Assembly (NCBI RefSeq): GCF_008298015.1 | Contig: NZ_VTPX01000001.1 | Coordinates: 62,001 to 126,000, forward strand | Reading direction: 5' to 3' | From: Salinicola corii | GTDB lineage: Bacteria > Pseudomonadota > Gammaproteobacteria > Pseudomonadales > Halomonadaceae | DNA length: 64,000 bases | Shown: positions 1-64,000 of the stretch, one piece after another | How the letters are laid out: each line of letters begins with the position of its first letter | Position numbering within the stretch: the first letter of the stretch is position 1 | The notes under the pieces: model-generated | The model's database searches: none | What the model was told of the DNA's origin: nothing | What the model saw: only the letters and a program-made list of their open reading frames with translations | Program-made: the position numbers and the translations under genes

Positions 1-1091
1 CCAAGCGGATCTACGGCGACACCATTCCCAGCCATGCGGCGAACGCTCAAGTCATGGTGGTCAAGGAGCCGGTCGGCCCCACGGCGGCCATCACGCCGTG
101 GAACTTCCCGTTCATGATGATCACGCGCAAGGTGGCGACGGCACTGGCGGCGGGCTGCACCATGATCATCAAGCCGTCCGAGGAAACGCCGCTGACGGCC
201 TACAAGCTGCTGGAAACCGCGCGCGAGGCGGGCATTCCGGAAGGTGTGTTCGAGATGGTGACAGGCAATCCGAAAGAGATCGGCGAGCGCTTCACCAGCG
301 ACACGCGGATCCGCAAGATCTCGTTCACGGGCTCGACCGCCGTCGGCCGCACCTTGGCCGGTGCCGCCGGTCAGACGCTGACCCGCATGACGCTGGAGCT
401 GGGGGGCAATGCCCCGTTCATCGTCTTCGACGATGCCGACATGGAGGCCGCCGTGGAAGGCGCGGTGGGTGCCAAGCTGCGCAATTCGGGCCAGGTCTGC
501 ATCTCGCCCAATCGCTTCTACGTGCACGACGCGATTCACGACCGGTTCGTCGAGGCGCTGGCCGAACGCGTCTCGCGTATCGAAGTCGGCGAGGGCATGC
601 GTGACGATTTCGTCGTCGGGCCGATGATCAATCGTACCGGCCTGGAGAAAGTCTCCTCGCTGGTGGAGAGCGCCCGTCGGGGCGGCGCGAACATCGCTCT
701 CGGCGGAAGAGCACATGGTCTCGGCGGCCTGTTCTACGAGCCGACCATCGTCACCGAGCTCGACGACGATGCCGAGATGGCCCGGACCGAGATATTCGGC
801 CCGGTATTCGCCGTCTACCGGTTCCAGACGGAAGCGGAGGTCATCGAGCGTGCCAATGCCACCGAGTACGGTCTGGTCGCCTATGGCTATACGCGGGATC
901 TGGGCCGGTCTTTCCGCCTGTCCCGTGAGATCGAGGCGGGCATGGTCATTCTCAACAGCGGCTCGGTGGGCACGGCCTCGGTACCGTTCGGCGGCGTCAA
1001 GCAGTCCGGCTATGGCCGCGAGGGCAGCTTCTACGGTATCGAGGAGTACGTGGACGTCAAATATGTGCTGATGAGCGGGCTGGATCGGTGA
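1..1091 (+). CDS. NAD(P)-dependent aldehyde dehydrogenase, succinate-semialdehyde type (5' truncated by window edge)
   Basis: The reading frame is open from the first complete codon at nt 3 and gives 362 residues; roughly the first 120 residues of a family about 480 long lie outside the window. The frame shows the PWNFPF cofactor motif, the general-base Glu in LELGG (codon 396-398) and the nucleophilic Cys in SGQVC (codon 498-500), and ends with the conserved PFGG.KQSG.GREG block. Aldehydes are oxidised to acids with NAD(P)+. The SGQVC context and overall pattern are closest to succinate-semialdehyde dehydrogenases (GabD-like), but substrate cannot be fixed from the fragment. A hairpin lies 30 bp downstream, before a convergent TetR gene. 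Confidence 0.9.
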
Positions 1092-1120
1092 GGTTGTCTT
1101 GCGCTAAACGGGTTGGCTCG

Positions 1121-1155
1121 ACGGGAAGAGCGCAGGAGTATGGCGCTTTTCCCGT
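1121..1155. terminator. Bidirectional hairpin between convergent genes
   Basis: Stem of 13 bp (1121-1133 with 1143-1155, one G-T pair) around a 9-base loop, placed between the stop of the aldehyde dehydrogenase and the stop of the convergent TetR gene. There is no strong T-tract on either side, so this may be a weak terminator. Confidence 0.5.
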
Positions 1156-1170
1156 TGATAGTCGGTTTCG

Positions 1171-1728
1171 TCAGACGTCGCCGCGATCCTTCAGAACGGC
1201 ACCGGCGACGATATCGAACAGTCGGTCGGCACGAGACGCGTGAGACGGCTGTTCGCGTAGCCAGGCGAGCGCCGCAATGAGATCGAACAGCTCCGCGCCA
1301 TTCAGGTCGTCCCGGGCCTTGCCCTCGGCTTGAGCTCGAGTGAGGAGCGCCGTGCCTGCCGCGCGTAGCATGACGCATGAAGCATGGAGTTCGGAATCCG
1401 TATCCTCGATGGCGTCCATCATCAACGCGATGATGCCCCGCTGGCTGTACGTGAACTCCGTGGTTTCCTGCATCCACGCCAAGAGCGCTTCGTCGGCCGA
1501 GTCCGAGCGCTCGAGCACCTTGGCCCGCTCCGCCAGTGCCTCGAAGCTGGCGCGCAGCACCGTTTCCAGTAAAGCCTCTCGCGTCGGGAAGTGCCGGTAA
1601 AGCGTGCCCAGCCCGACGCCAGCTTTGCGCGCTATGTCTCTCAGCGACGCGTCGGCTCCCTGGTCGGCGAAAACCTCGCTCGCAACCGCAAGCAGACAGT
1701 CGTAATTTTTCCTGGCATCAACTCTCAT
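1171..1728 (-). CDS. TetR/AcrR family transcriptional regulator
   Basis: 185 residues. The N-terminal helix-turn-helix spans about residues 10-55 (LRDIARKAGVGLGTLYRHF), and the C-terminal half is the variable all-helical ligand-binding domain. The start at 1728 (MRVDARKNY) is preferred because it sits just before the DNA-binding domain; an upstream ATG at 1797 would run through the operator. It is divergent from an NADP-dependent oxidoreductase. The 89 bp between the two starts holds a dense array of palindromes, so it most likely represses itself and that gene. The inducer is unknown, plausibly an electrophile handled by the oxidoreductase. Confidence 0.88.
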   Translation of the reverse strand: MRVDARKNYDCLLAVASEVFADQGADASLRDIARKAGVGLGTLYRHFPTREALLETVLRASFEALAERAKVLERSDSADEALLAWMQETTEFTYSQRGIIALMMDAIEDTDSELHASCVMLRAAGTALLTRAQAEGKARDDLNGAELFDLIAALAWLREQPSHASRADRLFDIVAGAVLKDRGDV

Positions 1729-1747
1729 CGGCAAGCCTTGACAAAAT

Positions 1748-1782
1748 GGAGCGGTGCTCCGATTATTCGGAGCACTGCTCCG
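1748..1782. promoter_or_regulatory. Probable TetR operator array in the divergent intergenic region
   Basis: Alternating half-sites GGAGC/GCTCC occur four times. The central part, TGCTCCGATTATTCGGAGCA (1755-1774), is a perfect 8-bp inverted repeat with a 4-bp centre. CGGAGCACTGCTCCG (1768-1782) and GGAGCGGTGCTCC (1748-1760) are overlapping palindromes. It sits between the TetR and oxidoreductase starts, where an autoregulatory operator is expected. Confidence 0.75.
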
Positions 1783-1817
1783 ATAACGATAGCCCACCTG
1801 TGGCTCGGGAGAAAGTC

Positions 1818-2837
1818 ATGCCGACTCAAACGATGAAAGCGATTCGCCAGTACGAATTCGGCGGCCCCGATGTACTGCGTTTCGAGGATGCGCCAGTGCC
1901 AGCCTTGAAAGCGGGCGAAGTGCTCGTTCGCGTTCACGCGGCTGGCCTCAACCCGCCCGACTGGTATCTGCGCGATGGCTATAGAACGCTGCCGCCTGAA
2001 TGGCAGCCGCAGCTGGATTTCCCCCTCATTCTGGGAACGGATGTCTCCGGCGTCCTCGCGGCGGTCGCCGACGATGTCAAGGGCTTCTCCATCGGCGATG
2101 GGGTGTATTCGATGGTTCGCTTCCCTGACGGCATGTTCGGGGAAAGCAGGGCCTACGCCGAGTACGTCAGCGTGCCGGCGTCGGAAGTCGCACCCAAGCC
2201 AACCGGCATCGATCATGTACATGCCGCCGGGGCGCCGATGTCGCTGCTCACGGCGTGGCAGTTCATGGTCGAACTGGGTCACGATGAACCCAATCCGCTT
2301 CAGCCGAACCGGCACCAGCCGGTGCCGCTCGAGGGCAGGACCGTCCTCGTCAATGGGGCCGCGGGTGGTGTGGGGCACTTTGCGGTGCAAATTGCGAAAC
2401 TGAAGGGTGCACACGTCATTGCCGTGGCGTCGGGCAAACATGAATCGCTTCTTCGCGAGCTCGGAACCGACGAGTTCATCGATTACACAAAGACGCCGCC
2501 CGAGGACGTCGTCCACGACATTGACCTGGTCGTCGATGCGCTTGGAGGCCCGACCACGGGGCGTTTCTTGCCCACGCTGAGGCGCGGCGGTGCCCTGTTC
2601 CCAATCTACCCGCTAGGTTTCGACGGTGCCGAGGAAGCCGCGGCGCGGGGCGTCACCATCTCGACCACCCAGGTTCGGTCGAACGGGGCTCAGCTATCAG
2701 ATATCGGGCGCTTGCTTGATGACGGCACGATTCGCGTCGTCGTGGACAGTGTCTACCCGCTTGTCGATGCCCGCAAGGCCCACGAACGAGCCGCCAAAGG
2801 CCATATCCAGGGCAAGATCGTCTTGACCGTCGAGTAG
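1818..2837 (+). CDS. NADP-dependent quinone/enone oxidoreductase (MDR superfamily, zinc-free)
   Basis: 339 residues. It starts at ATG 1818 behind a GGGAGAAAG ribosome site; the upstream in-frame extension is shadow sequence. The N-terminal GroES-like fold has the GTDVSGV motif, and the Rossmann segment carries NGAAGGVGHFAVQIAK, typical of quinone oxidoreductases. There is no structural zinc Cys cluster. Members reduce quinones or alpha,beta-unsaturated carbonyls with NADPH in the cytosol. It is divergent from a TetR repressor with an operator array between them, which suggests induction by a toxic electrophile. The exact substrate cannot be told. Confidence 0.87.
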   Translation: MPTQTMKAIRQYEFGGPDVLRFEDAPVPALKAGEVLVRVHAAGLNPPDWYLRDGYRTLPPEWQPQLDFPLILGTDVSGVLAAVADDVKGFSIGDGVYSMVRFPDGMFGESRAYAEYVSVPASEVAPKPTGIDHVHAAGAPMSLLTAWQFMVELGHDEPNPLQPNRHQPVPLEGRTVLVNGAAGGVGHFAVQIAKLKGAHVIAVASGKHESLLRELGTDEFIDYTKTPPEDVVHDIDLVVDALGGPTTGRFLPTLRRGGALFPIYPLGFDGAEEAAARGVTISTTQVRSNGAQLSDIGRLLDDGTIRVVVDSVYPLVDARKAHERAAKGHIQGKIVLTVE

Positions 2838-3001
2838 AAAAAACGGGGATCAGGTTGCGCCAGTTCCGGCATGGCAGGCCCGGCTGGTGCCCCGTCGAGG
2901 GAGAGTGCAGATGTCCGCAAACTTCAAGCTACGTCACGGAACGGCGGAGTGGTTGCGCAGCGTCTATCCAGTGTTTCGGGTCGCCCTGAGTCGGTATCAC
3001 C

Positions 3002-3898
3002 TCAACGCAATACTGCTATCTGCCTCAGCCGCGGCGCGGCGAAGTCGATGAAGGCGCGAACCTTCGCTGCCGCGCGGCGCCCCTCCACATGCACGAGATG
3101 AACCGGCAGCGGGGCGGGCTCGTGCTCTTCCAGCACGGTCTGGAGCGTGCCGGACTCGAGGTCGGGCCCGACCTGATACGACAGCACGCGACACAGGCCC
3201 CAGCCCCGCCTGGCGGTGTCGATGGCCGCGGCCAGGCTGCTGACCGTGAGTCGAGGATGCACCCTGACGCCATGCGCTCCGTCCTGCCCGAGCCGCCACT
3301 CGTTGAGGGGAGGCGTGGACCCGCTGGCAACCACCCGATGAGAAAGGAGGTCGCTGGGTGCCTGCGGGCGCCCCCGCGTGGCGAAATAGTCCGGCGAGCC
3401 GCAGATGACGCGGCGAACCTGGCCGATCCGGACGGCGGAGAGCTCGGATGAGGGCAGGTGGCCGATGCGCAAGGCGATATCGAAGCCTTCCTCGACCAGG
3501 TTGACGATGCGGTCGACCATCAGCACGTCGGCGCGAACCCGGGGATACTCATCCAGAAACTCGGTCAGCAGTGGCGCGACGTGGATTCGCCCGAACTCCT
3601 GCGGACAGGTGATTCGCAGTTGCCCGACGGGCGTGTTGGCCGCGCCCGAGGCCATGTCGTCGGCGGCTTGCAGATGAGCGAGGATCTCGCGCACTTCTGC
3701 GAGATACGTCCGGCCGACATCGGTGAGCCTGACACGCCGGGTCGAGCGGGTAAAAAGTCGGGCGCCAAGAGTGGATTCCAACATGTTGATGGCACGCGTT
3801 GCAGACGGCGCACTGAGCCCGATGGCGCTTGCCCCTTTGGCAAAGCTCTCCGCTTCGGCGACGGCAACGAAAACGTTCAGAGCCTGAAGGCGATCCAT
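3002..3898 (-). CDS. LysR family transcriptional regulator
   Basis: 298 residues. A winged HTH occupies residues 1-60 (FVAVAEAESFAKGASAIGLSA...), followed by the LysR substrate-binding domain from about residue 90 to 290. It is transcribed divergently from a glutathione S-transferase gene. The intergenic space has tandem TTTCAGAATA repeats and an AGAATA-N4-TATTCT inverted repeat that suit LysR binding. It most likely controls the GST/flavin oxidoreductase pair. The effector is not predictable. Confidence 0.9.
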   Translation of the reverse strand: MDRLQALNVFVAVAEAESFAKGASAIGLSAPSATRAINMLESTLGARLFTRSTRRVRLTDVGRTYLAEVREILAHLQAADDMASGAANTPVGQLRITCPQEFGRIHVAPLLTEFLDEYPRVRADVLMVDRIVNLVEEGFDIALRIGHLPSSELSAVRIGQVRRVICGSPDYFATRGRPQAPSDLLSHRVVASGSTPPLNEWRLGQDGAHGVRVHPRLTVSSLAAAIDTARRGWGLCRVLSYQVGPDLESGTLQTVLEEHEPAPLPVHLVHVEGRRAAAKVRAFIDFAAPRLRQIAVLR

Positions 3899-3929
3899 GA
3901 TGTCCTGCTTGGCTCGAGAGGAATGATAA

Positions 3930-3971
3930 TTTCAGAATACAAAACAGTTCCTTTCAGAATAACCCTATTCT
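3930..3971. promoter_or_regulatory. Candidate LysR binding region (tandem and inverted repeats)
   Basis: TTTCAGAATA occurs at 3930-3939 and 3952-3961, 22 bp apart (two helical turns). The second copy continues into a perfect inverted repeat, AGAATA-ACCC-TATTCT (3956-3971). The position, upstream of the LysR start and about 70 bp upstream of the GST start, is right for a LysR regulator. Confidence 0.55.
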
Positions 3972-4042
3972 TCCGTTGTTCGTGAGGTTCTAGAGTAACG
4001 GCTTCGATAAACCCGATCATCATCGCGATGAAGGAGCCTGTC

Positions 4043-4696
4043 ATGTCGAACGCCGAGCTTGAAACCAACGCCCTCAACGACCAGTCCGTGAAGCTGTATC
4101 GCAACCCCAAGTCGGGCCACTGCCACCGTGTCGAACTGATGCTGGCCCTGCTCGAGGTACCCTACGACATTGTCGATCTCGACATGGCCAATGGCGCCCA
4201 CCGCGAGCCCGGCTATCTGAAGATCAGCCCTCTGGGGCAGGTGCCGGCGATCGAGGACAACGGCATCACGCTTTCGGATTCCAACGCCATCATCACCTAT
4301 CTGGTCGAGCGCTACGGTGATCCTGCCCTCTGGATCGGTACCGAGCCGCTCGAAAAGGCGCAGGTGCAGCGCTGGCTCTCGATTGCGGCGGGCGAGATCG
4401 CCGCCGGTCCCTGCGCCGCGCGCCTCGTCACCGTGTTCGATGCGCCGCTCGATCATGAGGCGGCGAAGGCCAAGGCGCACGCGCTGCTCAAGATGATGAA
4501 TGCCCATCTCGAGGATCGCGACTGGCTGGCGGCCGACAGGCCGACGCTGGCCGACATCGCCGGCTACAGCTATATCGCCCACGCGCCGGAAGGCGGTGTC
4601 GGTCTCGCCGACTATCCGCACGTCCGGGCCTGGCTGGCGCGTATCGAGGCGCTGCCCCGCTTTATCGGCATGGCGCGCTCGCCGGCGCTGGCCTGA
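4043..4696 (+). CDS. Glutathione S-transferase family protein
   Basis: 217 residues. ATG 4043 is chosen over ATG 4028 because AAGGAG (4031-4036) lies 6 bp before it. The N-terminal thioredoxin-like domain (about 17-95) includes NPKSGHCHRVELML at the active-site helix, a cis-Pro region GQVPAIED and the ESNAI-type glutathione-binding turn (DSNAIITYL). The C-terminal helical domain carries PTLADIAGYSY. It probably conjugates or reduces electrophiles with glutathione in the cytosol. It is followed after 28 bp by a flavin oxidoreductase, a likely two-gene operon under the divergent LysR regulator. Confidence 0.92.
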   Translation: MSNAELETNALNDQSVKLYRNPKSGHCHRVELMLALLEVPYDIVDLDMANGAHREPGYLKISPLGQVPAIEDNGITLSDSNAIITYLVERYGDPALWIGTEPLEKAQVQRWLSIAAGEIAAGPCAARLVTVFDAPLDHEAAKAKAHALLKMMNAHLEDRDWLAADRPTLADIAGYSYIAHAPEGGVGLADYPHVRAWLARIEALPRFIGMARSPALA

Positions 4697-4724
4697 CTCG
4701 AGGACGTTCGAACGGAGGTCGGTC

Positions 4725-6407
4725 ATGACACGCGAAACGATGCCTTCCCAAGAGACGACTTTCCAGGAGACGCTGTTCCACGAAGGCGAGCTCGCGGCGC
4801 AGCGGCGCGCCGGCGTGGAAAGCCTGGCCAGCTCGGCCGGCAGTTTCATCCGCGGCTACATGCCCGAGCAGCATCGGGCGTTTTTTGCCCAGTTGCCCTT
4901 CGTCGTCATGGCCGCCGGCGATGCGCAGGGGCGCCCCTGGGTCACGCTGCTTGAGGGCGACGAGGGTTTCATCGAGTCGCCCGACGCCCGAACGCTGGCC
5001 GTGGCGGCAGCACCCGGCGCCCAGGATCCGCTGGCCTCGGCGATCGCTGCCGGCGTCGACGTGGGCCTGCTCGGCATCGAGCTGGCGACACGTCGGCGCA
5101 ATCGGCTCAACGGGGTCGTTCGTGCCGCCGGTGACGGCCTGAGTCTCGAGGTACGCCAGAGCTTCGGCAACTGTCCGCAATATATCCACGAGCGCGAGTG
5201 GCGACGCGTCGAAGCCACTGCCGCCCCGGACGCCATCGTTTCGGAGCGACTCGACAGCGGGCAGCGTGCGCGAATCGCTGCGGCGGATACCTTCTTTATC
5301 GGCTCCGGCTTCGACCTTAACCACGCCTCGGGATCGGAGCCCCGCACGAGCCGGGGTTACGATGCCTCTCACCGCGGCGGCGAGCCCGGCTTCGTGCAGG
5401 TGGCCGGGGACGGAACGCTGCGAATCCCGGACTATGCCGGCAACAACTTCTTCAACACCATCGGCAACCTGATCCAGGACCCCCGTGTGGGATTGCTGTT
5501 CGTCGATTTCGAAACCGGCGGCATGCTGCAGATCACTGGCCGGGCCCGCATCGACTGGGCGCCGCAGGAGAGCCAGGACCCGAACGCCAAGCGCTGGATC
5601 GAAGTGAGCGTCGAGCAGGTGGTCGACCGCCCGGCCGCGCTGGCCCTGCGGTGGCGGCGGGAGGACGAAGCTCCGCTGCGGCTGACGGTCGTCGACAAGG
5701 TGATCGAAAGCGATCGAATCGCCTCCTTCTATCTGGCCGATGCCGATGCCGGCGCGCTGCCGCCATTCCAGGCCGGCCAGCATCTGGCGGTCGAGCTGAA
5801 GATACCGCATCAGCCGGGGCGGGTGGGTCGCAGTTACTCGCTCTCGGGGCCGCCATCCGCCGGGACGTACCGAATCAGCGTCAAGCGCGAGGATCAGGGT
5901 ACGGCGTCGCGTTTTCTGCACGACGGGATCGATATCGGCGACCGGATCGCGGCACGCCCGCCGTCAGGCGAATTCGTCTTGCCCTCCCGGCAAGGGCCTT
6001 TGGTACTGGTCAGCGCCGGCGTGGGTATCACGCCGATGGTCGCGATGCTGCACGCGATCGTGGCGGAAGCGGAGAGCGAGCAACGTCCGGTCTGGTTCGT
6101 CCACGCCACGCGCCACGGCGGGACACACGCCTTTCGGGCCGAGGTTGGGGCGTTGATGTCCCAATCACGCAACGTGAGGCGACATATCCTCTACAGCGCG
6201 CCGCGTCCGAACGATACGGCAGGTGTCGATTACGACATCGAAGGGCGAATCACCGCAGACTACCTGCTCGAACTCGGCGCGGGGCCAGAGGCGAGCTATC
6301 TGCTCTGCGGTCCGGCCCGGTTTCTCGCCGAGATCAGCGCTGGCCTGGAAGATCGTGGTGTCGATGCGGATCGGATCGACTTCGAGACGTTCGGCCCGGC
6401 GGGGTGA
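4725..6407 (+). CDS. PNPOx-like / ferredoxin-NADP reductase fusion flavoprotein
   Basis: 560 residues, starting at ATG 4725 with GGAGGT 5 bp upstream. Residues about 40-290 form a pyridoxamine-phosphate-oxidase-like split-barrel (FFIGSGFD, DYAGNNFFNTIGNL). Residues about 310-560 form an FAD/NAD reductase module with the FAD motif RSYS, the GVGITP pyridine-nucleotide motif, YLLCGP and a terminal FETFGP. Many relatives carry a C-terminal plant-type 2Fe-2S ferredoxin after this point; here the protein stops directly after the reductase. Likely an NAD(P)H-dependent flavin oxidoreductase in the cytosol, co-transcribed with the GST. The physiological acceptor is unknown. Confidence 0.85.
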   Translation: MTRETMPSQETTFQETLFHEGELAAQRRAGVESLASSAGSFIRGYMPEQHRAFFAQLPFVVMAAGDAQGRPWVTLLEGDEGFIESPDARTLAVAAAPGAQDPLASAIAAGVDVGLLGIELATRRRNRLNGVVRAAGDGLSLEVRQSFGNCPQYIHEREWRRVEATAAPDAIVSERLDSGQRARIAAADTFFIGSGFDLNHASGSEPRTSRGYDASHRGGEPGFVQVAGDGTLRIPDYAGNNFFNTIGNLIQDPRVGLLFVDFETGGMLQITGRARIDWAPQESQDPNAKRWIEVSVEQVVDRPAALALRWRREDEAPLRLTVVDKVIESDRIASFYLADADAGALPPFQAGQHLAVELKIPHQPGRVGRSYSLSGPPSAGTYRISVKREDQGTASRFLHDGIDIGDRIAARPPSGEFVLPSRQGPLVLVSAGVGITPMVAMLHAIVAEAESEQRPVWFVHATRHGGTHAFRAEVGALMSQSRNVRRHILYSAPRPNDTAGVDYDIEGRITADYLLELGAGPEASYLLCGPARFLAEISAGLEDRGVDADRIDFETFGPAG

Positions 6408-6575
6408 AACGACAGAAGCTTCCAGGGATATGGCCTCCGACTAAAGTCCTAATTTCCGACCCGCTTTTCCCCGGAGAGACTTGATACGCTAGCGTCTCGT
6501 TGCGGCTACGTCTCCCAGTGCCGTCCGCGGCGAGCTTCTCTTTCACCGCTCTCGAGTCGAGCTTAAGGCGAATCC

Positions 6576-7772
6576 ATGATCATCTCAGGCCCTTCCGATT
6601 ATCGGCGCGCCGCCAAGCGGCGTGTTCCGCGCTTTCTGTTCGATTACCTCGATGGCGGTGCGGTGACCGAAAGCACGATGCGGGGCAATGTCGAGGCACT
6701 ACAGGCCATCCCCCTGCGCCAGCGCGTGCTGCAGGGCGGCGGCACTCCCCAACTCGAGACCGACGTGCTCGGCAGCCGCTGGCAGATGCCGGTGGCGCTG
6801 GCACCGGTCGGGGCCACGGGCATGTACGCGCGTCGCGGCGAGGTGCAGGCGGCCAGGGCAGCCGAAAAGGCCGGCGTCCCCTATACGCTCTCCACGGTGT
6901 CGGTCTGTTCGATCGAGGAGGTCGCGAAGGGGGCCGGCGGGGAGCAGTGGTCCCAGCTTTACGTGTTGAAGGATCGCGGCTTCATGCGGAACACGCTGGA
7001 GCGCGCGTGGGCGGCGGGCATGAAGACGCTGGTATTCACCGTCGACATGCCGCTGCCGGGCTCGCGTTACCGCGATCGTCACTCCGGCATGTCCGGTCCT
7101 CACGCCAAGTTGCGTCAATACGCGCAGGCCGTGACGCATCCGTGGTGGGCGTTCGATGTCGCACTCAAGGGCAAGCCGCTGTCGTTCGGCAATATCGAGG
7201 CCTATACCGGTCGCCAGATGAACATGGACGACTACATGGGCTTTCTGGCCAAGAATTTCGATCCTTCCATCAGTTGGAGCGAACTGGAGTGGATTCGGGA
7301 TAGCTGGAAGGGCAACTTGATCATCAAGGGACTGCTGGACAAGGAGGATGCGCGGGACGCGGTACGCATGGGCGCCGATGGGATCATCGTCTCCAACCAT
7401 GGCGGGCGCCAGCTTGACGGCGCGATCCCGACGGCGCAGGCGTTGCCGCATATCGTCGACGCCGTGGGCGACGCGCTCACCGTCCTGGCGGATTCCGGCG
7501 TTCGCTCCGGGCTGGATGTGGTCAGGATGCTGGCGTTGGGTGCCAAGGGTGTTCTGCTCGGACGTGCCTACGCCTACGCCCTGGCCGCGGACGGCGAGCG
7601 AGGCGTGACGCATCTGCTGGAACTGATCGCCGCGGACATGCGCGTCACCATGACGCTGATCGGCGCCAGGTCGCCGGCCGAACTCAGCGCCGATCATCTG
7701 GAGACCGTCGCGAAAGCACTGGAGAGCGAGCAGCGGCCGGCGGTGGCGTCGCCGGAAGCCGCCAGGTTTTGA
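6576..7772 (+). CDS. lldD: FMN-dependent L-lactate dehydrogenase / alpha-hydroxy-acid oxidase
   Basis: 398 residues, the full length of the LldD family. The N-terminus [20 protein letters not shown] is typical of LldD. The FMN barrel carries the catalytic signature SNHGGRQLD with the proton-abstracting His, the loop GMYARRGE, and a late phosphate-binding [14 protein letters not shown]. The enzyme oxidises L-lactate to pyruvate at the membrane and feeds electrons to quinone. No lactate permease or LldR lies next to it, so it stands alone here. Mandelate or glycolate dehydrogenases are related alternatives, but the sequence is closest to LldD. Confidence 0.9.
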
Positions 7773-7794
7773 ATTCGAGGCAACGCGCTCGACA

Positions 7795-7830
7795 CAAAAA
7801 ATGCCCCGATGGTTGTCGCCATCGGGGCAT
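7795..7830 (-). terminator. Rho-independent terminator of the sorbosone-type dehydrogenase operon
   Basis: A perfect 12-bp stem (7801-7812 with 7819-7830, ATGCCCCGATGG arm) has a 6-base loop. On the minus strand it is followed by TTTTTGTG. It lies 31 bp past the stop of the minus-strand dehydrogenase; the lldD stop is on its other side, so it may serve both. Confidence 0.88.
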
Positions 7831-7860
7831 CTTCATGCTGCGGAGCTGGCTTGCTCGGGC

Positions 7861-9288
7861 TCAGGGCGAGGTACTGGTGTCCTCCCCGGCGGCCGGATCG
7901 TCGCTGGCGGTGTCGGATTCCTCGTCCGCCATCGTGGAGTCGTCCTCGGACATGACAGCGCCATCCTCGTCATTGGCGGGCTGACCCGCATCATCCCGTG
8001 TAACCCGCCAGACGGCGTTGGTCAGGTCATCGGCGATGATCACCGAGCCATCCGGCGCGACGGTCACGCCGACCGGACGCCCGCGCGTTCTGCCGTCATC
8101 GGTGAGGAAGCCGGAAACGAAGTCGACCGGGTCGCCGGCCGGTTCTCCGTTCTGGAACGGCACGAACACCACCTTGTAGCCGACCGGGTCGGCACGATTC
8201 CAACTGCCGTGCTCGCCGACGAAGGCTCCGTCTGTGAATTCCCCGCCGACGGCGTCGTTCGAGAAGGCGACCCCGAGCGGGGCGCGGTGCGAGCCGAGGC
8301 TGTAATCGGGGGCGATCGCCGATGCCACTTTTTCCGGGTTCTCCGGCTTCACCCGTGGATCGACGTGCTGGCCCCAGTAGCTGTACGGCCAGCCATAGAA
8401 GCCGCCGTCCTGGATGGAGGTCAGGTAGTCCGGCACCAGATGCGGTCCCAACTCGTCGCGCTCGTTGGCGACGGCCCACAGCCTGCCGGTCTCCGGCTGG
8501 ATCGTCAGGTCGGTCGGGTTGCGCACGCCGGTGGCGTAGGCGCGGTGCGCGCCGGTCTCCGGATCGATCTCCCAGATCTCGGCGCGATCGACTTCCGCTT
8601 CCATGCCGCGCTCGGTGATGTTGCTGTTGGAACCGATACCGACATAGAGATGCTGCCCGTCCTGACTCGCGGTCAGCGACTTGGTCCAGTGGTGGTTGAT
8701 TTCCGCCGGCAGCGGCGTCACGAGCTCGGGTTCGCCGCTGGCTTCGGTCTGGCCCTCCTGGTAATCGAACCGTACCAACGCATCCTGGTTGGCCACGTAG
8801 AGATCATTGCCGACCAGGGCGAGGCCGTAGGGCGCATTGAGGCCCTCGGCAAAAACCGTCTGCTCCTCGTAAGCGCCGTCGCCATCGCTATCACGCAGTA
8901 GCGTCAACCGGTCGCCGCCCTTGACCGAGGTGGTGCCTTTCGATTGGATCAGGCCGGCGATGAAATCCTTCGGCCGGGACTTTGGCGCATTGCCGCCACC
9001 TTTCCCTTCGGCGACCAGGATATCGCCGTTGGGTAGCACCAGCGTCTGACGGGGGACCTCGAGATCGGTGGCGATGGCGTCGATGCGGTAGCCGTCCGGT
9101 ACCGTGGGCAGCTTGTCGTCCCAGGGCGCCTGCTCGGGAACCCCCATGTTGGGCAGTAGGCCGCGCTGTGGATCGGGCAGTTCCGGATTGGCACCATACT
9201 GCGGGTCCGGGTCGGCAGCGTGTGCGCCACCGGCCAGCAGCAGGATCGACAGCGGTGCGGCGTAGCGAAGTTGGCTGGCGTGTTTCAT
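7861..9288 (-). CDS. PQQ-type sugar (sorbosone-like) dehydrogenase, exported
   Basis: 475 residues. A signal peptide of about 24 residues (hydrophobic LSILLLAGG, cleavage after AHA) is followed by a beta-propeller of the soluble glucose/L-sorbosone dehydrogenase family. It contains VPRQTLVLPNGDILVAEG, the repeated YATGVRNPTDL and SIQDGGFYGWPY segments and VGEHGSWNR. Members oxidise sugars or aldoses in the periplasm, using PQQ where tested. The last 45 residues are an unusual Asp/Glu/Ser-rich tail outside the propeller. It overlaps its upstream partner, a DUF2231 membrane protein, by ATGA, so the two are translationally coupled. Substrate unknown. Confidence 0.85.
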   Translation of the reverse strand: MKHASQLRYAAPLSILLLAGGAHAADPDPQYGANPELPDPQRGLLPNMGVPEQAPWDDKLPTVPDGYRIDAIATDLEVPRQTLVLPNGDILVAEGKGGGNAPKSRPKDFIAGLIQSKGTTSVKGGDRLTLLRDSDGDGAYEEQTVFAEGLNAPYGLALVGNDLYVANQDALVRFDYQEGQTEASGEPELVTPLPAEINHHWTKSLTASQDGQHLYVGIGSNSNITERGMEAEVDRAEIWEIDPETGAHRAYATGVRNPTDLTIQPETGRLWAVANERDELGPHLVPDYLTSIQDGGFYGWPYSYWGQHVDPRVKPENPEKVASAIAPDYSLGSHRAPLGVAFSNDAVGGEFTDGAFVGEHGSWNRADPVGYKVVFVPFQNGEPAGDPVDFVSGFLTDDGRTRGRPVGVTVAPDGSVIIADDLTNAVWRVTRDDAGQPANDEDGAVMSEDDSTMADEESDTASDDPAAGEDTSTSP

Positions 9289-9713
9289 GAGTGGCCTCCG
9301 CTCTTGCGGCTGGTGAATCCAATCCAGATGGCGACGAACGCGAGCACTGCGACGACGATCGACAGGGTCAGGCCCGTCGGCATCGTCGCCCAGGCATCCC
9401 GGGCGTGAACCAGCGCATTGACGAAGCCGAGTCCCCAGGTCGCCAGCAACAGCACGAAATACAGCACGGACAGGCCGCGGCTACCGGCCGGGCGGAAAAT
9501 TCCGATCAGTGCGCAGATCAGCGCAAGGCCGCAGAACACCAGGCCGCCGGCGATCAGCCAGGAGGCGAAGTGGCTCCACTGGACATTGTAACTCGTGGAG
9601 TAGGCGTAATCGCTCAAGGCGGCGCCCAGAAACAGCGGGAAGGCGCCGGCAAGCAGCATCCCGTGAAGCGGATTGGGCCCGGTCCGGACCGGTCGTTCGG
9701 CAGTGGCAAGCAT
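9285..9713 (-). CDS. DUF2231-type four-helix membrane protein
   Basis: 142 residues with about four membrane segments (near residues 20-38, 50-72, 80-102 and 112-133) and an early NPLHGMLLAGAFPLF motif typical of DUF2231. Function is not known. It sits immediately upstream of, and overlaps by 4 bp, an exported sorbosone-type dehydrogenase. This suggests a membrane partner, perhaps in electron transfer to the quinone pool. A conserved His lies in the first helix, but no clear haem pair is visible. Confidence 0.75.
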   Translation of the reverse strand: MLATAERPVRTGPNPLHGMLLAGAFPLFLGAALSDYAYSTSYNVQWSHFASWLIAGGLVFCGLALICALIGIFRPAGSRGLSVLYFVLLLATWGLGFVNALVHARDAWATMPTGLTLSIVVAVLAFVAIWIGFTSRKSGGHS

Positions 9714-9992
9714 GGCAAGCTCCTTTTGCAGGTGAGGCCAGGACGTCGTGCGTCAGCCAGGTCTTCATCGGCGGGACCGCCACCTCGCCGGTAACACGGC
9801 CCTGGCGCGGAGGCTTCGTCCCCGTGGCTGGAGTCTAGTCGACATGAAGGCGCTTCACCCAAACCACGAGGCGATTCGGGTTTCGTTCATGGGCAGGGCC
9901 TGTCGTATCGCTTCGTGTCGCCATCCCTCGCCGTGCGTGGTCGGCGCGAGCCGGATCGGCACGCGCTCCGATCTCGAGCCGACCCCACCTCT

Positions 9993-11000
9993 TCACGCCG
10001 GCTCGAGCGTCACGATCTTGCCGCCTGCCTGATGGAATCGATCGAAATAGTGCCGTGAATCCAGTACCTGATACGGGAAGTAGAGTCCGGGCGGGGTGGA
10101 GGGCCCACCGTCGAGTCCCAGGAGTCTTTCGAGCAACAGCGCCACGCCAAGCCCCGTCAACGGCATCTGGCCCTCGGGGTGAATCACCGCGTGGCGCGTG
10201 TGTAGCGTCTGGCCTGCATGATCCGCTCCAGCGAGTTCCACCAGAATCTCGGTGGACATCGGCTCGCCGCGACGGCGGCTGGAACTGACGCCGATGGCGA
10301 GGTTGAACTCGACGTTCGCCGCGGCCGTAGCGGTTGCCAGGGCGACGACATCGTGGGGCGAGAGCGCGGAGGCTTCCATCTCGACGCCATCGGCTGCGCG
10401 AAAGGTGGTCTTGAGGTCATCCCCGGTTCGCCAGATCCAGGCGCCGTTTCGACGGACCTGGACGGCGGGAATGGCCTGCGTCTGGCGCTCGAGATCGTCG
10501 AAGGAAGCCGGCCCTCCAGCGTCCTGCTCATCCAGCACCGCGCCGAGGCGAATCGTGTCGATACGGCTGAACGACTTGGCGAACGCCAGCGTGGGGATCG
10601 TGGTGGCACCCACCAGCCACTCCGTGCCCAGCACCACCGGGGCGGCATCCGGCTCGTGCATATACGCCGCGATTTCCGGGCCGATCTCATACAGGGCGGG
10701 GGAGATGCTGATATAGGGAACCTTGCGAGCCAGGGCAAAGGTGAGCGCGGCGGTACTCGTGTCCGTGAAATAGATCGCCACCGCGCTGATCGGCCGCTTG
10801 CCAAGGCCCAGGTCGGCTGCGGCGAGGTCGACCGTCACCGCTTCGGCATGGCCGATCTCCCGGGCCGTACGCTGCGCCTTGTCGAGATCGCGGCCGCCGA
10901 TCAGTAGCGGTACGTCGGGATAAGCGTGGCGCACATGTTTCGCCGTCTGGCGACCGACGATGCCGGCACCGCCAATGAGTAGAATGGGATCGGGTGTCAT
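9993..11000 (-). CDS. Saccharopine-dehydrogenase-like NAD(P)-binding oxidoreductase
   Basis: 335 residues from ATG 11000 (AGGAGA ribosome site 8 bp upstream); the ATG at 11036 would lie inside the operator. The Rossmann start ILLIGGAGIVGRQTAKHV has the GxxGxxG fingerprint, followed by LLIGGRDLDKA. The C-terminal part resembles the saccharopine dehydrogenase/trans-acting enoyl reductase group. The reaction is unassigned. It is divergent from a TetR repressor with two matched palindromes in the 94-bp gap, so it is almost certainly that repressor's target. Confidence 0.75.
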   Translation of the reverse strand: MTPDPILLIGGAGIVGRQTAKHVRHAYPDVPLLIGGRDLDKAQRTAREIGHAEAVTVDLAAADLGLGKRPISAVAIYFTDTSTAALTFALARKVPYISISPALYEIGPEIAAYMHEPDAAPVVLGTEWLVGATTIPTLAFAKSFSRIDTIRLGAVLDEQDAGGPASFDDLERQTQAIPAVQVRRNGAWIWRTGDDLKTTFRAADGVEMEASALSPHDVVALATATAAANVEFNLAIGVSSSRRRGEPMSTEILVELAGADHAGQTLHTRHAVIHPEGQMPLTGLGVALLLERLLGLDGGPSTPPGLYFPYQVLDSRHYFDRFHQAGGKIVTLEPA

Positions 11001-11024
11001 TGAGACGTCTCCTGGGAATGTGAT

Positions 11025-11076
11025 AAAACCTACCAATGGTAGGTTTTGATAACGTTAAGCTACTTTTAGTAGGTTA
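11025..11076. promoter_or_regulatory. Two tandem TetR operators in a divergent promoter
   Basis: Site 1 (11025-11047) is a perfect 10-bp inverted repeat, AAAACCTACC-AAT-GGTAGGTTTT. Site 2 (11056-11076) is TAAGCTACT-TTT-AGTAGGTTA with one mismatch. Both have the same 3-bp spacer and CTAC/GTAG core and lie 30 bp apart, on the same DNA face. They separate the oxidoreductase start (11000) and the TetR start (11095). Confidence 0.8.
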
Positions 11077-11094
11077 TCAACGAGGAGCGATCGA

Positions 11095-11748
11095 TTGGCA
11101 CGCGAGAAAGAGAAGGGAAACCCCCGGGAAGAGACGGGAAAGCCGGTGTCTCGCCGGCTTTCCCGTGCCCAGCGGCGGCAGCAACTGCTGGATACGGCGT
11201 TGGCGATCATTCGTGATGAGGGTGCCGATCGGTTGACGCTGGGACACCTGGCGGCTCGGGCCGGGATCTCGAAACCGGTCGCCTACGACCATTTCGGGAC
11301 GCGTTCGAAGCTACTCATCGAACTCTACAAGTCGATCGACCAGGCTCAGGCAGCGGCGCTCCAGGCCGCACTGACCAGTGGCGAGCGCAGTATCGAGGAG
11401 ACCATCGAGGTTCTCGCCTCGGCCTACATTCACTGTTATGCCGACACCAGTGGAGAGTGGCACGCGATCGGCGCGGCGCTGGCGGGAAGCGAGGAGAAAG
11501 ATGCGGTCTACCAGGAGCTGCTCGATGGTTATGTTCAGCTATTCGCTGCCGTGCTGAAACCGTACGTGGATCTGCAGCAGGCCGAGTTGGAGCGGCGCTG
11601 CATCGGCCTGATCGGTGCCGGTGAAGCCTTGTCAGCCGCGATGGCACGTGGCAATTGCGGTGAGGCCGAAGCCGCGGATACTTTCGCAACGCTGATTCTG
11701 GGTGGGTTGCGCACCCCCTTTTCATGCCAATCCGGCGGGGAGACGTGA
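11095..11748 (+). CDS. TetR/AcrR family transcriptional regulator (TTG start)
   Basis: 217 residues, beginning at TTG 11095 with GAGGAG 7 bp before it. A basic N-terminal tail (about 25 residues rich in K/R/E) precedes the HTH at about residues 35-80 (LTLGHLAARAGISKPVAYDHF). The remainder is the helical effector domain. It is divergent from the saccharopine-dehydrogenase-like gene across the twin operators, and directly followed (no gap) by a SnoaL-like gene, so it should regulate both and itself. The ligand is unknown. Confidence 0.88.
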   Translation: MAREKEKGNPREETGKPVSRRLSRAQRRQQLLDTALAIIRDEGADRLTLGHLAARAGISKPVAYDHFGTRSKLLIELYKSIDQAQAAALQAALTSGERSIEETIEVLASAYIHCYADTSGEWHAIGAALAGSEEKDAVYQELLDGYVQLFAAVLKPYVDLQQAELERRCIGLIGAGEALSAAMARGNCGEAEAADTFATLILGGLRTPFSCQSGGET

Positions 11749-12135
11749 ATGGATCTCAAGCCGCGCTATGAAGCCTACATCACGTGTCTGAACGCCCGCG
11801 ATCTCGAGGGTCTCGACGAGTTCGTCAGCGATGCCGTCATCCACAACGGTTCGACGATCGGCATCAGCGGGTATCGCGAAATGCTGGCCGGCAACTATCG
11901 CGACATACCCGACCTGCACTTTGTCGTCGAACGGCTGGTATCCGACGCTTCGATCGTTGGCAGCAGGCTGCGTTTCGACTGTCATCCGCAAGCCGAATTC
12001 CTGGGGCTGCGGGTCGACGGACGGCGGGTCGTGTTTCACGAGAACGTCTTCTATCGATTCGCCGAGGGGAAGATCCAGGAGGTGTGGTCGGTCATCGACA
12101 AGGCCGCGATAGAAAGGCAGTTATTCGGCTTGTAG
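11749..12135 (+). CDS. SnoaL/NTF2-like polyketide-cyclase-family protein
   Basis: 128 residues with the cystatin-like cone fold pattern of SnoaL/ester-cyclase proteins: an N-terminal helix pair (YEAYITCLNARDLEGLDEFV), a core strand with HNG, DLHFVVERLV, and the C-terminal FYRFAEGKIQEVWSVID. It starts at the base after the TetR stop, indicating co-transcription and coupling. It could act on a small cyclic or hydrophobic compound together with the divergent oxidoreductase; no reaction can be assigned. Confidence 0.75.
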   Translation: MDLKPRYEAYITCLNARDLEGLDEFVSDAVIHNGSTIGISGYREMLAGNYRDIPDLHFVVERLVSDASIVGSRLRFDCHPQAEFLGLRVDGRRVVFHENVFYRFAEGKIQEVWSVIDKAAIERQLFGL

Positions 12136-12269
12136 CGCGCCTCTGCCAGCACCAGAGCCGCGGTGGAATCTCTTGGCGATCCCGCACGCGGGATTGACTC
12201 ACGTGATGGACGCGGATCATGGAAGGCGGGATGATCCGGCCAACGACTCAGGAAAGCGGTGGCTCAGGG

Positions 12270-13976
12270 ATGAAACGCATGGGCGCATGGTGGCGGCGGT
12301 GGTTGTTGGCGGCATCGATGTTGCTGGTCTCCAGCCTGTGCCTGGCACAGACGCAGGAGGAGGGCGGCGAGCGGGAGTGGTACCCCATCGATTCGCTGAA
12401 CAGTGGCCTGGGCAAGGCCCCGGGTTCCGTCAATCTCAGAACGCCCCGGGAGTCGATGCGCACCTTCCGGGACCTGACCGACCGGGGCGATTTCGAGGCG
12501 GCGGCCCATATCCTCAATCTGGCCGATCTATCCCCGGCGGAACAGCGTGAGCGAGGCGCCGAGCTGGCACGACAGCTCGCCGCCATATTCCAGCGTGGCA
12601 AGTCGATCCGTATTTCCAATCTCTCCGGGCGTCAGGATGCCGCCATCGAGGATCCCACGGGCGAGAGTCCCCATGCCGGGGAGCCACGTCGCGACATCGA
12701 GCTGGCCTCGCTCGAGGCCGATGGCGACACCTACGACATCCGGCTGGGTCGCTATCAACGGGATGACGAGGAACCGGTCTGGCTGATCATGCCGGAGAGC
12801 GTGGCGGCGATCCCCGCGCTCTATCGGGAGTACGGCCCTACGGCGTTCGAGCGACACATTCCCGAAAGCCTCAAGGGCTCCTTCGGGTTGCTCAGGATCT
12901 GGGAGTGGATCGCGATCCCGCTGGTACTGCTGGCGGTCGCCCTGGTCGGCAAAGGGGTCTACCGGTTGATCGAGGTGATGACGCGCTGGTTGCCCTCCGG
13001 GGCGCCGAGCATCTTCGCCAAGCAGATTCGTGGCCCGGTGGCGCTCATCGTGATGTCGTTGCTGACCCAGGCGCTGCTCGATTACGTCGTCTCCTTCTCG
13101 GCGGTCGCGACGACCACCCTGCGCGTGGTGCTGATCGCCATCCTGGCCTGGGGGACCGGGGCCGTCGGGCTGCGGCTCGTCGACACCATGATGCTGAAGA
13201 TGACGCGTCGCCTCGCGGGGCAGATCGACGATTCCAAACCCCAGGACGACCGCAAGCTGCTGACGACGCTCTACGCGGTGCGGCGCATCATCATCCTCGT
13301 TCTGGTGACGGCGGTGTCGATCTATGTGCTGGGGCAGGTTCAGCTCTTCGAAACCCTGGGACTGTCGATTCTGGCTTCTGCCAGCGTGCTGGCGGTGCTG
13401 GTGGGCGTGGCGGGGCAGGCCGTACTCGGCAACATCCTGTCGTCGTTTCAGCTGTCGCTGGCCAAGCCGATACGGGTCGGTGACCTGGTGATGTTCGAAG
13501 GCCAGTGGGCCTATGTCGAGGGGATCTTCTATACGCATATCCGGCTGCGACTCTGGAACGAGCGGCGCCTGATCGTGCCGGTCACCTACTTCGCGTCCAA
13601 GGCTTTCGAAAACCTCTCATCCAAGAGCACGAAGGAGTACCGCAGCCTTGCACTGACGCTGCACCTCAGCGCCGATATCCCGATCCTGCGCGAGAAGTTC
13701 CTCGAGTTCGCCAAGGCGGAGGAGAACGTCATCGAGCACCACAAGCTGCTGTGCTGCGTGACCGACCAGATCGGCCCGGCGCAGACCGTGACCTGCTATC
13801 TGATGACGATCGACCCGCTATCGGGGTGGGCCGCCGAGGTGAGCGTCCGGGAGAAACTGCTGGCGTTCATCCGTGACGAGCATCCCGAGTGGTGGCCCAG
13901 GGATGTGGTCGTGATCAGCCATCGCGATATCGCCCGCGGACACGCCTCGGGCGATGAGGGGAACGATGCCCAATAG
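12270..13976 (+). CDS. MscS-family mechanosensitive ion channel with exported N-terminal domain
   Basis: 568 residues from ATG 12270. A signal-like segment (residues 1-25, ending near CLAQ) precedes a periplasmic domain of about 170 residues. About five membrane helices follow (near residues 210-235, 255-275, 285-305, 335-355 and 365-390). The last is the pore-type helix, with ILASASVLAVLVGVAGQAVLGN and then ILSSFQLSLAKPIRVGDLV, the hallmark linking TM3 to the MscS beta domain. It would release solutes on hypo-osmotic shock, a natural job in a salt-tolerant bacterium. No operon partner is evident. Confidence 0.88.
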   Translation: MKRMGAWWRRWLLAASMLLVSSLCLAQTQEEGGEREWYPIDSLNSGLGKAPGSVNLRTPRESMRTFRDLTDRGDFEAAAHILNLADLSPAEQRERGAELARQLAAIFQRGKSIRISNLSGRQDAAIEDPTGESPHAGEPRRDIELASLEADGDTYDIRLGRYQRDDEEPVWLIMPESVAAIPALYREYGPTAFERHIPESLKGSFGLLRIWEWIAIPLVLLAVALVGKGVYRLIEVMTRWLPSGAPSIFAKQIRGPVALIVMSLLTQALLDYVVSFSAVATTTLRVVLIAILAWGTGAVGLRLVDTMMLKMTRRLAGQIDDSKPQDDRKLLTTLYAVRRIIILVLVTAVSIYVLGQVQLFETLGLSILASASVLAVLVGVAGQAVLGNILSSFQLSLAKPIRVGDLVMFEGQWAYVEGIFYTHIRLRLWNERRLIVPVTYFASKAFENLSSKSTKEYRSLALTLHLSADIPILREKFLEFAKAEENVIEHHKLLCCVTDQIGPAQTVTCYLMTIDPLSGWAAEVSVREKLLAFIRDEHPEWWPRDVVVISHRDIARGHASGDEGNDAQ

Positions 13977-14022
13977 CGGAGGCTCGTCGCCTCGGCGTCC
14001 GGCCTCCTGCCAGGTTCCGCCG

Positions 14023-14484
14023 TTACCGGCACGCCTCCTCGCCATCGGTCCATAGCCAGTAGCCAGCGCCGAACAGTACGCCGACGATCAGGCCGGGCCC
14101 TGTGGCGGCACCCGCCAGCACGGCCAGGTTCCAGCCACCTGCGCCCATGGCCGCTGTCTCCACGCCATAGTGAGCGCAATCCTCGTTCACGCCAGCGTAC
14201 TCGTGCAGTGAGTACTTGATGCCTTGTTTGAAGCCGATGACTGCCAGCGCCGACAGGTACGGATCGCCGATAGGTGACAACAGCGGGTTTGCTTCCTCGT
14301 AGCCGTGATCCAGGGCGTAGGCAGTGGTGGCGGCATCCAATGCCGAGCCGAGGCCCGGGCCTCGGGTGTTCGCGCAGCCGGTAAGTGCCACGGCGGCCAG
14401 CGCGGTGGCCGTGAACAGGATCGAGCGGGTGAGTATCGAGCGTTTGATGGTGAAAATCCTCTGATATCGGCCGCTGAGCGGCAT
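14023..14484 (-). CDS. Putative lipoprotein of unknown function
   Basis: 153 residues. A long basic N-terminus (residues 1-20) and a hydrophobic segment end in a lipobox, VALTGC, with Cys37. The mature part has two more hydrophobic stretches (about 115-140: GGWNLAVLAGAATGPGLIVGVLFGAGYW), so it may be anchored twice. The ribosome site at ATG 14484 is poor and the true start could lie further in. No family recognised. It is convergent with the MscS gene. Confidence 0.6.
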   Translation of the reverse strand: MPLSGRYQRIFTIKRSILTRSILFTATALAAVALTGCANTRGPGLGSALDAATTAYALDHGYEEANPLLSPIGDPYLSALAVIGFKQGIKYSLHEYAGVNEDCAHYGVETAAMGAGGWNLAVLAGAATGPGLIVGVLFGAGYWLWTDGEEACR

Positions 14485-14825
14485 GACGGTATGGGGAATG
14501 CCGTCTCCATGGTCGATACGAGGAAGCGCTCACGCTCATCGAATAGATCTGGACGGCCGGATATCCAGTCATTGCTGGATCCGGCCCTCTCTATCGGCGT
14601 GGCAAAAATGAACTTTAATTAAGAAATTGCGTTTTGGTCTATATGTTTATAGGTGTCTGGCGAGGCTGACATTTTTTGGACTATTTTTGTGCCGCAAGGT
14701 CAGGCGCCGCAAGCTCAGGAGAGAGGAGGCGATCACGGCCGGAGCAGAGAGGGGCAGTTGCGGTCGAGGCCGATGTTTCCCATCCGCCGGTCGATTTCGG
14801 CGAATGGGAAACGGGTAGGCAAGAC
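14485..14825. other. 341-bp intergenic region
   Basis: No gene is supported. It contains an imperfect hairpin (14555-14586, arms of about 11 bp with a 2-base bulge) without a T-tract, and a short AT-rich patch (about 14605-14690) that could carry the promoter of the lipoprotein on the minus strand. The rest looks featureless. Confidence 0.4.
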
Positions 14826-17800
14826 TCAATCGACGTTCAGAAACGCCTTCAGGTCATCCAGATCGTTGTAGTCGTCGCTGCCGCCCTGTAGTTCATCGAT
14901 CCTGGCCGCGAGCCGCTTGTCCAGGACGCCATCCGGGTGGGTGATATCGTGAAGTTCGGTCAGGTAGTCCACGAAATCGTCGAACTCATCCTCGATCTTG
15001 CTATTGGCGTTGGGCGTCAGGACGTACCACTCTCCCGAGCGTTTGAAATAGATCTCGCCGTCCGGTCTCAGTCTGATGGAGGCAATGTCGACGGTATCGA
15101 TGTCCTTCTTGAATTCACTGAAATGGCCCGGACTTCCCTTGTCACCGAATATCTTGACCGTTCCCGGGTTCTCGTCCCAGGCCGCAGGGGCGTCGGCGTC
15201 GAGATACTGCCTGATGGCGTCGGTATCGTTGTATCTATCGGTCTTGCCGAAGACATCGTTCATTTCATCGACGCGATCCTGGTCCAGTTCTCCATCGGGA
15301 CTGGCGATGTCGTGAAGGTCCGTCAGATAACGGATGATTTTTTCCCGTGTGCTTCGATCGGAGTCATCTCCTTCCGAGGTATTGATGATCTGTTTTACAC
15401 CGTCCTTGACGAAGATGACGCGCCCATCATCCTTCAGTTCGATCGAGCCGATGTCGACACGGTCGATGTCTTCCTTGAAGTCGCCATAGGTTCCTGGAAT
15501 GCCGCCGTCACCGAAGACCGGTAGTCCGCTGGGATCGGTGCCGAGATCGAGTTCGTCGCGCAGGTCGTCGAGGTCGTTATAGTCGTCCGAACCTCCTACC
15601 AACTCGTCTATCTCGTCCGCCAGTTCCTGATCCAGCTCGCCATCCGGATGGACCATGGTGTAGAGATTCTTCAGGTAATCGAAGATATCGTTGGCGTCAC
15701 TTTTCGACAAGCTTCCGCGGTTCTCGGTATCGATTTGCCAACGAACGCCATCCTTGATGAAGCTGATCTTGCTGCTGTCGGTCGAATCGAGTTCGATGGA
15801 GTCGATCTCGACGCGATCGATATCCTCCTGGAAATCCTCGAACGTACCCGCCTTGTGTTCGCCATCCTTGCCCAGAAGAAATGGCTGAGAATCGTCGAGT
15901 GCCCGTTTCAGGTCGTCGATGTCATTGTAGCGGTCTGACTCGTCGTGAAGCCGAGTGATTCGATCGATGACTTTCTGATCTCGCTTCCCGTCGGGGTGAG
16001 TGATTTCATGAAGATCGGTGAGGTATTCGATGATCTCCTTGCGGTCGCTCTCGTCGGCTTTTTCGCCGATCAGCGGATCGATGACCTGCTTGACCCCATC
16101 CTTGACGAAGATGACGCGACCATCGTCGGCCAGCTCGATCGAGCCCACGTCGACGCGATCGACGTCTGTCTTGAAGTCACCGGCCGTACCGGGGTCTCCG
16201 TCGTCGCCGAAGCGAGGCAGGCCCGAAGGATCCGGTGTGCCCTCGCCGATACCAGCGTCATGATCGTCGTCCCAGTCATCGAACCAGTCGTCGGAAATAT
16301 TGCCGTGCTCTTCGACGTATTCGGTGAAATCCTCGTACTGCTCCGGCCTGGCTTCCCACATGGGCTTGTCTTCGGGATAGAGGTCGTCGTAACGACTGGA
16401 GCCGTGGTAGTAGTTGTATTCGTAGCGGGCGTGGAGCACGTAGTTGAGCTTGTCGCCCCAGTCATCCTCGGTGACGCCGAGCCCGCCCCAGGTACGGAAG
16501 TCGTCCCGCACTTCCTCTTTTTTCTGATCCTGCTTCTGCTTGGCGATGACGCCGGTGACGATGGCGGCGATGGCGCCGAAGCCGACGCCGGCGATCCCCA
16601 GCGCGCCCGAGGCCACGCCCAGCGCCGAGGCGGTGGCCGGCCCCGCGATCATGCTGGCCAGTTGGGTGCCTGCCATGCCGGCGATGCCCACGCCACCGAG
16701 TAACTGCATCGAGGCGGCGGCGTACTCGCTGGGCAGGGCATCGGGGTTGTCGCGCAACCGGTCGATCGACATGGCGCCCAGGGCGATATCCAGGATACCG
16801 CCGGCGCCGTCGGCGATGCCGCCGACCGTCCCCATCACCGAACCCACGATCCTGAGCTTGCTGGGGGTATCCATCTCGCTCGGATCGAGCCCCATGTTAC
16901 TGAGCCGGTCACCCGCCATGCCCATCACGCTGGCGCGGCTGTCGGCATCCAGATCATCGAGATTGTCGGCCAGGCTCTGGCCATTGTTGCTGCCCGCGCT
17001 GGAGATACGCTCGTTGGGATCGTTTAGCGCCTCTTCCAGGCCGACGTCGGCATCGTCGGGGAGGGGAACGAAGCGGGCGCCATCACCTTCACCGCTGGCG
17101 ATCTCGTCGAAGAAGCGCTCGACGTCGTCGGCCCAGCCCGGTGCGAGGTCCGGCGTATCCAGTTGCGGCGGGGTTGCGGAGATCGCCTGGCGCTGGCTCT
17201 CGAGGGATTCCAGTTCGACGACGTCGGCTTCCGGTACCGAGACACTCTCCGTCGAGTTTGGGAAATGTTTGACGAACGCTTCCCGAATTTGATCGTTGTT
17301 CTCGAGACCCAGCCGTGTCGCCATGCCGGGCTTGTTGAGAGTGTCCTGGAACAGCTCATACGTCTTGGCGCCGGCCAGCGCCATGGCGGGGGAGGTGGCC
17401 ACGGTGATCAGCAGCAGCCGCGCCGCCGCCAGGCGATCCTCCGTGGTCTCCCCCATGTTCTTGTTCAGGGTGTAGATCGCGGCGGTGGCGGTAAGGATGC
17501 CACCCATGCCGGGCAGCACGCCGTTCTTCATGCTGGCCTGAAGCAGCGCGGCGGCTCCGTTTCTCACCCCGGTGGGCAGGTCGGCGTTGTTCTGGCCGAT
17601 GACCTGGGAGATCCGCGACGAGACATCCTTGATGTCGAACTTGCCATTCTCCTTGAACGACCCGAGAACGGCGTTGGAGGCGATCTTGACCGCCGCCTTG
17701 TAGCTGTCCAGCCCGCGCTTGACGTCGTCGGGCAGGTCGCCCTCGCCGTTCTTGAGGTAGTTCTGGACGGTCCGGTCGGAAAAGGTAATGCCGAAGATGG

Positions 17801-18818
17801 AGGAAAACGTGCCCTGCAACCCCATCTGTACCTGATCGTTGACCGCCGTCTCGAGGGCTTCGTCGGAATAGCTGCCCTCTTCGATCACGCCACTGATCTC
17901 GTCGATCAGGCCCTTGTCGAGTATCTGGCTGCGTACTTCGCTGGCCTTGTCGCTATCCAGATAGTCCAGCGTCTTGATGTCGTTGGCGAAGCGGGTCTTG
18001 GCGGCGTCGTCGCCCATGCCCTCGAGCATCTCCAGATACTCGGAACTCATCATGGTTTCGTGGACGCGATTGGTCAGGCCGGACTTGTCCTTGATCTTGT
18101 CGACCGCGCCCTGCATCAGGTCGTCGACGCCGGAGACGACGCTCTCGTTCTGGGACACCTCGGCGAGCTTGCTGGCGATCTCCTCCTCGTCGAGCAGACC
18201 GTAGGTGCTCGCCTGATCCATGATCACGGAGTTCGGCAGGGTCGGCTCGGTATCGCCCGGCCACGGGAACGCATCCTTCTGGGTCTGGTAGGGCAGGATG
18301 CCGTAGCCGTTGACCAGCGCGGACTTGGCCTGAAGCAACTCGTAGTACTGTCGGCGAGGGTCGTCGAGATCCAGATCGCCCCATTCTTCCTTCATGGTGT
18401 CGTTGAACAGCTCGCCGACCGTCTTGCCGTCCTCGGTCGTCTCGGCGTTCATGACGTCGGTCGCTTCCGAGTCCTCGACCTTGACCTCAATGTTGTTATC
18501 GGTCTGGCTGATCTCGGTGCCCGCCAGCTTGTTCTCCAGCACCGAGTACTTGAAGGGCGATAGATGCTCGGACACCGCGTAAGTCTTGCCCTCGTATTCG
18601 AAGGTGATCGTGGTGGCGTCTTCGCGTTTGGGTTTCAGGTTGCTGACGGGCGGTAGTCCGTCGTTCTCTTCCACCACTCGCCAGTTCTTCTCGTCGGCGT
18701 TGGCTCTGAACGACTCGACACTCGAGTTTTCTTTATCGGACGTTTCGCCGTCGTTCGATTTGCGGGACAGCGACTCTTCGACACTGCGAGGCGTGACGAC
18801 AACTCCGGAAACGGACAT
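14826..18818 (-). CDS. Large HrpK-like putative type III-secreted/translocator-type protein with four C-terminal repeats
   Basis: 1330 residues, AGGAG 7 bp before ATG. There is no classical signal peptide; the N-terminus is Ser/Thr/Asn-rich and polar, as in type III substrates. Residues 1-640 are acidic and mostly helical with two hydrophobic patches (about 430-500). Residues about 655-685 and 695-757 are long Gly/Ala-rich hydrophobic segments, as in pore-forming translocators, followed by a charged KQKQDQKKEE. Residues 863-1330 are four tandem repeats of about 117 residues starting at 863, 978, 1095 and 1217. Each has FGD.G.PGT..DF..DIDRVD..SIEL, ..VKDGV.., YLTDLH.I.HPDG..D and SD.YND.DDL. 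The HrpK resemblance is from memory of the family and is moderate. No type III apparatus, chaperone or hrp box is in the window. Confidence 0.62.
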   Translation of the reverse strand: MSVSGVVVTPRSVEESLSRKSNDGETSDKENSSVESFRANADEKNWRVVEENDGLPPVSNLKPKREDATTITFEYEGKTYAVSEHLSPFKYSVLENKLAGTEISQTDNNIEVKVEDSEATDVMNAETTEDGKTVGELFNDTMKEEWGDLDLDDPRRQYYELLQAKSALVNGYGILPYQTQKDAFPWPGDTEPTLPNSVIMDQASTYGLLDEEEIASKLAEVSQNESVVSGVDDLMQGAVDKIKDKSGLTNRVHETMMSSEYLEMLEGMGDDAAKTRFANDIKTLDYLDSDKASEVRSQILDKGLIDEISGVIEEGSYSDEALETAVNDQVQMGLQGTFSSIFGITFSDRTVQNYLKNGEGDLPDDVKRGLDSYKAAVKIASNAVLGSFKENGKFDIKDVSSRISQVIGQNNADLPTGVRNGAAALLQASMKNGVLPGMGGILTATAAIYTLNKNMGETTEDRLAAARLLLITVATSPAMALAGAKTYELFQDTLNKPGMATRLGLENNDQIREAFVKHFPNSTESVSVPEADVVELESLESQRQAISATPPQLDTPDLAPGWADDVERFFDEIASGEGDGARFVPLPDDADVGLEEALNDPNERISSAGSNNGQSLADNLDDLDADSRASVMGMAGDRLSNMGLDPSEMDTPSKLRIVGSVMGTVGGIADGAGGILDIALGAMSIDRLRDNPDALPSEYAAASMQLLGGVGIAGMAGTQLASMIAGPATASALGVASGALGIAGVGFGAIAAIVTGVIAKQKQDQKKEEVRDDFRTWGGLGVTEDDWGDKLNYVLHARYEYNYYHGSSRYDDLYPEDKPMWEARPEQYEDFTEYVEEHGNISDDWFDDWDDDHDAGIGEGTPDPSGLPRFGDDGDPGTAGDFKTDVDRVDVGSIELADDGRVIFVKDGVKQVIDPLIGEKADESDRKEIIEYLTDLHEITHPDGKRDQKVIDRITRLHDESDRYNDIDDLKRALDDSQPFLLGKDGEHKAGTFEDFQEDIDRVEIDSIELDSTDSSKISFIKDGVRWQIDTENRGSLSKSDANDIFDYLKNLYTMVHPDGELDQELADEIDELVGGSDDYNDLDDLRDELDLGTDPSGLPVFGDGGIPGTYGDFKEDIDRVDIGSIELKDDGRVIFVKDGVKQIINTSEGDDSDRSTREKIIRYLTDLHDIASPDGELDQDRVDEMNDVFGKTDRYNDTDAIRQYLDADAPAAWDENPGTVKIFGDKGSPGHFSEFKKDIDTVDIASIRLRPDGEIYFKRSGEWYVLTPNANSKIEDEFDDFVDYLTELHDITHPDGVLDKRLAARIDELQGGSDDYNDLDDLKAFLNVD
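14829..16232 (-). repeat. Four tandem ~117-codon protein repeats
   Basis: Repeats 1-4 start at residues 863, 978, 1095 and 1217 of the HrpK-like protein (nt 16232, 15887, 15536 and 15170 on the minus strand). Repeats 1 and 3 are closest to each other; repeat 2 has an insertion (DSTDSS) and repeat 4 a degenerate middle (KRSGEWYVL). Each unit includes an HPDG-x-x-D segment that resembles a calcium-binding loop. Confidence 0.88.
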
Positions 18819-19234
18819 GGCGTGGCTCCTGGTTGTTTACCCCGCCGACTCTCTGGTGGTCGGCTTTTTCGGGCTCGGCAGGGGAAGCGGCGAGCGCGAA
18901 GACACGCTCACGCGGCTTTCGTTATATTACTGACCCCTAGAGGGTAAAATCAGAAGTCACTCGATAGATCTCTCTTTGGGTTAAGTTGAATGCGTGTCGC
19001 GTGTTTTTATAATGTTTATTGTTTCATTCGTGTTTAAATAAGAGATATCCTTCAACTTAAGTCGATGTCTTGGGCGATATCGATAGGGACTTCAAATTTT
19101 GATGTTGGTAGATTGACGAATATTCGGATTTTGCCCGATTATCACGAACGAGTTTCCATAAAAACTTAAGTCGTGCTGTCAACGGAGATCCATATGGGTA
19201 AGCTCCCTGTTGGCCCGACATGAAGAGCATCAGC
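18819..19234. promoter_or_regulatory. AT-rich divergent intergenic region with repeated CTTAAG motifs
   Basis: 416 bp between the HrpK-like gene and the TPMT gene, clearly lower in GC than its surroundings from about 18920 to 19190. It contains a 10-bp inverted repeat, TTAAGTTGAA (18981-18990) and TTCAACTTAA (19051-19060), and a direct repeat AACTTAAGTCG at 19054-19064 and 19163-19173. A TAATAT-type -10 is possible on the minus strand near 18925. No small gene is convincing. Confidence 0.55.
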
Positions 19235-19894
19235 ATGGAACACGACTTCTGGCAGACGCGATGGAAAAACGATCAACTCGGTTTCCATCTCTCCTTCGTC
19301 CACCCCATTCTCAAGCGCAACGTTTCGCGTTTTGGCCTCGCCGGCGATGCGAGGATCTTCCTGCCGCTGTGCGGCAAGACGCTGGATATCGGCTGGCTGC
19401 TGGAGTCGGGGTATCGGGTCGTCGGTGCGGAGCTGAGCGAGATTGCGGTGGGTCAGCTTTTCGAAGCACTGAAACTCGTCCCGGACATCTCGTCCTGGGA
19501 GGGCGGCCAGTACTGGCAGTCCGGTAGATTGGCAATCTTCCAGGGTGACATCTTCCGCCTGAAATCTGACGATCTGGGGCCGGTCGACTTGGTCTACGAC
19601 CGCGCCGCGTTGGTGGCCTTGCCGTCGTCGATGCGTGGTGCCTATGCCGCTCAGATCCTGGCGTTGTCCCACGCGGCGCCGCAATTGCTGATCACCTTCG
19701 AGTACGATCCCGCCGAGAAGGCGGGGCCGCCGTTTCCGGTGCTGCCTGAGGAGGTGGCCGGCCATTACGCTGGTAGCCATGCCATCGCCGAACTGTCGCG
19801 CAAGGACGTGCTCGAGTCGTCGCTCAACTTCAAGGAGGCTGGCGTCACCCGATTTGTCGAAGTGGCGTGGCAGCTGATGCCGAGGCATCGATAA
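19235..19894 (+). CDS. tpm: Thiopurine S-methyltransferase family protein
   Basis: 219 residues if started at ATG 19235 (MEHDFWQTRW, the usual TPMT N-terminus, GAAGAG 7 bp upstream); ATG 19220 is an alternative. The SAM-binding region reads FLPLCGKTLDIGWLLESGYRVVGAELSE, a family hallmark. VDLVYDRAALVALP and LLITFEYDP follow. Bacterial TPMTs methylate thiols and the metalloids selenium and tellurium in the cytosol. The gene stands alone. Confidence 0.9.
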   Translation: MEHDFWQTRWKNDQLGFHLSFVHPILKRNVSRFGLAGDARIFLPLCGKTLDIGWLLESGYRVVGAELSEIAVGQLFEALKLVPDISSWEGGQYWQSGRLAIFQGDIFRLKSDDLGPVDLVYDRAALVALPSSMRGAYAAQILALSHAAPQLLITFEYDPAEKAGPPFPVLPEEVAGHYAGSHAIAELSRKDVLESSLNFKEAGVTRFVEVAWQLMPRHR

Positions 19895-19950
19895 CGCGGA
19901 ATGGCTTCAGGGATACCGAAACGGGTAGACGACTCGTCCGCGGGTGGGAC

Positions 19951-20745
19951 CTAGCGCCGGGTGCGCGCCGCCTGCGTGATGGCCCGGGCACACTCCAGCA
20001 GCGGCGGCCCGAGGGTATCGATGGCGTTCTCCAGCTGCCAGCGGCTGGCAGGGGCGGTGACATGTACCGCCGCCACCGGCTGCCCCGAGGCGTTGATCAC
20101 GGGCGCGGCGATATTGATGTCGCCCCGGAAATACTCGGCATTGTTCCAGGCCAGACCGCGCTGGCGGCATTGCTGCACGATCTCCACCAGGTCCTCGATC
20201 TCGGTGACGGTGTTGGCGGTATGGGCGATACGTTCGCTGCGTTCGAGATGATCGTGCAGGGCGGCGTCGTCGAGTGCCGAGAGGTAGGCGCGCCCGGAGG
20301 CGGTGCAGAACATCGGCACGCGGCTGCCGATCGGCATGTGGATCGGGATATAGTGGCGGCTGGTGAAGCGCGCCACGTAGACCATGTCGAGCCCGCAGGG
20401 CTCGGTCAGCGAGACCGTCTCCAGGCAGCGATTGCTGAGATCCGATAGATACGGGTTGGCGCAGTCGATCAGCAGGTTGGCCTCGAGATACTGTGCCCCC
20501 ACGCGGAGCACCCCGATGCCGATCCGGTACTTGCGGCTCTGCGCCACGCGCACCAGATAGCCGAGCTGCTCCAGGGTATGGGTGATGCGCTGCACCGAGC
20601 CCATGCTCATCTCGGTGAGTCTGGCGATCTCCGACAGGCTGAGCTCGCTGTGATGCGCATCGAACAGCCCCAGTACCACGAACGCCTTCTCGATCGACTG
20701 GTTGAACAGCGCCGAGCGGGCACCGGCGCTTGCTGAGTCGGCCAT
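19951..20745 (-). CDS. IclR family transcriptional regulator
   Basis: 264 residues. Start at 20745 is favoured by AGGAGA 4-5 bp upstream; ATG 20760, overlapping the upstream stop as ATGA, is an alternative. The N-terminal winged HTH (about 15-80: LSLSEIARLTEMSMGSVQRI) is followed by the IclR effector domain with CFDMVYVAR-like GLDMVYVARF, RVPMFCTASGRAYLSAL and NIAAPVINASGQPVAAVHV. It is the last gene of the five-gene run SBP-permease-ATPase-FAD oxidase-iclR, so probably a pathway-specific regulator of uptake and oxidation of the same amine or amino acid. Confidence 0.88.
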   Translation of the reverse strand: MADSASAGARSALFNQSIEKAFVVLGLFDAHHSELSLSEIARLTEMSMGSVQRITHTLEQLGYLVRVAQSRKYRIGIGVLRVGAQYLEANLLIDCANPYLSDLSNRCLETVSLTEPCGLDMVYVARFTSRHYIPIHMPIGSRVPMFCTASGRAYLSALDDAALHDHLERSERIAHTANTVTEIEDLVEIVQQCRQRGLAWNNAEYFRGDINIAAPVINASGQPVAAVHVTAPASRWQLENAIDTLGPPLLECARAITQAARTRR

Positions 20746-20756
20746 CGGGTCTCCTG

Positions 20757-22046
20757 TCATCGCTCCAGCCAATCCTGGGTCCGATAGTACTGGATCACCG
20801 CCGCGACGTAGAGCCGCTGCAGGCGGTGCAGCGGGATCGGCGCGATGGGGGTGAGCGGCAGCGGCAGGGCGTCGGCGAGTGCCGGGGTACCGAGATGGTG
20901 ACCGATCAGGCTGCCCAGATGCGTGCCCATCCCCACGCCACGGCCGTTGTAACCCAGCGCCACGTGCAAGCCGGGGGCGGGTTCGTGCACGTGCGGCATG
21001 GCATCCTGGGTCAGCGCCACCCGTCCGCCCCAGGCATAGTCGATCTCGACCCCCTTCAGCGCCGGATAGAGCTTGGTCATGCCGCTGATCAGATGGCGGA
21101 AATCGCCGGGATCGCGGGGGGCGTGGAAAGGCCCACGCCCGCCGAACAGCAGCCGGCCGGCGGCGTCGCGGCGGAAATAGAACAGCAGCTTGCGCGCATC
21201 CGAGGCGACCTCTCCCCGGGGCAGAATGGTCGCGCCTTCCTCAGCGCTCAGCGGCCGGGTCGCGATCTGAAAACTGTTGGCGGCGATCACGCTGCGCGCC
21301 AGGCCGGGCTGCAGGGTGTCGGTATAGCCGTTGGTGCACAGCAGCACGCGCTCGGCCGTCACTTCCCCGCGGGCGGTGGACGCCCGCCAGCCCCCGGCAT
21401 GGCGGGCCAGCCCGGTCACCGCCGAACCCTCGTGGAGCTGCGCACCCGCGGCGCTCGCCGCCCGGGCCAGGCCGCGCACGAAGGCCAATGGGTCGAGGCT
21501 GCCCGCACGGGGATCGCGCCAGCCGGCCAGATAGGCCGTGGTGCCGAGGCGTTCGGCGCAGGCCTCCCGCGCCAGCCACTCGACTTCGACCCCACGCGCG
21601 GCCCACTGTGCGGCGCGGCTCTCGATCCGCTGGATACCGGCGCGGGTGGCCGCCGGCTGCAGCCAGCCGTGGCGCTGGGCGTTGCAGTCGATGGCGTGGC
21701 GCTGGATGAGCTCGAAGACCACGTCGGCATTGCGGCCGCTGGTGTCGATCAGGCGCTCGCCGCGCTCCTGGCCATAGCGTTCGATCAACTGATCGGGGTC
21801 GTACTTGAGCCCCGGGATGACCTGGCCGCCGTTGCGCCCCGAGGCGCCCCAGCCGATCGTGTCGGCCTCCAGTAGACGCGTCGAGATGCCGCGTTCGGCC
21901 AGCGCCAGCGCCGCGGCGACCCCGGTGAAGCCGCCGCCGACGATCAGCACGTCGCTGCGACATGTACCTTCGAGTGCTGGTAGCGGCGCCGTCGGCGGCT
22001 GGCTGTCGGCCCAGAGCGAGCGCAGCATCGGCTGTGAAGTGGGCAT
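20757..22046 (-). CDS. puuB: FAD-dependent amine oxidase, gamma-glutamylputrescine-oxidase type
   Basis: 429 residues in the DAO family. An N-terminal WADSQPP segment precedes the dinucleotide motif VLIVGGGFTGVAAALALAERG (residues about 32-52), then GASGRNGGQVIPG and the C-terminal GRVALTQDAMPHVHE and LGYNGRGVGMGTHLG, all as in PuuB/OrdL. It should oxidise a primary or secondary amine, with O2 or quinone as acceptor. It lies 15 bp after an amino-acid ABC ATPase and is followed by iclR, suggesting the imported solute or its derivative is the substrate. The symbol is by similarity; no PuuA or PuuD is present. Confidence 0.75.
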   Translation of the reverse strand: MPTSQPMLRSLWADSQPPTAPLPALEGTCRSDVLIVGGGFTGVAAALALAERGISTRLLEADTIGWGASGRNGGQVIPGLKYDPDQLIERYGQERGERLIDTSGRNADVVFELIQRHAIDCNAQRHGWLQPAATRAGIQRIESRAAQWAARGVEVEWLAREACAERLGTTAYLAGWRDPRAGSLDPLAFVRGLARAASAAGAQLHEGSAVTGLARHAGGWRASTARGEVTAERVLLCTNGYTDTLQPGLARSVIAANSFQIATRPLSAEEGATILPRGEVASDARKLLFYFRRDAAGRLLFGGRGPFHAPRDPGDFRHLISGMTKLYPALKGVEIDYAWGGRVALTQDAMPHVHEPAPGLHVALGYNGRGVGMGTHLGSLIGHHLGTPALADALPLPLTPIAPIPLHRLQRLYVAAVIQYYRTQDWLER

Positions 22047-22061
22047 CGACGCCTCTCCTGT

Positions 22062-22790
22062 TCAGTGGTCGAGCACGCGGCGCAGGAAATCCTGCGTACG
22101 CGCATTCTGTGGCGCGCTGAGTACACGTGATGCCGTCCCCTCCTCGACGATCTGGCCGCCGTAGAGGAAGCAGACCCGGTCGGCCACCTCCTTGGCGAAA
22201 CTCATCTCGTGGGTGACCACGACCATGGTCATGCCCTCCGCCGCCAGATCGCGCATCACCGTCAGCACGTCGCCCACCAGCTCCGGATCGAGCGCGGAGG
22301 TGGGTTCGTCGAACAGGATCGCCTCCGGACGCATGGCCAACGCCCGGGCGATCGCCACCCGCTGCTGCTGGCCGCCGGAGAGCTGGGTCGGATAGGCCGC
22401 CTGCTTCTCGGCCAGGCCGACTTTCTCGAGCAGCGCCTGGGCGTGCTGGCGCGCCTCGGCCCGCGACTCGCCCTTGACGAAGACAGGGCCCTCCATCACG
22501 TTCTCGAGCACCGTGCGGTGGGGAAAGAGATTGAAGCGCTGGAACACCATGCCGACCCGGGTGCGCAGCGCGTGGATATCGCTGCGCCGGACATCCACCG
22601 TCTGGCCATGGATGGTGATCGTGCCGCTGTCGTAACTCTCCAGACCGTTGATGCAGCGCAGCACGGTGGACTTGCCCGAGCCCGACGGGCCGATGAGACA
22701 GACCACTTCGCCGGCGGCGACCTCGAGACTGACGCCCTTGAGCACCTGGGTCGCGCCGAAGGCCTTGTGGATACGGTCGATGGCGATCAT
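22062..22790 (-). CDS. Polar amino acid ABC transporter, ATP-binding subunit
   Basis: 242 residues, the standard GlnQ/HisP size. Walker [10 protein letters not shown], signature LSGGQQQR, Walker [14 protein letters not shown] and the switch His in VVVTHEM are all present. It overlaps the permease stop by ATGA. It powers uptake of the ligand bound by the periplasmic protein encoded upstream. Confidence 0.93.
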
Positions 22791-23452
22791 TGGTCGGCTC
22801 CCTGTCGCGACCTGGCGAAGAAACGCTCCAGGCGGTTGACGCCGAAGATCAGCGGCAGGCTGAGCGCCAGGTACATCAGCGCCACCATGGTGTAGACGGT
22901 GGTGTTCTGGAACGTCGAGGCGGCGATCAACTGCCCGGCCCGGGTCATCTCCGCCACGGTGATGGTCGAGGCGAGGGAAGAGTCCTTGAGGATCATCACC
23001 GCGGTATTGCCATAGGGGGGCAGGGCGATGCGTATCGCCTGGGGCAGGACCACACGACGCATGATCAGGGCGCTCTTCATGCCGATGGACTTGGCCGCCT
23101 CGATCTGGCCCGAATCGACCGCCTCGATGCCGGCTCGGAAGTTCTCCGCCTGATAGGCGCTATAGGCGATCCCCAGGCCGATGATGCTGGCCTGGAAGGC
23201 GCTCAGGTCGATACCCAGTTCGGGAATGACGAAGTAGATGTAAAAAAGCTGCACGATGATCGGCAGGCCACGGATCACGTTGATGAAGGTGCCGGCCAGT
23301 GCCGAGACCGGCGTCAACGGCGAGCGTTTCATCAGCGCCAGCAGCAGCCCCAGCACGGTGCTGAGCAGCAGGGCGCCCAGGGTGATCTGCACCGTGACGA
23401 CGGCGCCCTTGAGCAGGATCGGGAAAAACGCGGCGATATCGGCGTACGCCAT
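22787..23452 (-). CDS. Polar amino acid ABC transporter, permease subunit
   Basis: 221 residues with about five membrane helices and the EAA loop region ([33 protein letters not shown]) of the HisMQ family. Only one permease gene is present, so it probably forms a homodimer. It lies between the binding protein (113-bp gap upstream) and the ATPase (4-bp overlap). Confidence 0.92.
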
Positions 23453-23565
23453 AGGGTCCTCCTGGACCGAGGCCGGGCGCGCCGGACAGCGAGGTCCGAC
23501 GTGCGGCGGTCAGCGGGGAAGCGTGGGAGAGCGGCTGAGTGTCGCTGGCGACACGCGGGTACGGA

Positions 23566-24369
23566 TTACAGCCCCCACTTGGTGAAGATGGCGTCGAGCT
23601 TGCCGCTGGCCTTGAGCCGTGCCAGCGAGGCGTTGACGCGCTCGAGCAGGGCGGTGTTGTCCTTGGCCACGGCCAGCGCGACGTCGCCCACCATCTGCTG
23701 CTGGTAGTCGGGAGCCAGCTCGAGATCGGCGAAGCGGCCCTGCTTGAGCTGGTAAGCCATCACCGGCGCATCGCCGATGCCCGCCACGATGCGGCCCAGG
23801 GAGACGTCGCGCATCATGTCGGCAAGGGTGTCGTAGTTGCGAATCTCGGGAAACAGCCCGGTCGCCTGCAGCTGGCGCACATAGGTCGTACCGACCTGGG
23901 CGCCGACCACCTGGCCCTTGAGATCGTCGAGGGTATGAATGTCGCCCTGATGATCACGCTTGACGATCACGCCCTCACCATAGGGATAGACATCGTCGCT
24001 GAAGGCGACGACCTTGGCGCGCTCGGGCGTGCGGAGCATGGCCGCCGAGATGATGTCGATCTTGCCCGAGGTGAGCGACGGGATCAGCGCATTGAACGGC
24101 GACTCCTTGATCTCGACCTGGGCCCCCATGTCCTGACCCACGGCCTCGATCAGATCGACCATGGCGCCGGTGATCTTGCCGCTGGAGACATCCAGAAAGG
24201 TGAAGGGGATACCGCTCGGGGTGCCGCCGGCGATCAGCGTTTCCTGTGCCTGGACGGCGCTGACGCCCGCCGTGGCCAGGCCCAGCGCAGCGGCGGCCAG
24301 AATGCAGTGGTGGCGTAGGCGAGATAGCCAACGCAAGGGTGTGCGAGGAGTGGGTGAGTAATCGATCAT
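23566..24369 (-). CDS. Periplasmic amino-acid/compatible-solute binding protein (ABC importer)
   Basis: 267 residues. A long leader of about 42 residues (hydrophobic AAAALGLATAGVSAV, cleavage near QAQ) precedes the family-3 solute-binding fold: GIPFTFLDVSSGKITGAMVDL, NALIPSLTSGKIDIISAAMLRTPERA, then GAQVGTTYVRQL. No lipobox Cys is present. The sequence resembles the ectoine/hydroxyectoine- and amino-acid-binding group, but the ligand cannot be set. It is the first gene of the importer-oxidase operon, and inverted TTATCG half-sites lie upstream. Confidence 0.85.
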   Translation of the reverse strand: MIDYSPTPRTPLRWLSRLRHHCILAAAALGLATAGVSAVQAQETLIAGGTPSGIPFTFLDVSSGKITGAMVDLIEAVGQDMGAQVEIKESPFNALIPSLTSGKIDIISAAMLRTPERAKVVAFSDDVYPYGEGVIVKRDHQGDIHTLDDLKGQVVGAQVGTTYVRQLQATGLFPEIRNYDTLADMMRDVSLGRIVAGIGDAPVMAYQLKQGRFADLELAPDYQQQMVGDVALAVAKDNTALLERVNASLARLKASGKLDAIFTKWGL

Positions 24370-24879
24370 GAGGCTACCTGTCTTGTGGGGTTGTTATGTC
24401 GACTCAGCGATTCACCTGCCTGTTCGAGCCTATCCAAGCTCTGAGTTATCGGCAAGTGTTAATAGTTATCGCATATCGATAAATCTATGTGGAGGCCAAG
24501 GTCACGTTACCGCCATGTCAGGCTGTGTATCGCTAAGCGCCGGTTCTGACTCGACAAATCCTTTCCTGGGGTGGCGTGACTCGCTGGGACGACGCGGCGT
24601 GGGGCGACCGAGGCTTTCTCCGATGCCACCAACGTCTAGTCACTCGATCCCGGCCTCGACTGGGTTAAGCTGGCGACAGGCGTCGGCGGTAAGGTGTCTT
24701 GGCGCGACTGACTCAGGAGAAGGTATCCGGTGCCTGGCAGCTGCTGCCGTGTCAGTTGCCGTTGAATTGACCGCCGTCGGGAGCTCGCTACCGGTGGCCG
24801 CCCAGGAGAGGCGTACCGCCTGACGCGAGCCCAGCCACTATCGCCAGCGCGAGGCGCCCGCGCCGCTCCTTGTCTTGTC
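24370..24879. promoter_or_regulatory. 510-bp intergenic region with an operator-like repeat
   Basis: About 100 bp before the binding-protein start there is a perfect inverted repeat TTATCG-CATAT-CGATAA (24466-24482) and an extra TTATCG half-site 20 bp away (24446-24451). The spacing fits dimer binding by IclR or another regulator. The rest shows no supported gene; open frames across it have no recognisable composition or domain. Confidence 0.5.
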
Positions 24880-26370
24880 TCAATAAGCCCCGGCGCGGGG
24901 CGGCGAGAGCGGCGCCTCGCCGGCCACCGAGCGGGCACGGCCGAACAGCGCTCCCGCCAGCAGGGCGAGCAGCGGGATCAGCGCCAGCAGGGCGCTGATC
25001 CCGACGCTGCCGCCGGTCACCAGGGTGAAGTTGGAGAGCACTAGGGCCAGGCTGGCGAGCAGCAGCACGGCGGCGAGACTCGGCGCGATCCGCGTCTGCC
25101 AGTGGCGCCGCCCGGCGAGTTCCGGATGGCGCCGGAAGAACGCCAGCGAGGCCAGGGTGGTCAGTAGCATCAGGGCGATCATGCCCACGGTGGCGATGCC
25201 CGCCATATAGCCGAACACCTGAGTTAGCGGGTCCAGCCCCAGCGCCAGACACAGCAGCATCAGCGCCAGCGCGGTGAGTGTCTGAACCAGCGAGGCGTGG
25301 GAGGGCGCGCGATGGCGCGGATGGATGCGTGCCAGCCGCCGCGGCAGCGTGCCCTGACGCGCCAGGGTGAACTGATAGCGGGCGAGCACATTGTGGAAGC
25401 TCAGCACGCAGGCGAAGAGGCTGGTGAGCAGCAGCACCTGCATCAGATCGCGCATCACGCCGCCGGTATAGCGCTCGGCGGTGTCGAGCAGCAGGTTGGC
25501 GTCGCCATCCAGGGTCTTCTGGGCGATGCCGGCGACTTCGCCGGCGCCGTTGGCGACCACCAGGGCCCACACCGAGAGGGTGTAGAACACGCCGATGATC
25601 AGCACCGCGAGATAGGTCGCCCGGGGGATGGTGCGCGCCGGCTGGCGGGCTTCGTCGCGAAATACCGCGGTGGCCTCGAAGCCGATGAAACCGGTGAGCG
25701 CGAACAGCACCGCCACGCCGAGGCCGCTGGTGAGCGCGGCACTCGGCGTGAAGGAGGAGAACTCGATGCCGTGGGCGCCGCCGTCGGCGAAGATGGTCAG
25801 ATTCATGATCACCACCACGGCGATCTCCAGCACGAGCGCCACCCCTAGCACCTTGGCACTGAGTTCGATATGGCGATAGCCGAGGTAGGCAACGATGGCG
25901 ACGGTGAGCAGCGAGTAGATCCACCAAGGGATGGCCGGGCCGCCGCTGTGGCGGACGAAGTCGCCGACCGCCCAGCCCATGTAGCCGTAGACGCCCGCCT
26001 GGATGGCGGTGTAGGCGACCAGCGCCATGAACGCGGTGCCCAGGCCCAGGCGCCGGCCCAGCCCGAGGGTGACGTAGGAGAAGAAGGCGCCGGCCTCCTT
26101 GACGTGGGGCGTCATCGCCACGAAACCGACCGAGAAGATCAGCATCACCAGCGAGGCGATGAGAAAGCCCACCGGGGCGCCGGCTCCGTTGCCGGAGGCC
26201 AGGGCGATGGGGGCGTTGCCGCCGAGCACGTAGCCGGTCAAGAACATCTCCGGGGTGATCAACAGCGCCGCGCCTTCCGCCGCGGCGCGACGGGCGCTCT
26301 CGTCCAGCCGCGCGAGGTTGGTGGCGATATCGGCTGGCGCGCTCAGCGCCTGCCAGGCGGCGATCTGCAT
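24880..26370 (-). pseudogene. Chimeric gene: nitrilase N-terminus fused in frame to an APC permease lacking its first helix
   Basis: 496 residues from ATG 26370 (AAGGAG 6 bp before). Residues 1-50 (MQIAAWQALS...EGAALLITPEMFLTGY) are the start of a carbon-nitrogen hydrolase, including the catalytic Glu41, but its Lys and Cys parts are absent. From residue 51 (GNAPIALASGNGAGAP) the protein is an APC-superfamily amino acid permease with about eleven helices to the end. The permease lacks its own start and TM1, which normally contributes to the substrate site. The junction is near 26214-26232 and has no stop or frameshift. Simplest reading: a deletion joined two neighbouring genes. The product may be made but is probably not a working transporter. 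It follows an aminotransferase by 93 bp. Confidence 0.8.
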
Positions 26371-26463
26371 GTCGAACTCCTTCAACGTGACGCGAATGGC
26401 GACGGACGCGTCGGTGTCTACGTCACGTCCGCCGGGTCTGGCCGGTGGTTGCCTAGCGTCCTC

Positions 26464-27792
26464 TCAGACCAGTGTACCCAGCGCCTCGTCGATGATCGCC
26501 AGCCCCTGCTCGGCCTCGCCGGCGGTGACGATGCACGGCGGCACCACATGGATGCGGTTGGCGACCACGAACGGCAGCAGGCCTCGTTCCAGCATCGTCT
26601 GCTTGAGCTTGCCGACCTTGGCCGCGGCCAGCGGCGCGCGGCTATCCCGATCCTCGACCAGCTCGATGGCGTGGAACACTCCAAGGCCGCGCACCTCGCC
26701 GACGTGGGCATGGCGCTGGGCCAGGCGGGCGAGGCCGGGGCTGAGCACCGTCTCGCCGATATGTCGGGCGTTGTCGACGATACCCTCTTCCTGCATCGTC
26801 TCCAGGGTGGCGCAGATCGCCGCCATGGCCAGCGGATGGCCGGAGTAGGTCAGGCCACCGTAGAACATCTCGTCGTCGAAGTGGTGGGCGATGCACTGGT
26901 TGACGATCACGCCACCGGCGGGCACATAGCCCGAGTTGACCCCCTTGGCGAAGGTGATCAGGTCCGGCACCACGTCGAAGTGATCCAGCGCCAGCCAGGC
27001 GCCGGTGCGGCCGAAGCCGGCCATCACCTCGTCGAAGATCAGCACCAGGCCGAACTCGTCGGCCAGCGCGCGCACCCCGGCCAGATAGCCCGGAGGCGGC
27101 ACCAGCACGCCGGCGGTACCCGGGATGGTCTCGAGCAGCAGCCCGGCGATGCTCGCCGGCCCCTCGCACTCGATCACCCGGCGCAGGTGGTGCAGCGCGC
27201 GCTGGCACTCCTCCTCTTCGTTATCGGCCCAGAACTCGCTGCGGTAGAGAAACGGATTGAAGAACCGGACGTGCCCGCGGGAGAACTCGTTGGGGACACG
27301 TCGGAAATCGCCGGTGGCGGCGATCGCCGAGCCGGTACCGCCATGGTAGGAACGGTAGGCGGAGAGGATCTTCTCTCGTCCGGTCACGGCGCGCGCCATG
27401 CGGATGGCGTTCTCGTTGGCGTCCGCGCCGGCGTTGGTGAAGAACACCTTGGCGAAGCCGGCCGGGGCGCGTTCGAGGATCTTCTCGGCGGCGCGCCCGC
27501 GCATCCAGTTGGCGTGGGCGGGGGCGATGGTGGTCAGCTCGTCGGCCTGGGCCTTGATCGCCGCGATCACCCGCGGGTGCTGGTGGCCGATATTGGTGTT
27601 GACCAGCTGGCTGGAGAAGTCGAGGTACTCGCGGCCGTCGTAGTCCCACAGCCGGCAGCCTTCGCCGCTCTTGATCACCAGCGGATCGAGCGCGCCCTGG
27701 GCCGACCAGGAGTGGAAGACGTGGGCTCGGTCCAGCGCCCTGACGTGGGCGTTGTCCACGTTTTCGGTGTACGAGCTTTCACGGGTTGTCAT
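26464..27792 (-). CDS. Class III omega-aminotransferase (PLP-dependent)
   Basis: 442 residues. Motifs of class III enzymes: GREYLDFSSQLVNTNIGHQHPRV, FTNAGADANENAIRMAR for PLP phosphate contact, SYHGGTG, LIFDEVMAGFGRTG with the PLP-N1 Asp, and ITFAKGVNSGYVPAGGV with the Schiff-base Lys. It probably transfers the amino group from beta-alanine, a polyamine derivative or a similar omega-amine to pyruvate. It lies 15 bp after mmsA, an order seen in beta-alanine and amine catabolism where MmsA handles the resulting malonate semialdehyde. The exact donor is inferred. Confidence 0.85.
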   Translation of the reverse strand: MTTRESSYTENVDNAHVRALDRAHVFHSWSAQGALDPLVIKSGEGCRLWDYDGREYLDFSSQLVNTNIGHQHPRVIAAIKAQADELTTIAPAHANWMRGRAAEKILERAPAGFAKVFFTNAGADANENAIRMARAVTGREKILSAYRSYHGGTGSAIAATGDFRRVPNEFSRGHVRFFNPFLYRSEFWADNEEEECQRALHHLRRVIECEGPASIAGLLLETIPGTAGVLVPPPGYLAGVRALADEFGLVLIFDEVMAGFGRTGAWLALDHFDVVPDLITFAKGVNSGYVPAGGVIVNQCIAHHFDDEMFYGGLTYSGHPLAMAAICATLETMQEEGIVDNARHIGETVLSPGLARLAQRHAHVGEVRGLGVFHAIELVEDRDSRAPLAAAKVGKLKQTMLERGLLPFVVANRIHVVPPCIVTAGEAEQGLAIIDEALGTLV

Positions 27793-27807
27793 GATCGGAT
27801 CGCCGTG

Positions 27808-29307
27808 TCAGAGAGTGGGCATGGTGTACTGGTTCGTCGCCTCGCGCAGACCGGAGGGCCAGCGTGCGGTGACCGTCTTCATGCGCGTGTAGAAGCGCAC
27901 GCCGTCGGCGCCGTGCACGTGCAGCGCGCCGAACAGCGAACGCTTCCAGCCGCCGAAGCTGTGGAACGCCATGGGCACCGGGATCGGCACGTTGACCCCG
28001 ACCATGCCGACCTGGATCTGCTCGCAGTACTGCCGCGCGCTGTCGCCGTCGCGGGTGAAGATGGCAGTGCCGTTGCCGAACTCGTGGTCGTTGACCATCT
28101 TGACCGCGGCATCGAAGCTCTCGGCGCGGGCGATCACCAGCACCGGGCCGAAGATCTCCTCGTCGTAGATGCGCATGCCCGGCTTGACGTGGTCGAACAG
28201 GGTGCCGCCGATGAAGAAGCCGTCGCTGTCGTGCTGGAGCTGGCGGCCGTCGCGCACCAGCTCGGCGCCTTCCTGCACGCCCTGCTCGATATAGCCGCTC
28301 ACCTTCTCCAGGTGCGCGCGGGAGACCAGCGGTCCCATGTCGTGGTCCGGGCCGTCGGTGAGGCTCTCGCCCACGCGCAGCTCGTCCAGCCGTGACAACA
28401 GCTTCTCGCGCAGCTTCTCGGCGGTCTCGTCGCCCACCGGCATCGCCACCGAGATCGCCATGCAGCGCTCGCCGGCACTGCCGTAGGCGGCGCCCATCAG
28501 CGCGTCCGCGGCCTGGTCGAGGTCGGCGTCGGGCATGATCACCATATGGTTCTTGGCCCCGCCGAGGGCCTGCACGCGCTTGCCGTGGGCGGAGGCGGTG
28601 GCGTAGACGTACTCGGCGATCGGCGTGGAACCGACGAAGCTCACCGCCTGCACCCGCGGATCGGTGAGCAGGGTGTCGACCGCCTCCTTGTCGCCGTTGA
28701 CCACGTTGAGCACGCCCTCGGGCAACCCCGCTTCACTGAACAGCTCGGCAATGCGCAGGGTGGCCGAGGGGTCCTTCTCCGACGGCTTGAGCACGAAGGT
28801 GTTACCGGCGGCGATGGCGATCGGGAACATCCACAGCGGCACCATGGCCGGGAAGTTGAACGGGGTGATGCCGGCGCAGACGCCCAGCGGCTGCATCAGC
28901 GAGAAGGAGTCGATGCCCGAGCCGACGTTGAGCGAGTGCTCGCCCTTCTGCAGATGCGGCATGCCGCAGGCGAACTCGACCACTTCCAGGCCGCGGGTCA
29001 GTTCGCCCTTGGCGTCGGAGAACACCTTGCCGTGCTCCTGGGAGATCAGCCGGGCGAGCTCGTCCGCGTGGGCCTCCAGCAATGACTTGTAGTTGAACAG
29101 TACCCGGGAGCGCCTGAGGGGGGAGAAGGCCGACCACTGTTCGAACGCAGCCTGCGACGAGGCGATGACCCGCTCGACATCCGCACGGGAGGCCAGCAGA
29201 ACCTCGCCGGAGCGCTGCCCGGTGGAGGGGTTGAAGATCGGGCTGGTGCGCGTCGAGTCCAGCGCGGCGCGCTTGCCGTCGACGAAGTGAGTCAGCGTGT
29301 CGGACAT
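27808..29307 (-). CDS. mmsA: CoA-acylating methylmalonate/malonate-semialdehyde dehydrogenase
   Basis: 499 residues, typical MmsA length. It has [14 protein letters not shown], the NAD site [10 protein letters not shown] and the catalytic Cys in [14 protein letters not shown]; the usual ALDH general-base Glu is replaced by the family's ALGGAKNH motif. It converts malonate or methylmalonate semialdehyde plus CoA and NAD+ to acetyl- or propionyl-CoA. It heads a minus-strand operon mmsA-aminotransferase-(chimera) and is divergent from a LysR gene, which likely controls it. Confidence 0.92.
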
Positions 29308-29432
29308 GTGATCTCGATCCTTTGGGTATCAATCGACGATGGAAAATCTCGGGCAGGGCGCGGTGGCGAGCGCTTGCCCGATTGGCCAGGGTCCAGATTG
29401 AGGCTGGAGGATAGCGTCAATAAATCCCTGTA

Positions 29433-29461
29433 TGCTTAATTTCACTAAACGCTTTGCTTAA
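29433..29461. promoter_or_regulatory. Direct repeat TGCTTAA x2 in the mmsA/LysR divergent region
   Basis: TGCTTAA at 29433-29439 and 29455-29461, spaced exactly 22 bp (two turns), in an AT-rich stretch between mmsA (start 29307, minus) and lysR (start 29525, plus). A candidate LysR site. Confidence 0.45.
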
Positions 29462-29524
29462 CTTTCCCCGCCGCTCGCGGGCGCCCGGTCGATCGATAGG
29501 GCGCCGGGAACGACAGGTACCGTT

Positions 29525-30481
29525 ATGAGTTCACGCAAGATCACGCTAATGGGGCAGTTGGGCGACGTCGATCTGCGCCTGCTGCGCATCTTCCGCAAGG
29601 TGGTGGAGTGCGGCGGCTTTTCGTCGGCGGAGGTCGAGCTCAATATCAGCCGGGCGGCGATCAGCATGGCGATGGGCGATCTGGAGGCGCGTCTCTCGAT
29701 GCGGCTCTGCCAGCGGGGCCGCAGCGGCTTCCAGTTGACCAGCGAAGGGCAGGCGGTGTTCGAGGCCACCATGCAACTGCTCGCCGCCGTGGAAGATTTT
29801 CGTACCCGCGTCAACGGGCTGCACTCCAGCCTGACCGGTGAGCTCAATATCGGCATCACCGACAATCTCGTCACCATGCCCAACATGCATGTCACCGAGG
29901 CGCTGCGGGCGCTCAAGGCGCGCGGCGACAACGTCCACATCAATATCCGCATGGCGCCCCCCAACGACATCGAGATGGCGGTACTCGGCGGTAGCCTGCA
30001 TGCCGGCGTGGTGCCGGAACTCAAGCGCGTACCTGGGCTCGACTATCTCTCGCTCTACGACGAGCAGTCGGCGCTCTACTGCAGCGACCGGCATCCGCTT
30101 TTCAACGCCGAAGCGCCCACGCCACAGCAGATCGCGTGCTTCGATGCCGTGGTGCCCTCCTACGCCCAGACACCCGAGATCAAGCGCGTGCATGAGACGC
30201 TCAAGCCGAAGGCCTCCGCCACGGACCGCGAGGGTGTCGCCTTCCTGGTGCTGACCGGCAGCTATGTCGGTTTTCTGCCCACCCACTTCGCCCAGCGCTG
30301 GACCGAGCACGGCCGCATGAAGCGGCTCGCGCCCGACACCTTCGAGTACGCCACCCGCTACTACGCCATCACCCGCAAGGGACGACCACCCAACCTGGTG
30401 CTGGAGAGTTTCCTCGAGGAGCTGCGATCCCTGATGGAGGCGTTGCCCTGCGACGAGCAGACACCCGACCTACGTTCATGA
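29525..30481 (+). CDS. LysR family transcriptional regulator of the mmsA operon
   Basis: 318 residues. HTH at about residues 15-75 (FRKVVECGGFSSAEVELNISRAAISMAMGDLEARL) and an effector domain from about 100. The HTH carries an uncommon ISRAAIS recognition helix instead of the usual S.S.(V/I)S. It is divergent from mmsA with a phased direct repeat between them, so likely an activator of beta-alanine/amine catabolism. The 3' end overlaps the convergent LysR gene by 6 bp. Confidence 0.88.
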   Translation: MSSRKITLMGQLGDVDLRLLRIFRKVVECGGFSSAEVELNISRAAISMAMGDLEARLSMRLCQRGRSGFQLTSEGQAVFEATMQLLAAVEDFRTRVNGLHSSLTGELNIGITDNLVTMPNMHVTEALRALKARGDNVHINIRMAPPNDIEMAVLGGSLHAGVVPELKRVPGLDYLSLYDEQSALYCSDRHPLFNAEAPTPQQIACFDAVVPSYAQTPEIKRVHETLKPKASATDREGVAFLVLTGSYVGFLPTHFAQRWTEHGRMKRLAPDTFEYATRYYAITRKGRPPNLVLESFLEELRSLMEALPCDEQTPDLRS

Positions 30482-31396
30482 CGACGCGAGCCGGGGACCG
30501 CCCAACGCTTCTCGATAGACCTCGACCAGCCAATCGACGAATACCCGAACCTTGGGCGATAGCTGGCGGCGCTGGGGATAGACGACGTGCAACGGCAGTG
30601 CCGGCTTTTGCCACGCAGGCAGGATTTCCACCAGATCCCCCCTGGCAAGATGAGATGCCAGTCTGAAGCGAGGCAACTGGATCAGGCCGAAGCCTTCCAG
30701 GGCGCTGACCACGTAGCTCTCCGCATCGTTGACGGTCAGCCAGCCGGCGGTGGGGAAAGTGCGGGGCTCGCCGTCGACGATCAGGTCGAGGGTCTTGTCC
30801 GGGGCGTTGTACCCGGAGACGAAGTGGATGCCGTGATGGTCGTGGAGTTCGTCGGGCGTGCTCGGTGTCCCCATGCGTGCCAGATAGCCCGGGCTAGCGC
30901 AGATGACCTGCTCCAGCGTCGCCAGTCGCCTGGCGATCAGGCTGGAGTCTTCGGGCTCTCCGCTACGCACCGCGCAGTCGATACCCTCGCCGACGAGATC
31001 GACACGCCGATCTCCCGTGGTGATCACGAGTTCGAGCGAGGGGTAGCGTTCATGAAAGACGGCAAGCCGTGGCAGCACGATTCGGCTGGCATGGGTGCCA
31101 TGCAGTTCGATACGCAGTATCCCCCGCGGGCTGTCCGCGACCGGCCGAAGAATCGCTTCCGCCTCCTCGAGTTCCGCCAGCAACTGGACGCAGCGCTGGT
31201 GGAACGCTTCGCCTTCCGGTGTGGGCCGGACCCGGCGCGTAGTGCGCTCCAGTAATCGCACGCCGAGACGGGACTCCATCTTCTGAATCGCCAATGTCGC
31301 GGTCGCACGGGGGATATCCAGCGCATTGGCCGCCCGGGTGAAGCTGCCGCTCTCGACGATTCGCACGAACAGCGTCATCGAATCGAATCTGTCCAT
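30476..31396 (-). CDS. LysR family transcriptional regulator
   Basis: 306 residues. HTH at residues 1-60 (VESGSFTRAANALDIPRATATLAIQKMESRL), then a typical effector domain of the CrgA-like subgroup (RGILRIELHGTHASRIVLPRL). It is divergent from an SDR oxidoreductase/tautomerase operon, with a 10-bp inverted repeat in the intergenic space. Likely controls that operon. Confidence 0.9.
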   Translation of the reverse strand: MDRFDSMTLFVRIVESGSFTRAANALDIPRATATLAIQKMESRLGVRLLERTTRRVRPTPEGEAFHQRCVQLLAELEEAEAILRPVADSPRGILRIELHGTHASRIVLPRLAVFHERYPSLELVITTGDRRVDLVGEGIDCAVRSGEPEDSSLIARRLATLEQVICASPGYLARMGTPSTPDELHDHHGIHFVSGYNAPDKTLDLIVDGEPRTFPTAGWLTVNDAESYVVSALEGFGLIQLPRFRLASHLARGDLVEILPAWQKPALPLHVVYPQRRQLSPKVRVFVDWLVEVYREALGGPRLASS

Positions 31397-31420
31397 AGGG
31401 ATTGTTCGCCCATTCTGAAT

Positions 31421-31469
31421 AGTATTGGCAGATTAGCGAATTTATTCGGGTCAGAGAAATGCCAATACT
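31421..31469. promoter_or_regulatory. Widely spaced inverted repeat between lysR and SDR genes
   Basis: AGTATTGGCA (31421-31430) and TGCCAATACT (31460-31469) are perfect 10-bp arms separated by 29 bp. They lie in the divergent promoter region and suit a tetrameric LysR protein bending the DNA. Confidence 0.6.
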
Positions 31470-31553
31470 GGCGTCGATCGCTCGGCGAGCCTCTCTCGCC
31501 TGGCATCGCCCCGACATTGATTGATCGATACGACATCGACAAGGAGTCGACTT

Positions 31554-32294
31554 ATGACGGATAGCACACTCAGAGTCGCGTTGGTCACCGGGGCCTCTCG
31601 GGGCATCGGTCGCGCCATCGCCTTGCAACTGGCCGCTGACGGCTTCGCCGTGGTGGTCAACTACGCAGGCAACACCGCCCTGGCCAAGGAAGTCGTCGCC
31701 GATATCGAAGCCGAGGGCGGCCATGCCCGGGCGGTTCAGGCCGATATCGCGGACGCCGATGCCGTGACCCGTCTGTTCGAGCAGGGGTTGGCGGCATTCG
31801 GTCGCCTGGATGTGGTGGTCAACAACGCCGGCATGATGCAGATGGCGGAGATGACCGGCGACAACGTCGAGGTTCTCGATCGGACGCTCGCGACCAATCT
31901 GCGCGGCAGTTGGCTGGTGATGGCGAAGGCGGCCGAGATCCTGAGCGCGGACGGTCGCATCATCGCTTTCTCTTCCTCGGTGCTGGGCAAGTCGTTTCCC
32001 GGCTACGGCGCCTATATCGCCAGCAAGGCCGGCGTTGAAGGGCTGGTCAAGGTGCTCGCCAACGAGCTGCGAGGGCGAGATATCGCCGTCAACGCCGTGG
32101 CCCCGGGACCGGTGGGTACCGAGCTTTTCTTCGAGGGCAAGAGCGAGGAGCAGATCCAGTCGATCGCCAACATGGCGCCGTTCGAACGCCTGGGCCAGCC
32201 GGAAGAGATCGCCGGCGTGGTGTCGTTTCTGGCCGGGCCGCTGGGCCGCTGGGTCAATGGTCAGATTCTGCGCGTCAACGGCGGGATGGTGTGA
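31554..32294 (+). CDS. SDR family oxidoreductase (3-oxoacyl-ACP-reductase-like)
   Basis: 246 residues from ATG 31554 (AAGGAG 7 bp upstream). Classical SDR: TGASRGIGRAIALQ for NAD(P), NNAGMMQ, catalytic Ser and YGAYIASKAGV with Tyr and Lys, and VAPGPVGTELF. Cytosolic carbonyl reduction or alcohol oxidation; substrate unknown. It is followed after 72 bp by a tautomerase and is divergent from a LysR regulator. Confidence 0.9.
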   Translation: MTDSTLRVALVTGASRGIGRAIALQLAADGFAVVVNYAGNTALAKEVVADIEAEGGHARAVQADIADADAVTRLFEQGLAAFGRLDVVVNNAGMMQMAEMTGDNVEVLDRTLATNLRGSWLVMAKAAEILSADGRIIAFSSSVLGKSFPGYGAYIASKAGVEGLVKVLANELRGRDIAVNAVAPGPVGTELFFEGKSEEQIQSIANMAPFERLGQPEEIAGVVSFLAGPLGRWVNGQILRVNGGMV

Positions 32295-32366
32295 AGTAGT
32301 GATGACATGATCGGAATCGCCGGTTCTTTGCCTTACCCAAACCTTTTGATCCTAGGGAGATAATCC

Positions 32367-32585
32367 ATGCCATTTGCCAACTACAAGTTACCTGAAGGCC
32401 TTCTCGATCATGCTCGCAAGGAAGAGATCATCCATCGCACGACGGAGATGTTCGTCGAGTATTTTGGCGAAGCGGTTCGTCCCTTCACCATGGTGTTGGT
32501 GGAGGAGGTCGCCGATGGCGGTTGGGGGCGTGCCGATGAGACTCTGACGCTCGAGAAAATGGGGTTTCCTTCCAAGCACGCGTAA
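32367..32585 (+). CDS. Small 4-oxalocrotonate-tautomerase-family protein
   Basis: 72 residues. MPFANYKLPEGLL places the catalytic Pro directly after the initiator Met, as in 4-OT, and VEEVADGGWGRADE matches the family's mid region. It probably interconverts keto/enol forms of an acid or aldehyde and probably works with the SDR enzyme upstream. A strong terminator follows 16 bp later. Confidence 0.82.
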   Translation: MPFANYKLPEGLLDHARKEEIIHRTTEMFVEYFGEAVRPFTMVLVEEVADGGWGRADETLTLEKMGFPSKHA

Positions 32586-32601
32586 CCTCGTGGAATCGTC
32601 G

Positions 32602-32632
32602 ATGCCGCCGGCGGGAAACCGGCGGCATTTTG
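32602..32632 (+). terminator. Rho-independent terminator after SDR-tautomerase operon
   Basis: Perfect 10-bp GC-rich stem (32602-32611 ATGCCGCCGG with 32619-32628), 7-base loop, then TTTT. It may also serve the convergent MFS gene. Confidence 0.85.
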
Positions 32633-32680
32633 GGCGTCTTTGATTACATGACGCGCTTGACTACGCAGCACCGCTCAGCG

Positions 32681-33886
32681 TTACGCGGCCAGCGTCGGCG
32701 TTCGATCGAGCAGACGGATCAGCAAGGCGCCCAGCGCCGATACCGTTGCCAGCGCGACGACACCGAGCCAACCCCACTGACCGAGAATGGCGCTGCCAAG
32801 CGCGGAGCCTAGTGCCATGCCGGCGAAAACGACGCTGAACATTACCGCGTTGATGCGGCCGCGGGCACCGGGATCGAGGCCGAAGATCAACGATTGGTGG
32901 GCAACCAGCGTCGATTGTAGGCCGAAGTTGAACGCCAGGGCGCCTATCCCGAGCACGATCAGCGCGCCAGCCAAAGGCAGCCAGTCGGCGGCAGCCATGA
33001 CCATGAAGGCGAGCGTAGTGATCGCAGCACCGATGCGGGTGACCTGGTGCGGACCGATGCGATCAGCGAGCCTGCCGGCAAAAGGGGCGGCTAGCACGCC
33101 ACCGGCACCAGCAAGACCGAATGCCCCGGCGATGGCGCTGCCGAGATTGAAGGCGTCGAGCAAATGAATCGATAGTGTGGCCCAGAAAGCACTGAACGCG
33201 ATGCTCAGAAATCCCTGAGCGATGGCCGCGCGCCTCAGCTCGGCATGGTCTCGCCACAGATGGTAGAGCGTCGCCAGCAGTTGGCCGTAGCGCAGCTCGG
33301 TGGTCGGCGAGAAATGTGGCAGCCCGCGCCATAGCGCAATGCCCACCAGGGCGACGAGCAGCGCGGCCAGCAGAAAGATCGCCCGCCAGCCGAACGCCTG
33401 GGCAACCAGGCCGCTCACCACCAGCGACAGCAGGATGCCCAGGAGCAGGCCGGACATCACTGAACCGACGACCTTGCCGCGCTCGCGATCGTCGGCGAGC
33501 AGGGTCGCTGCGGGTACAATGTCCTGGGCGGCGCTTGCCGTGATTCCTACAGCAAAACTCGCGGACAGCAGCATCGCAAGCGAAGGCGCCAGCGCTGTCG
33601 CCAGCAGGGCCAGTACGAGCGCCACTATCTTGGCTAGGATCAGTTTTCGGCGGTTGACGCGATCGCCGAGCGGGATCAGGAGCAAGATGCCCAACGCGTA
33701 GCCGAGCTGGGTCAGCGTCGGGATCAGTCCCGCCGTGTGAGCGGGTATCTGCATGTCGGCCGCCAACACGCCGAGCAGCGGCTGGGCGTAGTAGAGCGAT
33801 GCCACGGTGAGACCGGTGCCGGTGGCGAGCAGTAGCGTCAATCGCGCCGACAGCGCCGACGACTCCCGAGGGGAAGATAGGGTCAT
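32681..33886 (-). CDS. MFS transporter (drug/sugar efflux type)
   Basis: 401 residues from ATG 33886. Twelve predicted helices; motif A-like GDRVNRRKLILAK between TM2 and TM3, TVASLYYAQPLLGVLA in TM1, and a second-half GRLADRIGPHQVTRIG. It resembles the YnfM/inner-membrane efflux group, in which a proton gradient drives export of small compounds. It is divergent from a LysR gene with a T-N11-A palindrome between them. Confidence 0.87.
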   Translation of the reverse strand: MTLSSPRESSALSARLTLLLATGTGLTVASLYYAQPLLGVLAADMQIPAHTAGLIPTLTQLGYALGILLLIPLGDRVNRRKLILAKIVALVLALLATALAPSLAMLLSASFAVGITASAAQDIVPAATLLADDRERGKVVGSVMSGLLLGILLSLVVSGLVAQAFGWRAIFLLAALLVALVGIALWRGLPHFSPTTELRYGQLLATLYHLWRDHAELRRAAIAQGFLSIAFSAFWATLSIHLLDAFNLGSAIAGAFGLAGAGGVLAAPFAGRLADRIGPHQVTRIGAAITTLAFMVMAAADWLPLAGALIVLGIGALAFNFGLQSTLVAHQSLIFGLDPGARGRINAVMFSVVFAGMALGSALGSAILGQWGWLGVVALATVSALGALLIRLLDRTPTLAA

Positions 33887-33942
33887 GCGGTTTCTCGTAG
33901 CACGTTTATCGCAGAATACAGGGGATGGGTGTCGTGCATTCT

Positions 33943-33959
33943 GATGGTGTATGACCATC
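33943..33959. promoter_or_regulatory. LysR-box palindrome between MFS and lysR genes
   Basis: GATGGT-GTATG-ACCATC is a perfect 6-bp inverted repeat containing the T-N11-A pattern of LysR sites. It is 54 bp upstream of the lysR start and 57 bp upstream of the MFS start. Confidence 0.6.
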
Positions 33960-34012
33960 GCGTGTAGTAGCGTGATTCGAACAACGGTTATACGTGGAAC
34001 GAATAAATCGCC

Positions 34013-34966
34013 ATGGACGATCCCAGGCTTGGCTCCACCGATCGCCTCGAACTGCTGCAGACCTTTATGCGTATCGTGGAGACCGGCAATCTGTCGGCCG
34101 CAGCCCAGCGCTTGAACGTGAGCCAGCCCACTGTCAGCCGGCGTCTCAAGGCGCTGGAGAGCATGCTGGGCCTGCGTCTGATTCAACGCTCGACCCATCG
34201 TCTCAGCCTGACTGATGATGGCGAGCGCTGCTTTCGCCACGCCCAGAGCGTTTGCGAGTGCTGGGACTCGATGGTCCAGGATCTCCAGGGGTTGACCGAG
34301 ACGCCGCGCGGCAGGCTGCGCGTGCTGGTACCGCATGCCTTCGGCCAGGAGCAGTTGCTGGAACTGCTCGAATCCTACCTTCAGGCCTGCCCGGAGGTCA
34401 GCGTCGAATGGCTGCTGCACGACCGCTATCCGGACTTCATCGCTGAAGGCATCGACTGCGTGATTCGTGTCGGCAAGGTAGAGGACCCCGCAGTCGTCGC
34501 CGTGCCCGTGGCGGAGGTACCGCGTATCGTGGTGGTCGCGCCGGAAGTGGTGGCCGGGATCGAGATCGATGATATCGATGCCGTGGCTTCGTTACCCTGG
34601 CTGGCACTACGCACCTTCTATCGCGATCGCGTCTCGCTGACACACGCCGTCGACGGCCGCGAACAGCATTTCGCCATCGCCCCTAGGGTGAGTACCGACA
34701 ATCTGTCGGCCATGCGTCGGCTCGCGGTTTCCGGCTTCGGTGCCGCTATCTTTTCGACCTGGCGGGTTGCTGACGATCTGGAAGAGGGGCGTCTGATCCA
34801 GTTGGTGCCGAGCTGGTATGCGTCGCCGTTGCCGGTCTATCTGGTCTACCCTTACGCCGACGATTATCCGCCGCGTCTGCGCCGTTTCATCGAACTGATG
34901 CGCGAGCAGGCCCCCGGCATGTCGGGCATGACGAGGCGGTGGCCCAGCCTGCCCTCAGCGCGATGA
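34013..34966 (+). CDS. LysR family transcriptional regulator
   Basis: 317 residues with an N-terminal HTH (about residues 10-70: RIVETGNLSAAAQRLNVSQPTVSRRLKALE) and a LysR effector domain (RLRVLVPHAFGQEQLLELL...). It is divergent from an MFS exporter, its probable target. It ends 7 bp from a convergent second MFS gene. Confidence 0.9.
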   Translation: MDDPRLGSTDRLELLQTFMRIVETGNLSAAAQRLNVSQPTVSRRLKALESMLGLRLIQRSTHRLSLTDDGERCFRHAQSVCECWDSMVQDLQGLTETPRGRLRVLVPHAFGQEQLLELLESYLQACPEVSVEWLLHDRYPDFIAEGIDCVIRVGKVEDPAVVAVPVAEVPRIVVVAPEVVAGIEIDDIDAVASLPWLALRTFYRDRVSLTHAVDGREQHFAIAPRVSTDNLSAMRRLAVSGFGAAIFSTWRVADDLEEGRLIQLVPSWYASPLPVYLVYPYADDYPPRLRRFIELMREQAPGMSGMTRRWPSLPSAR

Positions 34967-34973
34967 TGCACGG

Positions 34974-36200
34974 CTACTGTTCGGGTCGTTGACGAAGCCG
35001 TTGCTGCAGGACCAGCCGCGCCGCAACCGCCGCCGCGATCACGCCGGACGCGGCAGCGACCATCATGGCCCAGCGCGGTCCGGCGTGATCGGCAAGCCAG
35101 CCGACGATGGGGGCGCCGAGCGGTGTGCCGCCCATGATCACCGCCATCCTCAGTGCCATCACCCGGCCACGCATGGCGGGATCGGTCGTCAACTGCATCA
35201 GTGCGTTGGACGACGTGTTGAAGGTCAGTGCCGTGAATCCGGTCAGGGTTAGCATGGCGGCGAAAAGGACGACGTTGGGCGAAACTGCCGCCAGGGCGCT
35301 GAAGACGCCGAAGACGAGGGTCGATACGCTCAGTAGGCGCAGGTCAGGCCGTTCCCGACGGGCGGCCATGAGCGCACCACCCACCGATCCGATCGCCAGC
35401 GCCGAGGTGAGAACGCCGTACTGGTCGGCGCCACCGTGGAAGATGGAGACCGACATGGTCGAGATGTAGATCGGGAAGTTGAAGCCGAAGGTGCCGATCA
35501 GGAACAGCATGACCATCATCGCCTTCAGGTCGGGACGTCTCCAGACATAGCGAAAGCCCTCCAGCAGCCCGCCGGCGCGACGATCCGACTTGAGCGGCGT
35601 GTGGAGCTGGTCGACCCGCAGCAGGAACAGCGAGCCCAGCACGGCCGCGAAAGAGGCCGCGTTGATGAGAAAGACCCAGCCGGTGCCGATGGCGGCGATC
35701 AGCACGCCGGCCACCGCCGGGCCGATCATGCGCGCGCTGTTGAACGAGGTCGAGTTGAGGGCGACGGCGTTGGCGAGGTAGGTCTCGCCGACCAGGTCGT
35801 TGACGAATACCTGGCGGGCCGGACCGTCGAAGGCGGTGACGCAGCCGAGCCCCAATGCGAAGGCGTAGACCTGCCATAACGTGACCGCGCCGGTCACGGT
35901 GACCAGGCCGAGCCCCAACGCCAGCAGGCCTAGCAGGGCTTGGGTCAACATGATCAGGCGACGGCGGTCGAAGCGGTCCGCCGCATAGCCAGTGAACGGC
36001 AACAGCAGCAGCTGCGGCCCGAACTGCAGCGCCATGGTGATGCCGACGGCGCTGGCGTTGTGGTCGGTGAGCACGGTCAGGACCAGCCAGTCCTGGGCGA
36101 CGCGCTGCATCCAGGTGCCGATATTGGAGACCAGCGCGCCACCGGCCCAGATCCGGTAGTTGTAGACGCGCAGCGAGCGGAAGAGGCGGGTGTCGCTCAT
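34974..36200 (-). CDS. MFS transporter, EntS/MFS_3 type
   Basis: 408 residues from ATG 36200. The N-terminus RVYNYRIWAGGALVSNIGTWMQRVAQDWLVL is the typical start of the MFS_3 group; the loop motif ADRFDRRRLIMLTQ and DGPARQVFVNDLV follow. About twelve helices. Relatives export siderophores or drugs. No siderophore genes are nearby. It is convergent with the LysR gene. Confidence 0.88.
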   Translation of the reverse strand: MSDTRLFRSLRVYNYRIWAGGALVSNIGTWMQRVAQDWLVLTVLTDHNASAVGITMALQFGPQLLLLPFTGYAADRFDRRRLIMLTQALLGLLALGLGLVTVTGAVTLWQVYAFALGLGCVTAFDGPARQVFVNDLVGETYLANAVALNSTSFNSARMIGPAVAGVLIAAIGTGWVFLINAASFAAVLGSLFLLRVDQLHTPLKSDRRAGGLLEGFRYVWRRPDLKAMMVMLFLIGTFGFNFPIYISTMSVSIFHGGADQYGVLTSALAIGSVGGALMAARRERPDLRLLSVSTLVFGVFSALAAVSPNVVLFAAMLTLTGFTALTFNTSSNALMQLTTDPAMRGRVMALRMAVIMGGTPLGAPIVGWLADHAGPRWAMMVAAASGVIAAAVAARLVLQQRLRQRPEQ

Positions 36201-36364
36201 CGCTGGGACGGCTGCCCATGACGGGCGACGACTGACACGAGAGGATCGGTGGTCATGCGAAGGTCGAAGACTCCTTGTCGATAAAGTCGACGCCGAGCCC
36301 GAATCCGTGGCCGGCATCGCCCGCGTTCGCAGGTGGGATAGTCACACCAGTGTAACGTGTTTGC

Positions 36365-36955
36365 TCAGAAAGGCGGCGATCGATGCTCGCGCTGGCGCCT
36401 GCCTGCCTCGACCCACCACCTCAGGTCGTCGGCAAATCGGCCGAAGGCGCGTTCGAAGGATTTGCCGGCATCGCCGATGGGCGTCCCGGTGTCGTCCAGG
36501 GTCTTGCCGATCTGGCCGACCGTGACCGTGCTGGAGATGACCACCATGCCCATCTCGGCCAGGGTGCCGCGCCAGGCGAGATTGGCGTGGGCACCGCCGA
36601 GGCGGCCGGCCGAGTAGCTGACGATACCGGCCGGTCGCCAGAACCACTCCTCCAGGAAGTGGTCGGTCAAATTCTTCAACCCTGGCTGCACGCCCCAGTT
36701 GTATTCGCCGGTGACGAAGACGAAACCGTCCGCGCCGCGGATCTTGTTCGCCAGCGCCTCCATCGGTGGCGGCGCCTCGCCCGCGGGGTACTCCTTGTAC
36801 ATGCGGTCCAGCATCGGCAGGTCGACGGCCTTGGCGTCGATGAGCTCGGCGTCGGCACCCTGGGCATCGAGCGTGCGCACCACATAGTCAGCCAGCCGGA
36901 TGCCGGCGCGGTCGGATCGGTAGGAACCGTAGAACACGAGGATACGATCTGTCAT
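36365..36955 (-). CDS. NADPH-dependent FMN reductase family protein
   Basis: 196 residues with the flavodoxin-like start ILVFYGSYRSDRAGIRLADYV and the FMN/active-site segment FVTGEYNWGVQPGLKNLTDHF, close to the conserved PEYN.s.pg.LKn pattern. Cytosolic reduction of FMN, quinones or azo compounds. It stands next to the oxidant-response set but in its own transcription unit. Confidence 0.88.
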   Translation of the reverse strand: MTDRILVFYGSYRSDRAGIRLADYVVRTLDAQGADAELIDAKAVDLPMLDRMYKEYPAGEAPPPMEALANKIRGADGFVFVTGEYNWGVQPGLKNLTDHFLEEWFWRPAGIVSYSAGRLGGAHANLAWRGTLAEMGMVVISSTVTVGQIGKTLDDTGTPIGDAGKSFERAFGRFADDLRWWVEAGRRQREHRSPPF

Positions 36956-37007
36956 GAGAAGCCTCCGTGAGAGCCAGCGAGCCGGGATTGCCGTCTCGGT
37001 CAGGTTA

Positions 37008-38480
37008 TCATGGCTTCGCCAGCGGCAGCGTGAACCAGATGCATGAGCCGCGGCCGGGCTTGCTCTCGAGTGTCAGTTTCGAGTCGTGACGTTTCAGCAC
37101 ATCGGAGACGATTGCCAGGCCGAGGCCTGTCCCGTCGCCGCGCTCGCGACCATGGGCGGTGCGATAGAAGCGCTGGCAGACCAGGGCGATCTCCTCGGGT
37201 TTCATGCCGATACCGGTGTCGCGAACGCCGATCTTGAGGGTGTCGGCATTCAGGTGGAGGATGCGGATCGTGACGCGCCCGCCGGCATTGGTGGCGAACA
37301 GGGCATTGTCGACCAGGTTGGTCAGGGCGTGGTCGATCAGCTCGACATCCGCGGCCACCTGGGCCATGTCGGCTTCGTTCTCGACCGCGAGGAAGATGCC
37401 ATTCTCCTCGGCCCTGGGCCGGAACTTGCTGACGATGTCGTTGGCCAGCTCGGCGAAAGAGAAAGACTCGAGGCTCAGCGCCCGGTCGGAGATATTGGCG
37501 TGGGACATCTGTGAAAGCTGGGTGGCCAGTCGGGTCAGTCGATCCACGTTGAGACGAATGGCCTCGAGGCTCTCGCGACTGTCGGCGGAGGTCGCGGTGC
37601 GCAGCAGTTGCCGGGTGTAGCCGGACAGCGACGTCAGCGGTGTGCGGAATTCGTGGGAGAGATTGGCGACCAGTTCCCGGCGCTGACGGTCGTTGTCGTG
37701 CAGCGCCTCTACCTGCGCCTCGATGGTGGCGGCCATCTCGTTGAAGGCTCGGCCCACGCGACCGATCTCGTCGTCGATCCGGTCGGGGACGCGCTGGCGG
37801 TAGTCGCCGCGGGCGAAGTGGCGCACGGCGCGTGTCACCCGAGTGAACCGGCGGGTCAGCAACGCAAACAGCGCAAGCCCCACCACGAGAGTCAACAGTA
37901 AGGCGACGCCGGTGGCAATGAGCAGGGTCCGGGTGATGCCGCTGGTCTCCCAGATATTGGACATCGATACCTGGGTATTGGCCTCCAGCCGAACGAACAG
38001 ATAGCCCGGTGTGGCTTCGGGGCCGAAGGTCACCGGCGCTACCGAGAACACCCCTTCACCATCCTGGCAGGGCATGTCCGCATAGACCGGCAGCATGGGC
38101 ATCTCCGAGAGCAGTTCGGCGATGGCGCCCCGGTCGACCTGCTCGCCCAGACCGCACGAACCCTCGCTGTAGGCACCGACCACGCTGCCGTTTTCATCGA
38201 GAACGTATAGCGACAGCGACGGATTGATAGTCATGATCTGCTGGATGGCGGTATGCACCCGGTCGTTGTCGAGACCCTGGCTGAGTGGTGCTCGAAGGGT
38301 CTGGGCCAACTGTCGCGCCATGTTGATCTGGGAGCGTTGCAGCCATTCACGGCCCAACTGGTCGAACTGATCGACTGCGATCAGCGCGGTCGCCGCGGAC
38401 AGCGCGATCATGCTGGCCAGATAGATGAAGACGATGCGTGCGTAGAGACTGCGATAGGCTCGTCTGAGAAGTGGCCACAT
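37008..38480 (-). CDS. Two-component sensor histidine kinase with periplasmic sensor domain
   Basis: 490 residues from ATG 38480 (a GTG at 38486 overlapping the upstream stop is possible). TM1 about residues 15-36, periplasmic domain 37-185, TM2 about 186-208, HAMP 209-262, HisKA with LVANLSHEFRTPL, then HATPase with TNLVDNALFATNAGG, DTGIGMKPEE and GDGTGLGLAI. The periplasmic domain has exactly two cysteines, Cys109 and Cys138, which could form a redox-sensitive disulfide. It is downstream of an OmpR-type regulator in the same operon. The divergent neighbour encodes a Met-rich exported protein and a Met-sulfoxide-reductase-like enzyme. Confidence 0.9.
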   Translation of the reverse strand: MWPLLRRAYRSLYARIVFIYLASMIALSAATALIAVDQFDQLGREWLQRSQINMARQLAQTLRAPLSQGLDNDRVHTAIQQIMTINPSLSLYVLDENGSVVGAYSEGSCGLGEQVDRGAIAELLSEMPMLPVYADMPCQDGEGVFSVAPVTFGPEATPGYLFVRLEANTQVSMSNIWETSGITRTLLIATGVALLLTLVVGLALFALLTRRFTRVTRAVRHFARGDYRQRVPDRIDDEIGRVGRAFNEMAATIEAQVEALHDNDRQRRELVANLSHEFRTPLTSLSGYTRQLLRTATSADSRESLEAIRLNVDRLTRLATQLSQMSHANISDRALSLESFSFAELANDIVSKFRPRAEENGIFLAVENEADMAQVAADVELIDHALTNLVDNALFATNAGGRVTIRILHLNADTLKIGVRDTGIGMKPEEIALVCQRFYRTAHGRERGDGTGLGLAIVSDVLKRHDSKLTLESKPGRGSCIWFTLPLAKP

Positions 38481-38482
38481 GT

Positions 38483-39193
38483 TCACTCGGCCGCCAATGC
38501 CGGAAGGTCGGTAAAGCGGTAGCCGATGCCCCACACGGTCAGGATGTAACGCGGGTGGGCGGGATCGTCCTCGATCTTGTTGCGCAGGCGGTTGATATGC
38601 GTGTTGACGGTGTGGTCGTAACCGTCGAATTCCGCACCCCACACGGCGTCGAGCAGCTCGCCCCGGGAAAAGCCGCGGCCGGGGTGGCGGGAAAAGAACG
38701 AGAGCAGAGCAAACTCTCTGGCGGTCAGGGAGAGCGGGCGCCCATGCAGCGTCGCGCGGTGATGGGTGGCGTCGATCTCCAGATCCATCACGACGACGGG
38801 ACCGGGGTCGGACCTCCTGTGCGCGTCGACCGCTTCCCGGCGCCGCATCAGCGCGTGGATCCTCGCCACCAGAATGTCGGTGTCGAATGGCTTGGTGATG
38901 TAGTCGTCGGCGCCGATTTCCAGGCCTTCGACCACTTCCCGGGTGCCGGCAAGTGCCGTCAACATGATCAGCGGGATGGTGGCGTCCTCACGGCGGATCT
39001 CGCGGCAGACCTGCAGGCCATCGATGCCCGGCAACATCAGATCGAGGATCACCATCGACGACTCCGCCCATCGCGACAGTGCCGCTTCACCGGTACTGAC
39101 CCATTCGGTAGCGTAGCCGGCCTCGGCCAGTATGGTCTCCAGAAGACGTCCGATATCGGGATCATCCTCCACGCAGAGTATCGAGCGCGACAT
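38483..39193 (-). CDS. OmpR-family response regulator
   Basis: 236 residues from ATG 39193 (CGGAG 6-7 bp upstream). Receiver domain 1-115 with phospho-acceptor Asp51 (VILDLMLPG), Thr and Lys (TKPFD). Winged-helix DNA-binding domain about 135-232 with REFALLSFFSRHPGRGFSRGELL and the terminal RYILTVWGIGYRF. It pairs with the kinase gene that follows after 2 bp. The 190-bp divergent region to the Met-rich gene holds ATCACG-N4-CGTGAT, a candidate target. Confidence 0.93.
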   Translation of the reverse strand: MSRSILCVEDDPDIGRLLETILAEAGYATEWVSTGEAALSRWAESSMVILDLMLPGIDGLQVCREIRREDATIPLIMLTALAGTREVVEGLEIGADDYITKPFDTDILVARIHALMRRREAVDAHRRSDPGPVVVMDLEIDATHHRATLHGRPLSLTAREFALLSFFSRHPGRGFSRGELLDAVWGAEFDGYDHTVNTHINRLRNKIEDDPAHPRYILTVWGIGYRFTDLPALAAE

Positions 39194-39247
39194 GTGTGAC
39201 TCCGAGCGATCAAAGGACCGAACATAGCCGAGATACCCGGTGGAGTC

Positions 39248-39263
39248 ATCACGCGAACGTGAT
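39248..39263. promoter_or_regulatory. Candidate response-regulator operator
   Basis: ATCACG-CGAA-CGTGAT, a perfect 6-bp inverted repeat, lies 55 bp upstream of the regulator start and 122 bp before the Met-rich gene. OmpR-type proteins often prefer direct repeats, so this is only a candidate. Confidence 0.4.
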
Positions 39264-39384
39264 CGATGCAACGCGATTATTGGACGTTATGATTTCGTGA
39301 TGATTGGCGCGAAATCGCGGATTACCTTGCTATCACCGCCTCGTTCCCGAGGTGGTGTTACCGACGCAGAGTATGGAGACGGCC

Positions 39385-39705
39385 ATGATTTCGCCTAAAT
39401 CGAAGTTGCTGATTGCATTGAGTGCCACGTTGTTGAGCGGTGGCGTGTTGTTTACGAGCCTTGCCAGTGCCCAGGAAACGCAAACCGATAGTATGTCTCA
39501 AGACTCCATGGGTCAGGACAGCATGGGCCACGACGACGCCATGGGTCAGGACAACATGGGCCATGACGATGCCATGGGTCAGGACAACATGGGCCATGAC
39601 GATGCCATGGGTCAGGACAGCATGGGCCACGACGATGCCATGGGTCAGGACGGCATGAGCCACGACGACGCCATGGGTCAGGACAGCATGGATCACGATA
39701 ATTGA
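39385..39705 (+). CDS. Exported methionine-rich repeat protein (MrpX-like / MXKDX-like)
   Basis: 106 residues from ATG 39385 (GGAGA 5 bp upstream; ATG 39373 overlaps that site). A signal peptide of about 30 residues ends in SLASAQ. The 76-residue mature part contains 13 Met, one every 5-6 residues, plus His, Asp, Gln and Gly, and no Lys, Cys or aromatic residue. Five copies of M-G-H-D-D-A-M-G-Q-D-[NSG] cover residues 47-101. Such proteins could bind metals through Met/His, or act as a sacrificial sink whose Met sulfoxides are reduced by a periplasmic YedY-type enzyme, as reported for MrpX of Azospira. The two genes downstream encode such an enzyme and its membrane cytochrome. Confidence 0.82.
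   Translation: MISPKSKLLIALSATLLSGGVLFTSLASAQETQTDSMSQDSMGQDSMGHDDAMGQDNMGHDDAMGQDNMGHDDAMGQDSMGHDDAMGQDGMSHDDAMGQDSMDHDN
39523..39687 (+). repeat. Five 33-bp tandem repeats (in-frame minisatellite)
   Basis: Units of 33 bp beginning ATGGGCCAYGACGAYGCC and encoding 11 residues, with only a few base changes between copies. Because 33 is a multiple of 3, slippage would change copy number without a frameshift. Confidence 0.92.
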
Positions 39706-39765
39706 GCCATGGCCTTCCGGCGGCCACGGCCGCCGGATGCCGTCTGCGTGAAAGCGAGGTGAATC

Positions 39766-40671
39766 ATGCCATCCGGTATCGGCCCCGTCGCCAATCCCAA
39801 GCCCGATTCCAGTTCCAAGCCGGCCTCCGAGCCGGAAGCATTGGAGTCGTCTAGGTTGATCAAGCGCCATAGCTTGGGTACTCGGCTGTGGCACTGGACC
39901 AATTTTCTCTGTCTCATCGTGCTGCTGATGAGCGGTCTGCAGATATTCAACGCGCATCCGGCTCTGTACTGGGGAGAGCAATCCGGTTTCTCCGACCCCT
40001 TCATCGCGATTCATGCCCAAGCCGGAAACGACGGTGAACAACGGGGCGTGGTACGAGTCGCCGGCTACACGATCGATACCACTGGCGTGCTGGGGCTCTC
40101 CGATGACAATGGACAGCTAAGCCAACGTGCCTTTCCCCGTTGGGCGACGCTGCCGGGGGACAAGTGGCTGACCATGGGGAGAAACTGGCATTTTCTCGCG
40201 GGCTGGATCTTTGCCCCTTCGGTGGTGGCGTACCTGCTTTACACCGTGATCAGCCGTCGTCGGCGAGGCTCGATCTTTCCGACGTGGCGACAGCTGAGAG
40301 CCATACCCAGGACGATCGTCGATCACGCGCGGTTCCGTTTTCATCACGAAGCCGACTACAACGGCATCCAGAAGCTCACCTATGTCCTGGTGCTGTTCGT
40401 GCTGTTACCGATGATGATCCTCACCGGGTTGACGATGTCTCCCTTGATCAATGCGAGCTGGCCGTTGCTGACGGAGCTGTTCGGCGGCCGGCAGAGCGCC
40501 AGAACCCTGCATTTCATCTGCGCGTTTTCGCTGGTGGGTTTTTTCTTCGTGCATATCGCCCTGGTGCTGGTCTCGGGTGTCTTCAACAACCTGCGCTCGA
40601 TGGTGACAGGGCGCTATCGCATCACTGAAAGCCCGGCTGGGCCGGTGAATCGGGAGGATTCTCATGAGTAA
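39766..40671 (+). CDS. Membrane cytochrome b (cytochrome b561/Ni-hydrogenase b family)
   Basis: 301 residues. A Pro/Ser-rich cytosolic tail of about 33 residues is followed by four main membrane helices with haem-ligand candidates: RHSLGTRLWHWTNF before and in TM1, GRNWHFLAGW in TM2, LHFICAF and FFVHIALV in the last two. It probably passes electrons from quinol across the membrane to the molybdoenzyme encoded next, whose start overlaps this stop by 8 bp (ATGAGTAA). MsrQ does this job for MsrP in E. coli, but this protein is a different b-type family. Confidence 0.88.
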   Translation: MPSGIGPVANPKPDSSSKPASEPEALESSRLIKRHSLGTRLWHWTNFLCLIVLLMSGLQIFNAHPALYWGEQSGFSDPFIAIHAQAGNDGEQRGVVRVAGYTIDTTGVLGLSDDNGQLSQRAFPRWATLPGDKWLTMGRNWHFLAGWIFAPSVVAYLLYTVISRRRRGSIFPTWRQLRAIPRTIVDHARFRFHHEADYNGIQKLTYVLVLFVLLPMMILTGLTMSPLINASWPLLTELFGGRQSARTLHFICAFSLVGFFFVHIALVLVSGVFNNLRSMVTGRYRITESPAGPVNREDSHE

Positions 40672-41449
40672 GCCAGAATCGTCCGGGCCGAATCGGAGTC
40701 GGCGCCGGCTTCTCTCCGGCATGGCGGCGTTGGGGGCGGGAAGCCTGCTGGCGGGTTGCGACCGGATTACCGACAACGCGTCGGTGAGGCGCACGCTGGG
40801 TAGCGTCGAGCAACTGACCTACAAGGCGCAGCGACTGATCGCCTCTCGACAGGCGCTGGCGCAGGAGTTCGACAAGAGCCAGATCGCACCGGTCTTCCGT
40901 CCCAACGGCACGACAAATCCCCAGGAAGATTACTATCGAACCTGGGTGGAGAACGATTTCGCCGATTGGCAGTTGACGATCGACGGTCTCGTCGAGCAGC
41001 CCACGACGTTATCGTTGGCCGAGCTGGGCGCGATGCCGTCGCGAACGCAGATTACGCGCCACGACTGCGTTGAGGGCTGGAGCTGCATCGGCCAATGGAC
41101 CGGTGTACCGCTGGCGGATCTGCTCGATCGCGTGCGTCCGCGGGATCAGGCCAGGTTCGTGGTCTTTCATTGTGCCGATCATACCTACGGCGGTAGCGAT
41201 CTCTACTACGAGAGTCTCGACATGGTCGAGGCCTATCATCCGCAGACGATACTCGCCTATGGCTTGAACGATGCCGCGCTGCCGGTGGCCAACGGCGCGC
41301 CCCTGCGTCTGCGAGCGGAGCGCCAACTGGGCTACAAGCAGGCCAAGTACGTCATGCGGGTGGAACTCGTCGACAGCTTCAAGAACATTCACGGTGGCAA
41401 GGGCGGCTATTGGGAGGACAGGGGATACGACTGGTGGGCGGGAATCTGA
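40664..41449 (+). CDS. YedY/MsrP-like molybdopterin-dependent oxidoreductase, exported
   Basis: 261 residues. The Tat-type leader has SRRRLL at residues 12-17 and a hydrophobic run ending in a possible lipobox, LLAGC (Cys32), so it may be a Tat-exported lipoprotein. The sulfite-oxidase-like Mo domain has the ligand region RHDCVEGWSC; Cys135 is the expected Mo ligand, Cys141 is extra. GVPLADLL and LPVANGAPLRLRAERQLGYKQAKYV follow. Likely a periplasmic reductase, plausibly of methionine sulfoxide, fed by the cytochrome b encoded upstream. Shorter than E. coli MsrP (about 330). Confidence 0.88.
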   Translation: MSKPESSGPNRSRRRLLSGMAALGAGSLLAGCDRITDNASVRRTLGSVEQLTYKAQRLIASRQALAQEFDKSQIAPVFRPNGTTNPQEDYYRTWVENDFADWQLTIDGLVEQPTTLSLAELGAMPSRTQITRHDCVEGWSCIGQWTGVPLADLLDRVRPRDQARFVVFHCADHTYGGSDLYYESLDMVEAYHPQTILAYGLNDAALPVANGAPLRLRAERQLGYKQAKYVMRVELVDSFKNIHGGKGGYWEDRGYDWWAGI

Positions 41450-41550
41450 AAAGGGGACGATGATCGCTGCCTATTTTGTATGCGCGAAGCATATGAAATT
41501 GCTGTGTTGATCAAGTCGCGTTGCCACTGAAAAGGCTCACGGAGGCTCGT

Positions 41551-42009
41551 ATGACCGCGCTTGATAAACTACAACCGCTGATCGCTACAGCCGGTCTCGT
41601 CATCCTTCGCTATAGCCTGGTGCTGATCTTTCTCGGCTATGGCCTGTTCAAATTCACCGCCTACGAAGCCGCTGCGATAGCACCGCTCACGGAGAACAGC
41701 CCCCTCTTTTCGTGGGTCAATGCCTTGCTCGGGCAGCGAGGGGGCTCGAATCTGATCGGTGTGATCGAAGTGATCACGGCCGTGCTCATCGCGCTGCGGC
41801 GGCCTTATCCCAAACTCTCTGCGCTAGGGAGCTTGATGGCCGCGTTTGCGCTGGTGGGTACGTTAAGTTTCCTGTTCACGACGCCAGACCTCGGGCTTGA
41901 ATCGGTCACTGCAGGCTTTCTGGTGAAGGATCTCACACTCCTGGGCGCTGCATTATGGACATCGGCCGAAGCGTTGCTGGCATCGAAAAGGTGTGATGAG
42001 TCTGTCTGA
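41551..42009 (+). CDS. DUF417/YkgB (RclC-like) membrane protein
   Basis: 152 residues from ATG 41551 (GGAGG 5 bp before). About four membrane helices, with the signature LRYSLVLIFLGYGLFKFTAYEAAAIAPL and SPLFSW near the N-terminus, as in the E. coli YkgB/RclC family. RclC belongs to the reactive-chlorine resistance operon. It lies 101 bp after the molybdoenzyme on the same strand, possibly the same unit or regulon. Molecular function unknown. Confidence 0.85.
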   Translation: MTALDKLQPLIATAGLVILRYSLVLIFLGYGLFKFTAYEAAAIAPLTENSPLFSWVNALLGQRGGSNLIGVIEVITAVLIALRRPYPKLSALGSLMAAFALVGTLSFLFTTPDLGLESVTAGFLVKDLTLLGAALWTSAEALLASKRCDESV

Positions 42010-42025
42010 TTCGTGCCGCGGCAGG

Positions 42026-43095
42026 TCAGGCGCCGGGGTCGACCAGGATCTTCACCTGCGCCTTGTCGGCGAGCAGCGCCTCGAACCCCTGGCTGACCAC
42101 GTCGTCCAGGGCGATGCGTGCGGTCACCAGATCCTCGGCGCGGTAGTAGCCCTGCTGCATCAGCGCGATCACCGCGGGGTAGATATGGCGATAGGCGATG
42201 ATGCCCTTGAGCGTACGCTCCTGGATCACCAGTTGGTTGGGATGGATCGCCGCCTCCGACTCCCAGATGCTGACGATCACCGTCTCGCCGCCGGCGTGGC
42301 TGCTGGCGATCGCCTGGTTGAGCACGGTGGGCAGGCCGGTGACCTCGAAGGCGATGTCGAAGCCGCCATCGCTGGCCGCCACGAGCCGCTCCACGATGTC
42401 GCCTCCGTGGGGTCGTGCACGACCGCGCCCAGTTTGCTGGCGCGCTGCTTGCGCGCGGCGGAGACTTCGACCGCGTGAATCGACGCCGCGCCGGCGGCCT
42501 TGAGCGACTCGATCACCATCAGCCCGATCGGCCCGGCGCCGAACACCACCGCGCTGTCGCCCGCCTTGAGTGAACTCTGGCGCACCGCGTGCAGGCCGAC
42601 CGCGGCAGGTTCGACCAGCGCGCCCTGCTCGTAGGAGAGTGCATCGGGCAGCCGATGCACCATATGCTCACCGACCACGGTGTACTCGGCGAAGCCGCCG
42701 CCACCGCCGGAGAGCCCGTGAAAGCCCAGCTGCGGGCTCAGGTTGTAGCGTTCCATCAGATAAGCGCCGTCGCGGTGGGGCGAGAGAATCGGTTCGATCG
42801 CCACCCGGTCGCCTACCGCCACCCGGGTCACCGCGCTGCCCACGTCGACCACCTCGCCGGCGAATTCGTGGCCCATGACGATGGGCGCCCGGTCGTGGCT
42901 CAACGGGTGCGGCGAGTCCACCGGGATGAAGATCGGCCCGGCGGCGTACTCGTGCAGGTCGCTGCCGCAGATGCCACAGGCGGCGACCTTCACCTTGACC
43001 TGGTGCGGGTCGCCCAGGGCCGGGACCGCGATGCGTTCGACGCGAATATCGCGCGCCTGGTACCAACGTGCCGCCGTCATGCGCTGTTCACTCAT
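42026..43095 (-). pseudogene. 2,3-butanediol/zinc-alcohol dehydrogenase with a one-base frameshift
   Basis: From ATG 43095 the frame encodes a zinc MDR dehydrogenase: CGICGSDLHEY, GHEFAGEVVDVG, and VFGAGPIGLMVIESLKAAGA. It reads correctly through GAVVHDPTE and then loses sense. The rest of the enzyme continues in another frame (VERLVAASDGGFDIAFEVTG to the stop at 42026). One missing base at about 42401-42405, where GGAGGGC seems reduced to GGAGGC, explains it: the span is 1070 bp, one short of 357 codons. Either a real inactivating mutation or a base error. Intact, it would interconvert butanediol and acetoin. It follows an FAD monooxygenase in an AcoR/sigma-54-controlled operon. Confidence 0.85.
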
Positions 43096-43126
43096 GTCAT
43101 CTTCTCCTGCCGCTGTCGTGCGGCGT

Positions 43127-44923
43127 TCAGGCCAGGTGGTGGACCGGCTGCAGGCCATAGACCGGCGTCTCGAGACCTTCGAGACGCGCCTTCAGCTGCA
43201 GCGCCAGATAGTGCGAGTAGTGGCGTGACTGGTGCAGGTTGCCGCCGTGGAACCACAGCGCCGGCTGCTGGGTCGGCTTCCACATGTTGCGCAGCTCGCC
43301 CTCCCAGGGGCCGGGATCCTTGGGCGTATCCGAGCCCAGACCCCAGCACTTGCCGACCTTGTCGGCGACCTCCTGCGAGATGATCTCCGCCGCCCAGCCG
43401 TTCATCGAGCCGTAGCCGGTGGCGTAGACGATCAGGTCGGCGGGCAGCTCGCTGCCGTCGCTCAAGCTCACCGAGTGGCGGTTGATACGGGCCACGTCGA
43501 CCCCGCTGCGCAGCTTGATCTCGCCGCTGGCGACCAGTTCGCTGGCGCCGACGTCGATGTAGTAGCCGGAGCCCCGGCGCAGATACTTGAGAAACAGGCC
43601 CGAGTCGTCGGCGCCGAAGTCGAGCAGGAAGCCCGCGCGTTCGAGACGCCGGTAGAAGTCGGCATCCTGCTCGCGGATGGCGTCGAAGGCGGGGCGCTGG
43701 AAGTCGGGCAGCAGCCGGTAGGGGATCGAGGCGAAGATCAGATCCGCCTTGTCGGTGGTGATGCCGTTGGCCAACGCCTCCTCGGAGTAGAGCGGGCCGA
43801 GGGCGTGCTGCATCAGCGAGTCGGATTTGACGATATGGGTCGAGGAGCGCTGCACCATGGTCACGTCGGCGTCGTTCTCCCACAGCGCGGCGCAGATGTC
43901 GTGGGCCGAGTTGTTGGCGCCGATCACGACCACCTGCTTGCCGCGGTAGGCGTCGGGGCCGGGGTGACGGCTGGAGTGGTGCTGCTCGCCGGCGAAGTCG
44001 TCGGCCCCGGGGAAGTGCGGCACATTGGGCACGCCGGACATGCCAGTGGCGAGGATCAGCTGCTTGGGCTTGAGCGTCAGCGGCTGGCCGTCGCGCACCA
44101 CTTTCACCGTCCATTCGTGGCTGGCCTCATCGAAGCTGGCGCTCTCGCACTCGGTGGCGCTCCAGTAGTTGAGCTCCATCACCCGGGTGTACATCTCCAG
44201 CCAGTCGCCGATCTTGTCCTTGGGCGCGAATACCGGCCAGTTGTCGGGGAAGGGCAGATAGGGCAGGTGGTCGTACCATACCGGGTCGTGCAGACACAGC
44301 GACTTGTAGCGCTTGCGCCAGGCATCGCCGGGGCGCTCGTGCTTGTCGATCACCAGGGTCGGCACGTTCATCTGGCGCAGGCGGGCGGCGAGGCCGATGC
44401 CGCCCTGGCCGCCGCCGACGATCAGACAGTAGGGCTGGCGTGTGATGCCCAGCTCGGCGGTCTCGCGCTCGCGCGCCTCGCGCCAGGTCTCTCGCGCCTT
44501 GTTGGCGCCGTGCTCGGCGCCCTTGGGGCGGTGGTGTCCCCGCGGCTCGGGGTAGTCGTTGAGCGCCTGCAGGGTGGTCAGCAATGTCCAGCACCTGCCT
44601 GCCTTCAGGCGCAGCAGCCCCTTGCCGGTGGCGACCCCGGTGGCAAAGGTGAACCAGGCTTCGATCACGCCATCGCTCTCGCTGGCTTCCCCGTCGAGCT
44701 GCCACTGGCCGGGGGCGGTATGCGCCAGGGTGGCCTCGAGCATCGCGGCGATCTCCGTCGGGCCCTCCAGGGTCTTCAGGTTCCAGGTGAAGGCGACCAG
44801 ATCGCGCCAATAGCCGTCGTCGCGAAACAGCGCGGTGGCGCGCGGAATATCATCGGCGCGCAGGGCGGCGTCGAAATCCGCCAGCCACTGTTCGGCCTGC
44901 TGGGTGGAGGGGGATGCTGGCAT
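43127..44923 (-). CDS. Flavin-containing monooxygenase (Baeyer-Villiger/FMO-type) with N-terminal NTF2-like domain
   Basis: 598 residues. Residues about 1-130 have a SnoaL/NTF2-like fold (FRDDGYWRDLVAFTWNLKTLEG). FAD motif GGGQGGIGLAARLRQ about residue 170, substrate/NADPH region with WYDHLPYLPFP, second nucleotide motif VVVIGANNSAHDIC, and ATGYGSMN near the C-terminus. It should oxygenate a ketone or amine using NADPH and O2. Upstream are a sigma-54-type promoter and activator repeats shared with the divergent AcoR-like regulator; a butanediol dehydrogenase gene follows after 31 bp. Confidence 0.87.
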   Translation of the reverse strand: MPASPSTQQAEQWLADFDAALRADDIPRATALFRDDGYWRDLVAFTWNLKTLEGPTEIAAMLEATLAHTAPGQWQLDGEASESDGVIEAWFTFATGVATGKGLLRLKAGRCWTLLTTLQALNDYPEPRGHHRPKGAEHGANKARETWREARERETAELGITRQPYCLIVGGGQGGIGLAARLRQMNVPTLVIDKHERPGDAWRKRYKSLCLHDPVWYDHLPYLPFPDNWPVFAPKDKIGDWLEMYTRVMELNYWSATECESASFDEASHEWTVKVVRDGQPLTLKPKQLILATGMSGVPNVPHFPGADDFAGEQHHSSRHPGPDAYRGKQVVVIGANNSAHDICAALWENDADVTMVQRSSTHIVKSDSLMQHALGPLYSEEALANGITTDKADLIFASIPYRLLPDFQRPAFDAIREQDADFYRRLERAGFLLDFGADDSGLFLKYLRRGSGYYIDVGASELVASGEIKLRSGVDVARINRHSVSLSDGSELPADLIVYATGYGSMNGWAAEIISQEVADKVGKCWGLGSDTPKDPGPWEGELRNMWKPTQQPALWFHGGNLHQSRHYSHYLALQLKARLEGLETPVYGLQPVHHLA

Positions 44924-45027
44924 GGGCTGCTCCTGTTGTTGCTCTATGAGTTGTTGCTATCGATCGCTGCCATCGATGACGCCGGTGGTGGGCGTGCTGA
45001 TCCGGTTCGGGTGTCAGGCTCAAGCAG

Positions 45028-45043
45028 AGCAGCAAGCGTGCCA
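45028..45043 (-). promoter_or_regulatory. Sigma-54 (-24/-12) promoter of the monooxygenase operon
   Basis: On the minus strand: TGGCACG-CTTG-CTGCT, matching TGGCACG-N4-TTGCW at all but one position, with GG and GC correctly spaced. It predicts transcription start near 45016 and a leader of about 90 nt. Divergent from a sigma-54 activator gene. Confidence 0.8.
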
Positions 45044-45150
45044 GGTCGCGCTAGCGCTTTAGTCTTAGATGACAAGGTATTGATGAATCAGAATTTTATG
45101 CGCCAGGGTCCGGCCGCGGCGGGAGAGCAGGGGCACGCCGATGGCATGGG

Positions 45151-45198
45151 TGTAACGGCTGTGCGTGACAGCTGTTAACTCAGGCGTGACAGTTGTCA
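45151..45198. promoter_or_regulatory. Upstream activator sites for the AcoR-like regulator
   Basis: TGACAGCTGTTA (45166-45177) and TGACAGTTGTCA (45187-45198), the second with perfect TGACA/TGTCA arms, are 21 bp apart. A degenerate third element, TGTAACGGCTGT (45151-45162), precedes them. They sit 110-155 bp upstream of the -24/-12 element, the normal distance for an enhancer-binding protein. Confidence 0.7.
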
Positions 45199-45366
45199 TG
45201 CTCGGTGGTGGCGCTGCGACCAACGGACAAGGGCGTCAGCCAGCCGCGAGGGCGTAGTCTGGAAACCAAACTGGCCGTCGCTCGCCGATTTTCGTACACA
45301 CCCTTGCGCGTCGACTTTCCAGACAGCGCACAGGCTGGCAGCTGGCCATCGGCAGGAGGCGTCGGA

Positions 45367-47433
<2,067 letters not shown>

Positions 47434-47552
47434 GGCGCTTGCATCGCGCTATCGAGCTCGCCGAGCAACCTTTAACACGCTATGTTTTTATCACACGATG
47501 GCGAGGCCGTGATGACGGCTTCGTCGGGACCACTTGTTGTCATGGAGTTGTG

Positions 47553-48407
47553 ATGAGCGACTATACCCCTCCCAAGGTCTGGGAACCCAAAGAGAGCGGC
47601 GGCAAGTTCGCCAGTATCAACCGTCCTGTCGCCGGGGCGACCCACGACAAGGCGCTGCCGGTGGGCGAGCACCCGTTCCAGCTCTACTCGCTGGCGACGC
47701 CCAATGGCGTCAAAGTCACCGTACTGCTGGAGGAGCTGCTGGCACTGGGCAAGGATGCCGAGTACGACGCCTGGCTGATCAAGATCGGCGACGGCGATCA
47801 GTTCGGCAGCGGTTTCGTCGAGGTCAACCCGAACTCCAAGATCCCGGCACTGATGGATCGCAGTGGCGACAAGCCGGTTCGCGTGTTCGAGTCCGGCTCG
47901 ATCCTGCTGCATCTGGCGGAGAAGTTCGGTGCTTTCCTGCCGAGGGATCCGGCCCAGCGGGTCGAGACGATGAACTGGCTGTTCTGGCAGATGGGCAGCG
48001 CGCCGTATCTCGGTGGCGGCTTCGGCCATTTCTACGCCTATGCGCCGGAGAAGATCGAATACGCTATCGATCGCTTCACCATGGAAGCCAAGCGTCAGCT
48101 CGACGTGCTCGATCGTCGCCTGGCCGAGTCGCGCTACCTGGCTGGCGACGAGTACACCATCGCCGATATCGCGACCTGGTCCTGGTATGGGCAACTGGCG
48201 TTGGGACGGCTCTACGAGGCCGCCGAATTCCTCGATGTCGAGAGCTACACTCACGTGCAGCGCTGGGCCAGAGAGATCGATGCTCGTCCGGCCGTGCAGC
48301 GTGGCCGCATGGTCAACCGTACCTTCGGTGAGCCGGAAACCCAGCTTCACGAACGCCACGACGCCAGCGATTTCGAGACGCAGACGCAGGACAAGATCGG
48401 CGGCTGA
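47553..48407 (+). CDS. yghU: Glutathione-dependent disulfide-bond oxidoreductase, YghU-type GST
   Basis: 284 residues from ATG 47553 (GGAG 5 bp upstream). The start SDYTPPKVWEP and INRPVAGATHDKALPVGEHPFQLYSLATPNG are the diagnostic YghU N-terminus, followed by the thioredoxin fold with PNSKIPAL and ESGSILLHLAEKF. The C-terminal domain carries YTIADIATWSWYG. The family has disulfide-bond reductase activity with glutathione in the cytosol. Single-gene unit with a terminator downstream. Confidence 0.93.
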   Translation: MSDYTPPKVWEPKESGGKFASINRPVAGATHDKALPVGEHPFQLYSLATPNGVKVTVLLEELLALGKDAEYDAWLIKIGDGDQFGSGFVEVNPNSKIPALMDRSGDKPVRVFESGSILLHLAEKFGAFLPRDPAQRVETMNWLFWQMGSAPYLGGGFGHFYAYAPEKIEYAIDRFTMEAKRQLDVLDRRLAESRYLAGDEYTIADIATWSWYGQLALGRLYEAAEFLDVESYTHVQRWAREIDARPAVQRGRMVNRTFGEPETQLHERHDASDFETQTQDKIGG

Positions 48408-48428
48408 TTTCGCGTTCCCGCCATACCG

Positions 48429-48452
48429 AGCCCGGCCTAGCGTCGGGCTTTT
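48429..48452 (+). terminator. Terminator after yghU
   Basis: Stem AGCCCG (48429-48434) with CGGGCT (48444-48449), 9-base loop, then TTTT. Confidence 0.7.
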
Positions 48453-48523
48453 GCGTTACGCTATGCGGCATCGACGCCGCTGCGGTTTGCGACGTCCTCC
48501 GGCGGCTAGTCATAGGTACATTC

Positions 48524-49771
48524 ATGAAAACTCTGTTTCGAGGCTATCTCGACTCTTCACTCATTCTGCGTGTCACCATTGCACTGGTGCTTGGCGTGGC
48601 GGTCGGGCTGATCGGCGGCGAGTCCGTCGCCGCCTGGCTGGCACCGCTCGGCGATCTGCTGCTGCGTCTGCTGCAGTTCCTGATCGTGCCGATCGTGCTG
48701 TTCACGTTGATCGTGGGCATCAACCAGGCCGATGTCGGCCGGATGGGCCGGATCGGCGGCAAGGTGTTCGGCTACTACGTGTTGACCTCGGCCCTGGCGA
48801 TCGTGGTGGGCCTGGCGGTGGCGTCGTTACTGTCGCCTGGCACGGGCATGGCGCTCGACAACGGCGCCAGTGTCGAGGTGCCGGAGAATCCGGGGATCGT
48901 CAGCGTGCTGCTGAGCATCGTGCCGGACAACATCCTCAGCGCGCTGGCCGAGCCGAATCTGCTGGGGATTATCTTCACCGCCTTCGTGTTCGGTATCGCG
49001 CTGCTGAAGATGCGCCATGGCGACGGGCAGAGAGAGCTGGGTGACAAGCTCTATGGGGTCATCGAAGGCCTCAACGCGGTGACCATGAAGGTGATGTCGG
49101 GTGTTCTCCAGTACGTGCCCATCGGGGTGTTCGCCATCGTCGCCGGCACCGTGGCCAAGCAGGGCATGGATACCATTCTGTCGCTGGGCAGCATGGTGGT
49201 GGTGCTCTATCTCGCACTGGCGGTACACCTCGTTCTCTATGGCGTGTTGATGAGCGTCTTCGGTGTGCGTCTGAAGGCGTTCTTCCGCGAGGCACGCACG
49301 CCGATGGCCACGGCCTTCGCCACCCAGAGCAGTACCGGCACGCTGCCGCTGACGTTGAATGCCGCCCAGCGCCTGGGCATCTCCCAAAGCCTTTACGGCT
49401 TCAGCCTGCCGCTGGGCGCGACCATTAATATGGACGGTGCGGCGATCCGGATCGCGATCTCGGCGGTGTTCGCCGCCAATGTCGTCGGCATGCCGCTGGA
49501 CTTCATGACCATGGTCGAGATCGTGCTGATCGGCACGCTGACCTCCATCGGCACCGCCGGCGTGCCCGGCGCCGGCATCGTGATGATCGCGACGGTCTTT
49601 GCCCAGGTCGGATTGCCGATCGAGACCGTGGCGCTCTTGACCTCGATAGACGCACTGGTCGGGATGGGCTGCACTGCCCTCAATGTCACCGGCGACCTGG
49701 CGGGTACCGCCATCATCTCGCGCAACGAAGGCGAGCGGGCCCCGCGCACCGCCGACGCGACCGCCACGTAA
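48524..49771 (+). CDS. Dicarboxylate/amino acid:cation symporter (DAACS)
   Basis: 415 residues with about eight membrane helices and two re-entrant loops. Family motifs: FLIVPIVLFTLIVGI, the serine-rich loop ATQSSTGTLPLTL, LPLGATINMDGAA (NMDG), and the C-terminal GCTALNVTGDLAGT. Sodium- or proton-driven uptake of dicarboxylates or amino acids. It precedes a SolA-like amine oxidase by 28 bp, so the two likely form a scavenging pair. Confidence 0.92.
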   Translation: MKTLFRGYLDSSLILRVTIALVLGVAVGLIGGESVAAWLAPLGDLLLRLLQFLIVPIVLFTLIVGINQADVGRMGRIGGKVFGYYVLTSALAIVVGLAVASLLSPGTGMALDNGASVEVPENPGIVSVLLSIVPDNILSALAEPNLLGIIFTAFVFGIALLKMRHGDGQRELGDKLYGVIEGLNAVTMKVMSGVLQYVPIGVFAIVAGTVAKQGMDTILSLGSMVVVLYLALAVHLVLYGVLMSVFGVRLKAFFREARTPMATAFATQSSTGTLPLTLNAAQRLGISQSLYGFSLPLGATINMDGAAIRIAISAVFAANVVGMPLDFMTMVEIVLIGTLTSIGTAGVPGAGIVMIATVFAQVGLPIETVALLTSIDALVGMGCTALNVTGDLAGTAIISRNEGERAPRTADATAT

Positions 49772-49799
49772 GCCATTGAATACCGGGATTCGTCGACGC

Positions 49800-50948
49800 A
49801 TGACACAGACCGTTTACAGCAAGACCTTGATCATCGGTGCCGGCAGCATGGGGCTGGCGACGGCCGACTACCTGGCCTCGGCCGGAGAGGATTCGATCCA
49901 GGTGCTCGACGCCCACAGCCCGCCTCACGATCAGGGCGCGCATCATGGCGAGACGCGCCTGATCCGGCTGGCTTACGGCGAGGGCAGCGGCTATGTCCCG
50001 CTGGCCCTGCGCGCGCTGGAGCGCTGGCGGGAACTGGAGCGGGACACTGGCGAGTCGCTGTTCGTTCCGACGGGTGTGCTCAACCTCGGCCCGGCATCGG
50101 CGCCGTTCATTCGGCAGGTCGAAGCCAGTGCCCGACGATACGATCTGCCGCTGGACGAGATGGACGGCGTGGCGGCCACCGAGCGCTGGCCGGGGTGGCA
50201 GCTGGATGATTCGATGCGCGGGGGCTTCGAGTCGCGCGCCGGCGTGTTGCGGGTCGAGCGCATCATCGACTGCTGGCGGCGGCGGGTGGCGTGCAGCCCC
50301 GGCGTGACGCTGACGACAGGTACGGCGATAACGCGCATTCGGCATAGGGTCGATGGGCGGTTCGAGGCCAGTTGTGACGATGGCCGGCGTTTTGTCGCCG
50401 ATCGGGTACTGGCGTCGACCGGTCAGCACCTGGCGCCTCTGCTGGCGCCGCTGGGTATCGAGCTGCCGCTGACCCGGGTGCGCAAGACCTTCGCCTGGTT
50501 CGAGGCGGACACCCACTATCTGCCCCAGCGCTTCCCGGGATTCAGCCTGACCGATGAGGAACTGGGCATCTATTACGGTTTCCCCGATATCGACGGTGCC
50601 GGCTTCAAGATCGGCCGCCATGACAGCGGCCAGCCGTTGGACCCAGGCGAGCCGATGGCGCCGTTCGGCGATCACCCCGATGACCTGGTCGAGCTGCGGC
50701 GGGTGATCGACCGCTATCTTCCAGGCGTCGGGGCGTTGCATCGCGGTGCGGTCTGTCAGTACATCCGCACGCCGGACGAGCATTTCCTGATCGATGAACC
50801 GCTCCCCGGCCTGATCGTCGCCGGTGGCTTCTCCGGCCACGGTTTCAAGTTCGCCAGTGCCCTGGGCGAGTCGCTGGGGCAATGGCTGGTGACGGGAGAG
50901 GCCGTATCCGCGCTGGCAGGATTCGGCCTGGCGCGTCTTTCAGTCTGA
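49800..50948 (+). CDS. solA: Monomeric sarcosine / N-methyltryptophan oxidase-like flavoenzyme
   Basis: 382 residues from ATG 49800. FAD motif TLIIGAGSMGLATADYLA (residues about 9-26), HHGETRLIRLAYGEG as in MSOX/SolA, and the covalent-FAD Cys in GAVCQYIRTPDEHFLIDE, then GFSGHGFKFA. It oxidatively demethylates N-methyl amino acids with O2, giving formaldehyde and H2O2. A symporter gene is just upstream. The exact N-methyl substrate is not determined. Confidence 0.88.
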   Translation: MTQTVYSKTLIIGAGSMGLATADYLASAGEDSIQVLDAHSPPHDQGAHHGETRLIRLAYGEGSGYVPLALRALERWRELERDTGESLFVPTGVLNLGPASAPFIRQVEASARRYDLPLDEMDGVAATERWPGWQLDDSMRGGFESRAGVLRVERIIDCWRRRVACSPGVTLTTGTAITRIRHRVDGRFEASCDDGRRFVADRVLASTGQHLAPLLAPLGIELPLTRVRKTFAWFEADTHYLPQRFPGFSLTDEELGIYYGFPDIDGAGFKIGRHDSGQPLDPGEPMAPFGDHPDDLVELRRVIDRYLPGVGALHRGAVCQYIRTPDEHFLIDEPLPGLIVAGGFSGHGFKFASALGESLGQWLVTGEAVSALAGFGLARLSV

Positions 50949-51013
50949 CGGCCCGCACTCATCGGATGGGATGTCGGGTAGACTGGCGGGCTCTACGAGC
51001 AAGCGGTAGCGAT

Positions 51014-51910
51014 ATGTCTTCCACTCCTTTCTCCGCGCTGGCGTGTCCGCTGGACGGCAAGCCGATGCAGCGTCAGGGTCGGACCTGGCGCTGCGATGCC
51101 GGCCATAGCTTCGATGTGGCGCGCCAGGGCTATACCCACCTGTTGCCGGTCCAGCACAAGCGCTCGCGCGACCCCGGCGACAGCAAGGCGATGGTTGCCG
51201 CGCGGCAACGCTTCCTGAATGCCGGTCACTACGCGCCGGTGGCCGACGCTGTCGCCCGCGCCGCGCTTTCGGCACGACCGGGGAACGGCCAGCTTCGCTG
51301 TCTCGACGCCGGCTGCGGGGAAGGCTACTACCTGCGTCGACTGGCCGAGGCGGCGAGCAAGCGGGAGACGGCGTTGTCGTTGCTGGGGCTGGATATCTCC
51401 AAGTGGGCGGTGCTGTGCGCCGCCAGACAGGAGCATGCGGTTTCGCGTGATCGGGAGACAGACGGTAGTAACTGGGTGGTGGCGAGCAATGCCAAGCTCC
51501 CGGTGCAGGACGGTGCGCTGGACTGCGTGCTGTGCCTGTTTGGTTTCGCGGTCTATCCGGAGTTCGTGCGCGTGCTCGAGCCGGGCGGGGTATTGATACA
51601 GGCCGATGTCGGGCCGGACCATCTGAGAGAGTTGCGCGAGATCATCTATCCCAGCCTGAAGCCGGAGCGCGAACCTTCTCGAACGACGCCCAATGGACTG
51701 GCTCGGCGGGATGTCGAGACGATCCGTTTCCCGCTGACGCTGAGCGAGCCGCAGGCGATCGCCGATCTGCTGATGATGACGCCGCATTTCCACCGCGCCA
51801 GTGCCGAAGGCCGGGAGCGGGCGGCAGCACTGGATTCGCTCACCGTGACCATCGATGTCCGGCTGACGCCATTCGTTCGGCTCGCCGATAACGGTGCCCG
51901 GGACGGGTGA
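51014..51910 (+). CDS. rlmA: 23S rRNA (guanine-745-N1)-methyltransferase, RlmA-like
   Basis: 298 residues from ATG 51014. The diagnostic block GYTHLLPVQHKRSRDPGDSKAMVAAR, the SAM motif LDAGCGEGYYLRRLA and VLEPGGVL identify RlmA. The N-terminal zinc site, CxxC-x12-CxxxH in E. coli, is Cys11, Asp14, Cys27, His31 here, so one Cys ligand is Asp. The enzyme methylates helix 35 of 23S rRNA. It is the last of a plus-strand run and convergent with an aldo/keto reductase. Confidence 0.9.
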   Translation: MSSTPFSALACPLDGKPMQRQGRTWRCDAGHSFDVARQGYTHLLPVQHKRSRDPGDSKAMVAARQRFLNAGHYAPVADAVARAALSARPGNGQLRCLDAGCGEGYYLRRLAEAASKRETALSLLGLDISKWAVLCAARQEHAVSRDRETDGSNWVVASNAKLPVQDGALDCVLCLFGFAVYPEFVRVLEPGGVLIQADVGPDHLRELREIIYPSLKPEREPSRTTPNGLARRDVETIRFPLTLSEPQAIADLLMMTPHFHRASAEGRERAAALDSLTVTIDVRLTPFVRLADNGARDG

Positions 51911-52057
51911 TCCTGAGGGTCTCGGGGGCTTGCCGCCGGCGGCAATTCAGTGTCGCCGTTTCGAATAGGCGTCGGCCCACGGCGTTCCTCGATTGCGCCA
52001 TTTGCGATTCCTTCCGACACGCTCCGCCCCCGATCTGCGCTCCGTAGCAGCGGCCGG

Positions 52058-53125
52058 TCACCGTTGCCGCGACTCTGACAACTGCTCGCGGCGATAGTCG
52101 CCCTGGCGATCCAGCATCCAACCCGGATACTCCGGCGGCAGCGCGCTGACCTGGTCGAGGCGGGCCAGTTCGTCCTCGTCGAGACGCACCTCGGTGGCGG
52201 CGATGTTGTCGTCGAGCTGATCAAGGCGCTTGGCGCCAACGATGACGCTGGTCACGGCCCTCTGATGCAGGAGCCAGGCCAGCGCGATCCGGGCTACCGA
52301 TACGTTCTTGGTATCGGCTATCTCGCGCATGGTGTCGATGCAGTCGAAGCCCCGCTCCCGGTTTACCGGCGGGAAGTCGAAGGTGGCGCGCCGATCGCCA
52401 GCCTGTGCTCCGCTGTCCCGCGTGTACTTTCCACTGAGCAGCCCGCCGGCCAGCGGGCTCCAGACCATCAGCCCCAGCTTTTCGCTATCCAGCAGCGGGA
52501 CGATCTCGCGCTCGAGGTCGCGCCCGGCCAGGGTGTAGTAGGCCTGTAGCGATTCGAACCGGTGCCAGCCGTTCTGCCGGGCGATGCCCAGCGCTTTCAT
52601 GATCTGCCAGGCCGCCCAGTTGGAAACGCCGACGTAGCGCACGTGTCCGTGTTCGACCAGCGTGTGCAGCGCGCGCACGGTCTCCTCGATCGGTGTTGCG
52701 GGGTCGAAGCCGTGGATCTGGTAGAGATCGATGTGATCGAGCTGCAGGCGCTTCAGGCTTGCCTTGACACCCTCCATGATGTGGTAGCGCGAAGCCCCAC
52801 GGTTGTTGACGCCACTGGAGCGGTAGGGGTCGTCGGTGCCGGTGGGGCCGAAGACCTTGGTGGCGACGACGACGTCGTCGCGCGGGACACCGAGGTTCCT
52901 GAGCGCCTGGCCGGTGATGACTTCGGACTGGCCCTGGGAGTAGACGTCGGCCGTGTCGATGAAATTGATGCCGGCGCCGAGCGCCCGGCCGACCAGCTTG
53001 TCGGCATCCGCCTGCTGCAGATTGCCGATCTGGCTCCACATCTCACCGTTGCCGCCGAAGGTCATGGTGCCCAGGCAGAGCTCGGAGACGAACAGGCCGG
53101 TATTGCCCAGATTGCGGTAGTGCAT
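52058..53125 (-). CDS. Aldo/keto reductase
   Basis: 355 residues. The catalytic tetrad region is clear: [14 protein letters not shown] (Asp, Tyr), ATKVFG (Lys), LYQIHGFDP (His), and the NADPH end [15 protein letters not shown]. It belongs to the bacterial group with an N-terminal [25 protein letters not shown]-dependent reduction of aldehydes in the cytosol. It is divergent from an AraC regulator, and ATCCGATCGGAT (53206-53217) lies between them. Confidence 0.92.
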
Positions 53126-53205
53126 GGTGGTACTCCTCGTTATCGATGAAGGAAAGGGCTGCAGGGAACCGAGTATGGACGACAGGAGGGAGCGGGACTG
53201 GCTCG

Positions 53206-53217
53206 ATCCGATCGGAT
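53206..53217. promoter_or_regulatory. Palindrome in the AKR/AraC divergent region
   Basis: ATCCGATCGGAT is fully self-complementary, 80 bp upstream of the reductase and 93 bp before the AraC gene. A possible regulator site. Confidence 0.35.
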
Positions 53218-53310
53218 ATTTGCCTAAAACAGCCAGAGGAAGCTCTTCACGTGCCTCTCAGAGGCTGGTTGGGATAGGCTGAATCGATCGCTGGGAGAGA
53301 TATCGCAACC

Positions 53311-54264
53311 ATGAATCAACGAGTCGATGCGCTGATGCCAATGTCCGGAAACGGGATAGCGGTCGAGAACGACAGGGTGCTCGTGAGTTACCGCCAGGAA
53401 CTGGTCGAGTTGCTCGATCGTCTGACGCTGGGCCGCGAGGGCAAGTTGCCGAGCGCCATACCCGGGTTGTCGATCCATCGGCTGAGCGCGCCTCGGCCGC
53501 CGCAGTACGTGGTGCACGATCCCGTGTTCAGCGTGATCGCCCAGGGCGCCAAGCGGCTCTCGATCGGGAAGGAGGTCTACGAATACGATCCGATGCATTA
53601 CCTGGTCTCGTCGGTCGATCTGCCGGTATTGGCGGATGTTTTTCGGGCCAGTCGGGAGGCGCCCTATCTCGGGTTACGCCTGGATCTCGATGTCGAACTG
53701 ATCGGCGAGCTGATCCATGACCATAACCTGCCGACCGTCTCGGGCGCCGAACCGGCGCGCGGACTTTGTGTGAACCGGCTCGAAGCCCCTCTGCTGGAAA
53801 CGGTGCTGCGTCTGCTGCGAATGCTGGAGTCGCCGCAGGACATTCCGGTGCTGGCGCCAATGATCAAGCGCGAGATCGCCTACCGCTTGCTTCGTCATGG
53901 GCATGGTGCCCGGCTACGTCAAATCGCGCTGAAGGATAGCCAGACCCGTCGGGTCGTGGCGGCGATCCGCCTGCTGCGCGAACGTTACGCCGAACCGCTG
54001 CCGGTCGCCGTCATCGCCGGGAACGTGCATATGAGCGTGTCGTCGCTTCACCATCACTTCAAGGCGGTCACGGCGATGAGTCCCCTGCAGTACCAGAAGC
54101 AGCTGCGCCTGCAGGAGGCTCGGCGCTTGCTGCTCGCCGGAACCCTCGAGGTGACGGTGGTGGCGCAGCGTGTCGGCTACGAGAGTCCCTCGCAGTTCAG
54201 CCGCGAGTATCGGCGCTGTTTCGGTCTGCCACCGCAGCGGGACAGGCAGCGCTGGCGCCCCTAG
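53311..54264 (+). CDS. AraC family transcriptional regulator
   Basis: 317 residues. An AraC_N-type cupin domain occupies about residues 50-200 (ISIHRLSAPRPPQYVVHDPVFSVIAQGAKRL is the family's usual entry). Two C-terminal HTH motifs: AVIAGNVHMSVSSLHHHFKAVTAMSPLQYQK and VTVVAQRVGYESPSQFSREYRRCFG. It should activate the divergent aldo/keto reductase in response to an aldehyde-type signal. Confidence 0.9.
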   Translation: MNQRVDALMPMSGNGIAVENDRVLVSYRQELVELLDRLTLGREGKLPSAIPGLSIHRLSAPRPPQYVVHDPVFSVIAQGAKRLSIGKEVYEYDPMHYLVSSVDLPVLADVFRASREAPYLGLRLDLDVELIGELIHDHNLPTVSGAEPARGLCVNRLEAPLLETVLRLLRMLESPQDIPVLAPMIKREIAYRLLRHGHGARLRQIALKDSQTRRVVAAIRLLRERYAEPLPVAVIAGNVHMSVSSLHHHFKAVTAMSPLQYQKQLRLQEARRLLLAGTLEVTVVAQRVGYESPSQFSREYRRCFGLPPQRDRQRWRP

Positions 54265-54278
54265 CCGAGTGCCCGGGG

Positions 54279-54416
54279 TCACGGCGTCATGCGGTAATAC
54301 AGGTTGAACAATATCCACAGCGTACCGCCCACCATGATGGTCAGAATCAACACGGTGAAGAGGATCAGCTGCAGGTCCTCGCGCTTGTTCTTGGTCGACA
54401 ATGGCGTCAGATCCAT
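54279..54416 (-). CDS. Small single-helix membrane protein, unknown function
   Basis: 45 residues (MDLTPLSTKNKREDLQ, then a strongly hydrophobic helix about residues 17-39, ending YYRMTP). Basic residues before the helix suggest the N-terminus is cytosolic. The ribosome site is weak, so support is composition only. It resembles small respiratory-oxidase accessory subunits in size, but no family is recognised. Confidence 0.5.
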   Translation of the reverse strand: MDLTPLSTKNKREDLQLILFTVLILTIMVGGTLWILFNLYYRMTP

Positions 54417-54900
54417 CGAGCAGAAATCATTTCGGTCGCTGCCCGTTCCGGTGGGAGAGACGATCACTTGTGGTGACCGCCATGAAATTTGAACATGTCG
54501 AGTATTGTCTATGACTATCAGCAATCGAATTTAATAAGTCTATAACTATCGTGAAGCCCTTTCCGCGAGCGGGTTCGCCATTTCACTGGCGAGATCGGGC
54601 GGATGGAACTCATGGCCAATCGTCGCTTCGTTGGCCGAAGGTCGGTTTCCAGCGGTTGGACAGTGCCAAGGGTTCACTCTATAAGTTGTGGTGCGCCCGT
54701 ATCGGGAAGCCCTTCTGCTCGGGCCGGATCCACTCGCTCGAGATGCAAGCGGCTGAGGCGGGCGGAATTCGGGCGATCGCGTCGCGAACCTGACATCCGA
54801 GTCATCACGGCCATGGGGCATTTGACTCGTCGCGTCCGCCCAAGGGGTACCAGCGCAAGGCGATCATCGTCTTGCGGCGTTGAATTAGGGAGAGATCACC
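54417..54900. promoter_or_regulatory. 484-bp region upstream of catalase with direct repeats and a sigma-70-like promoter
   Basis: GTCTATGACTATC (54507-54519) and GTCTATAACTATC (54538-54550) are near-identical 13-mers 31 bp apart (three turns). Further on, TTGGAC (54656-54661) and TATAAG (54680-54685) give a plausible -35/-10 pair with 18-bp spacing, about 205 bp before the catalase GTG. No gene is supported. Confidence 0.4.
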
Positions 54901-56364
54901 GTGACCAGCGACAACCGAAAACCGACGACGACGGATGCCGGCATCCCGGTAGCGAGCGAAGAAAATGCACTGTCCGTAGGCCCCGATGGCCCGATCGTGC
55001 TTCACGACCACTACTTGATGGAGCAGATGGCGGCCTTCAACCGCGAGATGATTCCGGACCGCCAACCACACGCGAAGGGTGGCGGGGCTTTCGGTCATTT
55101 CGAAGTCACTCAGGATGTCAGCAGATACACCAAGGCCAAGTTTCTGCAGCCGGGCAAGAAGACCGAAATGGTTGCGCGGTTCTCGACGGTGGCAGGCGAA
55201 TCGGGCAGCCCGGACACCTGGCGCGATCCGCGTGGTTTCGCCCTGAAGTTCTATACCGAGGAAGGCAACTTCGACATGGTGGGTAACAACACCCCGGTCT
55301 TCTTCGTACGCGACCCGATGAAGTTTCAGCACTTCATCCACTCTCAAAAGCGCCGTGCCGACAACGGTCTGCGCGACCACGACATGCAGTGGGACTTCTG
55401 GACCATGGCGCCGGAATCCGCGCATCAGGTGACCTGGCTGATGGGCGACCGTGGCGTTCCGGCCACCTGGCGCCACATGAACGGTTATTCCAGCCATACC
55501 TACATGTGGGTCAACGCGCAGAGCGAACGTTTCTGGGTCAAGTATCACTTCAAGACCGACCAGGGCATCAAGTGCATGACCCAGGAGCAGGCCGACGAGA
55601 TGGCCGGAAGCGATGCCGACTATCACCGTCGCGATCTGTTCGATGCGATCAAGCGTGGCGACTATCCGACCTGGACGCTGCAGGTGCAGATCATGCCGTT
55701 CGAGGATGCCATGACCTATCGCCTCAACCCGTTCGATCTGACCAAGGTCTGGCCGCACGCCGACTACCCGCTGATGGAAGTGGGCAAGATGACACTGGAT
55801 CGCAATCCGGAGGATTTCCATACCCAGATCGAGCAGGCCGCCTTCGAACCCAACAACATGGTGCCGGGTACCGGGTTGTCGCCGGACAAGATGCTGCTGG
55901 CGCGCTCCATTTCCTATGCCGATGCGCACCGTGCCCGTCTGGGGGTGAACTACAAGCACATTCCGGTCAACTCGCCCAAGGCGCCGGTCAACAGCTACAG
56001 CAAGGGCGGTGCGATGCGCATGCACAACGCCAGCGACCCGGTCTATGCGCCGAACAGCAAAGGTGGCTCCAAGGCCGATCCCGAACGTTATCCGGAAGAC
56101 GCGGTGTGGCAGGCCGATGGCGAATTCGTTCGCACCGCCTACACGCTGCGCCCGGCGGATGACGATTTCAGCCAGGCCAACGACCTGGTCAACAAGGTGA
56201 TGGACGATGCCGCACGCGACCGCCTGGTCAACAATGTCGTCGGTCACGTTTCCGGCGGGGTAGAGGAGCCGGTGCTCTCCCGCGTGTTCGAATACTGGCA
56301 CAACATCGATGCCACCATCGGCAAGCGCATCGAGGAGGGCGTGAAGGCCAATCGCGGCAAGTAA
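54901..56364 (+). CDS. katA: Monofunctional haem catalase (small-subunit type)
   Basis: 487 residues, GTG start behind AGGGAGAG. The proximal haem Tyr lies in [17 protein letters not shown] and the distal His in [22 protein letters not shown]-type small-subunit clade by length. It decomposes H2O2 in the cytosol. It stands alone, and a convergent hairpin follows. The FSY usually seen before the haem Asp is ISY here, a mild variation. Confidence 0.95.
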
Positions 56365-56395
56365 CGGCGACACTTGGCCGACACGGCATGACCAA

Positions 56396-56428
56396 GAGGC
56401 CCCGCTCACCGCCGGTGAGTGGGGCCTC
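56396..56428. terminator. Bidirectional hairpin between catalase and chemoreceptor genes
   Basis: A 15-bp stem (56396-56410 with 56414-56428, one G-T pair) and a 3-base loop, between convergent genes. No T-run. Confidence 0.65.
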
Positions 56429-56445
56429 GTCGTATCATTGCGGGG

Positions 56446-58059
56446 TCAGAAGCTGCTCCACTCCTCGGTTTCCGGCTGCGCCTGGCGGTTGTCGTGGCGC
56501 GCTGCCGGCGCCAGGGCCGGAGCCTGCCGTGGGCGCGGGGGGGCCGTGTGGTCGGTGTCATCGAAGCCACGGAAGAACCCGACCTCGCGAGCCAGTTGCT
56601 CGGCCTGGCTCTGCAGGTTTCCGGTCACGCTGGTGGACTCCTCGACCAGCGACGCATTCTGCTGGGTGACGCTGTCCATCTCGCCGACCGCGAGATTGAT
56701 CTGCTGGATTCCGGTCGACTGTTCCCGGCTCGCCACGGCGATTTCCGAGACCAGATCCGTTACCTTTTCCACGTTGCTGACGATCTCGGTCAGCGTCTCG
56801 CCCGAGCGGTTGACCAGTTCCGAACCTCGCGATACCCGTTGCGCGCTCTCCGACACCAACTGCTTGATCTCGCCAGCGGCGTCGGCGCTGCGACTCGCCA
56901 ACTGTCGAACCTCCTGGGCCACCACCGCGAAGCCCCGTCCCTGCTCACCGGCGCGGGCGGCCTCGACCGAGGCATTGAGCGCCAACAGATTGGTCTGGAA
57001 GGCGATCTCGTCGATCAAGCCGATGATGTTGGAGATCTGCTTGCTGGAGTTGTCGATCTCCTGCATCGCGGTGATCGCTTCATTGACCACTTCTCCTCCC
57101 TGCTTGGCCTGCGTGCTGACCTGGCTGGCTAGGTTGTCGGCCTGGGAGGCGTTGTCGGCGTTCTGCTTGACGGTATTGGTGATCTGCTCCAGCGCTGCAG
57201 CGGTCTCCTGCAGGCTGGCGGCCTGTTCCTGGGTGCGCTGGCTCAGGTTTTCGTTGCCGGCTGCCAGCTCGGCAGAAATTGACTCGACGTTTCTCGCATT
57301 GAGGGCGACTTTGCCGATGACGCCGGAGAGTTTGTCGCGCATGGTGGCCATCGCGTCCAGCATGCGGCCGAACTCGTCCTGGTATCTGGCGCTCAGGCGC
57401 ACGCCGAGATCGCCGTGGGCCAGCGACTCGGAAAACGCTGTGGCCTCCCGCAATGGCCTGAGGATGCCGCGACTGAGCCACCAGCCGATGACTGTGGCGA
57501 TCAGCAGGCCGATAAGGATGGTGCCGATGATCACGTTGCGGATGAACTGATAGTCCTCGACACTCAGCTGGTAGCTGGCGAGGGTGGCCTGGCGTGCCCC
57601 CCGATAGAGCGAGGTGACCGTCTCGTAGAGGTTGGCATAGCTTTCGTTGACCTGCGCTTCGCTTGCCTTGCCTCCGTCCAACGCGTTGCGCAGCGATTGC
57701 AGCTGCTGCTGGTAACGATCGGCCAGTTGCCGCTCCGCGTCGCTCGACACCAGCGCTGGATAGTAGTTGTTCCAGGCTTCGTCGGTGCGCTTGCGGTTCG
57801 CATCGACCTCCTGTCGCTGTGTGTCGGAGATATTACCGGCCCCAACCTTGGCGAAGATGGTGCGATTGTCGCCAATGGCTGCTCTCACCGTGGAAAGTTC
57901 GATCATTTCCTGAACATTCTCTCCGACGATGGATTGCATTGTCTGTTGGGTGGAATAATTGCTCACCACTCCCTGCACGCCAATCCCGATCATCAAGGCG
58001 ATCAGCAGCCCTAGAGCAACGACCAGTCTCGCCTTGACGCTTCTTCCGATGCCTGACAT
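56446..58059 (-). CDS. Methyl-accepting chemotaxis protein
   Basis: 537 residues. TM1 about 12-34, periplasmic four-helix-bundle sensor 35-185, TM2 about 186-208, HAMP 210-265, then the signalling coiled coil with the conserved hairpin tip [21 protein letters not shown] region. The C-terminus is a Pro/Ala-rich linker ending in EWSSF, which fits the CheR/CheB-tethering pentapeptide pattern (xWxxF), so it may act as a high-abundance Tsr/Tar-like receptor. No chemotaxis genes adjoin; ligand unknown. Confidence 0.93.
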
Positions 58060-58321
58060 TGCTATTCACCCTGCCAATATATTTGGACCCGCCAAGCCAG
58101 CGCCATGTTTCCATGTCGCCGCACGTGGCTTGCTGCCGAAACTACGTATCTAGACATCTATCGGCGTGATGGAAGCAGGGTTTAGCCGGCTGCGCGAAAT
58201 TTTCCGCCAGTGCGGCTGATAAACGAGCATAACGATCTATTTTATATGTTGATTTTCAGTGTTTATTAACTATTGTCCGGTTTGTGGAGAGTCTTCCCCT
58301 GCTCGGCGAATCAAACTTCCT

Positions 58322-59353
58322 TCATCCCTTGCGCTGCTTGATCTGATCCTTCAGTTGCCCGGGGACCTGCTTGATGATCAGGCGGTCGCGCTCGTCGTCG
58401 TACTCGATGCTGTTGCCGAGCAGGTGAGAGTCGAAACTGATGGAGACGCCGCTGGCGCGCCCGGCGAAGCGCTTGAACTGCTGCAGGGTGCGCTTGTCCG
58501 GCGGGATCTCGGCGGCAAGGCCGTAATCCTGATTGCGGATGTAGTCGTAGAACGCCTTGGGTTGCTGCTCGTCGACCAGTTCGGAGAGCTCGTCCAGCGT
58601 GATCGGCTCCCCGCGCTTGGCCTGGGCATTGGCATAGTCGATCAGCGTGTCGGTCTTCTCCCGGCTGGCTTCCTCGGGCAGGTCCTCGCTCTCCACGTAG
58701 TCGCTGAACGCCTTGAGCAGGGTGCGTGTCTCGGCCCCGGCATTGACGCCCTCCTGGCATCCAAGCCACTGCCGAAAGGCTTCCACCAGTTTCTTGTTGC
58801 CCCGGTCCTGCACGTAGGTGATGTACTGGCGTGACTCCCCGCGTTGCCACTGGGTCAGGTCGATTCTTGCCGCCAGCATCAACTGGCCGAGGTTGAGCTG
58901 CTGGACGGGAATGACCCCGAGTTCGCCATCGAAGCCGTAGCCGTCGCGCTGATGGAGCAGCGTCAGGGTCAGGGTTTCCGCTTCGCCCTGACGTGAGTGA
59001 ACGAACCACCAGTGGCCGCCAATCGAGAGATGGGCGTCGATCAACGGCGTCAGGCTTTCGGTGGTTTCCCGGGTGAAATCGGTGAAGTTGATCTCGCCGC
59101 TGCGATAGCGTTCCAGTTCGTAGGCGAAGCGCGACGAGGACACCGTTTCGCCGTTGGCGTCGTCGGTCTCTCCCGCTGCACCGTCGACGAAGTGGCCCCA
59201 CGCCTTGGGCTTGCCGTGGAAACTCGAGTTGAACGCCGCCAGCAGCGACTCTGCCGTGGCGGTGTCGCGCATGGCTTCGCCGCTCGTCAGCGTGGCGGGA
59301 TGTTCGTCGCCCTGTTTGTCGATGCGATGGGCGCAGGTCTGCAGTATCGGCAT
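58322..59353 (-). CDS. yejK: Nucleoid-associated protein YejK
   Basis: 343 residues, near the E. coli length of 335. Conserved features: HLSIGGHWWFVHSRQ, ARIDLTQWQRGESRQYITYVQDRGNKKL, the EGVNAGAETRTLLKAF block, and the C-terminal SGVSISFDSHLLGNSIEYDDERDRLIIK. It binds the nucleoid; its precise role is unsettled. The 262 bp upstream toward the chemoreceptor gene is AT-rich and empty. Confidence 0.93.
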   Translation of the reverse strand: MPILQTCAHRIDKQGDEHPATLTSGEAMRDTATAESLLAAFNSSFHGKPKAWGHFVDGAAGETDDANGETVSSSRFAYELERYRSGEINFTDFTRETTESLTPLIDAHLSIGGHWWFVHSRQGEAETLTLTLLHQRDGYGFDGELGVIPVQQLNLGQLMLAARIDLTQWQRGESRQYITYVQDRGNKKLVEAFRQWLGCQEGVNAGAETRTLLKAFSDYVESEDLPEEASREKTDTLIDYANAQAKRGEPITLDELSELVDEQQPKAFYDYIRNQDYGLAAEIPPDKRTLQQFKRFAGRASGVSISFDSHLLGNSIEYDDERDRLIIKQVPGQLKDQIKQRKG

Positions 59354-59440
59354 GAGATGGCTCGTAAAGCGTGAAAGGGCGGGCAGCCGGGCGGCGGCCC
59401 GCGAAAGAGAGGCGGCGGCGTGTCCAGGCGGGCCTCCCGC

Positions 59441-60202
59441 TCAGGGACGGAGGCGATAGCCGGTGCGGAAGATCCAACTGATGACGGCCAGGCTGACGGC
59501 CAGGAAGACGCCGATCATGACCAGGCTGGCGACCACGCTGACGTCGCTGATGCCGTAGAAGCTCCAGCGAAAGCCGCTGACCAGGTAGACCACCGGATTG
59601 GCCAGCGTCACCGCCTGCCACAACGGCGGCAGCATATCGATCGAATAGAAGCTGCCACCCAGAAACGTCAGTGGCGTGATGATCAGCAGCGGCACCAGTT
59701 GCAGTTTCTCGAAGCTGTCGGCCCAGATCCCGATGATGAAGCCGAGCAGGCTGAAGGTGAGGGCGGTCAACAACAGGAACAGCATCATCATGAACGGGTG
59801 CTGGATGTGCAGGTCGACGAAGAAGTTGGCCGTGCCCAGTATCACCAGCCCCAGAATGGCCGACTTGGAGGCGGCGGCGCCGACATAGCCGAGCACGATC
59901 TCGAAGTACGAGATCGGCGCCGACAGCACCTCGTAGATGGTGCCGGTGAATTTGGGAAAAAAGATGCCGAAGGAGGCGTTGGAGACGCTCTGCGTCAGCA
60001 GCATCAGCATGATCAGGCCGGGCACGATGAAGGCGCCGTAGCTGACGCCTTCGACCTCCTGAATGCGCGAGCCGATGGCGGCGCCGAACACGACGAAATA
60101 GAGCGATGTCGAGATGACCGGAGAGATCAGACTCTGCAACAACGTGCGCCCGGCACGGGCCATTTCGAAGACGTAGATGGAGCGGACGGCTTGCAGGTTC
60201 AT
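59441..60202 (-). CDS. yadH: ABC-2 type transporter permease (YadH-like)
   Basis: 253 residues, about six membrane helices, ABC-2 motifs [18 protein letters not shown] and [19 protein letters not shown]. It overlaps the ATPase gene by 4 bp (ATGA). Exporter of unknown substrate; YadGH homologues are common next to polysaccharide or lipid functions. Confidence 0.9.
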
Positions 60203-61200
60203 GAGCGCTCTCTGACCAGGTTGACGAAAATATCTTCCAGCGAACTCTGCTTGGTATGCAGATCCTTGAAACGGATTCCGGCGGCCTCGATCTCGTTGAT
60301 CAGTGCACTGATGCTGACGTGACCGCTATCGCCGGCTTCGCTGGCATCGTAGGTGTAGACCAGCACGTTGCCGTCTTCGGCCAGCGTCAATGGGTGATGG
60401 GCCAGTGCCGGCGGCACGCTGGCCAGCGGCGTCTGCAGGTGCAGCGTCAACTGCTTGCTGCCGAGCTGGCGCATCAGCGCCGCCTTTTCCCGCACCAGCA
60501 CGATCTCGCCGCCGTTGATGACGCCGATCCGATCGGCCATCTCCTCGGCTTCCTCGATGTAGTGCGTGGTCAGGATGATGGTCACGCCGCTGTTGCGAAG
60601 CTCCCTGACCACCTCCCACATGTCGCGTCTCAGCTCGACGTCGACACCCGCGGTGGGCTCGTCGAGGAACAGGATCTCTGGCTCGTGCGCCAGGGCCTTG
60701 GCGATCAGCACGCGGCGCTTCATGCCGCCGGAGAGCGTGATCAGCTGGTTCTTGCGCTTGTCCCACAGCGACAGCGCCTTGAGCACCTGCTCGATATGGG
60801 TGTCGTTGGGCGCTTTACCGAACAGGCCGCGACTGAAGCGCACCGTGTTCCAGACGGTCTCGAAGGCATCGCTGGTCAGTTCCTGGGGCACCAGCCCGAT
60901 CTTGGCGCGCGCCGCACGGTAGTCGGTGACGCTGTCGTGACCGTCGACCACCACGCTGCCGCCGGTGGCGTTGACCAGCCCGCAGATGATGCTGATCAGG
61001 GTGGTCTTGCCGGCCCCGTTGGGGCCGAGCAGCGCAAATATCTCGCCGCGCTGGATCTCCAGATCGACATGCTTCAGCGCTTCGAAACCGGAGTCGTAGC
61101 GCTTGGAAAGGCCGGAGATGGCGATCACCGGCGCTGGCCGGGCAGCATGAGACTCGGTTTGGGTCTTGCGCGCTGGCGCTGTGGGCGTCTCGTGGTTCAT
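60199..61200 (-). CDS. yadG: ABC transporter ATP-binding protein (YadG-like)
   Basis: 333 residues, with a 25-residue N-terminal extension over YadG. Walker [10 protein letters not shown], signature LSGGMKRR, Walker [13 protein letters not shown], switch His [11 protein letters not shown], and a C-terminal DUF4162-like domain. It drives the permease encoded next. Confidence 0.92.
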
Positions 61201-61335
61201 GAAGGCGATACATCGTGACGTGAGGGGCCATCATTGTAGGCGAAAAAGATCGCCGGCTGGACCCTTTGCGTGGATCGGCGCGATGGAAGCTGCATGGCTG
61301 GTTCTAGGCACCGTGCCGTGAGCGCCTTCCCATGT

Positions 61336-61363
61336 GTCATTTTGCGACATGTCGCCAAATGAC
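61336..61363. promoter_or_regulatory. 28-bp palindromic upstream activator site
   Basis: GTCATTTTGCGACA followed directly by TGTCGCCAAATGAC: complementary at 13 of 14 pairs. It ends 68 bp upstream of the -24/-12 element, a typical enhancer position. It can also be read as two TGTC-N7-GACA elements. Confidence 0.75.
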
Positions 61364-61431
61364 CCGGTCACACCGTTACCAAAATCTGGAGGGGATTTCG
61401 TAAGACTATAAAAAATATACGTTTTCTGGCT

Positions 61432-61447
61432 TGGCATGGGGTTTGCT
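61432..61447 (+). promoter_or_regulatory. Sigma-54 (-24/-12) promoter of the acyltransferase gene
   Basis: TGGCATG-GGGT-TTGCT matches the sigma-54 consensus TGGCAYG-N4-TTGCW at every position. It predicts a start near 61459, 63 bp before the ATG. Confidence 0.85.
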
Positions 61448-61521
61448 GAAAGCAGGAGGAAGTGTCGGCAGTCAGACATCGGCCGACGGACCGCGACGCA
61501 GCAGACGCCAGTGAGGAAGTC

Positions 61522-62550
61522 ATGAGACAGCAGTGGGAATGGGTCGACGTTCTGAAAGGGATCGGCATCCTGTCGGTGGCTTATAGCCATCTGTATGGCG
61601 GCTACTTCCGAGACCTCTTGTTCACCTTTCACATGCCGCTGTTTTTCCTGATAGGCGGTTTCCTGTTTCGGCCTCGGCCAGGAACTGGAGCCTATCTGCG
61701 CAAGAAGGCGCTGCATCTTCTCGTGCCCTATGCCGCTTTTCTGGGCGTGCTGTCGTTGCCCATGGTGTATCACGCCGTTTCCGACACCGGCGCCAGCTGG
61801 CACGAGACTGCCGCTTTGGCGGGCAACCTGATACTCGGCGGGCGTGCGTTGACGGCGTGGCTCGCCGTGTTCTGGTTCGTGACCTGTTTCTTCGCGGCGC
61901 AGCAGTTGACCAACTGGCTGGTTTCCCGGTTGGCGCCACATCGGGTGTACTGGGTGATGGTGCTGTTGGCCGTGTCAGGTTACGTCCAGCAACTCTATTT
62001 CCGAGGCGACTGGCTGGTTGGCAATCTCGACGTCGTGGCGATGGCGGCACCTCTCTATTTCGTGGGCTACGAAGTCAAGCGTCTCCAGGTCGACTGGGAG
62101 CGTGGCTGGGCTTTGGCGGCCGTCATCTTATTCGCCTGCGCGGGCTGTGCGGCGCTGGCGGTCACCGACCTGGTCAAGGTCGACATGAAATATGCGCTCT
62201 ATGGCATACCGGTATTCAGCTTCTGCTCCGCCATCGCCCTGACCGCGGTGACAGCCAGTCTGGCCAAGCGAATCGCCGAGATCTCGTCGCTCCGGCGTCT
62301 GCTCGGACATCTCGGACGCGCTTCGATGACGATCATGTATCTGCATATCCCCGTTATCTACTTCTTCCGTCAGCATGAGGAGATGGGAAAAAGCCCGCTG
62401 ATATTGGCCGCTGCGATCCTGATACCGCTGGCCGTTCACCATCTCATCGCACTGACGCCGCCGACACGGGCACTCTTCGCCGGTAGCGCCGTGGATTGGC
62501 GGGCTTGCTTTGGCGCAGCCGGTCGTCATGCGTCTTCCAGTTTGCGGTAG
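61522..62550 (+). CDS. Acyltransferase-3 family membrane protein (fucose-4-O-acetylase-like)
   Basis: 342 residues from ATG 61522 (GAGGAA just upstream). The start WVDVLKGIGILSVAYSHLY and FTFHMPLFFLIGGFLF with the conserved His are typical of acyltransferase-3/NolL-type O-acetylases. About ten helices; a C-terminal catalytic-side MTIMYLHIPVIYFFR. It likely transfers acetyl groups onto a cell-surface or exopolysaccharide sugar at the inner membrane. It is expressed from a sigma-54 promoter; the 3' end overlaps by 25 bp the convergent NtrC-type regulator, its probable activator. Confidence 0.85.
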   Translation: MRQQWEWVDVLKGIGILSVAYSHLYGGYFRDLLFTFHMPLFFLIGGFLFRPRPGTGAYLRKKALHLLVPYAAFLGVLSLPMVYHAVSDTGASWHETAALAGNLILGGRALTAWLAVFWFVTCFFAAQQLTNWLVSRLAPHRVYWVMVLLAVSGYVQQLYFRGDWLVGNLDVVAMAAPLYFVGYEVKRLQVDWERGWALAAVILFACAGCAALAVTDLVKVDMKYALYGIPVFSFCSAIALTAVTASLAKRIAEISSLRRLLGHLGRASMTIMYLHIPVIYFFRQHEEMGKSPLILAAAILIPLAVHHLIALTPPTRALFAGSAVDWRACFGAAGRHASSSLR

Positions 62551-63881
62551 AGCGTCTTGCGCGAGATGCCGAGTATTTCGGCAGTGCGACGTTTGTTGCC
62601 CTCCGTGGCCTCGAGGACCTTGCGGATATAGCCGGCCTCGAGGCTCTTGAGCGTTTGCCAGTCGTTCGGTCTCTTTTCGACCTCGATGACAGTCTGACGA
62701 TCGGCGTCGACCGGTTCGCGCATCCGCGAGGGCAGGTCCTCCGCCGAGAGAACGCCATCCACGGCGAGCGTCACGCAACGCGTAATGGCGTTCTCGAGTT
62801 CACGTATATTGCCGGGAAAGGCGTAGTCGAGCAGTGCAGTGATCAATAAGGGATCCACTTCCCGGATGGCCTTGCCCTGCGCGCTCGCCAACGTTTCGAT
62901 GAAATGATGGGCCAGAATTTCCTTGTCGCGACCGCGCTCGCGAAGCGGTAGAACCTTCAATGTCAGTGTCTCGAGGCGATAGAATAGATCCTGGCGAAAT
63001 TGATTCTCGGCAACGGCCACCTCCAACTGGCGGTTGGTTGCGGCGACGATACGTACGTCGACGCTCCGATCCCGATCTGCACCGAGCGGTCGGATCGCGC
63101 TCTCCTGAATGGCACGCAGCAGCTTCCCTTGCAGCGCCAACGACATCTCTCCGATCTCGTCGAGAAACAGCGTGCCCCCATCAGCCTCGGCGAAGTAGCC
63201 TTCCCTTTGGCTGGCGGCGCCGGTGAAAGCCCCTCGACGGTGGCCGAAGAACTCGCTCTCCATCAGCTCCGGCGAGATGCTGGCGCAGTTGACCGCAACG
63301 AACGGCCCTCGCTGACGGCGACTGTCGGCATGCAGGGCTCGAGCCACCAGCTCCTTGCCGGTGCCGCTTTCGCCCTGAACGAGGGTCGGTGCATCGCTCG
63401 CTGCCAGCTTGCCTATCTGGTCGAACAGGTTGTGCATCGCGGATGAGCCGGAGAGCATGCCGTGATACTCGCGTGTTGTGGCGGCGTGGCGTGAGCGGTC
63501 GAAGTGTGCCGTCACCGCGCGCCGCGTGAGAACGCGATCGATGGCGGTAGCGAGCTCGTCGAGTTCGATCGGTTTGGTCAGGAAGTCGTCGGCACCCAGG
63601 TGCAGACAGTGCACCGCCTGCTCGATGGTGCCGAACGCGGTGATGACGATGAAAGGCGGCGGTTCGGTCAGATCGCGGCTGCGCTGCAAAAGCTCGATGC
63701 CGCTCATCTCGCCGCTCAGTCTCACATCGCTGACCACCAGGTCGAACTGCCGTCCCGAGAGCTGCTTCAAGGCAGCTTCCGCTTCGGCGGTAACCACCGT
63801 CTCGTGGCCCTGGTCACGGACCTCCTCCTCGATCAACTCCGCCAGGGCCGCATCATCCTCGACCAGTAGTATCGTCGACAT
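62526..63881 (-). CDS. NtrC-family sigma-54-dependent response regulator
   Basis: 451 residues from ATG 63881; ATG 63899 is possible. Receiver domain 1-120 with Asp52 (VVSDVRL) and TKPIELDEL, AAA+ domain about 150-380 with GESGTGKE, a canonical GAFTGA loop and GGTLFLDEIGE, and a C-terminal Fis-type HTH (GNKRRTAEILGISRKTLYRKLED). It overlaps the 3' end of a histidine kinase gene by 29 bp, so the pair is coupled. The only sigma-54 promoter at hand is that of the convergent acyltransferase gene, the probable target. Confidence 0.93.
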   Translation of the reverse strand: MSTILLVEDDAALAELIEEEVRDQGHETVVTAEAEAALKQLSGRQFDLVVSDVRLSGEMSGIELLQRSRDLTEPPPFIVITAFGTIEQAVHCLHLGADDFLTKPIELDELATAIDRVLTRRAVTAHFDRSRHAATTREYHGMLSGSSAMHNLFDQIGKLAASDAPTLVQGESGTGKELVARALHADSRRQRGPFVAVNCASISPELMESEFFGHRRGAFTGAASQREGYFAEADGGTLFLDEIGEMSLALQGKLLRAIQESAIRPLGADRDRSVDVRIVAATNRQLEVAVAENQFRQDLFYRLETLTLKVLPLRERGRDKEILAHHFIETLASAQGKAIREVDPLLITALLDYAFPGNIRELENAITRCVTLAVDGVLSAEDLPSRMREPVDADRQTVIEVEKRPNDWQTLKSLEAGYIRKVLEATEGNKRRTAEILGISRKTLYRKLEDA

Positions 63882-64000
63882 CGTCTCTATCCTCTTCATG
63901 TGAAGGGGGCAGCACGAGCGTGAAAACGGCCCCTCCATGGTCGCCATCGCTTACCTCGACGCGACCGCCGTGATCTTCCAGGGTGCGGTGGGTAACGGAC
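63853..64000 (-). CDS. Sensor histidine kinase, C-terminal end (cut by window edge)
   Basis: The reverse frame from 63999 to the stop at 63853 reads SVTHRTLEDHGGRVEVSDGD, then GGAVFTLVLPP and an acidic tail (HEEDRDDVDD). This is the G2 box and final strands of a HATPase domain. The gene is immediately upstream of, and overlapping, the NtrC-type regulator, so it is its cognate kinase. Nothing can be said of its sensor part. Confidence 0.82.
   Translation of the reverse strand, partial: SVTHRTLEDHGGRVEVSDGDHGGAVFTLVLPPSHEEDRDDVDDTTGRG

Follow-up and report, generated by a model that had tools for sequence, protein, structure and literature searches.

What does a two-component system do beside genes for a methionine-rich exported protein, a cytochrome b and a molybdoenzyme, and has such a set been seen before? 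The question is raised by a locus in a 64,000-nucleotide stretch of the Salinicola corii genome (the window), which an earlier note had read as a reactive-chlorine or oxidant defence island of a combination not previously described.

A five-gene unit conserved within the family

All six open reading frames (ORFs) that the earlier note had listed, including that of the DUF417 protein, were found at the coordinates and on the strands it gave (Table 1). Five of them are arranged as a kinase-regulator pair on the minus strand (37008-39193) divergent from a plus-strand operon (39385-41449) for the Met-rich protein, a cytochrome b561 and a sulfite-oxidase-fold predicted lipoprotein, with the cytochrome and enzyme genes overlapping by 8 bp. 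Across 275 genomes of the same family there are 61 close loci (weaker or partial enzyme matches ranking below these were left out; L125, which has no enzyme gene, was removed before counting, and L122 is the enzyme alone). The two-component arrangement is present at 37 of the 61, and the conservation of gene order, for which the earlier note had proposed a survey, holds at 37/37 of these; the remaining 24 loci are arranged differently and have no kinase-regulator pair.

At every one of the 37 loci a Met-rich ORF lies between the regulator and cytochrome genes. The 106-aa ORF of the window starts with a signal peptide, predicted by eye, followed by about 77 residues of which 13 are Met, and its product passes the NCBIfam model TIGR02953 (penta_MxKDx) with 59.8 bits against a cut-off of 41. 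Met-rich ORFs were detected by Met count because a tblastn search with the window protein picks up just part of the 37. In these proteins the C-terminal 60 residues hold a median of 12 Met, the Met content of the other four proteins of the unit being 2.2%. At family loci of the non-two-component kind, the best ORF has at most 4 Met, both within the 700 bp preceding the cytochrome gene (23 loci) and within the 700 bp that follow the enzyme gene (24 loci). Read on the other strand, the 37 gaps give counts from 0 to 10, reaching 9 or 10 in 7/37, because the CATG repeats give Met on both strands. The Met-rich ORF at the two-component loci is not due to chance, and the kinase, regulator, Met-rich protein, cytochrome and enzyme form a real unit.

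Elsewhere the genome encodes a second cytochrome-enzyme pair as well as a canonical MsrP (473.5 bits to NF003767) and, on another contig, a canonical MsrQ (PF01794; 244.3 bits to NF003831), so that loss of the operon might be masked.

Table 1. Features of the locus, in window coordinates
Feature	Position	Strand	Evidence
Sensor histidine kinase, OrhK-type, 490 aa; predicted periplasmic Cache/PAS-like sensor between two TM helices	37008..38480	-	Pfam HisKA, HAMP, HATPase_c; sensor profile; model
Cys138 codon, kinase sensor	38067..38069	-	Invariant at 37/37 family loci; absent from 14/14 OrhK-type kinases
Cys109 codon, kinase sensor	38154..38156	-	Invariant at 37/37 family loci; absent from 14/14 OrhK-type kinases
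OmpR-type response regulator, 236 aa	38483..39193	-	Pfam Response_reg, Trans_reg_C; 47% to OrhR
Weaker inverted copy of predicted operator, regulator side, 5 mismatches in window	39246..39263	-	At most 2 mismatches at 22/37 loci
Predicted operator, tandem direct repeat CGTTATGATTTCGTGATGA, upstream of Met-rich gene	39285..39303	+	Alignment of loci
Met-rich exported protein, MxKDx-repeat family (MrpX-like), 106 aa	39385..39705	+	TIGR02953, 59.8 bits; Met-rich ORF at 37/37 loci
33-bp tandem repeat encoding Met/Asp repeat, 6.0 copies	39502..39698	+	Repeat analysis
Membrane cytochrome b561 (Ni_hydr_CYTB), 301 aa, likely quinol-fed electron donor	39766..40671	+	PF01292, 99.5 bits
Tat-exported molybdopterin enzyme, sulfite-oxidase fold, MsrP-like	40664..41449	+	PF00174, 120.6 bits
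Lipobox LAGC ending in Cys32, then Asp; predicted lipid anchor	40748..40759	+	Cys then D/E in 61/61 family enzymes
DUF417 protein, neighbour outside the conserved unit	41551..42009	+	PF04224, 75.5 bits

Sensor, regulator and predicted operator

A profile of the 37 family sensors matches 15/15 OrhK-type sensors, with 49.5 to 97.3 bits, and gives no more than 6.2 bits on 14 other kinases; judged by these scores, the homology of the sensor to OrhK is specific. Over 491 aa the window kinase and OrhK match at 26%, and the regulator matches OrhR at 47% over 230 aa, against 34% for HprR. The structure model of the sensor (pLDDT, 74.8) found Cache ligand-binding domains as its PDB matches in a fold search (families as listed in the search only), and on this model a small-molecule ligand is possible. 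The cysteine pair sets the kinases of the window family apart from the 14 OrhK-type kinases compared, which do not have it. OrhK is nevertheless reported to respond to peroxide, so sensing in the OrhK branch can do without these cysteines, and in the branch studied here they could instead form a structural disulfide.

Outside the family, a survey of the order (390 genomes, E 1e-40) gave an enzyme match in 7 genomes, 5 of which belong to the family, and one of the class (369 genomes, same threshold) gave 12, including 3 from the family. None of the 11 outside-family loci (L233 being incomplete) has a sensor kinase of the window type. Kinase and regulator genes do lie nearby at L239, where they are divergent (sensor profile, -1.3 bits), and at L230, where they are on the same strand (6.2 bits); L230 also has a DUF417 homologue 2.8 kb from its enzyme gene. 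On this sample, the Cys-pair version of the kinase looks confined to the family.

The predicted operator occurs with at most 2 mismatches at all 37 two-component loci, 25 of them exact, a count that is partly circular in that the pattern was drawn from these same sequences. Its controls are not circular: the reversed control has at least 4 mismatches, as does the operator pattern upstream of 23 non-two-component cytochrome genes. There is a single exact match in the genome. A promoter scan gave nothing useful.

The electron-transfer pair and related systems

Four histidines of the cytochrome (His142, 187, 249 and 263) are conserved at 60/60 family loci. The protein belongs to PF01292, unlike MsrQ (PF01794), and has no match to the MsrQ model NF003831 at E 0.01. 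In the enzyme, Cys135 (codon 41066-41068), which we take to be the Mo ligand, belongs to the positions conserved in 98% or more of the 61 family enzymes, and the lipobox Cys is followed by D in 59 and by E in 2. The lipobox pattern is also present in 79/79 enzymes of named relatives, these being the enzyme ORFs read at 80 named loci, the top-ranking ones by similarity to the E. coli protein out of at least 589 that were confirmed. A search of the open-access literature for YedY, lipobox and Tat together found no paper. A tree of the enzymes took in 16/37 two-component and 12/24 other family enzymes with part of the named ones; the loci from outside the family that come closest to the window are not in it.

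The earlier note had also claimed a likeness to the MrpX/YedY1 systems, with a kinase and OmpR-type regulator in place of SigF/NrsF, and both points are supported. In Azospira, MrpX and YedY1 are reportedly under SigF/NrsF control. The Azospira system and BcrS/AbcS-BcrXQP of Brucella, as far as the available excerpts of their descriptions go, have in common with the window a Met-rich MXKDX protein, a cytochrome and an MsrP-like enzyme, but an ECF sigma/anti-sigma regulator rather than a two-component one; no ECF sigma factor or NrsF was found among the 13 window proteins scanned (34013 to 47433). One relative, L154, has an ECF sigma factor, NrsF (PF06532), a PF01292 b561 cytochrome, a lipobox enzyme and an MxKDx protein; L158 and L176 look similar to it by eye. 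The earlier proposal of a different electron donor accordingly holds against E. coli-type MsrQ and fails against this ECF/NrsF-type relative, and we reject the notion that the donor type is new, since the same cytochrome family occurs at L154. By eye, the spacer between the first two helices is longer in the window cytochrome than in the 214-aa one of L154.

The view that the combination had not been described did not survive comparison with uropathogenic E. coli (UPEC) CFT073. According to the available parts of the published account (PMC8550376), OrhK/OrhR activates the divergent genes c3566-c3568 (cytochrome b, MsrP-like and Met-rich) on peroxide, deletion mutants grow more poorly on tert-butyl hydroperoxide, the system protects against ROS and the operon is co-transcribed with a hemolysin operon. 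Both loci have a kinase and OmpR-type regulator divergent from genes for a cytochrome b, a lipobox molybdoenzyme and a Met-rich protein; the sensors are homologous, the enzymes match at 35% and c3568 resembles the MxKDx model at 35.2 bits, short of its cut-off of 41. From the protein comparisons, then, the combination is already known, OrhK/OrhR-c3566-c3568 being the same one; no match to the window operon turned up in E. coli genomes at the DNA level, the relation to CFT073 being one at the protein level. Three features differ in the family: the sensor cysteine pair, the Met-rich gene standing first (it is last in CFT073) and a seemingly distinct predicted operator. The excerpts of PMC8550376 give the OrhR site as TCACA-N15-TGTGA, with which the tandem CGTTATGATTTCGTGATGA has the GTGA half-site in common but not the arrangement.

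A putative methionine buffer and its alternatives

The locus probably encodes a dedicated periplasmic methionine redox buffer, with oxidant-sensing control of a sacrificial Met-rich protein and its reductase. The kinase would sense oxidative stress beyond the inner membrane, in the simplest case via its two conserved sensor cysteines, and phosphorylate the regulator, which would bind the tandem operator and turn the operon on. The Met-rich protein, acidic and presumably disordered, would be secreted and, by being itself oxidised to methionine sulfoxide, spare essential envelope proteins, and electrons passing from quinol through the cytochrome b561 to the lipid-anchored molybdoenzyme would reduce it back. 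In this scheme we infer the oxidant signal, the cysteine switch, regulator binding, disorder, the methionine sulfoxide substrate and the quinol source; the substrate is a putative one since the enzyme scores under the MsrP equivalog cut-off (NF003767, 110.9 versus 207 bits).

Might the repeat instead bind metal? Its Met, His and Asp residues could hold Cu(I) or Ag(I), with the kinase as metal sensor; Cu(I) is bound by Met residues in several periplasmic proteins, E. coli msrPQ is also copper-induced through CusSR according to excerpts of PMC9302797, the window kinase matches the heavy-metal kinase model, if below threshold (146.5 versus 292.55 bits), and His is present in the repeat. Over the last 60 residues of the 37 proteins, however, Met is kept (9 to 16) while His ranges from 0 to 9, with no more than one in 14/37, and Cys is 0 in all; no copper genes were found among the 13 proteins scanned, and the partner present throughout is an enzyme resembling methionine sulfoxide reductases. 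We regard a copper or silver buffer as quite unlikely. It is also unlikely that, as with MsrPQ, repair of ordinary periplasmic proteins is the main task of the enzyme and the Met-rich protein just a minor or regulatory partner, given that the Met-rich ORF comes first in the operon at 37/37 two-component loci. In support of such repair, 23/24 other family loci have cytochrome and enzyme with adjoining ORFs of at most 4 Met per 60, and the available excerpts of PMC8550376 report UPEC phenotypes for c3564-c3567, not c3568. In E. coli K-12, likewise, the two-component pair HprSR diverges from hiuH-msrP-msrQ, an operon for a periplasmic methionine sulfoxide reductase in which no Met-rich gene is annotated; its electron donor is MsrQ, not b561, its MsrP has no lipobox and the HprS sensor is unrelated to that of the window by profile (7.8 bits).

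The chlorine-specific island of the earlier reading, with the DUF417 protein as an RclC-like part, is very improbable. The DUF417 gene does adjoin the operon on the same strand, intact, in the window, L066 and L069, but it is absent or a remnant at 34/37 loci (one has a 40-aa fragment), its product is far below the cut-off of the RclC equivalog NF040476 (54.1 versus 275 bits) and the 102-bp gap before it has no operator; we therefore reject it as a core part. The UPEC relative is, moreover, reported as protective against ROS (excerpts of PMC8550376). As to chlorine specificity, the sequence cannot tell: relatives are reported with peroxides in UPEC and with HOCl in Brucella, where, in the accessible part of PMC8315932, BcrXQP is HOCl-induced and contributes to HOCl resistance.

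A more specific form of the methionine redox buffer is conceivable, and we offer it tentatively, as somewhat doubtful. The kinase may be a direct periplasmic redox sensor in this family, an oxidant-driven disulfide of the cysteine pair in the Cache-like domain switching on a single operon by way of a single tandem operator. The result would be a closed circuit, in which the reductase, held by its lipid anchor, and a disposable substrate made of Met/Asp repeats set the periplasmic methionine redox state. Different bacteria would have connected this buffer to sensors that are unrelated to each other, of the two-component or the ECF sigma kind.

If the buffer reading is true, periplasmic methionine buffering would be a stand-alone module that bacteria have re-wired to different oxidant sensors, and the family would offer a model, probably a non-pathogenic one, that has a single operator and a single operon. 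It would raise two testable points: oxidant sensing by a Cache-type kinase through a cysteine pair, and an MsrP-like family that, unlike MsrP with MsrQ, acts as a membrane-tethered lipoprotein with a b561 donor.

Locus architecture and conserved gene order

The six genes that the earlier note had grouped here, encoding a kinase, a response regulator, a Met-rich protein, a cytochrome, an enzyme and a DUF417 protein, were confirmed as real by sequence and by Pfam and NCBIfam profiles. The window corresponds to C11:62001-126000 of the 4.66-Mb genome. An identical layout of the first five genes is found in Halomonas sp. PA16-9 (Halomonadaceae), with 85% enzyme identity to the window. To map the arrangement across the family, the enzyme gene was used as query against 275 family genomes (the window's own and 274 others), giving 61 places at an E value of 3.2e-94 or better, window included, each read with roughly 11 to 13 kb of context. 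Kinase and regulator genes divergent from cytochrome and enzyme genes were found at 37 of these 61 loci.

Salinicola corii carries a second cytochrome-enzyme pair on contig C12, with a TetR regulator and an enzyme 58% identical to that of the window; no Met-rich ORF was found beside it. The exported protein next to this second pair, for which a Pfam scan found no family, is presumably DUF5666-like. Eighteen of the remaining 24 loci have, downstream of the enzyme gene, a gene weakly similar (25 to 31%) to this exported protein, four have the C12-type exported protein and a TetR gene upstream, and two have neither.

Among the 37 two-component loci, just three (the window, L066 and L069) have an intact DUF417 gene next to the operon, and L067 has a 40-residue remnant; no predicted operator was found in the gap upstream of the window's DUF417 gene. 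At another fetched locus, L230, the enzyme gene is followed 2.8 kb downstream by a DUF417 homologue. Elsewhere in the window, a split alcohol dehydrogenase gene appears to reflect a frameshift or sequencing error.

Coordinates of features in the window and at fetched loci
Feature	Sequence	Position	Strand	Remark
Predicted operator, exact match to longer pattern	window	39285-39303
Zinc-type alcohol dehydrogenase, split over two overlapping frames	window	42026-43158	-	ADH_N in one ORF, ADH_zinc_N in the other
Second cytochrome b561 and enzyme pair	L004 (C12:18000-31000)	3760-6879		TetR-type regulator and no-Pfam exported protein upstream
Met-rich ORF	L230	4108-4482
475-aa open frame	L125 (G200:C1:749000-762000)
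c3566, E. coli CFT073	NC_004431	3415551-3416149		L129 152-750

The Met-rich protein and the predicted operator

In all 37 two-component loci the regulator and cytochrome genes are separated by a Met-rich ORF that by eye looks exported, while the penta_MxKDx cut-off was reached in only 18 of the 275 family genomes. The last 60 residues of the 37 proteins contain 9 to 16 Met, 17 to 30 acidic residues, 0 to 9 His and no Cys, with large hydrophobics nearly absent, a pattern that fits methionine being selected in its own right, and not a fold or a Met-His metal site. The identical procedure gave at most 4 Met beside the cytochrome-enzyme pair in the other 24 family loci, and 0 to 10 when the 37 gaps were read on their other strand, because CATG repeats encode Met in both directions; the Met-rich gene thus goes with the two-component form of the locus. 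L070 and L071 are near relatives, yet the repeat is strongly expanded in L070, so that repeat number alters freely and fast. Two further frames were noted: a Met-rich one in L230 with EF-hand-like text (by eye) directly upstream of the cytochrome gene, and one in L125 with several penta_MxKDx-like stretches, for which none of nine query proteins had a match in the surrounding 13 kb.

Alignment of the 37 regulator-to-Met-rich gaps yielded a tandem repeat pattern, present with at most 2 mismatches in every gap (25 exact). The reversed pattern never came under 4 mismatches in these gaps, nor did the pattern itself in the region before the cytochrome gene of 23 non-two-component loci. OmpR-type regulators bind direct repeats, and by analogy the regulator would bind this predicted operator. 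A slightly longer pattern had a single exact match in the whole genome, in the window, plus four with 2 to 3 mismatches; its backwards control had one match. Across the 37 loci, matches with at most 2 mismatches numbered 59 in the regulator-Met-rich gap and one elsewhere. In 22 of the 37 loci a single one of these gap matches is inverted and faces the regulator gene (22 of the 59), making autoregulation of the regulator likely. With 5 mismatches, the inverted copy in the window is a weak one.

Kinase sensor and enzyme

The window kinase can be aligned along its whole length with OrhK from E. coli CFT073, at 26% over 491 aa. A profile of residues 1 to 205, built from the 37 kinases, scored 49.5 to 97.3 bits on all 15 OrhK-type sensors, at most 6.2 bits on 14 other kinases from fetched loci, and 7.8 bits on HprS of E. 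coli K-12. Cys109 and Cys138 are present in all 37 two-component loci of the family and in the Halomonas sp. PA16-9 kinase, and all 14 OrhK-type kinases have Cys at neither site. Residues 1 to 215, modelled from 10 sequences (pLDDT 74.8, pTM 0.54), form a helix, a mixed sheet domain and a further helix, with both cysteines in loops next to strands where model confidence is only moderate. PDB matches, weak to moderate, were to Cache-type sensors (KinD, DctB and CitA among them), a class that often binds small ligands. We infer a Cys109-Cys138 disulfide switch, although OrhK, which lacks the Cys pair, is reported to work (PMC8550376).

The enzyme has SRRRLL as its Tat motif, and its lipobox ends in Cys32. 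Across the 61 family enzymes the residue after the lipobox Cys is Asp (59) or Glu (2); Asp at this +2 position is a sign of inner-membrane retention in E. coli. All 79 enzymes read from named relatives have the lipobox pattern (Asp or Glu next in 28), and the N termini of K-12 MsrP and of the genome's own MsrP have none, suggesting that the window-type branch is probably a membrane-tethered reductase. Canonical MsrP and MsrQ are also encoded in the genome, on C6. In the enzyme tree a very long branch places this MsrP far from the rest, and the sampled family enzymes separate from those sampled among the named relatives, a set picked for likeness to the E. coli protein.

Relatives and overall reading

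In uropathogenic E. coli CFT073, OrhK/OrhR is reported to activate c3566-c3567-c3568; the same study gives c3566/c3567 a protective role toward tert-butyl hydroperoxide and H2O2 and identifies c3568 as a Met-rich homologue of MrpX (PMC8550376). Identities to the window are 35% for the enzyme, 47% for the regulator and 26% for the kinase; c3568 scores 35.2 bits against penta_MxKDx, below the cut-off. The Brucella BcrXQP system is described as ECF controlled and HOCl induced (PMC8315932).

Among the best 80 of at least 589 named loci, an OrhR-like regulator (at least 57%) adjoins the operon in 15, with L144 one further, distant case, while ECF genes cluster in 13 and NrsF-like genes in 12. L154 was confirmed to encode NrsF, an ECF sigma factor, a PF01292 cytochrome, a PF00174 enzyme and an MxKDx protein, and the OrhKR label requires 6 changes on the enzyme tree. 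With OrhR-like regulators at some loci and ECF/NrsF at others, the effector module is thus common to the relatives while the regulator is swapped.

Several observations concern the E. coli branch. RefSeq marks c3566 as frameshifted, yet phenotypes for its deletion are reported in PMC8550376. Relatives of the c3567 enzyme occur on 134 PLSDB plasmid records (58 Escherichia, 13 Klebsiella), 77 of them typed conjugative. An OrhKR-type locus on a contig labelled Chryseobacterium (Bacteroidota; L131), with a regulator and an enzyme that resemble their E. coli counterparts as closely as Enterobacter ones do, represents either a mislabelled or contaminated assembly or a recent transfer.

Three points speak against the present reading of the unit: the enzyme's score below the MsrP cut-off, the reported working of OrhK despite its lack of the Cys pair, and the frequent binding of small ligands by Cache sensors. 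Compared with OrhKR/MrpX-type systems, the window has a Cys-pair sensor, places the Met-rich gene first and has its own predicted operator. On the basis of gene anatomy, conservation and kinship, the window unit is thus a predicted methionine buffer of the OrhKR/MrpX type, known in kind and new in its variant features.
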